The notes under the pieces were generated by a model, which was not told where the DNA came from, searched no databases, and saw only the letters and a program-made list of their open reading frames with translations. Below are positions 1 through 56,485 of a stretch of DNA of 56,485 bases, piece by piece. The position numbers and the translations under genes are program-made. Origin of the DNA: Saprospiraceae bacterium (GTDB taxonomy: Bacteria > Bacteroidota > Bacteroidia > Chitinophagales > Saprospiraceae); NCBI GenBank assembly GCA_027080725.1, contig JALWRC010000067.1:1-56485 (forward strand), read 5' to 3'. The first letter of the stretch is position 1; each line of letters opens with the position of its first letter.

Positions 1-953
1 AATCTATCAACAACATCTACACTTTGCACCTCGATTCCTTTAGGAATTTCTATGAAAAGCTCATCTGTTGCAGGGTTGGGATACAGTTTGAAATACGGTC
101 CAAAGCCATCCGGTTCCATTTCATTGAGGACGATAGGCTGATTATTGCAGGCTTCGACTTCCCACTCGGAATAATCCATTTTAGTGACCCTTTTGAAAGG
201 GGTACCATCCGGCAAGACATCATTACAGACGGTTTGCTCATAACTCAGGGTCAAAATATCAGCATCAGCGATGTTGCGCTCATAGATATCCAGCGTCTTA
301 CAGTTGCAACTCGGGTCCACCGTCGAGATGTACATTTTGCCATCCGGAGTTATGAATGTCACTCCACTTCCCCCATCTCCATCGTTTTTCACATAATTGC
401 CATCCTCATCCTCTGTCCACTCTCCACTATTGACCAGCTCATCCTCGGTAGGAGGGATAATTATCCTGTTTTTAAACTGCCGGGTTTGATCGGACAGCAC
501 ATCAAACATCATTTTCTGGGATTCAGAAAGGGGCAAAAGTGTTTGATTCGTTCCGTAAATACCCGGATTCTGTCGTTGAAGGAGTAGTCCGGCACTTGAA
601 AACACGGTAAGTGCAGGCTTATTCATCCAGTCCTGATAGATATTGGCATCATCTATATGTTGAATAGAATACACCATTTCACCGGAAGCATCGAAATCAT
701 AGCTTTCGATATTGGTTTTTGTCATCGTGCGATACCTCCACTTATCGAAGGGAGCCAAGGTATTGTACTCAGCCGGAGCAAACTCATATTTGTCCGTTTT
801 GACTACCTTGTAACTCTGATGACACAATTCGATTGAGCTACTTCCACCTCCACCGTTGTTGTTTTGGGCGAAGGCATTGCTCGTAAAAAATAGTAACAGC
901 AAAAGAACAGTCTTTACCATTACCTGTTTAATAAAATAACTAATCTGTTTCAT
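1..953 (-). CDS. Secreted protein with T9SS sorting domain (3' end outside window)
   Basis: Reading leftward from the ATG at 953 gives an open frame that runs off the left edge. It begins with a hydrophobic signal peptide ending in a FAQ-type cleavage site (…TSNAFAQ), followed by a Gly/Ser/Asn-rich stretch. The middle is a soluble region with no domain I recognise. The last visible part has the PNP-containing signature of a T9SS type A sorting domain (YPNPATDELFIEIPKG). T9SS cargo is exported by Sec, passed through the outer membrane by the type IX machinery and anchored or released at the cell surface. The sorting domain begins near the window edge, so only about 60-70 residues should be missing. 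A second in-frame ATG 11 codons downstream is a possible start. The function of the mature protein is unknown. Confidence 0.8.
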   Translation of the reverse strand, partial: MKQISYFIKQVMVKTVLLLLLFFTSNAFAQNNNGGGGSSSIELCHQSYKVVKTDKYEFAPAEYNTLAPFDKWRYRTMTKTNIESYDFDASGEMVYSIQHIDDANIYQDWMNKPALTVFSSAGLLLQRQNPGIYGTNQTLLPLSESQKMMFDVLSDQTRQFKNRIIIPPTEDELVNSGEWTEDEDGNYVKNDGDGGSGVTFITPDGKMYISTVDPSCNCKTLDIYERNIADADILTLSYEQTVCNDVLPDGTPFKRVTKMDYSEWEVEACNNQPIVLNEMEPDGFGPYFKLYPNPATDELFIEIPKGIEVQSVDVVDR

Positions 954-984
954 AATTTATAGTTTTGAAATTAGATAATATCAT

Positions 985-1023
985 CCTTTGGCAAGTCGCA
1001 ATTGCCGAAGGGTGTTTTTTTTT
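985..1023 (+). terminator. Strong Rho-independent terminator facing right
   Basis: A 10-bp stem (985-994 with 1002-1011, one G-T wobble) and 7-base loop are followed by nine T residues at 1015-1023. The T run makes it work on the plus strand, yet the nearest gene to its left lies on the minus strand and starts at 953. See findings. Confidence 0.7.
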
Positions 1024-1324
1024 GAATCAATAAGGCATTACCTCCCACCTAACCATGTGTCAATAACATAGCTACCGTTTTGTAATCAATTTTAATGGAA
1101 ACGTTGTCTATAGCGTGTGGCGGGATTTCATAGTATTTGGGAAACACCTTTTAATAAAACGGAGGGTCCACACACATGTAATAACAGTGTATAGCCGACT
1201 CCTTGATATTTTTTGAAATGAATGAAAAGATAGATAAATAGAACACCCCAACATGAACCCTATTGCTTAGACCAAGTACCACCCTGCTAACAAGAGCTAA
1301 TATACGAATTACAGAAGATACTAA

Positions 1325-1406
1325 TGTAGCTTCGTGTAGCTTCGTGTAGCTTCGTGTAGCTTCGTGTAGCTTCGTGTAGCTTCGTGTAGCTTCGTGTAGC
1401 TTCGTG
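1325..1406. repeat. Tandem array of a 10-bp unit (TTCGTGTAGC)
   Basis: Seven perfect copies occupy 1331-1400, with partial copies at both ends (about 8.2 units). The period is close to one turn of DNA and not a multiple of three. The readable minus-strand frame through it (repeating TKLHEATRSY) is a by-product of the 30-bp least common period, not evidence of a gene. Confidence 0.95.
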
Positions 1407-1690
1407 CGAGGAATAGGTGTCATATAAATAAAAGTGTGTTTGTTCTCAGTGGCAAATATACAGCAAAGTTCCAGAACCGCAACAATTTTTCGACACTTTT
1501 TTTTCGCTTTTTACGATTTTTAAATCTAATCCGGCATCCATTCATTTCATTCCAATCTATCCCCATCCCTACTGATGTATAGTTCAAAGCTTTATCTATT
1601 AAAAGAATGGATAAATTATTGTATTTGGGTATATTATTTTTTTATAAAAAACAATATTTTTTCACTACACCTCACTCTTTGGCTCGGGAT

Positions 1691-2938
1691 TTATATCCCT
1701 ATCATCATGCGAATGGGGTCCTCGAGCAACTCCTTTATGCGTACTAAAAAGGTGACGGCCTCTTTGCCGTCCAACAACCGGTGATCGTAGGACAAGGCGA
1801 GGTACATCATGGGCAATATCTTCACCTCTCCATTGACAGCCATCGGGCGCTCCTGTATCTTGTGCATACCGAGGATCGCTGTCTGTGGGATATTGAGAAT
1901 AGGCGTGGACAACAGGGAGCCAAACACCCCACCATTGGACACGGTAAAGGTCCCCCCTTCGAGGTCGGAGAGAGCCAGCTGGTTATCTCTTGCCTTGATC
2001 GCGAGGCGTTTGACTTCGCGCTCGATTTCGAGGAGACTGAGCCGGTGCACATTGCGGACAACCGGGGTCACCAAACCCTTGGGAGCCGCCACTGCGATAG
2101 AGATATCGACGTAGTTGTGGTAGATAATCTCTTCATTGTCGAGTTGGGCATTGACCAATTCGAATTCTTGCAAGGCCATGGCACCGGCCTTGAGGAAGAA
2201 GCCCATAAAACCCAGACTGACGCCGTATTTTTCCTTAAAGGCCTCTTTGTATTTTGCACGGAGATCGAGAATGGGTTGCATGTTGACCTCGTTGAAAGTC
2301 GTCAACATGGCAGTTTGGTTCTTGGCCTTCACGAGATGGCCCGCGATGGTTCGGCGAAGGCGGGACATCCGCTCCCGGCGAACGGTGCGCTCTCCCACTG
2401 TAAGCTCTCCCGACGCCGGTGGAGCAACAGCCGAAGTATTTTGGGTGGCAGGTCCGGCAGCCGTTTTCTCCTCTACTGCTCCCTCCTGTTCCTTCACTTT
2501 TGCGTGTAAAGCATCCGCCTTGGTGATGCGTCCCTGCTTTCCGGTGCCCTGCACACTTTCCGGGGAAATGCCCTTCTCTGCCAATATCTTAGCGGCAGCC
2601 GGAGAAGGGATGGGTTTTTCTACTTTCACTTCCGGTGGTAAGTCCTTGGAATCCTCTTGAGGAGGAGCGGCTACTTCTTCTTTGGGAGTGGACGGCGAAG
2701 CCTCCGACGGATCGATAGAGGCGACCACGGCCCCGATTGGTATATCCTCCCCTTCGCCGGCGATGAGGTGGATGGTCCCGGCCTGTTCGGCAGGGAGCTC
2801 CAGGGTTGCCTTATCGGATTCGAGTTCGGCAATGGGTTGGTCCATCTCGACATAATCGCCCTCATTGACCAGCCATTGGGCGAGGGTCACTTCATTGATA
2901 GATTCACCGATGGGAGGTATTTTTACTTCTATTGCCAT
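1691..2938 (-). CDS. sucB: 2-oxoglutarate dehydrogenase E2, dihydrolipoyl succinyltransferase
   Basis: This is the core acyltransferase of the 2-oxoglutarate dehydrogenase complex. It takes the succinyl group from E1 on its lipoyl arm and passes it to CoA in the TCA cycle, in the cytoplasm. The 415-residue protein has the full family order. A lipoyl domain covers about 1-75, with the modified Lys at about residue 43 in [12 protein letters not shown] Pro/Glu/Ala-rich linker follows, then a peripheral-subunit-binding domain (about 110-145, [13 protein letters not shown]), a second linker, and the catalytic domain from about 185. The active-site motif DHRLLDG lies at about 385-391. It starts 46 bases after sucA and is surely co-transcribed with it. 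The E3 gene is not in the window. Confidence 0.97.
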
Positions 2939-2984
2939 TATTCTTACTATTTTTTATTTTATGCGCCTTCCCGGAAGGGCCAAA

Positions 2985-5732
2985 TTACAAATTTTCAAAG
3001 ACTCTATTCACAATATCTGCCTGTTCTTCCAAATGCACCTTCTTAAAAGCGATGGCAGTACTGGCGCTTCGCAGGCGGGCAATGAGGCGGATCGAGCACC
3101 CTACCGTCCTGGTCAGCAGATAAGACCATGCGCCCATATTGGAGGGTTCTTCCTGCACCCAACAGAGTTCGGCGTTGGGGTATTTGGCACAGATGGCATC
3201 CCATTGCTTTTGAGGAAAAGGATATAACTGCTCCAACCGGATGACTGCGACCTCCCTACGGTCCTCTTTCTCCTTGCGCTCCACGATTTCATAATAAATC
3301 TTCCCCGTACACAGCGCCACCCTTTTGACCTTTTTGGGAGGGAGGGTTTGGTCGTCCCACAGTACTTCCCGGAAGTGCCCCTCAGCCAGCGATTTCAAGG
3401 GGGAAACCACCCTAGGATGGCGAAGCAGGGATTTGGGGGTCATCACGACGAGTGGGATGCGGAACGGCCAGGCCAGTTGACGTCGCAGAGCGTGAAACAT
3501 ATTGGCAGGAGTCGTAGGGTTTATGACACAGATATTGAGTTCGGCACACAGCGAAAGCCATCGCTCCAGGCGTGCGCTCGAATGTTCCGGCCCCTGGCCT
3601 TCATATCCGTGCGGCAAGAGCAGTACCATGCCACTCATACGGTGCCATTTGCTGTAGACCCCGCTGATATACTGGTCAAAAATCACCTGCGCACCATTGG
3701 CGAAATCACCAAATTGGGCTTCCCACAAGACGAGCTGATTGGGGGAAGTGAGGCTATATCCATAGTCAAAACCGACGACGGAAAACTCGGAAAGCGGGGA
3801 ATTGAACACACTGAATGTAGCCGCCTTCGCGTCGAGATTAGAGAGGCGATTAATACCGCTGTTGTTTTCCTTGTCAAAGAGTATGGCATGCCGGTGGGCG
3901 AAGGTCCCTCGACGGCTGTCTTGCCCGCTCAAGCGCACCGGGTACCCTTCCATTATCAAGCTGCCGTACGCCAACATTTCGGCGATCGACCAATCTGCTT
4001 TTTGCTCCTCCAAGCCGAGTTTTCTCCATTGCTTCAGGAGTCGTTCTGCCTTTCGCAAGGGTTGAAACCCCTTGGGCAATGTCGTCATCTTATCTATGAT
4101 GTAGCCAATACGTTGCATAGGGACTCCTGTATCCGGAGAGGTATCAAAATCCTCGTAAGAGGGCGGTCGCAAAGCCTTCCATTCGAGTTCGGGTTTTTGG
4201 TATTGGTACGGTAGCGGCTTCTCCTTGACCTTGGCGAGTTTGGCCTGAAGATCATCCCAAAAATGCTTCTCGAGCTCCTTGGCATCGGCATGAGAGATGA
4301 CGTTCTCCGCGAGCAATTTGCCGATATACAGATCCCGCACATTTTTGTGGGCAGCAATCGCCGCATACAACATGGGCTGGGTGTACTTCGGGTCATCTGC
4401 TTCATTGTGTCCATGCCGGCGGTAAGCTACCATATCGACAAAGATATCTCTATGAAATCGTTGGCGCCATTCTGCAGCGAGCTGAGACACAAACACCACG
4501 GCCTCTACGTCATCTCCATTGACGTGAAAAACCGGAGCGCGCACCACTCCGGCGACACTGGTACTATAATCTGAAGACCGGGCATCGTCAAAATCCGTCG
4601 TGAAACCAATTTGGTTATTGATGACGAGGTGCACCGTTCCGCCGGTTTGGTAACCGTCCAGGCGAGAGAGTTGCACGGTCTCGTACACCACCCCTTGTCC
4701 GGCAATGGCAGCATCTCCGTGTACGAGGATGGGCATGACCTTTTTGCCCTCTGAATGATACACGATATCGTCTTTGCCACGAGCAAACCCCTCTACGACC
4801 GGATCGACGGATTCGAGGTGGGAGGGATTGGGAGTGAGCTTGATATAATACGGTTTGCCCGAGGGGGTCTTTTTCATCGAGGAGAATCCGAGGTGGTACT
4901 TGACGTCGCCGTCTCCCATCGTGAGATCTTCCGGATTTTCGCCTTCGAACTCGGAGAATATCTGGGCATAGGTTTTGTTGAGCAAATTGGCCAGGACGTT
5001 GAGCCGGCCCCGGTGCGCCATTCCGATAGCCACCTCTTCGACACCGAGTTCCACCGCTTGTTTGATCATAAAATCCAATGCGGGGATAGCGGCTTCCGTC
5101 CCTTCGAGGGAAAAGCGCTTTTCTCCGAGGTACTTGGTTCCGAGAAACTTCTCAAACAGCGTCGTTTCATTGAGTTTCCGGAGGATCTCGAGTTTGTTTT
5201 TCTTATTGAACCGGTAGCGTGCATACTCCACTTCCATCTTGTGTTTGAGCCAGGCCTTCTCTTCCGGGGCACGGATATAATCCCACTCTATCCCGACAGA
5301 ACGCGCGTAGGAATGGCGCAATTGAGCGATGATTTCATCGAGGGTTGCGCCTCTCATCCCTAGTTCTGCACCGGCTATAAAACGCTTTTTATAATCCGCT
5401 TCCGTCAATCCAAACTCCTCCGGATCCAAATGTGCTTTGCGGTCCTTCCGCTTCTTAATCGGATTGGTGTCAGCGATGAGGTGGCCGCGGTACCGGAAAG
5501 CTTCTATGTATTGGAACACCTTTATCTCCTTGAGGATATCTACCTCCTCCCCTGCCCTTCCGGAGGTAGAGGTGTCCCCTCCTTCTGCGTGGTCCAGGGC
5601 GAACTCAAACCCTTCGAAAAATCGCCGCCATTCGGGCTCAATAAGAGACGGGTCTTGTTGGTATTGGAGGAATAAAGACTCGACAAATGCCGGATCGGCG
5701 TGTAAGATGTAGTTGCTGTAATCGCTACTCAT
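2985..5732 (-). CDS. sucA: 2-oxoglutarate dehydrogenase E1 component
   Basis: Thiamine-diphosphate-dependent decarboxylase of the 2-oxoglutarate dehydrogenase complex. It decarboxylates 2-oxoglutarate and succinylates the lipoyl group of E2. The length, 915 residues, is normal for full-size E1. The N-terminal segment that docks on E2 (ADPAFVESLFLQYQQDP) is present. AHRGRLNVLANLL at about 239-251 and GDGDVKYHLG at about 273-282 are hallmark active-site segments, and YRRHGHNEADDPKYTQP and GTFAHRHA lie further on. Gene order sucA-sucB with a 46-base gap implies one operon. I see no exact TAnnTTTG promoter box in the 100 bases upstream, so the promoter is unassigned. Confidence 0.97.
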   Translation of the reverse strand: MSSDYSNYILHADPAFVESLFLQYQQDPSLIEPEWRRFFEGFEFALDHAEGGDTSTSGRAGEEVDILKEIKVFQYIEAFRYRGHLIADTNPIKKRKDRKAHLDPEEFGLTEADYKKRFIAGAELGMRGATLDEIIAQLRHSYARSVGIEWDYIRAPEEKAWLKHKMEVEYARYRFNKKNKLEILRKLNETTLFEKFLGTKYLGEKRFSLEGTEAAIPALDFMIKQAVELGVEEVAIGMAHRGRLNVLANLLNKTYAQIFSEFEGENPEDLTMGDGDVKYHLGFSSMKKTPSGKPYYIKLTPNPSHLESVDPVVEGFARGKDDIVYHSEGKKVMPILVHGDAAIAGQGVVYETVQLSRLDGYQTGGTVHLVINNQIGFTTDFDDARSSDYSTSVAGVVRAPVFHVNGDDVEAVVFVSQLAAEWRQRFHRDIFVDMVAYRRHGHNEADDPKYTQPMLYAAIAAHKNVRDLYIGKLLAENVISHADAKELEKHFWDDLQAKLAKVKEKPLPYQYQKPELEWKALRPPSYEDFDTSPDTGVPMQRIGYIIDKMTTLPKGFQPLRKAERLLKQWRKLGLEEQKADWSIAEMLAYGSLIMEGYPVRLSGQDSRRGTFAHRHAILFDKENNSGINRLSNLDAKAATFSVFNSPLSEFSVVGFDYGYSLTSPNQLVLWEAQFGDFANGAQVIFDQYISGVYSKWHRMSGMVLLLPHGYEGQGPEHSSARLERWLSLCAELNICVINPTTPANMFHALRRQLAWPFRIPLVVMTPKSLLRHPRVVSPLKSLAEGHFREVLWDDQTLPPKKVKRVALCTGKIYYEIVERKEKEDRREVAVIRLEQLYPFPQKQWDAICAKYPNAELCWVQEEPSNMGAWSYLLTRTVGCSIRLIARLRSASTAIAFKKVHLEEQADIVNRVFENL

Positions 5733-6094
5733 TTTTAATTGTATTTTTCTACTATCTGTAGATTCTGCATGTAAACAAACAACATCGGAATGCGTTCAGA
5801 AGTTTTTCGATTTATTTGAGGATTTGTAGGGGGAGCATTGATAAGGGGCGCTCTTATTAATACCAAACACTGTCAGGACGGCTTCGCGCCTATAATTGGT
5901 ATAGAGGGAGGTGGAATCGCAAAAGAAAACTACCAGGAGAACAGCAAATGTGGGTCGTTCCGCTTGAGTTGTTGTGTCGTCAAGACGAAAACCATCCCAA
6001 CCATTTTAATAATCCCATCTCTAATATTCTCCTATCTTAGCCCTTGTTTTTTGCCGGTCGGGCATCGACAGCGAGGGGTGAGTTCTGAGTAATA
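5733..6094. other. Divergent spacer between sucA and the symporter gene
   Basis: About 360 bases separating divergent genes, so it should contain both promoters. I found no exact match to the Bacteroidota consensus. A plus-strand frame of 84 codons at 5838-6092 has no protein-like features and was not called. Confidence 0.5.
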
Positions 6095-7117
6095 ATGACT
6101 TACCACCTCAATTTTGACGAAGATTTTATTCCGGGGCAATGTCATGGCTTGTCCATGAGGGGTAACGGTTGCTATTATTCAAACAAAACGAATTCATTGG
6201 AGTATTTCGACCATTTCAAGGCGTTGGATCACATCACGCTCAACTTTAATCCCGAAGGGATTATGGCCCTCAATGTCAGTTTGGCCTTCGTGATGTTTGG
6301 GATCGCCTTGGAGATGAAGAGCGAGCACATCACCCGGCTTGTTCATGCTCCTAAGGCATTGGTCATAGGGCTGATGGCCCAGTATGTATTTTTGCCAATC
6401 CTCACCCTTGGTCTGGTGTTTCTACTCCGGCTACCCTTATCAATCTCACTCGGCATGCTATTGGTCGCAGCGTGTCCGGGAGGCAATATCTCCAACTACA
6501 TCACGACATTGGCTGGGGGCAATGCCGCTCTTTCTGTGAGTCTAACCGCTGCATCGGATTTGTTGTCGATTGTGATGACCCCTTTCCTTTTTACCACCAT
6601 GGGTAATCTGTACATCGGTGTAGTGCCGTTGGAGCACCCCATCCATCTGTCTTTTTTGGCTGTTCTGAAGACCATTTTTCTTTTGACTGCACTTCCGATT
6701 GGCCTTGGGTTTTGGTTCAAAAACACCTACCCCACGTTGACAAAACGCCTTCTAAAACCAATAAAAAAGATATCCTTTGTCCTGTTCCTGCTCTTCGTCA
6801 TAGGAGCCGTCGGTCTTAATTTCGAGCACTTTTCCCAATACGTCTGGCTGCTGCTCCCCATTGTCATAATACACAACGCCCTCGCTTTTCTGACGGGGAA
6901 TTTGGTCGCTCGCATTAGCAAAGTTGCCCCTATCGACCAAAAGACCATCACCATCGAAACCGGCATACAAAACTCCGGTATCGCCCTGGCCCTCATCTTC
7001 AACAACCATATCTTCCCCGAGGGATTTGGGGGTGCAGCATTCATTGCCGCGCTATGGGGCATGTGGCACATAGTGTCAGGCATGGGACTAGCGCTTTGGT
7101 GGGGAAGAGGGAGGTAA
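6095..7117 (+). CDS. Bile acid:sodium symporter (BASS) family transporter
   Basis: Inner-membrane secondary transporter of the BASS superfamily. Members move organic anions (bile acids, pyruvate, pantoate and others) with sodium; the substrate here cannot be told. From about residue 55 there are roughly nine to ten hydrophobic helices. The family signature ACPGGNISNYIT, with nearby GNAALSVSLTAASDLLS, marks the crossing-helix core that binds sodium. GIQNSGIALALI near the C-terminus matches the second crossover region. The first 45-50 residues are polar, rich in Cys, Tyr and Asn, and unlike the family, so the true start may be further inside. No good ribosome site decides this. It stands alone between sucA and an outer-membrane receptor gene. 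Confidence 0.88.
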   Translation: MTYHLNFDEDFIPGQCHGLSMRGNGCYYSNKTNSLEYFDHFKALDHITLNFNPEGIMALNVSLAFVMFGIALEMKSEHITRLVHAPKALVIGLMAQYVFLPILTLGLVFLLRLPLSISLGMLLVAACPGGNISNYITTLAGGNAALSVSLTAASDLLSIVMTPFLFTTMGNLYIGVVPLEHPIHLSFLAVLKTIFLLTALPIGLGFWFKNTYPTLTKRLLKPIKKISFVLFLLFVIGAVGLNFEHFSQYVWLLLPIVIIHNALAFLTGNLVARISKVAPIDQKTITIETGIQNSGIALALIFNNHIFPEGFGGAAFIAALWGMWHIVSGMGLALWWGRGR

Positions 7118-7239
7118 ATATGACGTCACATCTCATTCAACCGTCGTAGGCATCACTGTGCATCCCCCCACGCACTTCCTCCCGTCCACCTGTAACATAT
7201 GCCCTGATGCTTACGTATAAGGAGAAAGAAAAATGGAAT

Positions 7240-9612
7240 ATGAAAAATAGTACCTTCTTTATTACGAAATTCTTGCTATTTATGGTATGGACTTCATCCG
7301 TCCATCTTGCCACTGCCCAACAAGATTTATTTGTTTCCGGTCAGGTCGTTGACTCCACGTCAAAAAAGCCATTAGAGTATTGCACCGTCCGTTTTGCAAA
7401 TGAGAAGGAGGAGCTTATCACCGGAGGAGTCACAGACGAGCGGGGGTATTTTGAAGCCGCATTGCCACGGGGAAAGTATCATATTATTATTGATTTTTTG
7501 GGGTATAAAAAATTCGAAACCGAAACCCAAATCTACCAATCCAACCAATACCTCGGCACCTTCCGGCTGGCTGCGGATGATATCCGGTTGAAGGAAGCCA
7601 CAGTCAAAGGAAGCGCCAAGAGTTACCAACTCGACAAAAATGTATACGTCGTCACTAAAAAGATGAAAGCCGGAACAGCCAACACCAATGACCTCCTCGA
7701 CAAGATCAACGGCGTCACCTATGACCGGTATAATAACAATATCAAAGTCGATGGACAAACCAATATAAAACTACTCGTCAACGGACTCGAAAAGGATCAA
7801 GATTACATTCGCGCTCTCAATCCGGAGAGAATCAAAAAAATAGAAATCATTAAAGATCCAGGGGGAAAATACGGCCTGGAGGGGTATGCTGCCGTGATTA
7901 ATATCCTACTGAGATTGGATTACAAGGGCTCGGAACTCAGCCTCTTTGACCAACTCATCACAGACCCTGACCCCAAAGAACTCGCCTATTTTTTCCCAAT
8001 CAACAACGGCTCCATTGAATACACATATACACAAAATAAACTCAACATGTATGGACGGTATGGCCACAATTTGAATCGATTTAGTTTTCCTACCTTTTCC
8101 TCCACCTATTACACCGATGGGAAAAAGATATTCAAGAACGCATACGGACTGCATGGCAATAATCAAACCACTCTTGCTACCACAGACGCCATCACGATTG
8201 GAGCGGATTACTACCTCAATCCACGGCACACCATCAGCTTTGAAGCCCGGTTGGACAACCCGTTTTTTGGCCACAAGGAAGAGACAAAAAAGTACCTCTT
8301 TCAACAATACATGGATAGTACGCTGGAAGCCCACTATTTCATAACAGAAAAAAACACCAGTACCTTTAACAGCAACTATCAGTCTGCCTTTTATATCGGA
8401 CGCCTGTCGGATGAGGACCGCCTTGAGATTACGGCGATTCGTTCACATTATTCGGATGAAAATGTCTTTGATTTTTTGAAGGGGGCCCTCCTCGAACGGG
8501 AAGATCACCTTGTCAACACCCAAAACCGGTACAAAGCAGATGCGACATTGACCCACCAAATCAATAACAAGAGCAGCCTCAGTGCCGGCTATGGCTATGT
8601 ATGGCTCTCCAACCAAAATCAATTCAATCAGGAGGATTTCAACTATACCGACCAAAGGCATAGACTATTCGGGTACTATTCGCTAAAGCCCAATGCTACG
8701 TGGGGCATTAAAGCCGGAATCGCTGCCGAGCTCAGCCGTCCGAAAGCCTATGACCAACAGCTCAACTATGTGATTTACCAACCTTACCTCGACCTCAAAT
8801 ACACCCCTTCGAATAACGTTAATATGAAACTCAAATATCGTGCGGACAACCAATATCCGGGTTTGAGCCAAGTCAACCCGCACGAAATCTATCTCGACAA
8901 CCAGTCCGTCAGTATCGGCAACCCAGGTCTAAAACCGGCCCTTACGCACAAGATTTCTCTTCGCACTAACATCCTCAACGGATTTCTTTCGATCGAGCCC
9001 TATTACCATTACTCCAATAATTATATCGGCCAAGTCGCCTCCCGAAGGGCGGATGGCATCATACAATACGATTACAAGAATATCGGCCAATATCAGCATT
9101 ATGGGATTAAGGGAAGCATTGCTTTTCCGGTTTATAAGACCCTGTATTGGCAGACCAATGCGGACTATTATCATAGCAGCATCACCTACGAGGGACACCG
9201 CAATGCTTTGAGCGACATTAGTCTCGAGAGCAACCTCATCTACGTAAATCAGCCCCATGCTCTCACTACCGGCCTCATCCTACAACGCGGCATGAACAAA
9301 ATCATCGACCCATCCGGGTATCATATATGGAACAATGATTTCCTCGGAGTCCTGTTGCAAAAGGGCTTTCACAATAACCGGCTCAACCTTATGGCACTTT
9401 ATATGCTCCCCGTCAATGCCGGCTTGAAATACCACGAACAAGACTATGTCGAGACCCCTACTTTTAGGCGTTTGGATATCTACGATATCTCATTAATCAA
9501 GAATGTCATCGTCTTCAAACTCAACTATCGCCTGACCAGGGGAAAAAGTACCCGAAGGATCAAAAAAGACATCGAGTTGGAAGAAAACAACCAGTCCAAA
9601 GGGATTTTTTAG
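7240..9612 (+). CDS. TonB-dependent-receptor-like outer-membrane beta-barrel protein
   Basis: About 790 residues. A signal peptide (MKNSTFFITKFLLFMVWT… to ATAQQ) leads into a carboxypeptidase-regulatory-like beta-sandwich (about 25-105: VSGQVVDSTSKKPLEYCTV…GVTDERGYFEA). A plug-like domain follows (DLLDKINGVTYDRYNNNIKVDG, then LNPERIKKIEIIKDPGGKYG). The rest is a beta-barrel with alternating aromatic strands and repeated NxYGRY-like segments. This is the organisation of the Bacteroidota outer-membrane barrel family 3 proteins, relatives of TonB-dependent receptors. The substrate is unknown, and no SusD-like partner lies next to it. I chose the ATG at 7240 because it begins the signal peptide and follows AAGGAG at 7218; an ATG at 7207 would add 11 charged residues. 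Confidence 0.87.
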   Translation: MKNSTFFITKFLLFMVWTSSVHLATAQQDLFVSGQVVDSTSKKPLEYCTVRFANEKEELITGGVTDERGYFEAALPRGKYHIIIDFLGYKKFETETQIYQSNQYLGTFRLAADDIRLKEATVKGSAKSYQLDKNVYVVTKKMKAGTANTNDLLDKINGVTYDRYNNNIKVDGQTNIKLLVNGLEKDQDYIRALNPERIKKIEIIKDPGGKYGLEGYAAVINILLRLDYKGSELSLFDQLITDPDPKELAYFFPINNGSIEYTYTQNKLNMYGRYGHNLNRFSFPTFSSTYYTDGKKIFKNAYGLHGNNQTTLATTDAITIGADYYLNPRHTISFEARLDNPFFGHKEETKKYLFQQYMDSTLEAHYFITEKNTSTFNSNYQSAFYIGRLSDEDRLEITAIRSHYSDENVFDFLKGALLEREDHLVNTQNRYKADATLTHQINNKSSLSAGYGYVWLSNQNQFNQEDFNYTDQRHRLFGYYSLKPNATWGIKAGIAAELSRPKAYDQQLNYVIYQPYLDLKYTPSNNVNMKLKYRADNQYPGLSQVNPHEIYLDNQSVSIGNPGLKPALTHKISLRTNILNGFLSIEPYYHYSNNYIGQVASRRADGIIQYDYKNIGQYQHYGIKGSIAFPVYKTLYWQTNADYYHSSITYEGHRNALSDISLESNLIYVNQPHALTTGLILQRGMNKIIDPSGYHIWNNDFLGVLLQKGFHNNRLNLMALYMLPVNAGLKYHEQDYVETPTFRRLDIYDISLIKNVIVFKLNYRLTRGKSTRRIKKDIELEENNQSKGIF

Positions 9613-9887
9613 GTATGAAATGGTGGATTCCTTTACACCATGAAGCAAATCCTCTCTTCAAATCAATAACAAGCTTGGGACGAAGTACAAGGGGTAGCAC
9701 ACCGGTCTTTCATCATCTTATTTTGTGCATTCATCATGGGCAGGTAGATTTCCCGGTCTCAGAAGCAACTTTTTTGTCCAATTAAGCCTTTTAGTGGGTA
9801 TACTCTATTTCTGTTTGATGGGGCAGGATGGAGACTCCTCTGTAGAGGGAACAATCATTATCATTCATTCACCGTAAAACAATAAAA

Positions 9888-10046
9888 ATGAACTCGTCAA
9901 AACTGTTTATGTTCGTAGCATTAATTGGCCTCACGAGCTTATACTTCTTTGCACCTCAAAACAATGTCACCGATTTACTAAAAGGAGTTATCGTCGGAGC
10001 AGTCATCGCAAAATTTTTCTTGTCGATCAAACATCGTTGTATTTGA
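9888..10046 (+). CDS. Small two-helix membrane protein
   Basis: A 52-codon frame from the ATG at 9888 to the TGA at 10044-10046. It encodes two hydrophobic stretches, SSKLFMFVALIGLTSLYFF and LLKGVIVGAVIAKFFLS, separated by a short polar turn and ending in Lys/His/Arg/Cys residues. This looks like a genuine small inner-membrane hairpin protein. AATAAAA precedes the start, the A/T-rich start context usual for the phylum. It sits 275 bases after the outer-membrane receptor and 136 bases before the DUF1801 gene, on the same strand. I do not recognise a family. Confidence 0.55.
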   Translation: MNSSKLFMFVALIGLTSLYFFAPQNNVTDLLKGVIVGAVIAKFFLSIKHRCI

Positions 10047-10182
10047 GGTGGTACGCATTCCCCATTTCAGTTTGCCAACCTGATGGCAGGTTGGGAGTCC
10101 TACACCACCCCAACAGGTTATCAAAGGCCACCAATCAACCATTTCATACCACCTCTCAAACCTATCCAAATCAATCAACATC

Positions 10183-10542
10183 ATGAAAAAGAACAAGAAA
10201 GTCGATGACTTCCTCAAGACAAAAGGCCATCCCAAGGACAAGGAAATCCAACGTGTCCGGGAGATTATTCTCGGGGTCGATGATCGCATCGAAGAGACCA
10301 TCAAATGGAGCAGTCCGACGTTCATGTACAAGGGAAATATCGCTTCCTTCTTCCTGAATGCCAAAAAGTTTGTCAGTCTGATGTTTCATTACGGAGCGAG
10401 TATCGACGACCCGAGCGGGCTATTGACCGGCGAAGGTAAGGTCTCGCGTGTGGCGAGATTTATGGATATGGAGGACATCGAAGCGAAGAAAGAGGATTTG
10501 GAAAATGTCATTCGATTCTGGATCAAAATGAAGGATGCGTAA
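10183..10542 (+). CDS. DUF1801 (YdhG-like) domain protein
   Basis: A 119-residue soluble cytoplasmic protein that fits the DUF1801 family along its whole length. The features are VDDFLKTKGHPKDKEIQRVREIIL at the start, IEETIKWSSPTFMYKGNIASF in the middle, and a C-terminal helix ending FWIKMKDA. The fold resembles frataxin-like and iron-related small proteins in some descriptions, but no biochemical role is established. Its last 8 bases overlap the start of the histidine kinase gene in another frame, so translation of the two is probably coupled. It may therefore be part of, or a target of, that signalling unit. Confidence 0.88.
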   Translation: MKKNKKVDDFLKTKGHPKDKEIQRVREIILGVDDRIEETIKWSSPTFMYKGNIASFFLNAKKFVSLMFHYGASIDDPSGLLTGEGKVSRVARFMDMEDIEAKKEDLENVIRFWIKMKDA

Positions 10543-11572
10543 TAAGCAAATTGCCAGGGTCTTGCTCCATTGCCTGGTTTGGATAGCCGTATTCGAACTC
10601 GAATCTATCCTTTACTGGACGTGGAACTATTGGGAGATGAAAGATTTCCAAACCACCCAATGGTACAACCTGAGTGTCTATCCTGTTAAAATAGTCGGCA
10701 CCTACCTCTTTATTTATTGGCTCTTGCCCCTCTTGCGCCGTTCACGAAGGCACTTGTGGATGAAGGTACTGTCCGTATTCGTCTACCTGATGGTTTGGCT
10801 TGAAATCTACCGGATGGTGATCAACTTCCTCACCTGGCCATGGCTCTTTGGGCGATTCCCGGAATTCAATCCATTGGAAGTATCATTAATGACTTTTTCA
10901 TTTATCAAACTGATTACCCCGCTTCCCTTTATCCTTATCATCGATGGATATTACCAGCAACAGAATCGGCAGGAGCAAATTCGCCAATTGCAAAAAGAAA
11001 AAACAGAAGCTGAACTTCGCTTTCTCAAAGCACAAACCCATCCTCACTTCCTATTTAACACCTTGAACAACCTCTATGTATTGGCCAAAAATAAATCTGA
11101 AAAAACTGCTCCGGCCATTGCCAAACTATCCACATTGATGCGGTTTATGCTTTACGATTCCGGACAGAAATCCATCCCCATTTCCAAGGAACTCCAATTG
11201 ATCACCGACTACCTCGAACTCGAAAAACTGAGGTACGACCATCGCCTAAAAATACACTGGGATCCGCAAGTGGATGACCCTGACAAGCGTATCCCTCCAC
11301 TCTTATTCCTGCCGTTCATAGAAAATGCATTTAAGCACGCTGCGAGTCAATCCGCCGGGCCGATTTCGATTGATATACGCCTGAAGAGCTATGCCTCGCA
11401 TCTTGAATTCTCTTGCTCCAACCCGATCGTCAAGCCTATGCAAGCCGAACACCAAGGCGTTGGGCTACAAAATATTCGCCGAAGGCTCAACCTGTCCTTC
11501 CCCCAAAAGCATGCGCTGACCATCTCCCAAGAGCACTCTGTCTTTCGTGTTCATCTTACAATAACCCTCTAA
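10535..11572 (+). CDS. LytS/YehU-type sensor histidine kinase
   Basis: A 345-residue inner-membrane sensor kinase. About four hydrophobic helices fill residues 1-145, with no large extracytoplasmic domain. A short coiled coil follows (QQQNRQEQIRQLQKEKTEAEL). The His_kinase domain then carries the phospho-acceptor box QTHPHFLFNTLNNLYVLA, and a GHKL-type ATPase lacks some of the usual boxes but keeps the N-box-like FIENAFKHA and a late GVGLQNIRRRL glycine motif. This is the standard LytS-like layout in Bacteroidota. The signal is probably sensed in or near the membrane. It overlaps the DUF1801 gene upstream, and the response regulator starts one base after its stop region. Confidence 0.92.
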   Translation: MRNKQIARVLLHCLVWIAVFELESILYWTWNYWEMKDFQTTQWYNLSVYPVKIVGTYLFIYWLLPLLRRSRRHLWMKVLSVFVYLMVWLEIYRMVINFLTWPWLFGRFPEFNPLEVSLMTFSFIKLITPLPFILIIDGYYQQQNRQEQIRQLQKEKTEAELRFLKAQTHPHFLFNTLNNLYVLAKNKSEKTAPAIAKLSTLMRFMLYDSGQKSIPISKELQLITDYLELEKLRYDHRLKIHWDPQVDDPDKRIPPLLFLPFIENAFKHAASQSAGPISIDIRLKSYASHLEFSCSNPIVKPMQAEHQGVGLQNIRRRLNLSFPQKHALTISQEHSVFRVHLTITL

Positions 11573-11573
11573 A

Positions 11574-12239
11574 ATGTCACAACTACAGACCATCATCATA
11601 GAAGACGAACCTCTGGCCTCCTCATTGCTGGAAGACTACATTGCCAGGACCCCATTTTTGCATTTGATGGCAACGTTTGTTTCCCCTGTTCATGCCTTGC
11701 AATACCTCGAAAAGAACGTGGTGGATGTCATCTTTTTGGACATTCATTTACCTGAGCTTAACGGGTTGCAATTTATTGCTCGTCTCCGATACTCCCCGCA
11801 GATTATTTTGACGACCGCCTATGATCAATATGCCTTGCAAAGTTATGACTATGCGGTGACAGATTACCTTCTTAAACCGATCGAATTTGAGCGGTATGAA
11901 ATGGCTATCAACAAGTTGGATCGCAACAAAGCGTGCCCTTCCCTCCTCATCAATGTCAACAAAAACAAGATCCGGATTAATGTAGCGGATATCACTTATC
12001 TCGAAGCATGCCGGGATTATCTATGGATTAACCTGACGGATAAGACGCGACATAAGACCAAAAGGACCTTGTATTCCATCCTTCGGGAGCTGCCTTCCTC
12101 CTTCGTACAAATTCACCGCTCCTTTATTGTCAACACCGCCCATATCTCAGCATTTAACAGGGCAACGGTAGCCTTGGAGGATGTAGAATTGCCGATAGGC
12201 CGCAAATACAAAAAACGACTTCCCCCTGCCCTGTTTTAG
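11574..12239 (+). CDS. LytTR-family response regulator
   Basis: Cognate regulator of the kinase just upstream. Residues 1-120 form a receiver domain with the acidic pair ED at 10-11, phospho-acceptor Asp at about 56 in VIFLDIHLP, the Thr in ILTTAYD and the Lys in YLLKPI. Residues about 130-221 form a LytTR DNA-binding domain (INVADITYLEACRDYLWI…, FVQIHRSFIVN, LPIGRKYKKRL). LytTR regulators usually bind pairs of 9-bp direct repeats upstream of a few targets. Its start codon lies directly behind the kinase stop, so the two are co-translated. Its target is not evident here. Confidence 0.94.
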   Translation: MSQLQTIIIEDEPLASSLLEDYIARTPFLHLMATFVSPVHALQYLEKNVVDVIFLDIHLPELNGLQFIARLRYSPQIILTTAYDQYALQSYDYAVTDYLLKPIEFERYEMAINKLDRNKACPSLLINVNKNKIRINVADITYLEACRDYLWINLTDKTRHKTKRTLYSILRELPSSFVQIHRSFIVNTAHISAFNRATVALEDVELPIGRKYKKRLPPALF

Positions 12240-12563
12240 CCCCCCATAAGGCACAGAGGTAAAAGAGATTGTTCATATTCTTCATCGTACTCAAACTTTG
12301 TGTGTTTTTTTGTAATGGTTTGAACCATTTACATCTTGTACGCATAAGGGACAAGCTGACACTGTATTCATTTTGTTCGTCAGGTATGAAATGGTGGACT
12401 CTTTTACATAAAGAACGGTGGTGAAGCAACAAAAAATGCGTCCTGTCAGCCATCCCATTATAGGGATGAATGCAATACAGGACGCATTAAATCTTTCCAT
12501 GATTCAAAATCGCTACAACCGAGGCGTGCCATTCATCTCACGATATTAGCAACCGTAAGACGA
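12240..12563. other. Convergent spacer with a bidirectional hairpin
   Basis: A 324-base gap between converging genes. It holds the terminator at 12435-12488 and, at 12384, a copy of the 11-mer GTATGAAATGG. The flanks of that copy (GGTGGA, then CTTTTACA) also match the copy at 9613. Confidence 0.6.
12435..12488 (-). terminator. Long hairpin terminator of the GEVED-domain gene
   Basis: A perfect 12-bp outer stem (AATGCGTCCTGT at 12435-12446 with its complement at 12477-12488) encloses a second stem, CATCCC…GGGATG. On the minus strand the stem is followed by a run of T residues, so it terminates the gene at 12564-13796. It can also stop read-through from 12239. Confidence 0.8.
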
Positions 12564-13796
12564 TCACAATTTGATAAACTTCCTTACGGTTCGACGACCA
12601 TCCGTATGGATACAAATCATCAAGTACACGTCCGCTTGTAAAGAAGAAATATCCAATTGATCCATGCCGGGCGCCACCTCTTTCATCTTTCTTCCACTCC
12701 TGTCCGTAATGATAAAGAGCTCTCCTTCTTCTCTATTTATAATCCGGATATAGTCTCTCGCCGGATTGGGCTGTACGACAAAATCATTTGAAGGTTTCTC
12801 TTTCCTTGCTGCACTAACGTCTTCTCGCAATCCGCCGGCAGGAATCACTTTTACCGAGTAGTCTTCCACCTCGCCATAGCCAAATGTCTCGCAGGGGGAA
12901 GGGTATCCGCCCCATTTCATACTAACCCGCATCAGTGTCAAACCGTACTTTGCATCCGGGGGTACAGTCACCGATTCGGCAATCGTCCCGTAATCGTCTT
13001 TGGATAGCACGAGTTCCGAAGGCTCGAACACCCGGTTTTGATTCCAGTCTATCCAAACCCTCCAATATTCCCTGTAAGAAGCACCGGAATATCCGGGGAA
13101 GAGATAAATGGAATAGGTATGCCCCCGATTCAGATAGGTTAACTCGGCAGTATAATCTCCATAACCCCCATCATCACCGGAGGGATTGTCAATGGTGTTG
13201 AATACCACTCTATCGACATATTCATAACCTGTGTTAAGCCCTTTGGAAGAACAATACACCGTGTTAATAACATATACCTTGGTGTAACAAACATCGAAGT
13301 TGCCCGAAGCGTCCTTAACCGTGAATGCAATTACGTGCTCCCCGATGTCAGCTGTAGTAAACACAGATTGACTCAATGTTTTTTCGGTGATAGCGCAATT
13401 GTCTGTTGAGCCGGCATCCACCTGGGATGTAGAAAGAGTAACACTCGGCGCTCCTGCAAGATCCAATACGACATGTGAAACGCAACTCGCAGAGGGAGGG
13501 ATATAATCATGGACAATGATTTGACCCCAACACTGATTCCAACTACCATCGGCGCAATTGACCTTTAGTATGTAGGAAATGGTGTCACCGAGGCGTGAGC
13601 AATTAATAGGGGGCGCTACAATAGTATAGGTCGCCCCGGGTAAGGGAGGGGTCGCCAGTAACATATCGAGCGTAAGCGTCGCATTGCCAGTACCATCTAA
13701 AGCGACATGCACCGTAGAGTAACAAACTATGGAACATTGGCTTAGCCCTAAGGAACTATAAAATAACATACTGAAGAACAAAAACAGAATTCGCAT
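12564..13796 (-). CDS. T9SS-secreted protein with HYR-like and GEVED domains
   Basis: A 410-residue surface or secreted protein. A signal peptide ends near SLGLSQCS. A Cys-rich region and an HYR-like immunoglobulin-fold module follow (about 100-185: DNCAITEKTLSQSVFTTADIGEHVIAFTVKDASGNFDVC). A GEVED domain covers about 190-320; its name motif appears as GYGEVEDYSV, with WRVWIDWNQNRVFEPSEL typical of the family. The end is a T9SS type A sorting domain (FVVQPNPARDYIRI … VYLMICIHTDGRRTVRKFIKL). GEVED modules occur in many secreted Bacteroidota adhesins and enzymes. No catalytic domain is visible, so an adhesive or structural role is likely. A near-consensus promoter box (TACTTTTA) lies upstream. 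Confidence 0.88.
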   Translation of the reverse strand: MRILFLFFSMLFYSSLGLSQCSIVCYSTVHVALDGTGNATLTLDMLLATPPLPGATYTIVAPPINCSRLGDTISYILKVNCADGSWNQCWGQIIVHDYIPPSASCVSHVVLDLAGAPSVTLSTSQVDAGSTDNCAITEKTLSQSVFTTADIGEHVIAFTVKDASGNFDVCYTKVYVINTVYCSSKGLNTGYEYVDRVVFNTIDNPSGDDGGYGDYTAELTYLNRGHTYSIYLFPGYSGASYREYWRVWIDWNQNRVFEPSELVLSKDDYGTIAESVTVPPDAKYGLTLMRVSMKWGGYPSPCETFGYGEVEDYSVKVIPAGGLREDVSAARKEKPSNDFVVQPNPARDYIRIINREEGELFIITDRSGRKMKEVAPGMDQLDISSLQADVYLMICIHTDGRRTVRKFIKL

Positions 13797-14204
13797 GATA
13801 ATACTTTTTTGATGATGCGTGCTCTACGCAGAATTTAAAAATCATCGTAAAAGTACAATCGCCCCTCCCCTGCTGCAAGCCCTATTGAGTATCCGGATGG
13901 TTTATTTGATTATTCAGTGACCGGGTGCCGAAAGACGGTATATTGCACCTCATAGAAGTCCTTTAACAATAGAAAGGAATGGTTGGGTGATTTAAAGTTT
14001 GGCGCCGGCTGACAACCATTACCAATATTGTTTAGAACTCCAAAACCCACGGTTAAAACCGTGGGTTTTGTTCTTTACTCTTGCTTGAATGCCTAGTGCT
14101 CCGCGTAGAAAATAACTTCGGCAACAACCGGTGGAATTTCATTCCCGTGGTACTAGAGAACGAGTATAATATGACTCTATTTCATAGGGCATAAGAATCG
14201 CCAT
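13797..14204. other. Gene-free stretch containing a two-hairpin repeat
   Basis: 408 bases. The main element is the palindrome at 14042-14069 with a weaker partner near 14012-14026, one copy of the dispersed two-hairpin family. The part next to 13796 should hold the promoter of the GEVED gene. Confidence 0.6.
14012..14069. repeat. Two-hairpin dispersed repeat, copy 1
   Basis: The core CCCACGGTTAAAACCGTGGG sits inside a perfect 28-base palindrome at 14042-14069. An imperfect ACCATTACCAAT partner lies about 22 bases to the left. It lies downstream of the repeat-protein gene (14205-18356) and may also act as its terminator, since T runs end the stem on both strands. Confidence 0.75.
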
Positions 14205-17200
14205 TTATTTGCGGGATGCAGTCGTAGAATTATTCTTGGCATCCAAGGCTTGCTCCACTGCTGCCAGTCGTGCGGACAGGGCCTCAAAGTTGGATTTTAA
14301 CGCCCGGTTTTCTGCTGTAAGTGCTTCGTTTTTTGTAGAGAGCTCCTGAACCGCCCTCACCAGCGGGACGACAAACTCAGCGTAGGCGAGGGAGTAGTAT
14401 TTCACATCGCCGGCCGGCTTGCTCACGCCGCTAAAATCATAGCCCACGCTCTCGGCGGCTTGCTCGACCTCCTGTGCGATAAAACCCGACTGTTTGATCT
14501 TATTGACATCGTATTTTTCGGGGTACTCGCTGGAATCCACCGTGCCGATGAGGGCATCCATTTTATCTTTGTCAAAATGGTAGGTCACCGGACGCAGGGC
14601 ATTGATAAATTCCAGTCCGACGACGTCCTCTTTTACATCATTCTTCACCCGGCCGTCGGAGGTATTGTGCCAGGTAGAATGCCCGCCTATCCATGTCACC
14701 GATGAGTTTCCTATCCTTACCTTATTGCTCGCATTCGGTTCGGCATTATAGCCTAATCCGGTGGAATTCGTATAAGATGCCCCATCAGAAAACGCAGAAT
14801 AACCCAAGGCGGTGTTGTAATCCCCCGTGGTGTTGGATTTCAGGGCTTCATACCCGTTGGCGGTGTTGGAATACCCCGTGGTGTTGCTTAACAGGGCATA
14901 AAACCCGGTGGCGGTGTTGGAATGCCCCGTGATGTTGTAAAACATGGCACTTTCACCGTTGACGGTGTTGGAATACCCCGTGGTGTTAGAATACATGGCT
15001 TGATACCCGTTGGCGGTGTTGGAATACCCCGTGGTGTTGGATTTCAGGGCTTCATACCCGTTGGCGGTGTTGGAAGACCCCGTGGTGTTGGAATACAGGG
15101 CATTATACCCGTTGGCGGTGTTGGAATGCCCCGTCGTGTTCGAATTTAGGGCTTGATGCCCGTTGGCGGTGTTGGAATACCCCGTGGTGTTGGAATACAG
15201 GGCATGATACCCATTGGCGGTGTTGTTATACCCCATGGTGTTGGAATACAGGGCAAAAAAACCGTTGGCGGTGTTGAAAGACCCCGTGGTGTTGGAATAC
15301 AGGGCTTGATACCCGTTGGCGGTGTTGTTATGCCCCGTGGTGTTGGATTTCAGGGCTTTATACCCATTGGCGGTGTTGGAATATCCCGTGGTGTTGGAAT
15401 ACAGGGCATGATACCCATTGGCGGTGTTGTTATACCCCGTGGTGTTGGAATACAGGGCTTTGGAGCCTATGGCCATATTCCTGTAACCTGTTGTATTGCT
15501 TTTCAAAGCATTATAACCTACCCCGGTATTTTCGTATCCCTTTGTATTCGCATATAAAACCTTAGACCCCACCGCCGTATTCTCAGAACCATGATACGAT
15601 AAAGTTGCTCCTGTACCATTGTTGTACAGGGCAGAATCTCCGATGGCCACCAAGTTGGAGCGATCTCCGGTACGATATAAGGCATGGGTGCCTATTGCCA
15701 CGTTAGAGTGACCTGTCTTATTGTTGTACAACGATTGATAGCCTTGGGAGGTATTGTTACTCGCATTTTTTAAAAAATACTGAGCGTAGCTACCGTAGGC
15801 TGAATTATAAGACCCTGTGGTGTCATAATATAAAGCTCTATATCCCATTACGGCGTTATATTTACCTTTAGTATTCTGATTTAATGAATAACTCCCAATA
15901 GAACTGTTATTATAACCTGAGGTATTATTGGCCATAGAAGATTTCCCTAAAGCCGTATTGTTATAACCACTTTTATTATTATACAAACTCTCACTCCCAA
16001 CACCAACATTGGAGGAACCTGTACTATCCGAATACAATGCTCTATGTCCGATTGCTACATTATCTATGCCGGTCAGATTGCTGTAAAGTGCCTCATTGCC
16101 CAAAGCGGTATTATCATATCCGGTTGTATTGCTTTTCAATGCGTTATTTCCTACTCCTGTATTTTCGTATCCTCTAGTGTTTGCAAACAACACCTTGGAC
16201 CCCACTGCCGTGTTCTTAGTACCATGCGTTGAGATATATGCTCCTGTACCATTATTGTACAAGGTAGAATCTCCGATAGCCACCAAGTTGGAGCGATCTC
16301 CGGTACGGTATAAGGCATGGGTGCCTATTGCCACGTTAGAGCTGCCCGTCTTATTGTTGTACAACGATTGATAGCCTTGGGAGGTATTGTTACTCGCATT
16401 TCGTAAATTGTATTGAGCGTAGCTACCGTAGGCTGAATTATATGATCCTGTAGTGTCATAGTATAAAGCTCTATATCCCATTGCAACATTACGGTTACCT
16501 TCCGTATTATAATACAGAGAAAATCTTCCAGTTGAACTATTACCCCACCCTGATATATTATTAAACATGGAAGATTGCCCTAAAGCCGTATTGTCATAAC
16601 CACTTTTATTCTTATATAAAGTATTACTCCCTACGCCAACATTATAGGAACCTGTACTATCCGTATACAATGCTCCATGTCCAATTGCGACATTTTCCTT
16701 TCCGGTCAGATTGCTGTAAAGTGCCTCATTGCCCATAGCGGTATTATCATATCCGGTTGTATTACTTTTCAATGCGTTATTTCCTACCCCTGTGTTTTTA
16801 TATCCTCTAGTGTTTGCAAACAACACCTTGGATCCCACTGCCGTGTTCTTAGTACCATGCGTTGAGATAGTTGCTCCTGTACCATTATTGTACAAGGTAG
16901 AATCTCCGATGGCCACCAAGTTGGAACGATCTCCGGTACGGTATAAGGCATGGGTGCCCACCGCTACATTAGATTTCCCTTCCTTGTTGTAATACAACGA
17001 CGCGTAGCCTTGGGACGTATTGTTACTCGCATTTCGTAAATTGTATTGAGCGTAGCTACCGTAGGCTGAATTGTATGACCCTGTAGTATCTAAGTATAAA
17101 GCAACATACCCCATTGCGGTATTTTTATGGCCTTTTCTATTCTGCTTTAAAGAATAATATCCAGTAGTACTGTTATAATTTCCTGAGGTATTATTGGTCA

Positions 17201-18356
17201 TAGAAGCCTCCCCTAATGCAGTATTGCCATAACCACTTTTATTCTTATATAAAGTATTACTCCCTACACCAACATTGTAGGAACCTGTACTATCCGTATA
17301 CAATGCTAAATGTCCAATTGCGACATTATTATTTCCGGTCTTATTACTGTAAAGTGCCTCATTTCCTAAGGCCGTATTATTATATCCAGTCGTATTCGAT
17401 AATAGCACCTTGGCCCCCACTGCTGTATTTTTTGCAGCATGCAAAGAACTAGTTGCCCCCACACCATTATTAAACAACGCGGAATCCCCCACGGCTACCA
17501 AACCAGAGCGATCGGTGTTCATGTACAATGCTTTGTTTCCGACAGCAGTGTTTTCTTCTCCGGTGGTATTGTCGTGCATTGCTTTATATCCCACGGCTAC
17601 ATTTCTCTTGGCAGAGGTGTTGGATGTTAAGCTCTGCTGTCCTACGGCCACATTATTGGCACCTGAGGTATTCTCGTACATACTGGCTTGACCAATCGCG
17701 ACATTAAAATCTCCATACTGCGTCTTATACATGGCATGGGCGCCAATAGCGGTGTTATTGTCACCGGCATCGTTCTTGCTCAGGGACAAATACCCTACTG
17801 CTGTGTTGTTCCACCCCGCAGCATCGTTTTTCAATGCCTCGTATCCGATGCCCGTGCTGTGGTTATCGGTTCCGTCGTCTGTTTTCCCGGCATCCTTTCC
17901 TACAAAGACACTCCCACCGGGGGCATTTAAGTGGAAGGTTTTGTCATCGAGCTTGGCGATTTCTGTTCCGAGGACGGTAAAACGGATGGTATCCTCATCG
18001 GGGTTTTTCTCTACTTCGATTTTGGTGTCGTTATCGGCATCAACAATCTTGTCGCTCGTCGTCCCACCGGAAGACAGTTCGGTCCATCCGCCCGTATCCT
18101 TAAACCAAAAACTCTCGGTGTCCGAATCAAAGACCAATAAGCCGATTGCCGGAGAAGCGATGGCGGTGCGTTGGGCAGTGGTCATCCTCGGGATGAGCAT
18201 CCCTTTGGTAGTGCTTTTCACATCGAGTATAGAGGATGCATCCGGAGAGGAGCCGTCTGTGTTGATGCCTACGGCTTGGGCACTAACCTCACTCGAGATT
18301 CCAAATAGTAGACAACACATAATAACAAAGGAGACAAAATACAATTGTGTTTTCAT
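14205..18356 (-). CDS. Giant repeat protein with S74 intramolecular chaperone (tail-fiber-like)
   Basis: 1383 residues with a signal peptide ending near SEVSAQA. An N-terminal region follows that is typical of Bacteroidota repeat proteins (SILDVKSTTKGMLIPRMT). About 1000 residues of YadA-head-like repeats come next, with the core NTAxGYxALYSNTTGY. The C-terminal Peptidase_S74 chaperone (SDGRVKNDVKEDVVGLEF…GFIAQEVEQA) ends in a coiled coil. S74 domains assemble trimeric fibres and cut themselves off; the Ser and Lys of SDGRVK are the dyad positions. Repeats occur at two scales. A 17-residue (51-bp) unit dominates about 14800-15470 with near-identical DNA copies. A 211-residue (633-bp) super-repeat recurs at 15661, 16294 and 16927, with a shorter diverged copy near 17509. 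A secreted trimeric stalk or adhesin is the best guess. It is not next to phage genes. Confidence 0.85.
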   Translation of the reverse strand: MKTQLYFVSFVIMCCLLFGISSEVSAQAVGINTDGSSPDASSILDVKSTTKGMLIPRMTTAQRTAIASPAIGLLVFDSDTESFWFKDTGGWTELSSGGTTSDKIVDADNDTKIEVEKNPDEDTIRFTVLGTEIAKLDDKTFHLNAPGGSVFVGKDAGKTDDGTDNHSTGIGYEALKNDAAGWNNTAVGYLSLSKNDAGDNNTAIGAHAMYKTQYGDFNVAIGQASMYENTSGANNVAVGQQSLTSNTSAKRNVAVGYKAMHDNTTGEENTAVGNKALYMNTDRSGLVAVGDSALFNNGVGATSSLHAAKNTAVGAKVLLSNTTGYNNTALGNEALYSNKTGNNNVAIGHLALYTDSTGSYNVGVGSNTLYKNKSGYGNTALGEASMTNNTSGNYNSTTGYYSLKQNRKGHKNTAMGYVALYLDTTGSYNSAYGSYAQYNLRNASNNTSQGYASLYYNKEGKSNVAVGTHALYRTGDRSNLVAIGDSTLYNNGTGATISTHGTKNTAVGSKVLFANTRGYKNTGVGNNALKSNTTGYDNTAMGNEALYSNLTGKENVAIGHGALYTDSTGSYNVGVGSNTLYKNKSGYDNTALGQSSMFNNISGWGNSSTGRFSLYYNTEGNRNVAMGYRALYYDTTGSYNSAYGSYAQYNLRNASNNTSQGYQSLYNNKTGSSNVAIGTHALYRTGDRSNLVAIGDSTLYNNGTGAYISTHGTKNTAVGSKVLFANTRGYENTGVGNNALKSNTTGYDNTALGNEALYSNLTGIDNVAIGHRALYSDSTGSSNVGVGSESLYNNKSGYNNTALGKSSMANNTSGYNNSSIGSYSLNQNTKGKYNAVMGYRALYYDTTGSYNSAYGSYAQYFLKNASNNTSQGYQSLYNNKTGHSNVAIGTHALYRTGDRSNLVAIGDSALYNNGTGATLSYHGSENTAVGSKVLYANTKGYENTGVGYNALKSNTTGYRNMAIGSKALYSNTTGYNNTANGYHALYSNTTGYSNTANGYKALKSNTTGHNNTANGYQALYSNTTGSFNTANGFFALYSNTMGYNNTANGYHALYSNTTGYSNTANGHQALNSNTTGHSNTANGYNALYSNTTGSSNTANGYEALKSNTTGYSNTANGYQAMYSNTTGYSNTVNGESAMFYNITGHSNTATGFYALLSNTTGYSNTANGYEALKSNTTGDYNTALGYSAFSDGASYTNSTGLGYNAEPNASNKVRIGNSSVTWIGGHSTWHNTSDGRVKNDVKEDVVGLEFINALRPVTYHFDKDKMDALIGTVDSSEYPEKYDVNKIKQSGFIAQEVEQAAESVGYDFSGVSKPAGDVKYYSLAYAEFVVPLVRAVQELSTKNEALTAENRALKSNFEALSARLAAVEQALDAKNNSTTASRK
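14800..15480 (-). repeat. 51-bp coding tandem repeats
   Basis: About 12 units of 51 bp, each encoding a variant of NTTGYSNTANGYxALYS. The copies are far more alike in DNA, and richer in G and C, than the older repeats at 15500-17500 in the same gene. This points to recent amplification. Confidence 0.9.
15500..17520 (-). repeat. 633-bp super-repeats inside the S74 repeat protein
   Basis: The segment encoding TGDRSNLVAIGDS recurs with starts at 15661, 16294 and 16927, exactly 633 bp (211 residues) apart. A fourth, shorter spacing of 582 bp leads to the diverged copy near 17509. The 51-bp difference equals one small repeat unit. Confidence 0.9.
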
Positions 18357-18447
18357 GATTCTAAATTTTTCCCCAAAGTTCCCTACTCTCCGGTGGTTTT
18401 AGGTGGGAGAATTTTTTAATGGCAGATGCGAATGAGTTAACGGTAGG

Positions 18448-18475
18448 TCATATATGATATTTTTCATATATGAAA
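18448..18475. promoter_or_regulatory. Twin palindromes upstream of the repeat-protein gene
   Basis: TCATATATGA at 18448-18457 and the perfect 14-mer TTTCATATATGAAA at 18462-18475 share the core CATATATG. Their centres are 16 bp apart, about 1.5 helical turns. They lie 92-119 bp upstream of the start at 18356, so a dimeric regulator binding site is plausible. Confidence 0.45.
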
Positions 18476-18643
18476 TGGTAAAATGCAGGCAAACCCGTGC
18501 CCCGGTACCGGAAGGAAGGACATACTAACCGAAACTGACCGGCAGTATGGTGTAGGGTGGTAAATGAATAAATCGTGTGTTTGCGAGTGCTCCGGGAACA
18601 GAATAAGGAGAGTATGAAGGTGCTCTAATGTTTACAGGATGAA

Positions 18644-18704
18644 AATGGTTAAAACCATTACAAATTTCAGATGGTATCATCTACCCCACGGTTAAAACCG
18701 TGGG
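18644..18704. repeat. Two-hairpin dispersed repeat, copy 2
   Basis: The palindrome AATGGTTAAAACCATT (18644-18659) and CCCACGGTTAAAACCGTGGG (18685-18704) are separated by 25 bases. Copies 3 and 4 have the same two hairpins and spacing in the reverse order, i.e. the opposite orientation. Confidence 0.85.
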
Positions 18705-18854
18705 CTATGGGGTTTAGGGGGGCTAGTGTTCCTGAAATCATCGCGAGCTACAGGTTGAAAACCTAAACTTTTATACGTATTGTGACGACACGTCGCAGTA
18801 TGTATTACAAAGTGCACTATTGCTCCTTGTACACCTTGGAGTCACTAGTGCTTC

Positions 18855-18907
18855 AGGAACAAAGTTCATCCAGTATTAAACGCAGCTATTTTTTTCTGAA
18901 TAGAGGC
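18855..18907. repeat. Dispersed repeat module B, copy 1
   Basis: A segment of about 53 bp (AGGAACAAAGTTCAT … CGCAGCTATTTT … TCTGAATAGAGGC) that recurs with differences at 55126-55176. Shorter AGTGCTnCnGGAACA fragments lie nearby at about 18587 and, reversed, 18996-19013. Confidence 0.7.
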
Positions 18908-19382
18908 GCTCAAACGGGAGTTATGCCGTAGCATAATGACGATTTGAGCAACAAAGAGTCAGAGGAAAAGAGCAAGTTTATACTGTATTTATTTTGTTCC
19001 TGTAGCACTAGTTTGAAGTAGTAGTGCCAATGCCACCACAGCGGTACAGGAAGAGAGCGTACGCTCTTATTCCCGGATCCCGTCTAAACAACCTCATCCC
19101 CTAACCCCTTCTCCTTTGAAACACATCAAGTAATATTAGTAAATACATAGCCAAAGGAGAAGGGGGATACACTCTTTATCTAGCTGAACATTACCCTAAT
19201 GAAATTCCCTACAGTTAGAAAAACACAAGCCCCCCTCTCCTTCATCATAAATATTCATTCGATGTACAGATTGAATAACGCCGAGGCGTCACAGGTTATG
19301 AAGGAGTAGAGCCTGTGCCGCTGTGGCGGTAGGGATGGGGGTGAGGTTGTAAAACTATGCACTTTGTAATACACACTGTCTT

Positions 19383-19430
19383 GATTCTTTTTCTTTTGCT
19401 GCGATTGATTTTTTAGTTTACTATGAAATG
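19383..19430. repeat. Dispersed repeat module C, copy 1
   Basis: 48 bp containing CTTTTGCTGCGATTGA and AGTTTACT. It matches 54243-54290 without gaps at about 44 of 48 positions, and both copies are in the same orientation. A TATTACAAA-type motif flanks each copy. Confidence 0.8.
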
Positions 19431-19528
19431 GGCAGTTTATAATACACACCACGTCGCAATGCGCCGACCGTTTTAATACAATTTGGTAATGTTGGTGCGA
19501 GCAAGTAGTACTGCTAAAGTCCCAGGCT

Positions 19529-22500
19529 TCATTCTTCGTCCTTTGTGACGAAGCGAATGGGAATCACGATAACGACCTTAGTCCCTCTGAGTTCGCCTTG
19601 TTCATCCTGCATATCCAAAATTTGGACGGAGGATTTTTCTGAGAAATGCTTAATTCGATCGGAGGTGATGCGTATTCCGTACGATTTCCGCTTGCGTACC
19701 GAGTCTTTTTGGAGCAGCAGGGAGGCTTTGCGTCCTATCCCGTTATCATAAATCGTAATGCGCAACATATCCTCCTGCTTGTCGATTGCGATTTCGATTC
19801 GTCCTTTGGATTCCAGCGGCAACAGGCCGTGCCAAATGGCATTCTCGATGTACGGTTGGAGGATCAAAGGTTGGATGACGATACTCTCCACCATCACATC
19901 CGGGGCGACCTTAATTTCATAATCAAACTTGTTGCTAAAACGCATGGATTCGAGGTCCAGATACAATTTTATCGCATCTATTTCTTTGCTGAGTGGAATC
20001 GCACTTTGTTCGGAATTGGCCAGGATATACCGCATCAGCTGGGCAAATTTGGAGAGGAAATTCGTTGCTTTGCGGGGCTCTTGCCGCGCGATAAAGCTCT
20101 TGATAGAGTTGAGGCTGTTAAAAAGAAAATGAGGGTTCATTTGAGAGCGCAAAGCCACCATTTCGATTTCCTTGATTCTCGTCTCCAGCTTGCGTTTGGT
20201 GGCTTCTTCTCTACGTATGAGCGCAATGCGATACCGGTAGAGGAACCACACCATTCCGGCGAACAAAAGCCCAAACAGCCATTTAAACCAAAGGGTCTGC
20301 CAGAAGCGAGGTCTGATGTAAAAGGAGAGTTGTCTATATTCTGATTTTGCTCCATTCTGAAAAATCGGACGAATTATAAATTTGTACTTGCCCGGCGGCA
20401 AGTTAGTGTATGAGACATTATACTTATCCGTCGAAATAAAGCGAGCATCCACACCGCTTAACCGGTATTCAAATCGTACGGGCTGATCAGTGAAAATCTC
20501 ATTTATCGCGTAGGATATAGTCAAGAAATTCTGGTTGGAGGCCAACTCTACATTTCTTGTATGATCTATATTATAAATGGTGGAATCATCCCCTATCCGG
20601 ACGGATTCAAATCTCAGCTTCAACCCGGGAGAGAGATGTGGAAAATCGTGAATATTAAACTTCGTAAAAAAACCATCCCCACCAAGATGAAACTCTCCTC
20701 CAGTCTTCTTATGAAACCCAAGTCCGAAATAGTCATTCAACAGCCCATCCTTTTCGTGATACGTAAGTTGGCTTTTGGGGCCCAACTTCATATTCATTAT
20801 GCCCATTCCTGCATAACTAAGATAAACCAATCGCTCTTTATCAGCTGCTCGAAATCGCATAATTTGATTGGAGAGAAGCCCATCCTTTTGTAAGTATCGG
20901 TCTACGACTTTATTAGAGCGAATATTGTACTTAAAAATACCAAACCCAAGCCCACCAACTAACATAATAGAGTCATCAAAAAACTCCAATGAATGTACAC
21001 GTAAAAAGGGAATATTCCTCGATATGTTAGCATTGGGGATAAAGCTAAAATCATGTGTGCCGGGGTCAAAAGACTTAATACCGGCTCCTGTCGCAAACCA
21101 AACCTTTCCATTATAACATTTCGGCATGGTATTAATACCCGTCCCCGGATTCGAACTGTCCGGATATATGGTTATCTCATCTGCCTTTGGGTCGTAGGAA
21201 CCACATCCATTTTGTGAATATATGGTAAACCAATACTTCTGATTCAAAGTATCCAGAAGCCTTCCGGAAACGTGGTACAGCTTAAATTCCTTATAATGAT
21301 TTGTAAGAGAAAGATGAAAACTGGAGGTATCAATTCGAACAAAGCCATAGCTGGACCAAATCCCAAATACTCCTCCTGCATGCCGGAATTCATAAAAATG
21401 AATATTGGGCAAATTCCTGTCTACTGTTAATCTGGTTACGTGATTAAAATTATTATCCGATTTGAAAACATAGGGATAATTATAAATTGAAAACAATATA
21501 TTGTGACTATCCAGCTCGTAGAAATCATGAATAAAGGTTTCTTTATAGCTCTGATTGTTAAGATACTTCTTATAGAACGAAGGAGGAAGAACCCAGTGTT
21601 TAAACCTGTGAGAAAGAGCCGTATTCACCCTGACGCCATCGGTTCGTGTTCCCACCCAAATGTTGCCTGCGTGATCCTTCAGTAGTGAATATAAAATCGA
21701 ATTGCCCAAGCTATACTTGGTCCCCTCATAATCAACCAAAGACCTGTATTCGCCCGTTTCAACATTAAGCACGATGAGTCCCTTTAAGACGGTCGCCACC
21801 AAAAGTTCATCATTAGAAATGCCAATTATCTGAGTAGCGGAATTATTAACCTCCCCTTTTATCACGTATTTTCTCCAATGATGTGTCCCGGGATCAAAAC
21901 ACAGTACCAAACCGTCATCTGATGTAGCGTAGAGCTTGCCATTAATATGCATATATAAATCCGGCATATCTACCCCCCCCGGTGTTTCATAATAGATCAC
22001 CTGATGGGTATTTATATCGACTGCTAAAAGCTTGCCACCCGTGGTTCCAATCCAAAACAAATTATCTCTTTTGCTATCTTGTAGTATAGAAAACATGCCT
22101 AACCCCTTTCCCGAAACGAATTGCCCGGAAGTATCGCGCAACTTAAAAGGAATTATTGAGCTCGAATCATCTACTTTGACATACAACTCATCCCTCGTAA
22201 CAAACCATTTGGTGTTATCTCGATCAACGATGACATCCCATACTGCTACCTCACTAAAAGCTACGGAGTGAATCAATTCAAATGATTTGAATCGATCCGT
22301 CTTTGAGTCGTAGGATGCCACCTTTCCCTCTCGCCCTCCAACCCAAATCAAATGGTTCCGATCCTCAGTAATACACCGAATCGAACTGAAGGGGATAGAA
22401 GTAGAATCATGAAGTTTTGGGGTAAAAACCCGTATCCTCTGTCCGTCATAACGGTTAAGACCATTGATGGTAGCAAACCATATGTACCCTTGGCTATCTT

Positions 22501-22621
22501 CAAAGATGTTATAAACACTATTGGAGGAAAGTCCGTCATTTACATCCAACGTCCTAAAATGATATTGCCCCAATCCCAATTGGGTACTTAACAGCAATGC
22601 AAACAGAATCCCTACCCTCAA
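19529..22621 (-). CDS. Sensor histidine kinase with two-component propeller repeats
   Basis: 1030 residues. A signal peptide is followed by about 700 residues of regulator-propeller repeats, which form a periplasmic beta-propeller sensor (LDVNDGLSSNSVYNIFEDSQGYIWFAT is the classic first blade). Then come a Y_Y_Y domain (about 690-765, FEYRLSGVDARF … LPPGKYKFIIRP), one membrane helix (WFKWLFGLLFAGMVWFLYRY) and a coiled coil. A LytS-type kinase core follows, with the His box QMNPHFLFNSLNSIK and ATP-binding motifs YIENAIWHG and DNGIG. In Bacteroidota such sensors often detect polysaccharide fragments, but those usually sit beside SusCD loci, which are absent here. It starts 3 bases after the stop of its LytTR partner, so the two form one operon. 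Confidence 0.92.
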   Translation of the reverse strand: MRVGILFALLLSTQLGLGQYHFRTLDVNDGLSSNSVYNIFEDSQGYIWFATINGLNRYDGQRIRVFTPKLHDSTSIPFSSIRCITEDRNHLIWVGGREGKVASYDSKTDRFKSFELIHSVAFSEVAVWDVIVDRDNTKWFVTRDELYVKVDDSSSIIPFKLRDTSGQFVSGKGLGMFSILQDSKRDNLFWIGTTGGKLLAVDINTHQVIYYETPGGVDMPDLYMHINGKLYATSDDGLVLCFDPGTHHWRKYVIKGEVNNSATQIIGISNDELLVATVLKGLIVLNVETGEYRSLVDYEGTKYSLGNSILYSLLKDHAGNIWVGTRTDGVRVNTALSHRFKHWVLPPSFYKKYLNNQSYKETFIHDFYELDSHNILFSIYNYPYVFKSDNNFNHVTRLTVDRNLPNIHFYEFRHAGGVFGIWSSYGFVRIDTSSFHLSLTNHYKEFKLYHVSGRLLDTLNQKYWFTIYSQNGCGSYDPKADEITIYPDSSNPGTGINTMPKCYNGKVWFATGAGIKSFDPGTHDFSFIPNANISRNIPFLRVHSLEFFDDSIMLVGGLGFGIFKYNIRSNKVVDRYLQKDGLLSNQIMRFRAADKERLVYLSYAGMGIMNMKLGPKSQLTYHEKDGLLNDYFGLGFHKKTGGEFHLGGDGFFTKFNIHDFPHLSPGLKLRFESVRIGDDSTIYNIDHTRNVELASNQNFLTISYAINEIFTDQPVRFEYRLSGVDARFISTDKYNVSYTNLPPGKYKFIIRPIFQNGAKSEYRQLSFYIRPRFWQTLWFKWLFGLLFAGMVWFLYRYRIALIRREEATKRKLETRIKEIEMVALRSQMNPHFLFNSLNSIKSFIARQEPRKATNFLSKFAQLMRYILANSEQSAIPLSKEIDAIKLYLDLESMRFSNKFDYEIKVAPDVMVESIVIQPLILQPYIENAIWHGLLPLESKGRIEIAIDKQEDMLRITIYDNGIGRKASLLLQKDSVRKRKSYGIRITSDRIKHFSEKSSVQILDMQDEQGELRGTKVVIVIPIRFVTKDEE

Positions 22622-22624
22622 TTT

Positions 22625-23377
22625 CTATCTTGTTAATATTTGTGCCAAATTATCCTTTTTTCTGCGTGAAACGGGGACTTGCGTCCCATCATCCATCACG
22701 ATATAGCCCCCTTCCACCTTGACATACTTCCGGACATAATTCAAATTAATCAAGTGCGACTTGTGTACCCGAACAAAGAGCTCTGAATTAATACGCTCTT
22801 GAATATTGCCCAATGTTTTCGAAACCATAATCGGCTTTTCGTCTACCAAATAGATATTGGTATAATTGCTATCTGAAGTACATCGCACTATCTTGTCGAC
22901 CACTAAAAACTCTAAGCCTTCCTGCGTAGGGATAGCGATTTTATTAAAGCAAGGGTTTTGCTGTTTCAATACCCTTTGCAGTTGCTCCAATTTTTCCACC
23001 CAGGTATCCGATGTCTTCTGGGACAAAAACCGGTCCAAAGCTTGTTGGAGTTTATCGGCAGATACCGGCTTGAGCAAATAATCCAATGCGTTAATTTCAA
23101 ATGCGTTGATGGCGTACTGGTCATAGGCCGTGGTGAAAATAATCGAAAAATTAATTCGATCCATGGAACGCAACATATCAAATCCATTCATTACTGGCAT
23201 CTCGATATCGAGAAAAACCAAATCCGGTTTTTTCTCTTCGATAAGGCGAATACCCTCCTTTGCACTGTTTGCAATCCCCAATATTTCTATATCACACTCC
23301 AGCCCGTCCAATTCCCAGATAAGGGCATCTGCACTGAGCTTTTCATCATCTATTATAACCGCATTTATCTTTGTCAT
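22625..23377 (-). CDS. LytTR-family response regulator
   Basis: A 250-residue regulator encoded first in the operon with the propeller kinase. The receiver domain (about 1-120) has DD at 10-11, phospho-acceptor Asp at about 57 in LVFLDIEMP, TTAYD and LLKPV. A Gln-rich linker leads to a LytTR DNA-binding domain (about 150-250) with RVHKSHLINLNYVRKYVKVEGG and the terminal PVSRRKKDNL. A promoter box TATTTTTG (23407-23414, minus strand) fits the Bacteroidota -7 element about 30 bases before the start. Its targets may include the copper receptor operon upstream or genes elsewhere; nothing here decides. Confidence 0.94.
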   Translation of the reverse strand: MTKINAVIIDDEKLSADALIWELDGLECDIEILGIANSAKEGIRLIEEKKPDLVFLDIEMPVMNGFDMLRSMDRINFSIIFTTAYDQYAINAFEINALDYLLKPVSADKLQQALDRFLSQKTSDTWVEKLEQLQRVLKQQNPCFNKIAIPTQEGLEFLVVDKIVRCTSDSNYTNIYLVDEKPIMVSKTLGNIQERINSELFVRVHKSHLINLNYVRKYVKVEGGYIVMDDGTQVPVSRRKKDNLAQILTR

Positions 23378-23406
23378 TGTGCCTATTCTTCATTGATTTG
23401 ATAAAC

Positions 23407-23414
23407 CAAAAATA
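23407..23414 (-). promoter_or_regulatory. Promoter -7 box (TATTTTTG) of the regulator-kinase operon
   Basis: Matches TAnnTTTG on the minus strand, 30 bases upstream of the start codon at 23377. An ATTG lies 16 bases further upstream, a slightly short spacer for the -33 element. Confidence 0.5.
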
Positions 23415-23552
23415 CTAAAATATTACATAGCAATTTCAGCAATGAGTAAACGGTACGTATTTAACTGTTTTATTCATGACTCAATGAGTTAAAGGAACTG
23501 GCTTGTCCATCTAAAATTGCCGCACCAACGGTTTCCCCCTTCTCCATTTCGA

Positions 23553-23590
23553 AAAAATAGCGGATGTGGCGCCGTAACACCCCATCCGCT
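23553..23590 (-). terminator. Terminator of the copper receptor gene
   Basis: Stem AGCGGATG (23559-23566) pairs with CATCCGCT (23583-23590). On the minus strand the hairpin is followed by ATTTTTTC. It lies 36 bases beyond the stop at 23626. Confidence 0.75.
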
Positions 23591-23625
23591 TTACCACTTA
23601 TCTTTTGCAGACGTGCATGAACCAA

Positions 23626-25929
23626 TCAAAAGTCATATTGGACCGAGAGGGAGACACTGCGCCCCGGATTGTAAATCCGCCCTTTGAGCGTACCGGCATT
23701 TTTGTATGAAAAATTCAAATGGTCGTAGTATCCCACGTCCAAGAGATTAGAGACGCTTATATTGCATTTGAGATGATTCCGCCATTTCATACCACACTTC
23801 AAATCCAAAAGGGTATACGCAGGGGATACCGTCTCCCCAAACGAAGTATCCACCCGGTCTTGCTTGGCGCTGTACCTCCCTGCAATCTCAATAAAATACC
23901 CGGCGTGGGCATACCTCAACCCGGCATTGACACGCAGAGGCGCCATCAAAGGGAGCGGAGTATCCCAATCGATATTTTGCCCCTCGGTATAGGCCAATCC
24001 CATGGTTAACGACAGGTGTCCCGGCAAGGAAGCTCTGGCCTGCCATTCTACCCCGCGCAGTATGGCTGCATCCAAATTAGTATAGGTCTTAGCCGCGGTA
24101 GGAGCCCGCCAAGGGAGAAATTTTCTATGCAAGCCGGCATCCACCACTGGCAAGATATAGTCTGAAATCCGGGAATAATATGCATTCAGGAAGACTTGCA
24201 CCTCGGGATAAATCCATTTGACTCCCACGTCTATCTGATGGTTCACCTCGGGCACAACAGCGGGATTGCCCACATATTCGAAGGGTTCGGCCCCTACCGC
24301 CAGATGTTGGATATACTGCTCCTCCATAGACGGAAATCGCACACCACGGCCGAGGGCCAATTGAAAGATATGGTGCGATGTCCATAGGCATTTCGCATTC
24401 AAGTGACCGGACCATCCTATGAAAGTCACCGGATCTAAGCGGGAGGGGGCCTTCTGTACAAAACTCCGTGGGAGGGCTTCTGCCCGGGCATTAAAATAAT
24501 CTCCCCGAACGCCGGCTTTGACGTTCCATCTCGAGGATGGCGTCCAATCCATCTGTAAAAACGCCCCGATGATCGACTGGGAAGCCTCCGGCCAAATGGT
24601 GTCCGTGATAAATTTCGGTTTGTCCAGCACTTTGCCCGGTGTCTTGGGATGATCTGGGGGCAATCGCTTGATCTTGCGCGTTCGCTCACCCGCACGATCC
24701 AAACGATACATATCTACTCCATAATCCAATCTTACCGCATCGACACGCGAGGTGGCCCGAACCTTTCCGCCCGTCGTCATCGCATACACCTGAGTCGCGG
24801 CCTCCACCATGCTCGCGTTGGTCCGTTCGGCATTGGACATGAGGTGATCTACCTTGGAGTGATACGCCAACAAAGAAAGCCGGGAAACCCGTCTGTCCTC
24901 CATCTTTCTGGCGTATTTCAAGCTGTACACATCACTGTTGTTGTGCTTCGAATCCATAGGCAATCCCACGTGTGCGATGTCGAGGCCGGCAGAATGCCGG
25001 AAGTTGACTTGCAAAGCATCAGCGGAGGACGGCCGGACATTGGTATATAGTGAGAAGGCGCGCGTCTTGAAATGTGCCGGAATGGTATCCCTGCTTCCAT
25101 CGTGTTTGCCTGTAAGGTAATTCCCATTTTGGAGCACAGCCCCCATTCCACCGACATCCAAATACTTGGAATGAAATCCCAATTTGGCACGTCCAAATAA
25201 CGATGGCGCATTGGAGGCGCCCCCCATGAGGAACATCCCGTGCCAGGGCTTGGCATCCGCGGCCGTCACTGGTTCTGTAATCATATTGATAGTCCCGCCA
25301 AAATTGGGGCCGTACAAGACGCTAAAAGGTCCTTTGATGACTTCGATTTCGCTGATCTCTTCGGGCATCACATGCGTCGTAATCGGGTCCATCCGGTTTG
25401 GACACGCATGCATGACCTTGACGCCACCGTCATACATCACATTGAGACGGTCCTCTCTCAGCCCCCGGAATACGGGTTCGGAAGCAAAACTGCTTCGCTT
25501 GATCATCGAAAATCCGGGAGCGTGCTCAAACAAGTCCGAAGCGGTCCGGGCAAAACTACCCGACCGGACGCGCTCATTCAACACGCTGTTAATCGGATCC
25601 TCCAACGAAGGACTCCGCGAAACGATAATGGTATTCAATAAAATCAGTGCATCCGCTAAAATCACCTCAGTCGTCTTGCTTGCCGTACAATACAACGACT
25701 TTTGCTCAAAGGATGGATGGACGAAAGTAAGCCATTGGCCATCGCTTTTGGAGGGGATGGCAAAGGTGCCCTCCGTATCGGTAAAAAAGTAGGCGCCGGA
25801 TTCTGTTTGCACGTAAACATCCGACAGCGTAACGCCCTTTGCCTCGCTCCGGACCACCCCTTTGATAACATATTGCGCACTCAATATCTGCGCAGTAAAC
25901 ATTATGATTAGTATTAATATATTTTTCAT
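23626..25929 (-). CDS. TonB-dependent copper receptor, OprC/NosA-like
   Basis: A 767-residue outer-membrane receptor. It has a signal peptide (to about 18), a carboxypeptidase-regulatory-like domain (about 20-95), a plug (about 110-220, with FRGLREDRLNVMYDGG and IEVIKGPFSVLYGPN) and a 22-strand-type barrel ending in F. The plug holds ACPNRMDP at about 175-182, and the barrel holds HLM at about 362-364. OprC of Pseudomonas binds copper through a CxxxM pair on the plug and an HxM pair in the barrel. Here C176, M180, H362 and M364 reproduce both the spacing and the type of these ligands. I therefore infer copper uptake or copper-dependent cofactor supply. The two-hairpin stem at 25949-25974 lies just upstream. 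The small Cys-rich gene at 26230 is on the same strand. Confidence 0.88.
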   Translation of the reverse strand: MKNILILIIMFTAQILSAQYVIKGVVRSEAKGVTLSDVYVQTESGAYFFTDTEGTFAIPSKSDGQWLTFVHPSFEQKSLYCTASKTTEVILADALILLNTIIVSRSPSLEDPINSVLNERVRSGSFARTASDLFEHAPGFSMIKRSSFASEPVFRGLREDRLNVMYDGGVKVMHACPNRMDPITTHVMPEEISEIEVIKGPFSVLYGPNFGGTINMITEPVTAADAKPWHGMFLMGGASNAPSLFGRAKLGFHSKYLDVGGMGAVLQNGNYLTGKHDGSRDTIPAHFKTRAFSLYTNVRPSSADALQVNFRHSAGLDIAHVGLPMDSKHNNSDVYSLKYARKMEDRRVSRLSLLAYHSKVDHLMSNAERTNASMVEAATQVYAMTTGGKVRATSRVDAVRLDYGVDMYRLDRAGERTRKIKRLPPDHPKTPGKVLDKPKFITDTIWPEASQSIIGAFLQMDWTPSSRWNVKAGVRGDYFNARAEALPRSFVQKAPSRLDPVTFIGWSGHLNAKCLWTSHHIFQLALGRGVRFPSMEEQYIQHLAVGAEPFEYVGNPAVVPEVNHQIDVGVKWIYPEVQVFLNAYYSRISDYILPVVDAGLHRKFLPWRAPTAAKTYTNLDAAILRGVEWQARASLPGHLSLTMGLAYTEGQNIDWDTPLPLMAPLRVNAGLRYAHAGYFIEIAGRYSAKQDRVDTSFGETVSPAYTLLDLKCGMKWRNHLKCNISVSNLLDVGYYDHLNFSYKNAGTLKGRIYNPGRSVSLSVQYDF

Positions 25930-26229
25930 GGTTAATTTTATCTTTTGGAAGACGGCTATTTATTAGCCCTCTTCTAAGGTGAATTAGATAGTTAGTATGA
26001 AATGGTTGAACACCGGCCAGCTGGCATCAGTGTACTGTTCTTTACAATCCTGTTGTAGCAATTGGGCACGGAAATCCATGTTCGCCGAACCTTCGTGCCC
26101 TTCGAATCCTAAAAGAATAGCATTGAAAAATCGGTTCACTCCTAAAAGCAGACAACTACTTTGGTTAGATGGTGCATCCACCATTAGAGAGAGTCGGGCA
26201 CGAATCAAGATTGTAGGAATAGAAGGCAA
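25930..26229. other. 300-base spacer upstream of the copper receptor
   Basis: Contains the leader hairpin (25949-25974) and a copy of GTATGAAATGG at 25995. Frames of 81 (minus) and 90 (plus) codons cover each other here; neither shows recognisable features or a good start. Confidence 0.5.
25949..25974 (-). promoter_or_regulatory. Hairpin in the leader of the copper receptor gene
   Basis: GAAGA-GGCTA and TAGCC-TCTTC pair in a 10-bp stem with one internal mismatch and a TTTAT loop. It ends about 20 bases before the ATG at 25929. There is no T run, so control of translation or mRNA stability is more likely than termination. Confidence 0.4.
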
Positions 26230-26613
26230 TTATCCCAACTTGGGAGGTGGCGCGTCTATCGAAGGGTAGTAAGTGAATATCCAGCACCCCGGATCATGCC
26301 GGGCTATTGTCTGCATCTCTTGTGTCTTTCCATTGGACAAGACAAACGGGGAAAATACCCAACGCGGTTTGGGCAGGAACATGCTCTTGGAAGGAACCGG
26401 AAACGAGTGATCCACATCGCTTTCATACACTTTGCGCAGGTCCTCTTTTAATATACAGGAGCCGTGACACTGCACCTCGGGTTTGAATCGATTAATACAA
26501 AGCGTCTCCTCGATTTCTTTCTGATACAGATAGTAATGGACATATGGCAGATAGGGGGCAAACACCGAAAGGATGAAGCCGGTCAACAGGATATATGCCA
26601 ATTTACTATTCAT
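26230..26613 (-). CDS. Small membrane-anchored protein with conserved Cys/His motif
   Basis: 127 residues. One N-terminal hydrophobic helix (KLAYILLTGFILSVFAPYLPYV) acts as an anchor or uncleaved signal. A polar tail follows with the motif CINRFKPEVQCHGSCILKEDL at about 38-58, which has three Cys and one His suited to metal binding. The tail ends in a Pro-rich segment, IDAPPPKLG. Proteins of this form, with a C-x9-C-x-G-x-C core, are familiar in Bacteroidota but have no assigned function that I know of. Its position ahead of the copper receptor on the same strand suggests a role in handling imported metal (inference). Confidence 0.7.
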   Translation of the reverse strand: MNSKLAYILLTGFILSVFAPYLPYVHYYLYQKEIEETLCINRFKPEVQCHGSCILKEDLRKVYESDVDHSFPVPSKSMFLPKPRWVFSPFVLSNGKTQEMQTIARHDPGCWIFTYYPSIDAPPPKLG

Positions 26614-27100
26614 TCAAAGCAACGCTCTTTTCAGAGTTTTCACAGTATTTTAGAAACGTAAATGTACTGCTCGACCTCGAGAAAAATCCAATTTTATGCC
26701 CTTCTTTTAATTGGCGAATACAAGCAACTTTCATTTGCACTCCGGACGATGTTCTGCACGAAAAAAAACAAACATAAAAGAAGAAGAAATTTTTCCTAAA
26801 TCAAGGGGGACGAACGAGAGAAACCACAGCCCACAGTTTTAACCGTGGGTATGAGGTTTCAGACTGATTATTCTAATGGTTTTAACCTTTTTTATCGTTC
26901 CTCCCTTTTTTGAGGGGAGCGCAGGAGCAGAAGGAAAAGAGGAAGATTATATTGTAGCCGCATTTACTCGTGGCGCACTATGTGCGAACAAAAAGCTTCG
27001 ATGAGTCATGCCCCAAGGTGTGCACCATGAAGATTCATTATACAGCGTTTGTTGGGGTCCGCCCAAAAGGTTCATCTCCAATTTTCTCCTCCCTACGACA
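26614..27100. other. Gene-free stretch with a two-hairpin repeat
   Basis: 487 bases without a convincing gene. It contains copy 3 of the two-hairpin repeat (26830-26888) and a short CTCCC…GGGAG hairpin near 26910. It lies downstream of the gene at 27101 and upstream of 26613. Confidence 0.55.
26830..26888. repeat. Two-hairpin dispersed repeat, copy 3
   Basis: CCCACAGTTTTAACCGTGGG at 26830-26849 has one mismatch in the stem. After 25 bases comes AATGGTTTTAACC (from 26875). The order of the hairpins is the reverse of copy 2. Confidence 0.8.
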
Positions 27101-27997
27101 CTATTTGCAAGCGGATTCTAATGCGGTCTCGATATTACCCGGGGTGGAGACGATCTTCATAAACGTCCCCATCGAGAGGTCGGGAAAGGACAGGGCAATG
27201 CGATACCGGCCATGCAGCATATAGGCCTTATTCTTATACACCAGCAGCTCATAAGGAAGAAATGCCGTATGCAAGGGATGATTGAAGTCGATTGTAGGGA
27301 GGAAAGAAGCCTCGCCGTTGGCGCCTCGCAACCCAATACCATACAGCTTTACTTTTTGTCCCGGGAGCGCTACTTCGTAAACCTTGACAAGTTTTTTCTT
27401 GCTGGTCAGATTGCGGTCTATCGTACTGACGGCTTCGCTATAGGAGCCAAACTTGTGCAACACAATATTATCCTCGAAATACGGCATCCCGAACATATAG
27501 TGATACCCCTTTAAGTCTTTGACAGACATCCCGGATTTACTGCCAAACTGTTTTCCACCTCCACTCCCCAAGGGACTCAAGGCACTCAAAAGCTTAGAAG
27601 AAACAATCTTAATGATATTCTTTACCCCGGCATAGTCTTTTTGGAAGTAGGCTGCCGCCCAATACTCGGGAGTGGTATAGGAAATATTGACATGGCCATT
27701 CTCCTTGGTAATCCCCACTCGCAATGCCAAAGCAAAGCCACGCAGCCCGCCATATTTGGCTACCGCCTTTTTCAACCCGGGTGAAGTAATGGCAATCAAC
27801 CGGCGCTTCATGTCTTTGGCCGGTCTATAACTGCCTAAGACTTTAAATCCGGCATTTTCCAAGGCGGATTGGACCTCCGCCTTGACCGTAGCTATATCTC
27901 CGTTGGTCCTTGCCGCAAGGGTATAGGGTTTATAGGTTTGTGCATAGAGGGAGGATGTCAATAGCATCCAGGCGATGAAACTAATCAACGATTTCAT
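27101..27997 (-). CDS. Secreted DUF302-like protein of unknown function
   Basis: 298 residues from the ATG at 27997, chosen because it begins a clear signal peptide (MKSLISFIAWMLLTSSLYAQ). The frame stays open for 118 more codons upstream, but that part only shadows the end of nifJ. Residues about 25-115 resemble a DUF302-like domain (TVKAEVQSALENAGFKVLG … KRRLIAITSPGLKKAVAKYGG … VGITKENGHVNISYTTPEY). The remainder is unassigned, with a Gly/Ser turn and a repeated YGIGLRG/F-rich end. It has its own consensus promoter inside the end of nifJ, so it can be expressed separately. Proteins with this look occur across marine bacteria; no function is known to me. Confidence 0.7.
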   Translation of the reverse strand: MKSLISFIAWMLLTSSLYAQTYKPYTLAARTNGDIATVKAEVQSALENAGFKVLGSYRPAKDMKRRLIAITSPGLKKAVAKYGGLRGFALALRVGITKENGHVNISYTTPEYWAAAYFQKDYAGVKNIIKIVSSKLLSALSPLGSGGGKQFGSKSGMSVKDLKGYHYMFGMPYFEDNIVLHKFGSYSEAVSTIDRNLTSKKKLVKVYEVALPGQKVKLYGIGLRGANGEASFLPTIDFNHPLHTAFLPYELLVYKNKAYMLHGRYRIALSFPDLSMGTFMKIVSTPGNIETALESACK

Positions 27998-28033
27998 AAC
28001 GAACGAATTAATTGATTTTATCAAATTATTTTG

Positions 28034-28064
28034 CAAATATACCATTTTGCTACACTTTACCAAA
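28034..28064 (-). promoter_or_regulatory. Promoter of the DUF302-like gene, overlapping the nifJ stop
   Basis: On the minus strand TTTG (28061-28064), a 19-base spacer and TATATTTG (28034-28041) match the Bacteroidota consensus exactly. The stop codon of nifJ (28050-28052) falls inside the spacer. The start codon of the downstream gene is 36 bases further on. Confidence 0.7.
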
Positions 28065-31000
28065 AAGCTCCAGACGCTCCCACTTGGCATCGACCACTTC
28101 CTGAGCCCCTTTGAGCAAGGTCTCTGCAAGTTCTTTGTTCTGTTTGATGACGCGAGTAAAGCGGGCCTCGTTGTACATAAAATCAGATACCGGGATACTG
28201 GGAGCCTTGCTATCCAACTTAAAGCGCTTACCCTTAGGATTGGCGGGGTTGTAGCGGAACAAGGGCCAATAACCGGATTCAACGGCCAATTTCTGGTGCT
28301 TAACTCCATCGCCCATATCGTAGCCGTGCTCGATACAGTGCGAATACGCAATAATCAACGAAGGTCCGTCAAATGCAGCGGCCTCCTGCAGCGCCCGGAG
28401 TGTTTGCATATCCTTAGCCCCTATCGCGATCTGTGCGACATAGACATCCCCATAAGCCAGAGCTTGCAATGCCAAATCTTTTTTGGGAGATCGCTTTCCG
28501 GACATCGAGAACTTTGCGCTGGCGGCCATCGGAGTCGCTTTGGAAGTCTGTCCACCGGTATTGGAATACACCTCCGTATCCATCACGAGAATATTGATGT
28601 TTTCTCCCGAGGAAATGGCGTGGTCCAGCCCACCATAACCGATATCATAGGCCCATCCGTCTCCCCCGAATATCCACACATCCTTCCTTCGGAGGTAGTC
28701 CGACATATGTCGGAGTCGCTTAGCAGCCGGATTGTCTTTTATCGTCTTAAGAACGGATTTGAGTTCCTCGATGGCTTCGATTTTATCCCGCTTCTCCTTT
28801 TCGTCGAGAGAATCCACCGCCAGTAACCTTTCCATTAATGCGGGGTCAATCTCGTCCTTCAGACTATTGAGCAACTGTCTGGCGGTCTGCTCCTTTTGAG
28901 TCAATGCCAGGCGCATTCCCAGGCCGTATTCGGCATTGTCTTCAAACAGGGAATTCGCCCATGCAGGGCCCCTACCCTCTGCATTGGTTTTGTAGGGAGT
29001 CGTCGGCAAGTTCCCTCCGTATATGGAAGAACAACCGGTCGCATTGGCGATTAATATACTATCTCCGTAGAGCTGAGTAATCAACTTGATATAAGGCGTC
29101 TCCCCGCATCCCGGGCAAGCACCGGAAAACTCAAACAAGGGCTCGAGGAATTGAGAGCCTTTGACATTGGTCGGGAGGAGGGTGCGGTCGTAATTAGGGA
29201 GGTCTATGAAATAGTCCCATCTCTTGTCTTCGACTTCCTCTACTTCCGCCTTAGGCACCATATTAATCGATTTGTAGCCGGCGACCTCTTTGCTTTCTGC
29301 CGGACAGATTTCGACACAGAGGTTGCAGCCGGTACAGTCTTCCGGAGAGACCTGCAGCAGATAAGATTCATCCGGGGACAAAAACGGTTTTCCCTTGGCG
29401 GGGAGGTATTTGATATCTACCGGAGGATTGTCCAGCAGCTCGTTGGTCACCACCTTGGATCGAATCGCGGCATGTGGGCAGATGTTGACACATTTATTGC
29501 ATTGGATGCAAAGGGACTCGTCCCAAACAGGGATAAAATCGGCAATGCCGCGCTTCTCATACTGGGAAGTTCCCATCGGGAAGGTCCCATCCGGCATGAA
29601 AGCACTCACCGGCAAGGCATCCCCTTCACCGGCAAGGATTTTGCCCAAGACATTCTTGGCGTAATCGGTTGCATTGGCCGTCATGACCGGACGAAGGGGC
29701 ATCTCACTGGTCACTTCCTTGGGGTAGTCCACTTGCTGGAGACTATCTAGCGCCTTATCTACCGCGTTGAAGTTCATTTGGACGATAGCGTCCCCTTTGT
29801 GGGAGTAGGATTTGACGATGGCCTGCTTGATCCGCTCGATGGCCTCTTCCCGCGGCAAAATACCGGAGATGGCAAAAAAGGCGGTCTGAAGGATGGTATT
29901 GGTCCTACGGCCCAGTTTAGCGGCAAGTGCCGCTTTGGAGGCATCTATTACATAAAACTGAATATCATTATCCACGATATGTTTCTGAAGTATCATGGGC
30001 AGCTCATCCCAGATTTCGTCCTTGTCAAAGGGCGCATTGAGCAAGAAGGTCCCACCCTTCTTTATACGAGAGGTCACATCAAACTTGTATATAAAATTGA
30101 ACTGATGGCAAGCGACAAAATCGGCCTTGTTAATGAGGTAACTCGAGTAAATGGGTTCAGGCCCAAATCGCAAGTGCGACGTCGTCATCGCTCCGGCCTT
30201 TTTGGAGTCATAGACAAAATATCCTTGGATATAATTGTCTGTAGTTTGGCCTATAATCTTTATCGAGTTCTTATTGGCACTAACCGTACCATCCGAGCCC
30301 AATCCGTAGAACATGCAATTGTAGGTCGATTTGCGGGTATTGAATACCGGATCATAAGACAAGCTCGTATAGGTTACGTCATCGTTAATACCGACGGTAA
30401 AATGATTTTTTGGGGTCTCCTTTGCCAGCTCGTCATAAACGCCCTTGACCATGGCGGGGGTAAACTCCTTGGAAGACAGCCCATATCGACCTCCTACGAT
30501 CTTTGGCATCGGTCGGCCCGCTTCGACGTAGGCTGCGACGACATCCATATAGAGCGGCTCGCCTACACTTCCGGACTCCTTCGTGCGGTCCAATACGGCG
30601 ATGGAACGCACGGTCTCAGGCATTTGCTCCATAAAGTGATCGATAGAAAATGGACGATACAAACGGACAAAGAGCGCACCGATCTTCTCTCCTTTCTCAG
30701 AGAGCGTCTCGACCACTTCTCGAACGGGACCTTCTCCCGACCCCATAATAACGATTACACGTTCCGCTTCAGGATGGCCGATGTAATAATGCAAGCTGTA
30801 TGGTCTGCCCGTATGCTGATAAAACTCGTCCATAACCTCCTGCACAATCCCGGGCACAGCATCGTAATACTTATTGGCGGCTTCTCTTGCCTGGAAGAAT
30901 ACATCCGGATTTTGCGAAGTACCGCGTATGACGGGCCTATCCGGATCCAGTGACCGGTCTTTGTGCGCCATAATGAGTTCCTCAGGCATCATTTCCTTGA

Positions 31001-31577
31001 TAATATCATCGGAGATGGCATCGATCTTTGCAATTTCATGCGAGGTTCTAAAGCCGTCAAATACATTGAGCATAGGAACGCGCGACTTGAGTGTCGCGAC
31101 CTGGGCAATCAGAGAAAAATCATAGGCCTCCTGCACCGACCCTCCAAACAACATCGCAAATCCGGTCTGCCTCGTAGCCATGACGTCAGAATGGTCGCCA
31201 AAAATGGATAAGGCATGGGTAGCAATGGTTCTCGCTGCCACATGAATGACCGCCGGCAACAATTCGCCCGCCATTTTATACATATTCGGAATCATGAGAA
31301 GCAAGCCCTGTGAAGCGGTAAAGGTCGTCGTCAGCGCCCCGCCCTGCAGCGAACCATGCACCGCTCCGGCTGCTCCGGCCTCGCTCTGCATCTCGATAAT
31401 ACGCGGGACTCCGCCCCAGATATTGGTCATACCATTGGAGCTAAATACATCCACATGTTCTCCCATCGGCGATGCCGGGGTAATCGGATAAATCGCGCAA
31501 ACTTCATTGGTTTTGTGTGCCATTCTCGCCACAGCTTCGTTGGCGTCACAGATTAATTTTGGATTCTTCTTTGCCAT
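28050..31577 (-). CDS. nifJ: Pyruvate:ferredoxin (flavodoxin) oxidoreductase
   Basis: A single-chain homodimeric PFOR of 1175 residues, the usual length. It oxidises pyruvate and CoA to acetyl-CoA and CO2 and reduces ferredoxin or flavodoxin in the cytoplasm. Domains run in the expected order: N-terminal pyruvate-binding domain (about 1-250, YPITPASPMGEHVD), domains II-III, and a two-cluster ferredoxin insert (CIQCNKCVNICPHAAI and CTGCNLCVEICPAES). The C-terminal thiamine diphosphate domain has ACPGCGETPYIKL, ATGCSSIYGGN and GGDGWAYDIGYGGLDH. A fourth cluster is bound by scattered Cys residues (including the CPGC pair). An oxygen-sensitive enzyme of this kind suggests a facultative or micro-oxic lifestyle. 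Reduced ferredoxin is one possible electron source for the conduit at 41-54 kb (inference). Confidence 0.97.
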   Translation of the reverse strand: MAKKNPKLICDANEAVARMAHKTNEVCAIYPITPASPMGEHVDVFSSNGMTNIWGGVPRIIEMQSEAGAAGAVHGSLQGGALTTTFTASQGLLLMIPNMYKMAGELLPAVIHVAARTIATHALSIFGDHSDVMATRQTGFAMLFGGSVQEAYDFSLIAQVATLKSRVPMLNVFDGFRTSHEIAKIDAISDDIIKEMMPEELIMAHKDRSLDPDRPVIRGTSQNPDVFFQAREAANKYYDAVPGIVQEVMDEFYQHTGRPYSLHYYIGHPEAERVIVIMGSGEGPVREVVETLSEKGEKIGALFVRLYRPFSIDHFMEQMPETVRSIAVLDRTKESGSVGEPLYMDVVAAYVEAGRPMPKIVGGRYGLSSKEFTPAMVKGVYDELAKETPKNHFTVGINDDVTYTSLSYDPVFNTRKSTYNCMFYGLGSDGTVSANKNSIKIIGQTTDNYIQGYFVYDSKKAGAMTTSHLRFGPEPIYSSYLINKADFVACHQFNFIYKFDVTSRIKKGGTFLLNAPFDKDEIWDELPMILQKHIVDNDIQFYVIDASKAALAAKLGRRTNTILQTAFFAISGILPREEAIERIKQAIVKSYSHKGDAIVQMNFNAVDKALDSLQQVDYPKEVTSEMPLRPVMTANATDYAKNVLGKILAGEGDALPVSAFMPDGTFPMGTSQYEKRGIADFIPVWDESLCIQCNKCVNICPHAAIRSKVVTNELLDNPPVDIKYLPAKGKPFLSPDESYLLQVSPEDCTGCNLCVEICPAESKEVAGYKSINMVPKAEVEEVEDKRWDYFIDLPNYDRTLLPTNVKGSQFLEPLFEFSGACPGCGETPYIKLITQLYGDSILIANATGCSSIYGGNLPTTPYKTNAEGRGPAWANSLFEDNAEYGLGMRLALTQKEQTARQLLNSLKDEIDPALMERLLAVDSLDEKEKRDKIEAIEELKSVLKTIKDNPAAKRLRHMSDYLRRKDVWIFGGDGWAYDIGYGGLDHAISSGENINILVMDTEVYSNTGGQTSKATPMAASAKFSMSGKRSPKKDLALQALAYGDVYVAQIAIGAKDMQTLRALQEAAAFDGPSLIIAYSHCIEHGYDMGDGVKHQKLAVESGYWPLFRYNPANPKGKRFKLDSKAPSIPVSDFMYNEARFTRVIKQNKELAETLLKGAQEVVDAKWERLELFGKV

Positions 31578-32032
31578 GATTTTTTATTTATTTCTTTAAT
31601 TTTCCTTCTCCTGTTAATTAATAATCACAAGTAAATTCCCCGCGATTTCATACCTAAAATGGCCTTCTCCGAGTCTCATCAAACCATTTCGCAAATAGAA
31701 ATCAACACATATGGATTATTACTCATATATTAGTTGCTGTAATTCCAAATATTACACCAACAACCTATTACTAACAGCGAATAAATTTATATCGGAAAGG
31801 ATATATAGCAATTGATAAATGTCAGTTTTTTTACTGATTATTACCGCTAAAATCATGACGGGAGGCATTGTGTACCTCCCCCCATGAAGCGCGTTGCAAA
31901 AGGGACGGGGCAATACGGGGTGGATGCTTCTGCAAGAGACAGAGCGTGTTGTAACCGGCAAAGGGGATATATTGGTATCAGGTAGAGGATAGCGGGTACG
32001 GGGTATTAAAGCCCACAGATAAAGTACAGCGG
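31578..32032. other. Gene-free stretch between recQ and nifJ
   Basis: 455 bases. It holds the nifJ leader, with a GTATGAAATCG copy at 31643 (minus), and a GGGAGG…CCTCCC hairpin at 31860-31880 that may end recQ transcription. A minus-strand frame of 94 codons here shows no protein-like features. Confidence 0.5.
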
Positions 32033-34162
32033 TCACTCCCCGCCGCTGATGCGTAGCCGCCGTTTGTACTCTGCCAGTCCGAGATAGATATCCGTGTATG
32101 CCACCCCGTTTTTGATTTCAGAGGCGAGCGCACCTACAGGGGTATCGACGCCCTCCCTTTCGATGGCTTCCAGGACTCTTTCGAGCATTTCGGGCCGGAT
32201 TAACTCCGCAAAATGCACCTCTTCCCCCCACTCATGTGCCAAGGCCAGATGGGAGATGATCGTCTGCACGGCCAAACCGCGTTCTTCCGCTATCTCCTCG
32301 ATAGTCTTGCCGGATTTATACTCCATAAAGCTAAGCAGTTGCGAACTTCTCCGGTCCTTGTGTTCCACCTTAAAGGCACGTATCACTTCCAAAAACGCGT
32401 TGCCAAACTTTTCATACTTAGCCGCACTCATCCCGGGCATCTCCCGCATCTGATCCACGTATGCAGGCCGCACTTCTGCCATCACTTGAAGATTGGCATC
32501 AGACAATACGGCGTATGGAGGGATGGCGTGTTCATCCGCCAACCGGGTGCGCACTTTATCCAGGGCAAAATACATATCATTGCGCATTCGCTCCTTTTTG
32601 GTGAGCTTTTTCTCCCTGGGAGCCGCTTTCTTCTTCACTTCGAAGGGCTGATATTTGACCAGGGAGACGGGTTTCTTATCAAACAACACCTTATGCCCCA
32701 GCTCCGTAATCTTCAGCTTTCGATGGTCTTTATAATCGATCTCAAACAATCCCTGGTGCAACATCTGCAGGAGGTATTGTTGCCACTCGTAATACCCCAA
32801 ATCCCGGCCTGCCCCAAAGGTCTTTATCTTATCGAACCCCTTTTCATACACTTCCCTTTTATGGGAGCCGCGCAAGACATCTATGAGCATCCCCACGGCT
32901 GCATTTTGACGTAAGCGATAGGAGGCGGACAATGCCTTTTGGGCGATAATCGTCCCATCCATCCTGGTCGGGGGATGCTTGCATATATCACAATTGCCGC
33001 AATCCTCCTCCAGATACTCATTGAAATAGCTCAACAAGATTTTCCTTCGACACGTCTGTGCCTCCGCGTACTGCTGCATGCGTTCCAACTTGGCCAATTG
33101 AATCTCGGGTTGCCCGCTGTCCATGGCAAAGGTCTTGAGCAGCATGACATCCCGAAAGCTATAAAACAGAACCGTATCGGCAGGAGCCCCATCTCTCCCC
33201 GCTCGTCCAATCTCCTGATAATACCCCTCGATGTTCTTCGGGAGATTGTAGTGGATAACAAAGCGCACATTGGACTTATCGATGCCCATCCCAAAGGCGA
33301 TGGTTGCACAAACAATTTGCACGCGGTCATGTATAAAATCATCCTGTGCCTTATCCCTGTCTGCACGGGACATCTTGGCGTGGTAATGCGTCGCATCAAA
33401 CCCCAACTCCTGCAATCTTTCAGCGACCTCCTCTGTCCCCTTTCGACTCAGACAATAAATAATCCCACTTTGGCCCTTGCGTTCCTGCAAAAACCGATAG
33501 ATGGCGTCGATACGCCTTTGACCCGGAAGAACGGCCAGGCTCAGGTTGGGGCGATCAAAAGAGGCCACAAAAACTTTGGGATCGACCAATCCGAGCTGCT
33601 GGATGATGTCTTCCCGGGTAACCCGGTCTGCAGTAGCCGTCAATGCCACGATTTGAGCCCCGGGAAAATGCTTACTGAGTGATTTGAGTTGGGTATATTC
33701 TTCACGGAAATCATGGCCCCACATGGAGATGCAATGGGCTTCATCAATAGCAAACATCGAGACCTTCGTGCGCTTCAAAAAATGGAGGGTATGCTCCATC
33801 AATAAGGTCTCCGGTGAGAGGTACAAGAGATCCAGAGCGCCCTTCGCCACCTGATCTATAATCTCCTGCTTTTCGCCGGAGGTCAGCATCGAATTGTAAA
33901 ACGCGGCAGAAATCCCATTGGCGCGCAAGGCGTCCACCTGATCCTTCATAAGCGAAATCAGCGGAGAGATAACGACCGCCATCCCCTCCATCAATAGCGC
34001 CGGTACTTGATAAATAATTGACTTCCCACCACCGGTGGGCATAATGACCACCACATTGTGTCCCTCCAGGATGGTACCGATAACAGATTCCTGGTTGGGC
34101 CAAAAAGAGTGGTAACCAAATTTTTCTTTGAGTACTTTCAGGGCATCATTTGTAGTATTCAT
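32033..34162 (-). CDS. recQ: ATP-dependent DNA helicase RecQ
   Basis: A 709-residue 3'-5' DNA helicase for recombinational repair and fork processing. The superfamily 2 core has Walker A PTGGGKS at about 42-48, the DEAHC box, the ALTATAD motif and QEIGRAGRDG (motif VI). The RQC zinc site follows (CRRKILLSYFNEYLEEDCGNCDICK), then the winged helix and an HRDC domain (about 520-600, RLADEHAIPPYAVLSDANL). A C-terminal helix-turn-helix-like extension ends the protein (GKTIEEIAEERGLAVQTIISHL), as in RecQ1-type proteins of the phylum. A consensus promoter (34167-34197) ends only about five bases before the ATG, so the mRNA may be leaderless. Confidence 0.97.
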   Translation of the reverse strand: MNTTNDALKVLKEKFGYHSFWPNQESVIGTILEGHNVVVIMPTGGGKSIIYQVPALLMEGMAVVISPLISLMKDQVDALRANGISAAFYNSMLTSGEKQEIIDQVAKGALDLLYLSPETLLMEHTLHFLKRTKVSMFAIDEAHCISMWGHDFREEYTQLKSLSKHFPGAQIVALTATADRVTREDIIQQLGLVDPKVFVASFDRPNLSLAVLPGQRRIDAIYRFLQERKGQSGIIYCLSRKGTEEVAERLQELGFDATHYHAKMSRADRDKAQDDFIHDRVQIVCATIAFGMGIDKSNVRFVIHYNLPKNIEGYYQEIGRAGRDGAPADTVLFYSFRDVMLLKTFAMDSGQPEIQLAKLERMQQYAEAQTCRRKILLSYFNEYLEEDCGNCDICKHPPTRMDGTIIAQKALSASYRLRQNAAVGMLIDVLRGSHKREVYEKGFDKIKTFGAGRDLGYYEWQQYLLQMLHQGLFEIDYKDHRKLKITELGHKVLFDKKPVSLVKYQPFEVKKKAAPREKKLTKKERMRNDMYFALDKVRTRLADEHAIPPYAVLSDANLQVMAEVRPAYVDQMREMPGMSAAKYEKFGNAFLEVIRAFKVEHKDRRSSQLLSFMEYKSGKTIEEIAEERGLAVQTIISHLALAHEWGEEVHFAELIRPEMLERVLEAIEREGVDTPVGALASEIKNGVAYTDIYLGLAEYKRRLRISGGE

Positions 34163-34166
34163 AGCC

Positions 34167-34197
34167 CAAAGTTATACATTACCAAGAGGACAACAAA
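34167..34197 (-). promoter_or_regulatory. recQ promoter (TTTG-N19-TAACTTTG)
   Basis: On the minus strand TAACTTTG occupies 34167-34174 and a TTTG lies 19 bases upstream. The -7 box ends five bases before the recQ ATG, implying a very short or absent leader. The upstream part overlaps the end of the PhnA-domain gene region. Confidence 0.65.
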
Positions 34198-34201
34198 AAA
34201 A

Positions 34202-34774
34202 TCATTTGATTTTTTTGACAAACTTCGTCAAAATAACGATGCGTTGCCCATCCACCTTCCCTTCAATTTGCTCTGCATTGTCTGCGACGAGGGAAATACG
34301 ACGGACGGCCACCCCGCGCTTAGCGGTGAAGTTGGCCCCCTTGACCACCAAGTCTTTGATGAGCGTCACGGTATCCCCTGCTTGAAGAACATTGCCATTG
34401 CTATCCTTATGGACGACTTTCGCATCCTCGTTTCCGCCTTCCTCTGCCCATTTTCTCGTCTCTTCCTCCATATACATCATCTCCAACAAATCGGCGGGCC
34501 ACCCTTCCGCCCGAAGCCGGTTCAGCATTCTCCATGCTACGACTTGCACCGCGGGCACTTCACTCCACATACTTTCATTGAGACATCGCCAGTGATTGGG
34601 GGCGACCTTATCCGGATCCTTCAATTGCTCCCGGCACGTTCCACAGGTCATCACACACTCTTCCGCCGCCTCTCCGCTTTTAGGGCCGACGATATACACA
34701 TCCGGCGCTTCATCACTCCCACACAGTTCACAGCAGTGATTACTTCTCTGCAACAATTCGTCTCTGACACTCAT
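34202..34774 (-). CDS. PhnA-domain (YjdM-like) zinc-ribbon protein
   Basis: 190 residues. The N-terminal part carries two CxxC pairs (CCELCGS at about 14-20 and MTCGTCREQL at about 43-52), a zinc-ribbon or HNH-like metal site. The C-terminal 75 residues match the PhnA domain (GNVLQAGDTVTLIKDLVVKG … KVDGQRIVILTKFVKK). The family is named after an E. coli gene near the phosphonate operon, but it is not a phosphonatase and its role is unclear. It begins four bases after the cupin gene ends, so it is co-transcribed with the cupin and probably with the secreted protein at 35095. No phn genes are near. Confidence 0.88.
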   Translation of the reverse strand: MSVRDELLQRSNHCCELCGSDEAPDVYIVGPKSGEAAEECVMTCGTCREQLKDPDKVAPNHWRCLNESMWSEVPAVQVVAWRMLNRLRAEGWPADLLEMMYMEEETRKWAEEGGNEDAKVVHKDSNGNVLQAGDTVTLIKDLVVKGANFTAKRGVAVRRISLVADNAEQIEGKVDGQRIVILTKFVKKIK

Positions 34775-34778
34775 AGTC

Positions 34779-35066
34779 TTATTTTATTAGTATGAAATGG
34801 CTGATTTTTTGGGCTCGGATCCAATGCTTCACATCAGGGGTAATGTGCACTATATCTCCCCCCTTCATCGACACTTTCAATCCCTCTACATTTTCAAATA
34901 CCGCCTCTCCTTCCACACAAATTAAGAGGGCAGGTACGGTGGTGACATGTTCTTTCAATAATCCTCCTTCATCTATCTGTAGTGATATCACCTTTCCTTC
35001 TTCCGCCTTGAAAATAGCTTTGGTAGATACCGGTTTTCCGGCCGGATGTAGTTCTTTTAGATTCAT
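34779..35066 (-). CDS. Small single-domain cupin
   Basis: 95 residues from the ATG at 35066. A start 12 codons earlier is possible but adds a segment unlike the family. The frame reads as one conserved-barrel cupin, with EGKVISLQIDEGGLLKEHVTTVPALLICVEGEAVF (motif 1, with one His) and MKGGDIVHITPDVKHWIRA (motif 2, with PDVKHW). Such short cupins bind small ligands or metals. Middle gene of a three-gene run (35520 to 34202). The last codons contain, on the opposite strand, a copy of GTATGAAATGG (34790-34800). Confidence 0.85.
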   Translation of the reverse strand: MNLKELHPAGKPVSTKAIFKAEEGKVISLQIDEGGLLKEHVTTVPALLICVEGEAVFENVEGLKVSMKGGDIVHITPDVKHWIRAQKISHFILIK

Positions 35067-35094
35067 AGTCTTCAATTTAGTGTATGCTAGAAAA

Positions 35095-35520
35095 CTATTC
35101 AAAATATACGTTAAATACCCGCAAAGCCGCCAACAGATTCCGGTAACTCTCCTCCTTGAGATAATCGTTGGGACTGTCCTTCAATTCCCCCACCAAGTCC
35201 ATGTACGGGACCAACCATTTGTGCAAGGCATCGTGTGCAGGCCCGGACATCGTGCATCCTGCGACTAAGGCATTGATGTCCTTTGACAAGGCATCACCCA
35301 GGGAGGCATATTCTCTATCCTTGACCTTTTCTTGCCCTTTGATTCGCTCCTCCATTCTCCGGAGAACCACCATCATGTCCTTATCGACTTTCCATTTGGA
35401 ACCCGCATTGAGCGAGAGCGCATACGGGTGTCTCTTCAGAATATCCTCCGTACTTTGCCCTTGGGCAAACAGTCCAATAGTCCAAAACATGAACATCATA
35501 ACCGTGACCAACAATTTCAT
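35095..35520 (-). CDS. Small secreted protein of unknown function
   Basis: 141 residues from the ATG at 35520, where a signal peptide begins (MKLLVTVMMFMFWTIGLFAQGQS). An in-frame start 17 codons upstream would bury it. The mature part is helical and charged (RRMEERIKGQEKVKDREYASLGDALSKDINALVAGCTM), with one Cys and a His/Trp pair (DALHKWLVPYMDLVGELKDS). The helical arrangement and GPAHDALHKWL recall small periplasmic four-helix proteins, but I cannot name a family. It ends 28 bases before the cupin start and probably leads that operon. Confidence 0.7.
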   Translation of the reverse strand: MKLLVTVMMFMFWTIGLFAQGQSTEDILKRHPYALSLNAGSKWKVDKDMMVVLRRMEERIKGQEKVKDREYASLGDALSKDINALVAGCTMSGPAHDALHKWLVPYMDLVGELKDSPNDYLKEESYRNLLAALRVFNVYFE

Positions 35521-36213
35521 CTGTTTATCATTTTTGTATGAAAAGACAACAAAATATTCAGGAACTCGCATGATTTTTATTAATCACGCCCTTGTGTATA
35601 TATTATGATTAATAAAATTCATGATCAATTTATCCCAATTCTTTAATGGAGACCGCACACAAAGGTACACATATCTTGGCAATACAATGGCACTTTCAGG
35701 CAATAGTGTGTATTACAAACAGCACTAAGCCAAGATATCGGGTTAGCGGTTCTTCCTCCCTTTGGGCCGGCTTGAGGGTCTTCCTACTTCGCCACCAGAT
35801 TCCCGGTCCGGCTCCTCTGTCATGCCGGCAGAAGCCCGCCCCCGCAACTGACGAAGGAAGCCCCTTGAGCAGAGATTGGCATAGTGCTCTGTGCAAAGAT
35901 TCACTATCCTGATAACCCCGTTTTTTCCTCTGACTCATGCATACACTCTTCAGGGTGAAACGCGACAAACGGTCAAACCCCTCCCAAGAATAGAGATAAT
36001 TTCCAAATCCCCCCTTGGAGGATATTATCAACACTCCCGTTTAACCGCACTACATTCACAGAAAAACAGCTATGTTTAGTACTACATGCACTTTCTTCCC
36101 AACTCAAAGGTGTCTGCAAGAAAACGCTTCAAAAGTGGAGCATTTTCTTGCAGACACCTCAATATTCTACCATTTCATACCATAAAATCTATATGGATAT
36201 GAACATGAAGTGG
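35521..36213. other. 690-base spacer with a diverged repeat and a long hairpin
   Basis: Contains GTGTGTATTACAAA at about 35706 followed by sequence loosely resembling the block at 54300-54420. It also holds the long hairpin at 36109-36158 and GTATGAAATGG at 36170 (minus). No gene is supported. Confidence 0.5.
36109..36158 (-). terminator. 16-bp perfect hairpin downstream of the peroxidase gene
   Basis: 36109-36124 and 36143-36158 are perfect complements of 16 bases (GGTGTCTGCAAGAAAA). The 18-base loop can form a further GCTTC/GGAGC stem. It lies 55 bases past the peroxidase stop. The following T content on the minus strand is modest, so a role in 3' mRNA stability is also possible. Confidence 0.6.
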
Positions 36214-39200
36214 CTATGCTTTAATCAACTTACCTTGTGCCGCAACACCACTTCCGGTGTACTGTTGGATGAGATACACCCCTTTCTGAAGGGTGCTGAC
36301 ATTGATTTTCAAGACTTGACCGGAAGCTTTTTGAGCTGGAATATATTTTTGCAATTTTCCGTTCACATCAAATATCTTGATGGAGATTTCTTCTCCAACT
36401 TTCACACTGACCGGCACTTCCACCATGTCAACTGCAGGGTTGGGAGTAACGGCCAACTGTACCGGATGGTCTCCGGATACATCTTCCGTGGCAATCAGGC
36501 TTTCATCCACTAAGAAAACGTTCTCCTTCATTGTAGTCAATCCCGTGTTGCGCATAATTAACTCACCGAAGGTCGTTCGTTTTAATTCTGCTTTTTCCTC
36601 CTTGGTCAATCCGGGGTCGTTCTCATAGTAAAAACGGTCTCCGTCCCGCAAAGCTTGAAACTGCTGTGTGACGATACGCATCACCAGTTCGCCAAACAAT
36701 TCATCCTTCCCATGGTCTTCTGCCAACATCCCTACCCAAGGGTCGATGTTGTCTACACTTCCATAGGTTTCTGCCAATTGCTGACGAAGCCTGGACTTGG
36801 TCGTAATATCAGCAAAACTCCGCACCGGAGCCAAACCGAAGTCCTTGCGGATGGTATTGTAATCCGGCAATCCTCGCTCTCGTCCTCGGTTAATATTGAT
36901 CGCAGCCAGGTCCATACCTCCAGCGCCCGGAGCCCCAAACAAAAAGTTGCGCAAATCGTCGATAATTTTTGTATCAAAATCTTGCTCCACCTGCGCACTC
37001 ATACCCTTGAGATATGGATCGATATCCCCCATCTCCGCAATGGCTGTGGGATTAAAAAAGGCATCGCGTAAGAGGATGTCGCCTTCCGGCATATGATTGC
37101 CGTTGTCGTCCATACGCAACAGAGCACTATTGATGGTGGAGTGTCCGTAGCGATAAGCCGCCGCTGAAAATACATTGAATATTTGCGGATGCATATTGGG
37201 ATTGTACCCTTGGTAAGGAGGCAATTTAACGCCGATGGTCGGCAGCCACTCCTCATATGCCAGTGCTTCAATCAATCCACCTACCCATTTGCGCGCTTTC
37301 TGGTAGAGTTGCTCGTCCGTCCAATCCGGATGCTGCGCTTTGAGTTCGTCACACTTTCGGTTGTGCTCCCGCATGAATAGGGCATGCATAGAAGTCAAGA
37401 GTGGGTTTTCATTGCATCGAATATCTCCACTGACAAAGTACTTGGTCACATTGGGATTTGGGTTGGCCAGCTTGGGTGCCGACGGGTCAATGGGGTCGTC
37501 GTACTCCCCGGAATAGGTGTTGTAGGGAAGCAAGTTGCCTTTGGAGGTTTTCAACTTACCGTCCTTAAAAGTCCTTAGCCAGTTGGCCCAATCTTTCTCA
37601 GAGCCGTATATAGTAGAACCATCCATGAAGGCGGTAATACCGTTGTACACTTGACGCGGATTATTTACATCCGTACCTGTACCCGGCATGGCTTCAGAAC
37701 GCATCATCGGGATGATGGCACGGCCTTCACAATTGGGGTCAAACCACTCATCGCATTCGGGTACGGCAATCATGGCAGGGTCCTTGTCAGAATCCGGAAC
37801 AAAAGTGATGTCGTGATCGATAAACTGTCCCCAGGCAAAGTTGTAATCACTTAATCTCAACGGGTCTTCCACATTGCCCTCTTGAGTAAAAATCTTGTTG
37901 CTGATATTGCGCGGATTGGGTCGGTCCGGTCCAGCCGGTGCGCTAATGCCATCTGCATAGGCAATGGTAGTCAGCCGCTGTTGTGCCTCACCCACAGCGC
38001 CCCAGTTGGGATGAGCGATATTGTTATTACTGCCGTCAATACTCCTAACCTCAGCATAAGCGTGCTGTGCATAAAAAACATTTTCAGGCATAAATTCCGC
38101 GTCTGTATTGCGAACAATGATATCCGTAAGGGTAGTATTCTTCACCTCAGCCCGTTCAGCTTCTGTTAATCCGGGATCGATCTCAAAATAAAAGCGGTCG
38201 CCATCTCGTAACGCCTCAAACTGCCGCTTCAATATCGCTTTCAATGTCTCTCCAAACATCTCCCCGTCAGCCTTTTTCTCTGCGAGAAATCCAACCCATG
38301 GATCTACATCATCCACACTTTTATAAATGGAAGCCAAATCTGCGGCCGAAGACTCAGAAAACTGGTCGAAACGCTCCAATCGAGGTAAGCGCATCGCCTC
38401 TCGATAATCGTTGTACGTCGGCAGCCCCCGGTCACGTCCCCTGTTAATATTGGCAGAAGCCAGGTCCACTCCTCCGGAGCCCGGAGCACCAAACAAAAAG
38501 TTTCGCAGGTCGTTGATCATCTTCGTATCACTATCTTGAGCGACCTGCGTGGTCATCCCTCTCAATGCTGCAGCAATTCCATGATCTTTTAGTCGCTTGG
38601 GGTTAAAGAAATTTTGTCTCAAATAAGCGATACCATCGTCTTGCAGAGAACCATCTTCCTTCAGGAAATACAACTTAGAATTGATGGTAGAATGACCAAA
38701 GCGATACGCGGCGGTAGAAAAGACATTGGTCATCTGTGGGTTGGTATTTTCGTCATATCCTGCATAGGGTGCGAGCTCAAGTCCCAAGGCATCCATCCAC
38801 TGTTGATAGGTGATGGATTGAAGTTCTGCAGCGACTATTTCTCTTGCTTTCATGTACAGCTGCTGATCATTCCAGTCTGAATGCTCTGCTGCAAGTACAT
38901 CACACAATCTATTGTGCTCGCGCATGAAAAGTGTGTGCAAAGCAGTCAGTAGTGGATTTTCGTTGGCTCTGACGTCTCCTGCCACAAAATACTTCTTGAT
39001 AAATGGGAAGGGCATCGCCATCTCAGGGGCATCGGGATCGATAGCACCATCCTCCTCTCCTGTCAAGGTGTTCCATGGCAACAAATTGCCCTTGGATGTC
39101 CTGAGTTTTCCGCCTTTAAACGAACGCAACCAATTGGAACGCTCCAGGGTAGAACCGTAAACATTGGATGCATCGTGAAAGGCAGTGATGCCGTTGTAAT

Positions 39201-39684
39201 ATTTTCGTGGGTTGGTGATATCCGTACCCGTCCCCTTGATATAATCCGAACGGTGCATGGGCAAAACGGCGGTACCTGTTCCCTTTGGGTCGAAATACTT
39301 GTCCCCCTTGGGTACCGCGATGTCCAATGATTCGGTACTGCCGTCCGGACTCAATGTAATGTCGTGATCGACAAACTGCCCCCATACGAAAACAAAATCA
39401 CTTCTGTTGGCGGGGTCCAAGATACTTTCGGATTGCGCGAATACCGCATTGCTAATTTCGCGTGGATTAGGCCTGTCGACTCCGGAAGGTGCGGCATATC
39501 CATCAGAAAAAGAAGGAGCAGCGATAGTGATTATTGGTGAATTGGTCGCGCCCCAATCCGGGTGGGTCGGGTGTACCCCTTGACCGTCAATAGGTCGAAA
39601 CTCCTGCCCGATAATGGCTCCTTGAAATATAAACAAGGTTCCTAACGTAAATAATAGCTTAATTCGTAATCGTAAGTCACTCAT
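36214..39684 (-). CDS. T9SS-secreted tandem animal-type haem peroxidase
   Basis: 1156 residues: signal peptide, two animal-haem-peroxidase domains in tandem (about 40-540 and 560-1060), and a T9SS sorting domain (VTPNPAVDMVEVPVSVKVGEE … GVYLIQQYTG). Both copies keep the distal-His motif (WGQFVDHDIT, H at about 107, and WGQFIDHDIT), the MREHNR segment, the proximal-His segment (AYRFGHSTI, AYRYGHSTI) and the NINRGR(D/E)RGLP block. Both active sites therefore look intact. Related bacterial peroxidases oxidise halides or phenols with H2O2 at the cell surface; the substrate here is unknown. The duplication within one chain is unusual. A TAACTTTG box at 39756-39763 (minus) fits the promoter. It stands alone as a transcription unit. 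Confidence 0.92.
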   Translation of the reverse strand: MSDLRLRIKLLFTLGTLFIFQGAIIGQEFRPIDGQGVHPTHPDWGATNSPIITIAAPSFSDGYAAPSGVDRPNPREISNAVFAQSESILDPANRSDFVFVWGQFVDHDITLSPDGSTESLDIAVPKGDKYFDPKGTGTAVLPMHRSDYIKGTGTDITNPRKYYNGITAFHDASNVYGSTLERSNWLRSFKGGKLRTSKGNLLPWNTLTGEEDGAIDPDAPEMAMPFPFIKKYFVAGDVRANENPLLTALHTLFMREHNRLCDVLAAEHSDWNDQQLYMKAREIVAAELQSITYQQWMDALGLELAPYAGYDENTNPQMTNVFSTAAYRFGHSTINSKLYFLKEDGSLQDDGIAYLRQNFFNPKRLKDHGIAAALRGMTTQVAQDSDTKMINDLRNFLFGAPGSGGVDLASANINRGRDRGLPTYNDYREAMRLPRLERFDQFSESSAADLASIYKSVDDVDPWVGFLAEKKADGEMFGETLKAILKRQFEALRDGDRFYFEIDPGLTEAERAEVKNTTLTDIIVRNTDAEFMPENVFYAQHAYAEVRSIDGSNNNIAHPNWGAVGEAQQRLTTIAYADGISAPAGPDRPNPRNISNKIFTQEGNVEDPLRLSDYNFAWGQFIDHDITFVPDSDKDPAMIAVPECDEWFDPNCEGRAIIPMMRSEAMPGTGTDVNNPRQVYNGITAFMDGSTIYGSEKDWANWLRTFKDGKLKTSKGNLLPYNTYSGEYDDPIDPSAPKLANPNPNVTKYFVSGDIRCNENPLLTSMHALFMREHNRKCDELKAQHPDWTDEQLYQKARKWVGGLIEALAYEEWLPTIGVKLPPYQGYNPNMHPQIFNVFSAAAYRYGHSTINSALLRMDDNGNHMPEGDILLRDAFFNPTAIAEMGDIDPYLKGMSAQVEQDFDTKIIDDLRNFLFGAPGAGGMDLAAININRGRERGLPDYNTIRKDFGLAPVRSFADITTKSRLRQQLAETYGSVDNIDPWVGMLAEDHGKDELFGELVMRIVTQQFQALRDGDRFYYENDPGLTKEEKAELKRTTFGELIMRNTGLTTMKENVFLVDESLIATEDVSGDHPVQLAVTPNPAVDMVEVPVSVKVGEEISIKIFDVNGKLQKYIPAQKASGQVLKINVSTLQKGVYLIQQYTGSGVAAQGKLIKA

Positions 39685-40045
39685 GGTTCAATATATTTAT
39701 GATGGTTATTTTGTTTTTACCCTATAAAGACGAGTCAACACATCTTAGTAAATCGCAAAGTTAGAATAGGAATGAAATTTAATTGCCTTTGCAAGTAAAT
39801 TTTTAATTAGTCTTGCAAATTTTTAGTATTATGAATTATTGAGAATTACATATTACCACGGGCAATAAACTATTTTATTCGGGATATTAATTCGCGATCA
39901 ACCATGTACCCCAAATGATGTTCCACCACCTTTTCCTTCTCCCTATCACATATTGCATCGCATAAAATATACCTCTTTTCCCGGAACCCGCAAGAAAACT
40001 GTTACATCCTTATAACCATATGATTATAGTCGTCTTTCTTAACCT
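39685..40045. other. Peroxidase promoter region
   Basis: 361 bases. TAACTTTG at 39756-39763 on the minus strand lies 72 bases before the peroxidase start and is a good -7 box. No convincing -33 TTTG sits at the right distance. The rest is A/T-rich with no recognised element. Confidence 0.5.
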
Positions 40046-40442
40046 TTAGAGTTGATATGATGTTGCGGACAGGGTCCGGTCTCCACTATACTCCGAGCAA
40101 CCTTGACGTACATAAAACGTAAAGCTGAAGCGTTCACACGGGAGCAACTCCTCAATTTGCAAAAGGACATTATCCGGTTGGGTGACATTTATCTCATGGA
40201 CATTAGTAGAGACTATATTGCCGGCGGCATACTCCATCCCCAGCTCATGCCAATATTCAACGACTATTCCGTATAATGTAATCGGTCTCATTGGCAAGGG
40301 TTAAGGTCACCGGCAGGGCTTCCTCACAAGGACGAATGATCTCAGCGGTTTGAATATCGACAAAAACCTGTGCCTTGGCCTGTGTTACGTCGATAAGAGA
40401 AAGGATAGTCAGAAGGAGGAACGTTAAGTTTCCATTATTCAT
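40046..40442 (-). pseudogene. Frameshifted remnant of a secreted DUF11-like protein
   Basis: A signal peptide (MNNGNLTFLLLTILSLIDVTQAKAQ) begins at 40442 and runs into VDIQTAEIIRPCEEALPVTLTLANETDYI, the usual opening of a DUF11-type repeat module. That frame stops at about 40257. The continuation of the same fold (GIVVEYWHELGMEYAAGNIV … LPCERFSFTFYVRQGC) is in a neighbouring frame and ends at 40046. The two overlap for about 40 bases, so a single indel near 40260-40295 would join them. Full-length relatives are large adhesins or T9SS cargo; only the first module survives here. Confidence 0.6.
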
Positions 40443-41161
40443 TTGACAGTGACACTAAATAAAACATTACACAAGTACCAACCGCCCTACGGCAAATACT
40501 CATCAGCTCCGATATATTATTAACTCAATAACCAATTCTTCTCATTAGCTCAATGACAGAAATAATGTAATTTGTCATGTTGCACCCCAGAACCTAACCG
40601 GTGTCCTTAGTCCCGGGATATTATTTACACAGCTCATTGCAGCATCGCCTTTGCCTGCAATTTCACCCCATTCAGTTGCAACACATGCCTCCATCCTACC
40701 TAACCGCCCAACCAATGCAGACCGTCCAATCTTGAGCACCAGCTAAAGCAAGAAATGAGGGCGCAACAGTAATCATTTTTTACAATTCCCTAAAACTGCT
40801 TCACTCTGCAAAATAAATAAAAAAAAGTGAATTACGGGAGTAAGGGTCTTTACAAAGTGCACTTTTCTGATTCGAACACCTGTAATAATCCCGTAGGGAT
40901 GCCCTCTTTGCAGCCCTGTACGAGCGACAGCGAAGTGCAGGGTTTATAATATCACCTAACGCTGTTTTGGCGGCATTTTTGCCCGACGCAATAGGTTATA
41001 TACTTGAGAAGTGTTGTATGCAAAAATAGTAACAAAACGATGCATTGGCTCACTTTTGTGCAGTTTGTAATAAACACAATATACAGTGCCTATGGTGTAT
41101 ATTACAAAATGTATTAGTATATCCATTCTGCCGGGCGCTCTCCCAATGACAATGCACTCCC
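40443..41161. other. 720-base spacer before the cytochrome operon end
   Basis: No gene. It contains a CCCTGTAC…GTGCAGGG hairpin (about 40912-40940) and TATTACAAA-type motifs at about 40850, 41060 and 41095. The last two flank each other in inverted orientation. No clear terminator follows the operon end at 41162. Confidence 0.5.
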
Positions 41162-41950
41162 CTATTTTACCAACTCTCCATCCTCTACAATGATGGAGTA
41201 GCGATAACCGGCACCGAAGTCTTTATCCAGACGGACAATGCCTTTCATCGTAACGATGTGCCCTTCAGGGATGGAGGTATTGGAAGTAATCACGAGGTCA
41301 AAATCGTCCTTGCTGCCGTCCTTGAGATGCAGCCAATTGCGCCCCATGATGTTGTAATTGGCCTTCACGACTTTTCCGCTGATTTGTACTTTTTGTCCCG
41401 CATAATTCTTGGCGTTCTTCACCAGATCGGTAATTTTCAAAGAGCCCTTTACTTCAATCTTGGTATCTATAGGCGCTACATCCTCCACCCTGGAGTGCGC
41501 CTCTTCAGGAGTGACGGGTTTGAAATCCGGGTTTTGGCTGTGGTTGGCGGGGACAATTCTAGACACCAGATATATCTTGTCAAAGGTTCGGTGATACTCC
41601 TTGCTCTCAAAATTGGTTTTCAAGAGCCCTCCTTTATAAAACACCTTCTCCCCTACTTTGACAGGCTGCTTGGTAGTGGCAATCCAAAAGGCCTCTCCAT
41701 TTTCCTCTACACGAAGGTAGACGTATTTGTCCGTAGGCAATACTTCCTTAACGACCACTTGATGCATATCATCCGGCATCGCGGTATTGGAAGGGACGTT
41801 AGGGGTTGAGGCCCCGTTGCCCATTTTCTCTTTGAACAATTTCTCTGTAATGCGCTCTTGTCCCTGTCCTTCTTCCGCTACCACTGTAGGTGCGTTATTG
41901 CAACCGGCGAAGAACAATACGCCCATGCAAATGACCATTAGTCTAATCAT
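41162..41950 (-). CDS. NrfJ-like lipoprotein with two OB-fold-type domains
   Basis: 262 residues. A lipoprotein signal (MIRLMVICMGVLFFAGC) puts the acylated Cys at 17. Residues about 60-135 resemble the NrfJ-type OB-fold (KYVYLRVEENGEAFWIATTKQPVKVGEKVFYKGG … FDKIYLVSRI). A second OB-like module covers about 170-260 (ITDLVKNAKNYAGQKVQISGKVVKANYNIMGRNWLHLKDGS). NrfJ-type proteins accompany multihaem cytochrome loci and are thought to help cytochrome maturation or metal delivery; the mechanism is unsettled. It overlaps the barrel gene by four bases (ATGA) and is the last gene of the operon. Location: periplasmic face of the inner or outer membrane. Confidence 0.75.
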   Translation of the reverse strand: MIRLMVICMGVLFFAGCNNAPTVVAEEGQGQERITEKLFKEKMGNGASTPNVPSNTAMPDDMHQVVVKEVLPTDKYVYLRVEENGEAFWIATTKQPVKVGEKVFYKGGLLKTNFESKEYHRTFDKIYLVSRIVPANHSQNPDFKPVTPEEAHSRVEDVAPIDTKIEVKGSLKITDLVKNAKNYAGQKVQISGKVVKANYNIMGRNWLHLKDGSKDDFDLVITSNTSIPEGHIVTMKGIVRLDKDFGAGYRYSIIVEDGELVK

Positions 41951-43584
41951 AATTTCCTCTTTCTTTTTCTATCAAATCGCCGGATCAGCTTGGTGTTCAA
42001 CCGGTAGCTATTACCGCTGTACCGGTCCGAAAGCTCCCCGAGCACACTCAACGTCAAACGACGCGTAAATCTAAAGGAAAGATTCAATCCGTAGTACTTT
42101 GTATTCCGTTTAATTTCGCTATTTATAAAAGCGTAATCCACCCATCTAAAATACATATCTACTCCCAAGCGACGCTTAAACATACTTCTCGAATGCCGGA
42201 CGGACCAAATATCACTGGTCAAATAGCTCGAAGTATTGTGATTGTAGCGGGCCGAAAGCCTTCCTTTCACCCAGGGAATCCGCGACCAACTGATGAATCC
42301 GTTGATATTGCCGGAGGCGTTTTGCCGGCTGTTTTGAAATCGTTTACTATAGCTCACTCCGGTATAAACCCGTCTAAAGGGTCTAAAATTGATCCGCACC
42401 CTCGCGCCTTGTCTGGCTTCGTCATCCTCCAATAATTTCTCTATCTCCGTCTTAAAGGTCTCGTACTGCAAGATGCGTTTGCGGGAGTCATACGATAGAC
42501 TCACACTCAGCCTCCTGCTGAACCGGTAACGACCGGAGAGATACATATTGGTAAGTCTAAAATCATTGGATGCGACATCGTTTACCCTTTTGTACAAATC
42601 CACCTCAAAAGAGCCAAACAAACTAATGGACCTACCTATCGAGCTCGAATGCTGGAAATAGGCATACCTTCTATCTACCAGTCCTTTGTTCCTCTGTTCT
42701 AACACGCCCAGTGTGGTCTGCGCATATAACTTCCGGCTGCTGATGGCTCTTCCCAAATAGGCACCGTATTGCAACAGGTCTGTATTGAGTCCGTAGTCAT
42801 ATATATCCGGTCTAAATCCTACGATGGCACCGACAAAGTTCTTACCGAAAGACTTATTGACTTGTACACCGTCAATTGCCCCGAGAGAAGAGGCACGGTA
42901 GTTGATTTTCCTTCCGACCAACACATTGAAAGAGGGATTGGGCTCATAAGATACTGCAAGGCTGTACACGTTGTATTGCCGCAGTGGGTAACTGACGATA
43001 CGTCCTGCGGGGAGATACCGCTGCCTATAGTTCATATAGGTTTCCGCCGACCAAGCAGAATGAGCAATATGGTCCGCGTCGAAGGACAACCGATAGTTGA
43101 CGCGGTGATTCCAATCTTCGCCTTCACCCCCATAGCTGCTCGAAGAGGCTGACATCCGGGCGCGTAAACGCTCCTCCCGGGCAGGATCTTCTTTCGGCTC
43201 CTCTTTTTCTTCTACTGCTACTGCTTTGTCAGTCTTATTCCTTTTTATGGTCTGCTTAGGTTTTGGCGTCGGTTGAGGGTCCGGTCTCGGAGGGATGTAT
43301 ACGATTTCATACCCCTTCTCCAACACACAATCCGCTAACGGCAAACAAACACAGGAAGTGCTGGACTTTTGGGTTACCCTGAGACAAGGTATCCGTTGTC
43401 CCTGCTTCATGGAGTAAAGGGTATCGCCATGCTTAATCGGTGCGGTGGACGCAAACTTGACATATACATTGGCAGAGGTCACAAAACTCACCTTCCCCGC
43501 GATCACCTCACGGCCTTCCTGACTGTACGAAGATACAGAGAGCAGCAGAAGAACCCATATAAACAGATATCTCATTTCCTTCAT
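41947..43584 (-). CDS. Outer-membrane beta-barrel of the multihaem operon
   Basis: 545 residues from the ATG at 43584, two bases after the stop of the 64-haem gene; an ATG three codons later is equally good. Signal peptide MRYLFIWVLLLLSVSSYSQ. Residues about 25-110 form a small SH3/OB-like periplasmic domain with two Cys pairs (STSCVCLPLADC). A Pro/Lys/Glu-rich linker (about 110-160) follows, then about 390 residues of alternating amphipathic strands (YRLSFDADHIAHS, YMNYRQRYLP, YSLAVSYEPNP, and RRLTLSVLGELSDRY near the end). That pattern indicates a barrel of roughly 18-20 strands. It is not recognisably MtrB or PioB, but its position makes it the candidate sheath or porin that lets cytochromes conduct across the outer membrane (inference). 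Confidence 0.72.
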   Translation of the reverse strand: MKEMRYLFIWVLLLLSVSSYSQEGREVIAGKVSFVTSANVYVKFASTAPIKHGDTLYSMKQGQRIPCLRVTQKSSTSCVCLPLADCVLEKGYEIVYIPPRPDPQPTPKPKQTIKRNKTDKAVAVEEKEEPKEDPAREERLRARMSASSSSYGGEGEDWNHRVNYRLSFDADHIAHSAWSAETYMNYRQRYLPAGRIVSYPLRQYNVYSLAVSYEPNPSFNVLVGRKINYRASSLGAIDGVQVNKSFGKNFVGAIVGFRPDIYDYGLNTDLLQYGAYLGRAISSRKLYAQTTLGVLEQRNKGLVDRRYAYFQHSSSIGRSISLFGSFEVDLYKRVNDVASNDFRLTNMYLSGRYRFSRRLSVSLSYDSRKRILQYETFKTEIEKLLEDDEARQGARVRINFRPFRRVYTGVSYSKRFQNSRQNASGNINGFISWSRIPWVKGRLSARYNHNTSSYLTSDIWSVRHSRSMFKRRLGVDMYFRWVDYAFINSEIKRNTKYYGLNLSFRFTRRLTLSVLGELSDRYSGNSYRLNTKLIRRFDRKRKRKL

Positions 43585-43585
43585 T

Positions 43586-46500
43586 TTACTCCTTTCCTTC
43601 CGGATGACAAGAATAACAGGCATCGCTATTGTAAGAATATCCACTGACTCCGTCGTGGTCATCATCTACCTCCGCCTGGTCGTCATGTTCGTGACAATCG
43701 ATGCAACTGAAACTATTGAAATTACCGCCTAAATGACAGTCCGCACAAACGTTCCACTCGTCATCGTGCTTTCCGCTGTATATCGGAAAATACTGGGCAT
43801 CGTGGTCAAAACTCGATGGTTCCCATCCATCCTCGGCATGACAATCTTCACAAGTGGTGGGATATCCCTCTCCTGAGTGGTCGGGATCATCGGCATTATT
43901 ATAATCGGACTGATGACAGCCATAGCATTCGGTCGGAGTATTATTGTAATCCCCTTGATGACAATCGTAGCAGTCTTGCACGTCTTTATGTTTGCCTTTT
44001 AGTTCCCAGTAGTCATCGTGTATATCAAACGTCGCTGGTTTCCAATTGGGTGCAGTGGTATGACATTCATCACAGGTCGTACTGAGTCCCAGATTGGTAT
44101 GGCTCGGATTGGTGGTATTATCATAATCGGATTGATGGCAACCGGAACATTGGTTGGGGGTATTGTTATAATCCCCATTATGGCAGTCCGCACAATTGTC
44201 TTTAATGTCCAGATGGGCCCCCGTTAAGGGATAATAATTATCATGCACGTCAAAGGTAGCAGGCTTCCAGCCGGGTTCTGTCGTATGACAATCATCACAG
44301 GCTGTTGACAACCCTAAGTTTACATGATCCGGATTGGTCGTATTGTCATAATCGTTTTGATGACAACCGGAACATTGGTTGGGGGTATTGTTATAATCCC
44401 CATTATGGCAGTCCGCACAATTGTCCTTAATATCCTGATGGGCCCCCGTTAGAGGGTAATAATCATCATGCACATCGAAAGTGGCAGGCTTCCAGCCGGG
44501 CTCCGTCGTATGGCAATCGTCACAAGCATTGCTCAATCCCAAATTGACGTGATTGGGATTGGTGGTATTGTCATAATTGGATTGATGGCAGCCTTTGCAT
44601 TCGGTCGGAGTATTGTTATAATCCCCGTGATGACATTCTGCACAATTATCTTTAACATCAATATGAGCACCTGTTAACTCATAGTAGTCGTCATGTACAT
44701 CAAAGGTGGCCGGCTTCCAGCCGGGCTCTGTCGTATGGCAATTATCACAGGTGTGTGAAAGGCCCAGATTTTTGTGATTGGGATTGGTGGAGGCATCGTA
44801 ATTGGATTGATGACAGCCGTTACAATCCTTCGGTGTTTTATTGTAGTCTCCATGGTGGCACTTCTCACATTCCTCTGAAACGTCAACATGAGCTCCGGTA
44901 AACTCCCAATAATCTTCGTGTTGCGGGAACATTGCCGGTTGCCAATCCGGATCCATCGTATGACAAATTAAGCAGTCCGTCTCCAGGTTCAATTTCTGAT
45001 GATCGGGATTGGTCGATTCGTCGTATTGCTTTTTATGACATTTGTAGCACTCCTTGGGCGTATCCTTGTACATACGCTTCTCATGGCACTGCCTGCAGTC
45101 CACCATCATGTGACTTCCCACCAATGGAAAGTCCGTATCATCGTGATTGATGCCGGAACCTTTCTCGCCCATGGGGTGACAATCCAGGCAATCGATGCTC
45201 TTATAGATGTACCCGCCTATCATCTCATGCTGCTCTCCCGTCTCTTTCTTTTCATGACAGGTAACGCAGGTGAACACGGCATAATTCATCGGATCCGTAT
45301 GGCAATCCACACATTCATTCCATTCATCTTTGTGGGTTCCCGAATAAATAGGAAAGAACTCGGCATCATGATCGAAGTCTGCCGGCGTCCATGCCGTCTC
45401 CGTGTGGCACTTCTGACATTCGGTGGAGAACCCTGCTGTCTCATGTACAGGATTGGTCGTCGCGTCGTATTTGTCCCGGTGACAATCCACGCACAACTTC
45501 GGGTTATTCACATAATCCCCATTGTGGCATTTGGCACAATCGGTCGCAATATCAGCGTGTGCACCGTTGAGTTCATAAAAATCATTGTGCACCTCGAAGG
45601 TCGCAGGAGCCCATCCCGCATCCGTCGTGTGGCAACCTGCACAATCGGTAGATAAGTTCAGCTTGGTATGGCTCGGATTGATGGAAGCATCATAATCTTT
45701 CTGATGACACCCGACACAGGCTCCCGAAAGACCTTCAAAATTGCCATTGGTATGGCAGGCAAAGCATTCGGTATTCTGGTGTTCGCCGGTTAGTGGGAAG
45801 GCCGTCATATCGTGATCAAATACATCATCCCCATCTCCTGTCGGGTGGCAGCCCAAACAAGCAGCATCACTATAGATATACCCTTTCACCTTTTTATGTT
45901 CTTCATCCGTATCCGGATTCTTGTGGCAGTTGGTACAGCTCACCACCATGATATTATTGGCGTCTGTATGACAATCGGTGCAGGCACTCCACTCGCCCTC
46001 GTGTTTGCCGGAGTAAATCGGGAAGAACTGTCCGTCATGGTCAAAAGTTGAAGGCTTCCATTCCGACTGGGTATGACACATCTCACAATCGGTAGAGAAC
46101 TTCACACGAGCGTGATCGGGATTTTTTGCCCCATCATAAGCATCCCGGTGGCAACCGACACATTCGTTAGGCGTGGTGGTGTAATCCCCATTGTGGCATT
46201 TGGCACAATCGGTCGCAATTCCGGCATGCGCTCCTTCTAATAAGTAATAGTCATTGTGGACATCAAACCGCGCCGGAGCCCAGTCAGGGTCCGTGTTGTG
46301 ACAAGAGGCACAGTCCTTAGACAGTCGCAACTTGTTATGGCTCGGGTTGAGTGAAGCATCGTAATCCTTCTGATGACAATCCACACATCCCGTCGTCAAC
46401 CCCTCGAATCCCCCATTGGTATGACATGCCGTGCATTCCGTCGTCTGGTGCACTCCTGTAAGAGGAAATGCCGTGTTGTCATGGTCAAATATATTGTCCT

Positions 46501-48394
46501 TGTCCCCCGTTGGATGACACCCCAGACAAGCTGGATTGTTGTACACATATCCCTTGACCTTCCGGTGCTCTTCATCCATCTTTGGATTTTTGTGGCAATT
46601 GGTACAGCTAAAGACCGATATATTATTGGGATCCGTGTGGCAATCCGTACAGGAGCTCCACTCTCCTTCATGTTCGCCGGAATAGATCGGAAAATTTTCG
46701 CCATCGTGGTCAAAGGTCGAGGGCCTCCATTCGGATTGGGTGTGACACATCACACAATCTGTAGAGAATTTGGCCGTGGCGTGATTGGGATTGGTCGCGT
46801 CATCGTAATCCTGGCGATGACATCCTACACACTCATTGGGCGTGTTGGTGTAGTCGCCATTATGGCACTTGACGCACTCCATGGCAATCGCAGCATGTGC
46901 ACCCTCCAAAACAAAGAAATCATCGTGATTGTCAAAACGAGCAGGCTTCCACTCCGGATCCGTCGTATGACAGGAAGCACAATCCGTGGACAAATTCAAC
47001 TTCTTATGCTCCGGATTGGTGGTCTTGTCATAATCCTTGTTATGACAGGCGACACAATCCGTCGGCGTCCCCGCATACCCGTTGGCATGACAATCTATAC
47101 AATAAGTCTCCTGGTGGGCACCTGTCAGAGGAAAAGCCGTATTGTTGTGGTCAAACACATTGTCCGCATCCCCGGTAGGATGACACCCGAGACAGGCTTG
47201 GTCTCTGTAAAAGTAATTAGAGACACTTTTATGCTTGTCATCCGTCTCCGGATTGGTGTGACAGGTGATGCACGTAAAGAGCCCATAATCCGCAGGATCT
47301 TTATGACAATCGACACATGCATTCCACTCCCCTTCGTGCTTGCCGGAATAGATCGGAAAATACTTGCCGTCATGATCAAACGTCGATGGCGTCCAGGCAT
47401 CCTCCGTATGGCACGTACTACAATCCTTGGAGAATTGAGACTGGATGTGATTGGGATTCTCCGTGGCATTGTACTTGGCTTCGTGGCACCCAAAACAGGT
47501 ATTCGGAGCATTGTCGTACCCCGCCGTGTGGCACTTGGCACAATCTTCTTTAATCAACGCATGAGCTCCTCGCAGTTCGTAATAGTTATCGTGAATATCA
47601 AACTTCGCCGGCTTCCACCCCACATCCGTCGTATGACAAGAGGCGCAATCCATCGGAAAGTTCAATCGTTCATGTGCCGGTTGTTTGGATTGTATGAAAT
47701 CGTTGGCATGGCAGGTCTTGCAATCCGGAGAAGCATCCGAATAATTATCGGTCACATGACACCGCTTACAATCCTTGATGTCGTGCCCCAGGGTCAGTGG
47801 GAAAAAGTCGTGATTGACCTTGTCCGTCCGCCACCCTATCGTCGTGATATCGTGGCACTCCAGACAGTTCTTTGAAAATCCCCCCGCGAGGTGATTGGGA
47901 CTGATGGTCGCCTCGTAATCCTTGGCATGACAACTGATACAGTCATTGCCAATCCTCTCGAAACGCAAAGCTCCGACATCACCATGACAGGCTATACAAT
48001 TCAACCCCGAATGATTGAGGATAAGTGGAAAACCGTTTTCTTCGTGCAATTCCGGAATGCGGTCCACCAACCAATTGTCCGTATGGTGGCAACGCGCACA
48101 GGCATCTCCGACAGTCATGCTGTGCATATCATTATGACAAGAGATACAATCTGTCTTAGCGGTCGAAAAGACCAACTCCGTGTGACAGGATTTGCAGTCG
48201 GTCAATCGATGCTGGCCTGTCAGAGCAAATGAAGTACTGTTATGATCAAAACGCATCGAATCCATATTCACCGTCCAACTGTCCGCCGTGTGGCAAAGGG
48301 CACAATCCATAGTAAACCCTTCACCGTGCGGAGATTGCGCCCAGAGTGAAAGGGTCAGAAGGAGGAGCACAATGCCAATTAATATGCGTTTCAC
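43586..48394 (-). CDS. 64-haem modular c-type cytochrome
   Basis: 1602 residues with a signal peptide (MKRILIGIVLLLLTLSLWAQ) and, by eye count, 64 CXXCH motifs, one per 25 residues. No CXXCK or CX3-4CH variant was seen. Layout: a 7-haem head (motifs 1-7), four 9-haem modules of about 223 residues (motifs 8-43), six 75-residue 3-haem units (motifs 44-61) and a 3-haem cap (62-64) ending CYSCHPEGKE. Extra conserved His in FDHDGxxFPIYSGKH and GAHxDI segments probably supply bis-His ligation. The start is GTG at 48394; there is no ATG near. It has its own promoter (48557-48586). The likely role is long-range electron transfer in the periplasm or outside the cell, with the barrel encoded two bases downstream. 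Confidence 0.93.
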   Translation of the reverse strand: MKRILIGIVLLLLTLSLWAQSPHGEGFTMDCALCHTADSWTVNMDSMRFDHNSTSFALTGQHRLTDCKSCHTELVFSTAKTDCISCHNDMHSMTVGDACARCHHTDNWLVDRIPELHEENGFPLILNHSGLNCIACHGDVGALRFERIGNDCISCHAKDYEATISPNHLAGGFSKNCLECHDITTIGWRTDKVNHDFFPLTLGHDIKDCKRCHVTDNYSDASPDCKTCHANDFIQSKQPAHERLNFPMDCASCHTTDVGWKPAKFDIHDNYYELRGAHALIKEDCAKCHTAGYDNAPNTCFGCHEAKYNATENPNHIQSQFSKDCSTCHTEDAWTPSTFDHDGKYFPIYSGKHEGEWNACVDCHKDPADYGLFTCITCHTNPETDDKHKSVSNYFYRDQACLGCHPTGDADNVFDHNNTAFPLTGAHQETYCIDCHANGYAGTPTDCVACHNKDYDKTTNPEHKKLNLSTDCASCHTTDPEWKPARFDNHDDFFVLEGAHAAIAMECVKCHNGDYTNTPNECVGCHRQDYDDATNPNHATAKFSTDCVMCHTQSEWRPSTFDHDGENFPIYSGEHEGEWSSCTDCHTDPNNISVFSCTNCHKNPKMDEEHRKVKGYVYNNPACLGCHPTGDKDNIFDHDNTAFPLTGVHQTTECTACHTNGGFEGLTTGCVDCHQKDYDASLNPSHNKLRLSKDCASCHNTDPDWAPARFDVHNDYYLLEGAHAGIATDCAKCHNGDYTTTPNECVGCHRDAYDGAKNPDHARVKFSTDCEMCHTQSEWKPSTFDHDGQFFPIYSGKHEGEWSACTDCHTDANNIMVVSCTNCHKNPDTDEEHKKVKGYIYSDAACLGCHPTGDGDDVFDHDMTAFPLTGEHQNTECFACHTNGNFEGLSGACVGCHQKDYDASINPSHTKLNLSTDCAGCHTTDAGWAPATFEVHNDFYELNGAHADIATDCAKCHNGDYVNNPKLCVDCHRDKYDATTNPVHETAGFSTECQKCHTETAWTPADFDHDAEFFPIYSGTHKDEWNECVDCHTDPMNYAVFTCVTCHEKKETGEQHEMIGGYIYKSIDCLDCHPMGEKGSGINHDDTDFPLVGSHMMVDCRQCHEKRMYKDTPKECYKCHKKQYDESTNPDHQKLNLETDCLICHTMDPDWQPAMFPQHEDYWEFTGAHVDVSEECEKCHHGDYNKTPKDCNGCHQSNYDASTNPNHKNLGLSHTCDNCHTTEPGWKPATFDVHDDYYELTGAHIDVKDNCAECHHGDYNNTPTECKGCHQSNYDNTTNPNHVNLGLSNACDDCHTTEPGWKPATFDVHDDYYPLTGAHQDIKDNCADCHNGDYNNTPNQCSGCHQNDYDNTTNPDHVNLGLSTACDDCHTTEPGWKPATFDVHDNYYPLTGAHLDIKDNCADCHNGDYNNTPNQCSGCHQSDYDNTTNPSHTNLGLSTTCDECHTTAPNWKPATFDIHDDYWELKGKHKDVQDCYDCHQGDYNNTPTECYGCHQSDYNNADDPDHSGEGYPTTCEDCHAEDGWEPSSFDHDAQYFPIYSGKHDDEWNVCADCHLGGNFNSFSCIDCHEHDDQAEVDDDHDGVSGYSYNSDACYSCHPEGKE
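43840..45105 (-). repeat. 225-bp repeats encoding 3-haem units
   Basis: Six units of about 75 residues with motifs of the form CxxCHxGDYN, CxxCHQSxYD and CxxCHTTEPGW. The AGGCTTCCAGCCGGG segment recurs at 44261, 44486 and about 44711, exactly 225 bp apart. The central copies are nearly identical in DNA, so amplification was recent. Confidence 0.9.
45105..47770 (-). repeat. 669-bp repeats encoding 9-haem modules
   Basis: Four modules. The motifs CIDCH, CTACH and CFACH that open modules 2-4 fall at about 47098, 46432 and 45763, near 669 bp apart. Each module ends with a CLGCHPTGD or CLDCHPMGE segment. Confidence 0.88.
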
Positions 48395-48528
48395 GTAATC
48401 CGGTTAATTTCTATTACTTAATATTTTCGTTTTTCTCCTACATCACGAGAAGCAATGCTCTTCCCGAGGAGATGAATCATTTTTGAGCCTTAATATTGGA
48501 ATAGGACATGTGGGATAGTATAAGGTAA

Positions 48529-48549
48529 AAGGAAGGAGCTCTCTTCCTT
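48529..48549 (-). promoter_or_regulatory. 5'-end hairpin of the 64-haem mRNA
   Basis: AAGGAAG and CTTCCTT pair in a 7-bp stem around GAGCTCT. It begins within a few bases of the transcription start predicted from the promoter, a placement that protects mRNA 5' ends. Confidence 0.45.
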
Positions 48550-48556
48550 ATGAGTA

Positions 48557-48586
48557 CAAAGTTAATCCATCTTTTCATTTTTGCAA
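48557..48586 (-). promoter_or_regulatory. Promoter of the 64-haem cytochrome gene
   Basis: On the minus strand TTG (48584-48586), a 19-base spacer and TAACTTTG (48557-48564) match the Bacteroidota consensus. Transcription would start near 48550, giving a leader of about 155 bases before the GTG start at 48394. Confidence 0.7.
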
Positions 48587-48712
48587 CTAATTCTTCTCTT
48601 TTTTCCCCTTTTTGTCGCATGCAGTACAGTACTTATTCATATACACATATGCTACATTATCACCTTTCGGTTGCTTGTAAATGATTTTTTTTATCTAAGA
48701 GGTTGAAATGCA

Positions 48713-49738
48713 TCACCTACCGCTTGGGTGACATTCCAGGCAAGCCCGGCTGTCGTGCGAATACCCCCCTACCTCGTCGTGCTTTCGCTCCAGCTTGGCT
48801 GCGTCGCGGTGTTTATGACAATCCGTACAACTAAACAGCGTATAGTCTCCGGGAGTTGTATGGCATTCGGAGCACAACTTCCACTCCCCACCGTGTTTGC
48901 CGGAATAGACTGGGAAATACAAGTCATCATGGTCTTCAAAAACCGCAGGACTCCAACCCGGATCTGTCGTATGGCATTGGGTGCAATCCGTAGGAAAACC
49001 GGAGGACTTATGATCGGGGACCTCTGCATCATTGTATTGCGCTTCGTGGCAGCTAAAGCACTCCGAACTCAATCCCACATAGACCTGATTCCGGTGGCAT
49101 GCCGCGCAATCCATAATATCATGTCCCTTGGTGAGCGGGAAAAAATAATGGCTTACCCTTGTCCATCCTCCTGTACTCATTGGGTCGTGACATTGGTTGC
49201 AGTCTGTAGAAAATCCCGCTTCCACATGCGGCGGGTTGGTTGTATTATGATATATTTCCAAGTGACAATTGGAGCAAACATTGCCGGCATCATTAAAGAG
49301 CAATCCGTTGTCCGAGATATGGCAAGCTTCACAGGACACATTAAAATGGCTCCCCTCCAACGAAAAGCCCGCCATTTCATGCAATTCGGGAATATTATCC
49401 ACCAACCAATTGTCCGTCGTATGACAGCGGGCACAATCCGCGCCCACCGATTGGCGATGCATATCCGTATGGCAGTCGATACACCTGCCGTGTGTACCAT
49501 TAAACTTTAAGTCTGTATGACATTCCTTACAATCCAAAGATACGTGTTGCCCGGTCAAATCAAAATCATGCCCGGAATGGTCATACCGGAATGTGTCAGT
49601 GGAGATATGCCAGCTGTCCTCATTATGACAGAAACCGCAGTCGATACCCAACCCTGCTTCATGTGGCGACTGGGCCCACGATTTCATACCGGCTAATACG
49701 AACAAGCCAAAAATCACTTGCCATGGCAATCGATACAT
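48713..49738 (-). CDS. 13-haem c-type cytochrome
   Basis: 341 residues with a signal peptide (LPWQVIFGLFVLAGMKSWAQ) and 13 CXXCH motifs. Its first seven motifs align with the head of the 64-haem protein (CGFCHNEDSW, CKECH, CIDCHTDMH, CARCHTTDNWLVD, CEACH, CSNCH, CNQCH). Its last three (CSECH, CTDCHKH, CLECHPSGR) match that protein's cap. One three-motif unit (CAACH, CFSCHEAQYN, CTQCHTTDPGW) joins them. It is therefore the short version of the same design, without the amplified modules. It overlaps the 23-haem gene by 25 bases and so is translated with it. A periplasmic electron carrier or relay is likely. No catalytic haem motif was seen. Confidence 0.92.
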   Translation of the reverse strand: MYRLPWQVIFGLFVLAGMKSWAQSPHEAGLGIDCGFCHNEDSWHISTDTFRYDHSGHDFDLTGQHVSLDCKECHTDLKFNGTHGRCIDCHTDMHRQSVGADCARCHTTDNWLVDNIPELHEMAGFSLEGSHFNVSCEACHISDNGLLFNDAGNVCSNCHLEIYHNTTNPPHVEAGFSTDCNQCHDPMSTGGWTRVSHYFFPLTKGHDIMDCAACHRNQVYVGLSSECFSCHEAQYNDAEVPDHKSSGFPTDCTQCHTTDPGWSPAVFEDHDDLYFPVYSGKHGGEWKLCSECHTTPGDYTLFSCTDCHKHRDAAKLERKHDEVGGYSHDSRACLECHPSGR

Positions 49739-51555
49739 TCGAACTTTTCTATTTTATAGTTGATGTCCTTCATCTCGCCGCCTTCCGGAATTTTATGGCA
49801 CTCCTGGCAAGCCAAATCCTTATGCTTACCATCCAGGGGGAAGGCCGTCTTGCTGTGGTCAAAGCCCCTGGGCTCCCAATCCACTGCATCGTGACATCGC
49901 TTGCAATCCGTCTTCCCCTCCTCCTCAAATTGGGTGCCGTGCACATTGTCGTGACAGGCAAAACACTCCTTATCCAGGTCGACAAACTTCTGTGTGTTTT
50001 GACCATTGTCTCCTGTCTCCTTGAAATGGCAGGCCCGGCAAGCCACTTCCATATGCTTGCCCTCCAACGACCATCCCGTAGAATCATGAGCGAAATGCAC
50101 CTCAGACCAGCGGGACGCATCATGACAGCGCGCACAATCCCGATCCGGATAGTATTTCTCCGGTATGAAATCGTTATGTATGTCGTCATGGCAATCCACA
50201 CAGGCTTTGCCAATCTCCCGGAATTGCCAGGGCGGATCCTTGTCTTCCTTCAAATGACAGGCAAAACACGGGGTGGCTTCGTGCCCTCCTTCCAATGGGA
50301 AGTCCGACTTGGCATGCCGCTCCAAGCCATATGCGCTGTTGTCAAAACCCGCCGATAGCGAATGACAGTCCACACAATCCGGGGCCTGTCCCCCCGTCTT
50401 TGCAAACACCCCCCGGTGATAATCTTCATGACACTTGTCGCACCGGGAAAAATCCAAAGGATCGGTGTACTTCCCTTTGTGACAAGATTTGCATTCTACA
50501 CCGGTATGCTGTCCCTCCAACGGGTAATCCGTGACACTGTGATCGAAGGTTTTCAGGTCATCGAGCGACAAAAAACTGCGTTCGTTATGGCATTTGGCGC
50601 AGTCTGTACCAAACTTCCCCCCGTGTTTGTCCTCGTGGCATTTGACACAGGCATCTTCCCGCACACCAAGCTGATCTTGAAATATCGTCTTGGGATTTGT
50701 CCCCTTTTTGTGGCATTCAAAACAAGCGGTGCTCTTATGCTTTCCGCGCAACTTAAACTTAGTCAAACCATGGTTAAAATGAGAGCGGGTGCGGAAATCC
50801 TTAAAATCATGCTGCACATCATGGCATTGAGCACAAGCCCCGGGCAAGTGCTCCAAATGCGGGTCTTTATGACAATCCACACACTTCTTAAATGATAGTC
50901 CTGTAAAAACCTGAAAGTCCTGCCCTTTTCGCTTTTCGAGAGGATGGCATTTCTTACAGTCCACGTCCACATGCTTGCCTTCGAGCTTGTACTTGGCATC
51001 GTCGTGGTCAAACTTCGGAGCAGGACGCCATTTCTTTTCGTTGTGACATTTGGAACAATCGTTATCGAGGGTCTTTTGGTGGTAATCGTCGTGGCAGCTC
51101 AGGCATTCTTTCTCTAATCCCAGGAAAGTTCCCTTTCGCTTCTTGAGTTCGGGATCCCGTATTTTATCGGGCATGTGGCATTTTTTACAATCGATCTCCG
51201 CATGGCGTTTCTTGAGCGGATATCCGGTGAGGTCATGGTCAAAATTGAGTGCATCAAAATGAAGCATGTCAAATTTCCGCCCGTGGTGCTCGCTGTGACA
51301 CACCGTGCAATCTTTCCCTTTGGCCTCCTTGCTCGAGTGGTACCCGCGTTTGCGGTCCAGCAGCGCTTGCATCTCCTTATGACAATCGAGGCATTTGGCA
51401 TTGGTTACCTTATTACCCAAATCATGACAAAGGGTACAATTGCTCATCCCCTCGTATTTGGCATGTGCACGTGTCAGGTCTCCCGGAGAAATTTGCGCAC
51501 TTCCCTTCCAGGCGAAGAGGAACAAGAAAACCCATATGCCGGTCCTTTGCGTCAT
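49714..51555 (-). CDS. 23-haem c-type cytochrome
   Basis: 613 residues with a signal peptide (MTQRTGIWVFLFLFAWKGSAQ) and 23 CXXCH motifs by eye. Unlike the other two it is Lys-rich and lacks the GDYN and QSNYD repeats. Its motifs pair as FDHDxxxYxLxGKHxxVxCKxCH units, each with a distal-His candidate in GKH, and CHEDxH linkers. The last motif, CIDCHGK, is three residues from the end. Its start forms TAATG with the stop of the FAD enzyme gene. The high positive charge and its place next to the inner-membrane components suggest that it is the first periplasmic acceptor, passing electrons to the acidic 13- and 64-haem proteins (inference from charge and gene order). Confidence 0.92.
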   Translation of the reverse strand: MTQRTGIWVFLFLFAWKGSAQISPGDLTRAHAKYEGMSNCTLCHDLGNKVTNAKCLDCHKEMQALLDRKRGYHSSKEAKGKDCTVCHSEHHGRKFDMLHFDALNFDHDLTGYPLKKRHAEIDCKKCHMPDKIRDPELKKRKGTFLGLEKECLSCHDDYHQKTLDNDCSKCHNEKKWRPAPKFDHDDAKYKLEGKHVDVDCKKCHPLEKRKGQDFQVFTGLSFKKCVDCHKDPHLEHLPGACAQCHDVQHDFKDFRTRSHFNHGLTKFKLRGKHKSTACFECHKKGTNPKTIFQDQLGVREDACVKCHEDKHGGKFGTDCAKCHNERSFLSLDDLKTFDHSVTDYPLEGQHTGVECKSCHKGKYTDPLDFSRCDKCHEDYHRGVFAKTGGQAPDCVDCHSLSAGFDNSAYGLERHAKSDFPLEGGHEATPCFACHLKEDKDPPWQFREIGKACVDCHDDIHNDFIPEKYYPDRDCARCHDASRWSEVHFAHDSTGWSLEGKHMEVACRACHFKETGDNGQNTQKFVDLDKECFACHDNVHGTQFEEEGKTDCKRCHDAVDWEPRGFDHSKTAFPLDGKHKDLACQECHKIPEGGEMKDINYKIEKFECIDCHGK

Positions 51556-52892
51556 TATCCGTGTTTTTTTACAATATATCCAAAGCGTTTGGTAATCTCT
51601 ACTCCGGCTTTCTTGAGGAATTGAGTCGGAAGCTCTCCCCCCGCAAAGATATAAACCAAATCATTATCAAACTCTTGCAGTCCTTCGATACCATCTATGG
51701 CGACCTTAACCCTGTCCGGCAGAATTTCTTTCAGGTTGGAATGAAACAATACGTGCACGCTCCTATCCTCAATGGCTTTATTTATTTTATCCCTGTTCTT
51801 GAGTTTTATTCTTGAAAACACCCCTTTGCGATAGGAAAGAATCACCTCATTTTGGTCTTTGAGCATTAGAGCTGCTTCAATAGCCGAATCTCCTCCACCC
51901 ACTACAAACACTTTCTTACCTTCGATTGCCTCGGCATCCAGAAGGCGATAGGCTACTTTTTCCAATCCCTCACCGGGGATGCCCAGCTTGCGGGGAGAGC
52001 CCCTCCGACCGATGGCCAACAACACATGATTGGCGATAAAAGGCCCACCTTTTGAAGTATCTACGCGGAAGGTACCGTCCTCTTGCCGCACGATTTGTTC
52101 GACTTTGACATGCTCCCGGATGTCGAGATTCTCCTTCGCAATCACCTTGCGCCAAAGGTCCAACAATTCTTCTTTTCTCGCCTCATAAAGCCTGACCTTC
52201 CCATACAGAGGCAGTTCCACCGGTGAAGTCATGACAATCTTGGCGCGCGGGAAGTTGTACACCGTCCCTCCCAACGAATCCTGGTCCAGGGTAACGCTCT
52301 TTAAGCCGATTTTTTTGGCCATCAACGTGGCACCAATTCCCGCAGGCCCGGCACCAATAATAACTACATCCAAAGCCTCCTCCCTCTTTGCTTTTCCGGA
52401 CTTTGCAATGGCATGGATGGCTTGTTTCCCCTGTTCGACACTGTTCTTAATCAGCCCCATACCGCCCAACTCCCCGGCGATGTAAATGCCCGGCATATTG
52501 GTCTCATAGTTTTGATTGACATGCGGCAAATCCACCCCTCGGGTCTCTGTACCTATGCGAAGGGATATCGCCTGCACCGGACAAGCGTGAAAACAAGCGC
52601 CATGACCGACACAGTTGGAGGCGCGAATGACCTGAGCGAGTCCGTCAACAATCCCGAGAATATCCTTCTCGGGACATGCTTCTACGCACGCTGCGCTACC
52701 GATGCAGGTATCGAGGTCGATGTACGGATGCAGGGACACGGGTTCGTGTACGCCTTCCTCCTTGGCAATGGCGACCTTTTGCAAAACCTCTTGAGACTTT
52801 TTCTTATTGCGCCGCAAGTAATACAATACAATGCCCAAACACAAGAGGGCAACACCCCCGTAAACAGCTATATTCTCGATTATTACTTCCAT
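51555..52892 (-). CDS. Membrane-anchored 2x[4Fe-4S]/FAD pyridine nucleotide oxidoreductase
   Basis: 445 residues from the ATG at 52892, which forms TAATG with the stop of the cytochrome b gene. An ATG four codons upstream (52904) is possible. One N-terminal membrane helix (YGGVALLCLGIVLYYLRR) leads to two ferredoxin-type cluster motifs (CIGSAACVEACPEKDI with a reduced third spacing, and CVGHGACFHACPVQAI). A thioredoxin-reductase-like flavoprotein follows, with FAD Rossmann motif VVIIGAGPAGIGATLMA and NAD(P) motif VFVVGGGDSAIEAAL. The CxxC disulfide of thioredoxin reductases is missing, so it should move electrons between NAD(P)H, flavin and Fe-S clusters. It is the likely cytoplasmic entry point of the conduit, delivering to the b-type membrane protein. 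Confidence 0.87.
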   Translation of the reverse strand: MEVIIENIAVYGGVALLCLGIVLYYLRRNKKKSQEVLQKVAIAKEEGVHEPVSLHPYIDLDTCIGSAACVEACPEKDILGIVDGLAQVIRASNCVGHGACFHACPVQAISLRIGTETRGVDLPHVNQNYETNMPGIYIAGELGGMGLIKNSVEQGKQAIHAIAKSGKAKREEALDVVIIGAGPAGIGATLMAKKIGLKSVTLDQDSLGGTVYNFPRAKIVMTSPVELPLYGKVRLYEARKEELLDLWRKVIAKENLDIREHVKVEQIVRQEDGTFRVDTSKGGPFIANHVLLAIGRRGSPRKLGIPGEGLEKVAYRLLDAEAIEGKKVFVVGGGDSAIEAALMLKDQNEVILSYRKGVFSRIKLKNRDKINKAIEDRSVHVLFHSNLKEILPDRVKVAIDGIEGLQEFDNDLVYIFAGGELPTQFLKKAGVEITKRFGYIVKKHG

Positions 52893-53734
52893 TAAAATAT
52901 CCATTTATACCCGAAAGCCAAAGTCACTGCTACATGAATAATAACAATGATAAGCATAATGACCGCAAAAGGCAAATGCGCTACGTGCCAATATTTAAAC
53001 AGATTTTGCATCAGGGTAAGGCGCTTCATCTTTCGCGCCAATCCGAGCTCCTCCCTTAGCAATTCGAGCACGGTCTCCTTTTGCTCCCCTGACAATGCAC
53101 CGGAAGCGAGTTCTTTACGGATTCTACGTACCAGTCTTTTATCCTTGAAATAGCTGGCCATTAGCCCACCGGCGGATGTCCCGGCTGTCCCCATCCCCCC
53201 AACGACCTCCCGGGGAAGGTGAAACTCGTTTACAAGCCGGTTTTCAAGGGAAGCTTTCAATAGTTTTACCTCATTTAAACTCAAGGCGCGCCCGTCTATA
53301 GTCCTGGGAATCTGCACATAAATAAAACGGCCCACCACCCCGCTCAAAACCACTGCCACCATGCTCCAAAAGGCGACGGAGACAATTCCGCCAAACTTAA
53401 ATGCTGTATGAAATAGCACCATGATAGGCCCCAAGGTACAAAGAAAGATATGAAATTCCAACAGGTACTTCAAGCGTATGAAGCGCTCCATAAAGTGATA
53501 CCTCTTGCGCGCAATGTATATGCTTACCCCAAATAGTATCATCAAAGTCCCCACAATCCCCAAACCGTGGCCATAGGCTCCGCTCGGCTTGAACCACGCA
53601 TGGCGGGGGTGGTAAAAGCGCTCTTCGAGGGGGGTGTGATAGTAACTGTAACCTGTATATGCCAAATATACAGTCACCGCTACCGTGACCAACACCATGG
53701 ACCAGATGTATATCGCGTGTACTGTCTTACTCAT
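52892..53734 (-). CDS. Cytochrome b-like inner-membrane protein
   Basis: 280 residues, first gene of the seven-gene run. About five to six hydrophobic helices: one at the N-terminus (YIWSMVLVTVAVTVYLAYTG), three in the middle (GHGLGIVGTLMILFGVSIYI, EFHIFLCTLGPIMVLFH, VAFWSMVAVVLSGVVGRFIYV) and one at the end (HLPFAVIMLIIVIIHVAVTLAFGY). A charged cytoplasmic loop of about 90 residues (155-245) separates the last helix. His residues placed inside helices (H94, H107, H253 and H268 approximately) could ligate two b haems. It resembles the b-type subunits in cytochrome c3-type loci, which pass electrons across the inner membrane. Haem binding is inferred, not proven. Confidence 0.75.
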   Translation of the reverse strand: MSKTVHAIYIWSMVLVTVAVTVYLAYTGYSYYHTPLEERFYHPRHAWFKPSGAYGHGLGIVGTLMILFGVSIYIARKRYHFMERFIRLKYLLEFHIFLCTLGPIMVLFHTAFKFGGIVSVAFWSMVAVVLSGVVGRFIYVQIPRTIDGRALSLNEVKLLKASLENRLVNEFHLPREVVGGMGTAGTSAGGLMASYFKDKRLVRRIRKELASGALSGEQKETVLELLREELGLARKMKRLTLMQNLFKYWHVAHLPFAVIMLIIVIIHVAVTLAFGYKWIF

Positions 53735-54024
53735 TTATCGGTTATTAATTTGTAATATGCATATTTCTTCTTAAACGGTTGCGCTTCCTGTAATTATTTT
53801 TTCGTTGCACTAATTCCTTACAGAAAAATAGCCACACCACTTAAGGCCAAATATAGCTAAATATTTCTTGGGACGGGACAATAGCAATTGTCGTCTGTAT
53901 TACAAAGCAAGTATTACAAAAATGCACTAATTCAATTCTCCCCTTACAAAGTTAAAAGCCACCATTGCACGAATGCTTTAGTTGGATGGCCACGAATGAA
54001 CGAAGACACTCGGGCTTATGTTTG

Positions 54025-54226
54025 ATGGGGCTAAAGCCAATTTCTCTTCATTCCTTTTTCCGTCAGTTGAAACTGACGGCAATGGTTTGTATTATAAAAT
54101 GCTCTATTTATCCGTGTTTTTTTTGAGAATGCAGCATGGGCGATATTCCCATTATGTTCGCTTCAGCCCATTGCCGTTCGCTTCAGCGAACGGTCTGAGA
54201 ATTAGTAGAAATCGGCTTTAGCCACA
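54025..54226. repeat. Head-to-head pair of REP-like elements
   Basis: Left copy at about 54025-54083 and right copy, reversed, at about 54168-54226. Each has GGCTAAAGCC at the outer end (54029-54038; complement at 54214-54223), a variable spacer of about 22-25 bases, a hairpin, and GGCAATGG at the inner end. The hairpin stems differ in sequence (CCGTCAGTT at 54060; CCGTTCGCT at 54174) but each is perfectly self-complementary. This is the layout of REP pairs moved by REP-associated (Y1) transposases; no transposase gene is in the window. Confidence 0.8.
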
Positions 54227-54242
54227 TAAATACGCATGTCTG

Positions 54243-54290
54243 GATTCTTTTCCTTTTGCTGCGATTGAATTTTGAGTTTACTCTGAAATG
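54243..54290. repeat. Dispersed repeat module C, copy 2
   Basis: Matches 19383-19430 at about 44 of 48 positions without gaps, in the same orientation. Confidence 0.8.
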
Positions 54291-54532
54291 TACACTTTGC
54301 GATGCACCCATTACAAACTGCGCTAACCTAAGACAAACGGCTCGGAAGAACCCCGACTCCAAAGCTGACGAAGAAAGACTTGGAAGCGGAGAAGAATACA
54401 CACGGGAACGATTGGCACAAACATAGAAACTGTGCAGTAAGTTATACACACAAATCAACCTTCGTCCAACTTTTCGTTGTAATTTAACGTCTATATGTAA
54501 TATAAACCACCTTATCACCATATCAGAATACT

Positions 54533-55051
54533 ATGAAAAATTTATTCATCACTGTAACAATATTATTGGCTTTAACCGCCGTTTTCTTGTCTTGCGAGAA
54601 AAAACAACTACCCGCAATTGTAATTGAGGCCGGGATTAACATAATCCCCGTTGACCCCAACGGCAATAATCTGTTAATGGATGCTGCCGGTCCTTATTCA
54701 TCCTTCGACAGCATGTGGCTTTATTACGTGGTCAATGGCACTCCGAGAAAGGTGTTCAACCGGAATTTAGATGCCTCCAAGGGAATGCGTCTATTGGACG
54801 ATGATTTGGGAAGGAGGTTGAATGTATTTCCCTATTTGCCGGATTCCGCTTTCGGCGAGGAGGGGGAGCACTTTACCACCTCTTACCTGCAGTGGAACAG
54901 CCACGATATGGACACCATTTATGCTCGCTTTGTTTACAAAGATTCGGATAGGGGGTCTTCTATGGTTTTAACCGATGTCTGGTACAATGGGGTGAAGAAA
55001 TATCCCGATGCAGTGAACGCGCAGAATCAGTCATTTACCGTAGTCAAGTAG
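54533..55051 (+). CDS. Lipoprotein of unknown function
   Basis: 172 residues. A lipoprotein signal (FITVTILLALTAVFLSC, Cys at 21) is followed by a short Lys-rich tether and a beta-rich body with many Asp, Tyr and Trp residues (SSFDSMWLYYVVNGTPRKVFNR, YLQWNSHDMDTIYARFVYKD). I do not recognise a family. It lies alone on the plus strand in a repeat-rich area. A decayed copy of codons about 48-69 is found at 56296-56360, so the gene or a paralogue was once duplicated nearby. Confidence 0.75.
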   Translation: MKNLFITVTILLALTAVFLSCEKKQLPAIVIEAGINIIPVDPNGNNLLMDAAGPYSSFDSMWLYYVVNGTPRKVFNRNLDASKGMRLLDDDLGRRLNVFPYLPDSAFGEEGEHFTTSYLQWNSHDMDTIYARFVYKDSDRGSSMVLTDVWYNGVKKYPDAVNAQNQSFTVVK

Positions 55052-55125
55052 TGCCGCCTCCCCCCCCCATCGACAGGATATTTCGTGTTGTCCGGTCTAT
55101 CTGAAGGCGGTAAATATAGCACTAT

Positions 55126-55176
55126 AGGAACATAGTTCATACGGTAATAAGCGCAGCTATTTTCTCTGAATAAAGG
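55126..55176. repeat. Dispersed repeat module B, copy 2
   Basis: Shares GGAACAnAGTTCAT, CGCAGCTATTTT and TCTGAATA with 18855-18907, in the same orientation. A two-hairpin repeat also lies near both copies. Confidence 0.7.
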
Positions 55177-55193
55177 CTTAAACAAAAGTAAAC

Positions 55194-55257
55194 AAAACCC
55201 ACGGTTTTAACCGTGGGTTTTGGGCTTCAAGTCAACTTTTGCAATGGTTTTACCATT
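55194..55257. repeat. Two-hairpin dispersed repeat, copy 4
   Basis: A perfect 28-base palindrome at 55194-55221 has a CCCACGGTTTTAACCGTGGG core. After 25 bases from the core comes AATGGT…ACCATT at 55243-55257. Confidence 0.85.
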
Positions 55258-55307
55258 TTACTATGTGGGTAATCGAAAGAGAAATATTCAGTATTCATCA
55301 CTTGCTC

Positions 55308-55685
55308 TCACCTGTTAACTAATTCATAGTCTTGTATTAGTGTTTGAGCTGAAATCCCTAATTCTTCGTTAAGTTTACGAATCATGTTCAAGCTTAATTT
55401 CCTTTTACCTCTTAATATCTCACTAGCTCTGCTACGTGACCCAAGAAGTTTACTCAGCTCACTTTTGTTCATGCCCAATTGTTCAAGTCTAAATAGTATT
55501 GCTTCGATTGGATTTGGAGCTTCGATTGGATATTTTTCTTTTTCATATGCTTCAATTAAAATACTAATAACTTCAAGTTCATCGGATTCCTTTGAATCAG
55601 GCTTCAAGTCTTTTTGAAGTAACGAATACGCTCGAGCTAGATAATCTTTGTGTTCCTTATGATTCTTAATCGGTTTTATTAACAT
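55308..55685 (-). CDS. higA: HigA-type antitoxin, XRE-family regulator
   Basis: 125 residues. An N-terminal helical region that usually neutralises the toxin (KEHKDYLARAYSLLQKD … LEVISILIEAYEKEKYP) precedes a helix-turn-helix XRE domain (about 62-118: LFRLEQLGMNKSELSKLLGSRSRASEILRGKRKLSLNMIRKL). This is the layout of HigA proteins of the phylum, whose genes follow the toxin gene. It overlaps higB by 20 bases in another frame and is co-translated with it. HigA dimers bind the shared promoter and repress it; a candidate site overlaps the -7 box at 55988-56013. Confidence 0.88.
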   Translation of the reverse strand: MLIKPIKNHKEHKDYLARAYSLLQKDLKPDSKESDELEVISILIEAYEKEKYPIEAPNPIEAILFRLEQLGMNKSELSKLLGSRSRASEILRGKRKLSLNMIRKLNEELGISAQTLIQDYELVNR

Positions 55686-55980
55686 AACTTATAATTTTCG
55701 CATCAATTAAATCGTACTCCGAATGAGTGCCAAACCAAACCACAAATACAATTTTTAATCGAAATTCTATATCCACTATTAATCTGAATCTATTTCCATT
55801 TATATTGAATACCACTCTCTTTCCGGTAAGGATTGAAGCATTTCTATACATTAGTTTCAGTTCCTGAGGTGAATTCCAGGTTACCTGTTCAACCTCCTGA
55901 AGCCAAGACTTCAAGGATTGTTCAGTTGCAGGGTACTTTTCCCAGTATTTTCGAATAGTATTTGTTGCTATTACTCGCAT
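55666..55980 (-). CDS. higB: HigB-type mRNA interferase toxin
   Basis: 104 residues, a full-length RelE-superfamily toxin of the HigB family. It starts with the usual MRVIATNTIRKYWEKYP and carries the conserved KLMYRNASILTGKRVVFNINGNRFRLIVDIEF core, ending VVWFGTHSEYDLIDAKII. Such toxins cut mRNA on the ribosome and are held inactive by HigA. The catalytic Arg/His/Lys positions of the family (R in NRFRL, H in GTHSEYD) are present, so it looks active. First gene of the pair. A perfect -7 box TATCTTTG (55988-55995, minus) sits just upstream of the ATG, again implying a very short leader. Confidence 0.9.
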   Translation of the reverse strand: MRVIATNTIRKYWEKYPATEQSLKSWLQEVEQVTWNSPQELKLMYRNASILTGKRVVFNINGNRFRLIVDIEFRLKIVFVVWFGTHSEYDLIDAKIISYVNKTD

Positions 55981-55987
55981 AACAATA

Positions 55988-56013
55988 CAAAGATAACAAT
56001 TGTTCCCAATTTG
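55988..56013 (-). promoter_or_regulatory. higBA promoter -7 box and possible operator
   Basis: TATCTTTG (55988-55995, minus strand) is an exact -7 box, 8 bases from the higB ATG. CAATTG (55997-56002) and the similar CAATTTG (56007-56013) follow and may be where HigA binds. No TTTG is at the -33 position. Confidence 0.5.
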
Positions 56014-56295
56014 GTTGCGCTTTGTGTTTTGTTTTCCTTATGAATAAGAATGGCATTCTTCGCTTCCCCCTTTAAGTGGCATTTCCAGTGAAGTGGGGCA
56101 CTATGTTTTTGTCGTTAATAAGCGTACAGCATGCGTTTACCTCTCCTCACAACCCAAAGAAACGGAGCTAAAGCCATGTTTTTGGCCTTTTCAATCCGTA
56201 TCCCAAAGAGATTCATTTCCCCTACCAAGACCCAAATCTCTCACAATGTGGTAAAAATATGAGGTGGGTTATTGCATAATCCAACTTCAAAAATC

Positions 56296-56360
56296 TAAAG
56301 GATGCTGCCGGTCCTTATTCATCCTTTGACAGTATGTGATTTTATTACGTGGTCAAGGTG
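56296..56360 (+). pseudogene. Decayed duplicate of part of the lipoprotein gene at 54533
   Basis: About 60 bases match 54675-54740 with only a handful of changes. The frame reads KDAAGPYSSFDSM-stop-FYYVVK, against MDAAGPYSSFDSMWLYYVVN in the intact gene. Two differences are silent (TTC to TTT, AGC to AGT) and one turns Trp into a stop. Similarity ends abruptly on both sides. Confidence 0.8.
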
Positions 56361-56402
56361 GTAGTATCCCCTTTTGTGTGTATAGCTAAGCTTTCTTAAA
56401 CA

Positions 56403-56430
56403 CAAAGATAGTGAATATCTACTATCTTTG
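56403..56430. promoter_or_regulatory. Inverted repeat with a -7 box on each strand
   Basis: CAAAGATAGT and ACTATCTTTG form a perfect 10-bp inverted repeat around GAATATCT. TATCTTTG is read rightward at 56423-56430 and leftward at 56403-56410. It may be a promoter for a gene starting beyond the right edge. Confidence 0.45.
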
Positions 56431-56485
56431 AAGGCGTGCAAGAACGGAATGGAGGCGGAGGCGTAGCCGGAGCCGGAATGGAGTT

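Follow-up and report, generated by a model that had tools for sequence, protein, structure and literature searches.

Several described systems (MtrCAB, PioAB, Pcc OmbB/OmaB/OmcB and ExtABCD) encode a barrel together with multihaem c-type cytochromes and an inner-membrane entry. The Mtr layout comprises a plug plus a surface lipoprotein. In Geobacter, the periplasmic 'nanowires' GSU1996, GSU0592 and GSU2210 consist of trihaem units in a single chain and are given 12, 12 and 27 haems, respectively (PMC10138318). The Burkholderiales S13 OmbB-like cluster encodes 24- and 49-haem cytochromes, which precede the porin, and the larger of the two varies in haem number among close relatives (PMC7399161). 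Giant secreted cytochromes, hitherto undescribed proteins with very many haem motifs, are in print for the Saprospiraceae; the section concerned is confined to motif counts per protein, and neither a gene cluster with partners nor a step rule or pathway is given (PMC11495043). A Bacteroidetes_1 bioanode cluster has seven genes, including a barrel and six multihaem genes, and its account describes no flavoprotein (PMC8258643).

The cassette analysed here lies in a window of 56,485 nucleotides, the whole stretch of Saprospiraceae DNA that was studied. As in the MtrCAB-type conduits, a barrel stands beside large c-type cytochromes and is conserved together with them. Unlike in those conduits, the barrel is not MtrB/PioB by profile and is modelled with 22 strands, and the cassette owns a FAD/NAD(P)H and di-haem b-type entry module and a non-haem lipoprotein. 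Two signal-peptide-bearing c7-type chains replace the two Mtr components named above. Trihaem units in a single chain are shared with the Geobacter proteins, but here the chain is part of an envelope cassette that is itself conserved, its head and tail are nearly constant, and its haem number rises to at least 88. The S13 cluster resembles the cassette in its two large cytochromes ahead of the porin and in the variation of the larger one, whereas it belongs to another phylum and another porin family, and passages on it mention neither a three-haem step nor a FAD/b-cytochrome module (PMC7399161). Host phylum, multihaem cytochromes and a barrel are common to the Bacteroidetes_1 cluster and the cassette; the latter differs in having three multihaem genes and a flavoprotein (PMC8258643). 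The giant Saprospiraceae proteins are probably of the same kind as the modular cytochrome described below (PMC11495043).

In a literature search that covered few subscription papers and no preprints, no publication describing this cassette was found. The new points are the 13+3n modularity of the large cytochrome, 23 further invariant histidines in a second cytochrome and a 22-strand barrel outside MtrB/PioB by profile. Judged from its sequence, we think it fairly probable that the cassette is an outward trans-envelope electron conduit from NAD(P)H.

Organization of the cassette

The ORF check of the window showed seven genes at positions 41162-53734:

41162..41950, minus strand: lipoprotein, 262 aa (lipobox Cys17)
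41947..43584, minus strand: predicted outer-membrane beta-barrel, 545 aa (AlphaFold2 model)
43586..48394, minus strand: 64-haem modular cytochrome, 1602 aa, 13+3x17 haems, GTG start (64 CXXCH)
48713..49738, minus strand: 13-haem cytochrome, 341 aa, the minimal form of the modular cytochrome (haem spacing)
49714..51555, minus strand: 23-haem c-type cytochrome, 613 aa (23 CXXCH)
51555..52904, minus strand: membrane-anchored ferredoxin-like and FAD/NAD(P)H oxidoreductase, 449 aa (Pyr_redox_3, Fer4_10)
52892..53734, minus strand: di-haem b-type cytochrome of the membrane, 280 aa (invariant His pairs, helical model)

Common orientation and order were as given in a preliminary description of this DNA, and its motif counts were exact. 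A recount in the window's three cytochromes gave 23 + 13 + 64 = 100 CXXCH and no CXXCK, CXXXCH or CXXXXCH. Most of the genes overlap or are closely packed, as had been stated, but 318 bases separate the 13- and 64-haem genes, and because of this gap the run may represent two transcription units. The start of the barrel gene had been placed at 43665. Position 43584 is more likely, since an ATG with a ribosome-binding-like sequence lies there, one base past the 64-haem stop codon. Judged by domains, lipobox, histidine pairs and barrel model, the parts extend from the cytoplasm to the outer membrane, which favours a conduit.

Conservation and distribution

The gene set was found again in Saprospiraceae, Flavobacteriaceae, Cyclobacteriaceae and deeper branches, and because it recurs in many genomes the grouping is more than chance. 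Of 60 relatives, the host counted, 10 had the barrel, and these same 10 had the b-cytochrome. A synteny survey across Bacteroidota, which had been proposed as a check, confirmed the conservation. A scan of 395 Bacteroidota genomes found the barrel in 33, each of which also had the b-cytochrome, and a barrel match occurred in 33 of the 40 genomes with a strong b-cytochrome match. The two genes were at most about 10 kb apart in 29 of the 33 genomes, about 20 kb apart in one (G350) and on separate contigs in three (G139, G378 and G441). Five of the seven genomes without a barrel match held a diverged barrel ORF in place (in G197 a fragment only), giving a match or diverged ORF in 38 of 40; one of the remaining two was a contig edge. 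The partner proteins co-diverged (Mantel r 0.76-0.91, 26 loci). The preliminary description had made its conduit reading depend on a barrel conserved next to these cytochromes, and across genomes the barrel is indeed kept beside them. The lipoprotein was located in just 1 of the 20 loci of one survey set, which weighs against that reading.

The cassette is thus a conserved system common to many Bacteroidota. Its carriers apparently include oxygen-breathing marine species. Many of these carriers are known aerobes, and Arenibacter algicola and Yeosuana aromativorans, two of them, belong to the known hydrocarbon degraders.

The neighbourhood was surveyed within the phylum at 80 loci, the best 80 of 497 relatives. 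A CcsBA-type haem-c synthase (cytochrome c synthase) adjoined the cassette in 28 of them and was the only widely recurrent gene outside it; two smaller clusters occurred in 7 and 6 loci. PFOR had been suggested to feed the cassette through ferredoxin. The PFOR is genuine but is absent from the conserved neighbours.

Inner-membrane module

The pairs H95-x13-H109 and H253-x13-H267 of the b-cytochrome were invariant in 42 sequences and also in a set of 10, and the model was helical (pLDDT 81.8). DUF4405 matched 32 of the 42 members (best 5.2e-6), the window's own protein not being among them. In the PDB, no solved relative was found by sequence, and Foldseek gave no fold match of the model at E<=0.001, a point against the conduit reading. 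ABC-transporter helices, the top VIA rows for this model, were judged a generic helix match.

The flavoprotein contained Pyr_redox_3 (3e-40) and Fer4_10 (1.6e-11) domains in Pfam and matched the YpdA/thioredoxin-reductase-like structure 7a76 (3e-26). An earlier assignment as a two-cluster FAD/NAD(P) oxidoreductase holds for the FAD/NAD(P)H and ferredoxin domains, but the ferredoxin part has six Cys only. The seventh and last Cys of the protein lies in the N-terminal hydrophobic stretch (anchor). In 81 of 83 flavoproteins, among them the one in the window, Ser takes the place of the second Cys in the first cluster motif (C-x2-S); in the second motif, the second Cys is His (C-x2-H) in all 83. 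As there is no Cys beyond the ferredoxin motifs and the anchor, the protein has no TrxR-type disulfide; with the catalytic CxxC absent, an identity as thioredoxin reductase was rejected.

In FRE/NOX reductases, the cofactor set consists of H-x13-H pairs together with a FAD/NAD(P)H partner. The cassette shares this set and might therefore be an assimilatory or detoxifying surface reductase, which would pass electrons from NAD(P)H to nitro-aromatics, humics, Fe(III) or further metals. Such a reductase would supply iron or protect the cell instead of serving respiration, and would resemble a ferric reductase or NADPH oxidase that spans two membranes. The known aerobes and hydrocarbon degraders among the carriers are in keeping with such a role, as are the four COX1-family genes of the host genome (the family also includes NO reductases); with many aerobic carriers and these genes in the host, it is not evident why respiration outside the cell would be needed, which weighs against the conduit. 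Nevertheless, a surface reductase seems unlikely, as CcsBA is the sole widely recurrent neighbour and a 64-88-haem chain seems, in our opinion, costly for it.

The flavoprotein also bears on the direction of flow. The Mtr/Pcc/Mto/Pio pathways can run both ways (PMC8258643), and an inward conduit would bring electrons from Fe(II), sulfide, an electrode or a partner cell to quinone or NAD(P)+. An NAD(P)H-linked flavoprotein more simply fits outward flow, and inward transport is considered quite improbable.

23-haem cytochrome and haem ligation

Exactly 23 further invariant His beyond CXXCH were present in 56 sequences of the 23-haem protein, so that all of its haems are probably bis-His. Cytochrome_C7 was found in 9 stretches (Pfam), and the profile matched the dodecahaem structure 3ov0 (3.7e-11), that of GSU1996. 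By eye, a signal peptide is present and a lipobox absent. Repeated Cytochrome_C7 units, and bis-His counts at 23, 13 and 31 haems, place these proteins among the c7/c3-type trihaem chains.

Besides its absence from the window, CXXCK was not found in the ORFs with at least 5 motifs at the 80 loci; a single CXXCK occurred among 41 complete multihaem ORFs of another set (L122). The ligand count leaves the 23- and 13-haem proteins without a free axial site. These results accord with the earlier statement that nothing resembles a nitrite, hydroxylamine or sulfite reductase and, together with the joint conservation of barrel and cytochromes, they argue for electron transport as the probable function.

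Barrel and lipoprotein

The AlphaFold2 model of the barrel (alignment of 40 sequences, pLDDT 82.3, pTM 0.65) has 22 strands between 138 and 542 and an N-terminal domain at about 28-96. The strands were counted by hand, omitting a 3-residue strand at 337-339. Over 351 residues, the model aligned to SusC/TonB-type barrels (Z 18.1, rmsd 4.5). These and Occ porins were the best of the structural matches listed, and MtrB and PioB were not among them. The MtrB barrel has 26 strands, and the lower number modelled here weighs against a conduit.

At E<=0.1, neither Pfam nor NCBIfam had a family that matched the window's barrel, and PF11854 (MtrB/PioB) matched none of 40 barrels, which upholds, as far as these models go, the earlier view that the barrel is no recognisable member of that family. 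The one PF11854 match in the host (E<=1) was marginal and concerned a 910-aa frame on contig C74, not this barrel. Against the PDB, the barrel profile yielded no solved relative (mavicyanin at 0.66 only). Weak family matches of single barrels among the 40 (best Porin_4, 0.0038, one member) were judged chance or generic. As a mere lead towards the Geobacter porins OmbB, ExtB and ExtI, ExtJ weakly matched 4 of the 40 barrels (best E 0.0068); the matching stretch was N-terminal in both matching barrels of 10 rescanned.

The lipobox Cys17 of the lipoprotein is shared by at least 90% of 16 members, and its gene comes after the barrel gene in relatives. It had been called an OB, NrfJ-like protein, which Pfam did not confirm, returning a borderline GW-domain match and nothing else, and the best match of its profile in the PDB had an E of about 0.1.

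Modular cytochrome

The large cytochrome is modular and varies in whole trihaem units. The haem number fitted 13+3n in 48 of 51 complete genes; across relatives it ranged from 10 to at least 88 and was nearly always 1 modulo 3. A near-constant 9-haem head and 4-haem tail form the ends, and the 13-haem protein has the haem spacing of these two ends of the longer forms joined together. Pfam found Cytochrome_C7 in 14 stretches of the 64-haem protein (4e-57) and in 1 stretch of the 13-haem protein. Within the 64-haem gene, a 225-bp unit is repeated in tandem (3.2 copies with 80% matches), and the gene product has 69 His outside its 64 CXXCH. Further invariant His numbered 13 in the 13-haem set (6 sequences) and equalled the haem number in the 31-haem set; they were fewer at 16 (14), 19 (18), 22 (18) and 25 haems (19), a shortfall that weighs against the conduit. 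With phmmer, the 64-haem protein had no PDB match at E<=0.001, to a solved filament subunit (OmcS/OmcE/OmcZ) or otherwise.

Whole units between a near-constant head and tail suggest docking ends. In eight 22-haem proteins, conservation was 0.61-0.72 for intervals 3-7 and 0.27-0.65 for the others (interval 18 0.64, last 0.32); two-ended docking is poorly supported, as conservation shows no clear advantage of the end caps over the inner repeats.

Since neither a lipobox (by eye) nor a type 9 secretion tail (Pfam) was recognised in the modular cytochrome, there is no sign that it leaves the periplasm, and none of the cytochromes showed a signal for surface export. The modular cytochrome might accordingly be a periplasmic capacitor holding one electron per haem for times of acceptor shortage, with the barrel as a channel or assembly factor. 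The haem number varies freely, as a store would permit, and GSU1996, to which the 23-haem protein is closest among solved structures, is periplasmic and a proposed capacitor (PMC10138318); similar speculation exists on the giant cytochromes (PMC11495043). A store is given little probability, as 38 of 40 b-cytochrome genomes hold a barrel match or diverged ORF and the near-constant ends suggest docking.

Proposed pathway

The genes present, their conservation, the haem ladder, the stoichiometry of the ligands and the barrel model are results of the analysis. In the outward conduit favoured here, the proteins would form a complex. Cytoplasmic NAD(P)H (or reduced ferredoxin) would reduce the membrane-anchored FAD/iron-sulfur protein, and the di-haem b-cytochrome would carry the electrons over the inner membrane. 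The 23-haem protein may span the periplasm, reaching about 23 nm if extended at 1 nm per haem as in dodecahaem GSU1996. The 22-strand barrel would lead the electrons across the outer membrane, and the lipoprotein may be its anchor or assembly partner. Docked on the barrel by its 9-haem head or 4-haem tail, the 13+3n-haem cytochrome would serve as the outer wire to an acceptor, its reach being set by the number of trihaem units.

More tentatively, and with rather less than even confidence, the cassette may represent an unnamed conduit class of aerobic and other Bacteroidota, with NAD(P)H-driven export along a single-chain haem wire tuned in length to a local barrier, which would be a capsule, a surface layer or the distance to the acceptor. 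It is equally tentative that whole trihaem units were gained and lost in evolution between fixed end caps. If true, many ordinary Bacteroidota from the sea and from sludge, among them cultured ones known as aerobes, would be equipped for electron export by proteins that carry no such function in the family models tested. With the haem ladder, the benefit of length in a biological haem wire becomes a testable question, and nature would offer nearly matched strains differing in wire length. In Arenibacter echinorum and Arenibacter sp. F20364, the b-cytochromes are 98% identical and the cassettes, as far as b-cytochrome and modular cytochrome were compared, are near-identical save for wire length; the modular cytochromes, with 25 and 16 haems, respectively, are set apart by a single clean loss, which covers three trihaem units.

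Organization of the gene cluster

A run of seven co-oriented genes with 23, 13 and 64 CXXCH motifs and no CXXCK motif had been described preliminarily, and both the open reading frames and the motif counts, which gave zero CXXCK in the cytochromes of the window, agreed with this. The genes had also been described as closely packed for the most part. Neighbours overlap or almost abut, with a gap of 318 bases ahead of the 64-haem gene as the sole exception.

Genes of the cassette in the window
52892-53734, minus strand, b-cytochrome, ORF
51555-52904, minus strand, flavoprotein, ORF
49714-51555, minus strand, 23-haem cytochrome, ORF with 23 CXXCH
48713-49738, minus strand, 13-haem cytochrome, ORF with 13 CXXCH
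43586-48394, minus strand, 64-haem cytochrome, ORF with 64 CXXCH
41947-43584, minus strand, barrel, ORF with corrected start
41162-41950, minus strand, lipoprotein, ORF

Conservation of the cluster in Bacteroidota

The preliminary assignment of the barrel to the cytochromes was borne out by a synteny survey across Bacteroidota (60 relatives, 80 loci and 395 genomes), in which the barrel was kept with the cytochromes and the gene order recurred. Used as separate queries in the 60 relatives, barrel and b-cytochrome were present in the identical 10 genomes, host included. They were located on the same contig in six (the host, G003, G013, G017, G024 and G040) and on separate contigs in four. The order in the five contiguous relatives was b-cytochrome, flavoprotein, 23- or 20-haem cytochrome, 13-haem or modular cytochrome, barrel and lipoprotein. 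Species genomes were also scanned with the b-cytochrome, and the best 80 of 497 relatives were taken as loci; 79 were named as a Bacteroidota taxon and one as 'bacterium' only. The same order prevailed across these best 80 loci, with the flavoprotein in 76, the barrel in 40 and the lipoprotein in 31, and numerous contigs stopped sooner. Locus L042 had the lipoprotein and no barrel after the 23-haem gene, in L072 the 13-haem gene preceded the 23-haem gene, and in L081 and L095 the lipoprotein was not seen despite remaining sequence.

Of the 395 phylum genomes, 33 had a barrel match and 44 a b-cytochrome match, 40 of the latter strong; every barrel genome was among these 40 (Fisher p 1e-41, uncorrected for kinship). 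The two genes were no more than about 10 kb from each other in 29 of the barrel genomes; in G350 the distance was about 20 kb, and in three genomes they were on separate contigs. Five of the seven strong b-cytochrome genomes without a barrel match had a diverged barrel ORF in place (26-64 bits, one truncated by the contig end), and in another the contig stopped within the cluster; unlike these, G436 had no barrel that could be found at the cluster. In divergent clusters the barrel came first and then the flavoprotein, and G197 had fragments only. Across the 26 loci that are complete, the five partners co-diverged (Mantel r 0.76-0.91, with none of 999 permutations reaching as high), a signal to which the shared ancestry of the hosts contributes.

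In L043, a further member of the barrel family (11617-13227) adjoins the cassette on the opposite strand. L125 appears to be a remnant with only a truncated b-cytochrome and a barrel fragment, which may be a sign of cassette loss in some lineages.

Haem number of the modular cytochrome

Haem numbers were compared in the 51 complete genes most similar to the 13- and 64-haem proteins. Although these genes are related and therefore not independent cases, 48 of the 51 had 13, 16, 19, 22, 25, 28, 31, 34, 37, 43, 46, 61, 64 or 73 motifs, corresponding to 13+3n. The exceptions were a 12-motif gene with different spacing and two genes with 39 and 12 motifs, which apparently lose the frame or run into N. 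Relatives extended the series to 76 and 88 motifs. The 20 further loci contained 41 complete genes with at least five motifs, 18 of them the 20/23-haem partner; 19 of the remaining 23 had counts of 1 modulo 3, three were an extra 9-motif gene and one had 38 motifs.

By motif spacing, n repeats of about 31-16-25 lie between a head and a tail that are both near-constant, and head and tail alone make up the 13-haem protein. Arenibacter echinorum and Arenibacter sp. F20364, whose b-cytochromes are 98% identical, differed by a single clean gap of 216 residues, equal to three units. Yeosuana marina had 31 haems and Y. aromativorans 22. The repeats in the window are in part alike at the DNA level (225 bp, 80% matches).

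Three papers deal with giant haem proteins in Saprospiraceae, speculated to serve electron transfer or storage (PMC11495043), a variable haem number in a Burkholderiales porin cluster (PMC7399161) and a different Bacteroidetes cluster (PMC8258643). In the portions of the literature covered by our search, neither the cassette nor the haem step rule was found described.

Haem ligands

In 56 23-haem proteins all 23 CXXCH histidines were invariant, together with exactly 23 further histidines. The sets with 13 haems (6 sequences) and 31 haems (4 sequences) had 13 and 31 other invariant histidines, respectively. For 16, 19, 22, 25 and 20 haems these numbers were 14, 18, 18, 19 and 21, and the shortfall in these sets may result from misregistered repeats. 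On the simple reading of the alignments, all haems would be bis-His ligated and a catalytic haem would be absent.

Barrel, b-cytochrome and flavoprotein

The barrel model (pLDDT 82.3) showed 22 strands and an N-terminal domain. In VIA it aligned to SusC and TonB-type barrels (Z 18.1, rmsd 4.5, 351 residues), and further porins scored within 1 Z unit of these. Since several kinds of porin gave similar Z, a large barrel is indicated and kinship is not. No solved structure was related to the barrel by sequence. The N-terminal domain of the barrel gene product (gene at window 41947-43584) has a counterpart in some related barrels that weakly resembles ExtJ from the selenite/tellurite cluster (best E 0.0068).

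The b-cytochrome has two conserved H-x13-H pairs. DUF4405 was matched by 32 of 42 members, the protein of the window not being among them. The flavoprotein (window 51555-52904) is nearest to YpdA-type reductases and lacks the disulfide Cys. In the window its ferredoxin part contains C-x2-S and C-x2-H, in which Ser and His replace the second Cys. All 83 proteins checked had this His, as did all 18 flavoproteins with the motif from the 20 further loci; 12 of these 18 had Cys at the Ser position.

Dimensions, host setting and cytochrome synthase

A paper on a dodecahaem structure reportedly gives, by its title, 1 nm per haem. At this value the length would be about 23 nm for the 23-haem protein and 13-88 nm for the modular cytochrome, which is an upper guide because GSU1996 is crescent-shaped. 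This shape is described in PMC10138318. The direction, acceptor and site of the proposed conduit are inferred. The host genome contains four COX1-family genes, a family that also takes in NO reductases, and the window encodes a pyruvate:ferredoxin oxidoreductase (28050-31577); with both, the host is possibly facultative. The protein encoded next to the cassette at window 36214-39684 matches animal haem peroxidase twice and has a type 9 secretion tail; it was absent from the conserved neighbours in the 80 loci taken as the best of 497 relatives.

A CcsBA-type haem-c synthase, whose domains are of the ResB and CcsA types (1045 aa in L024), was present in 28 of these 80 loci. Of the 25 loci in which 500 bases or more remained, 18 had it 3' of the lipoprotein; other loci, among them L047 and L085, had it ahead of the b-cytochrome. 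The window is without such a synthase; a different contig of the host genome carries a 1054-aa frame bearing a CcsA-type domain.
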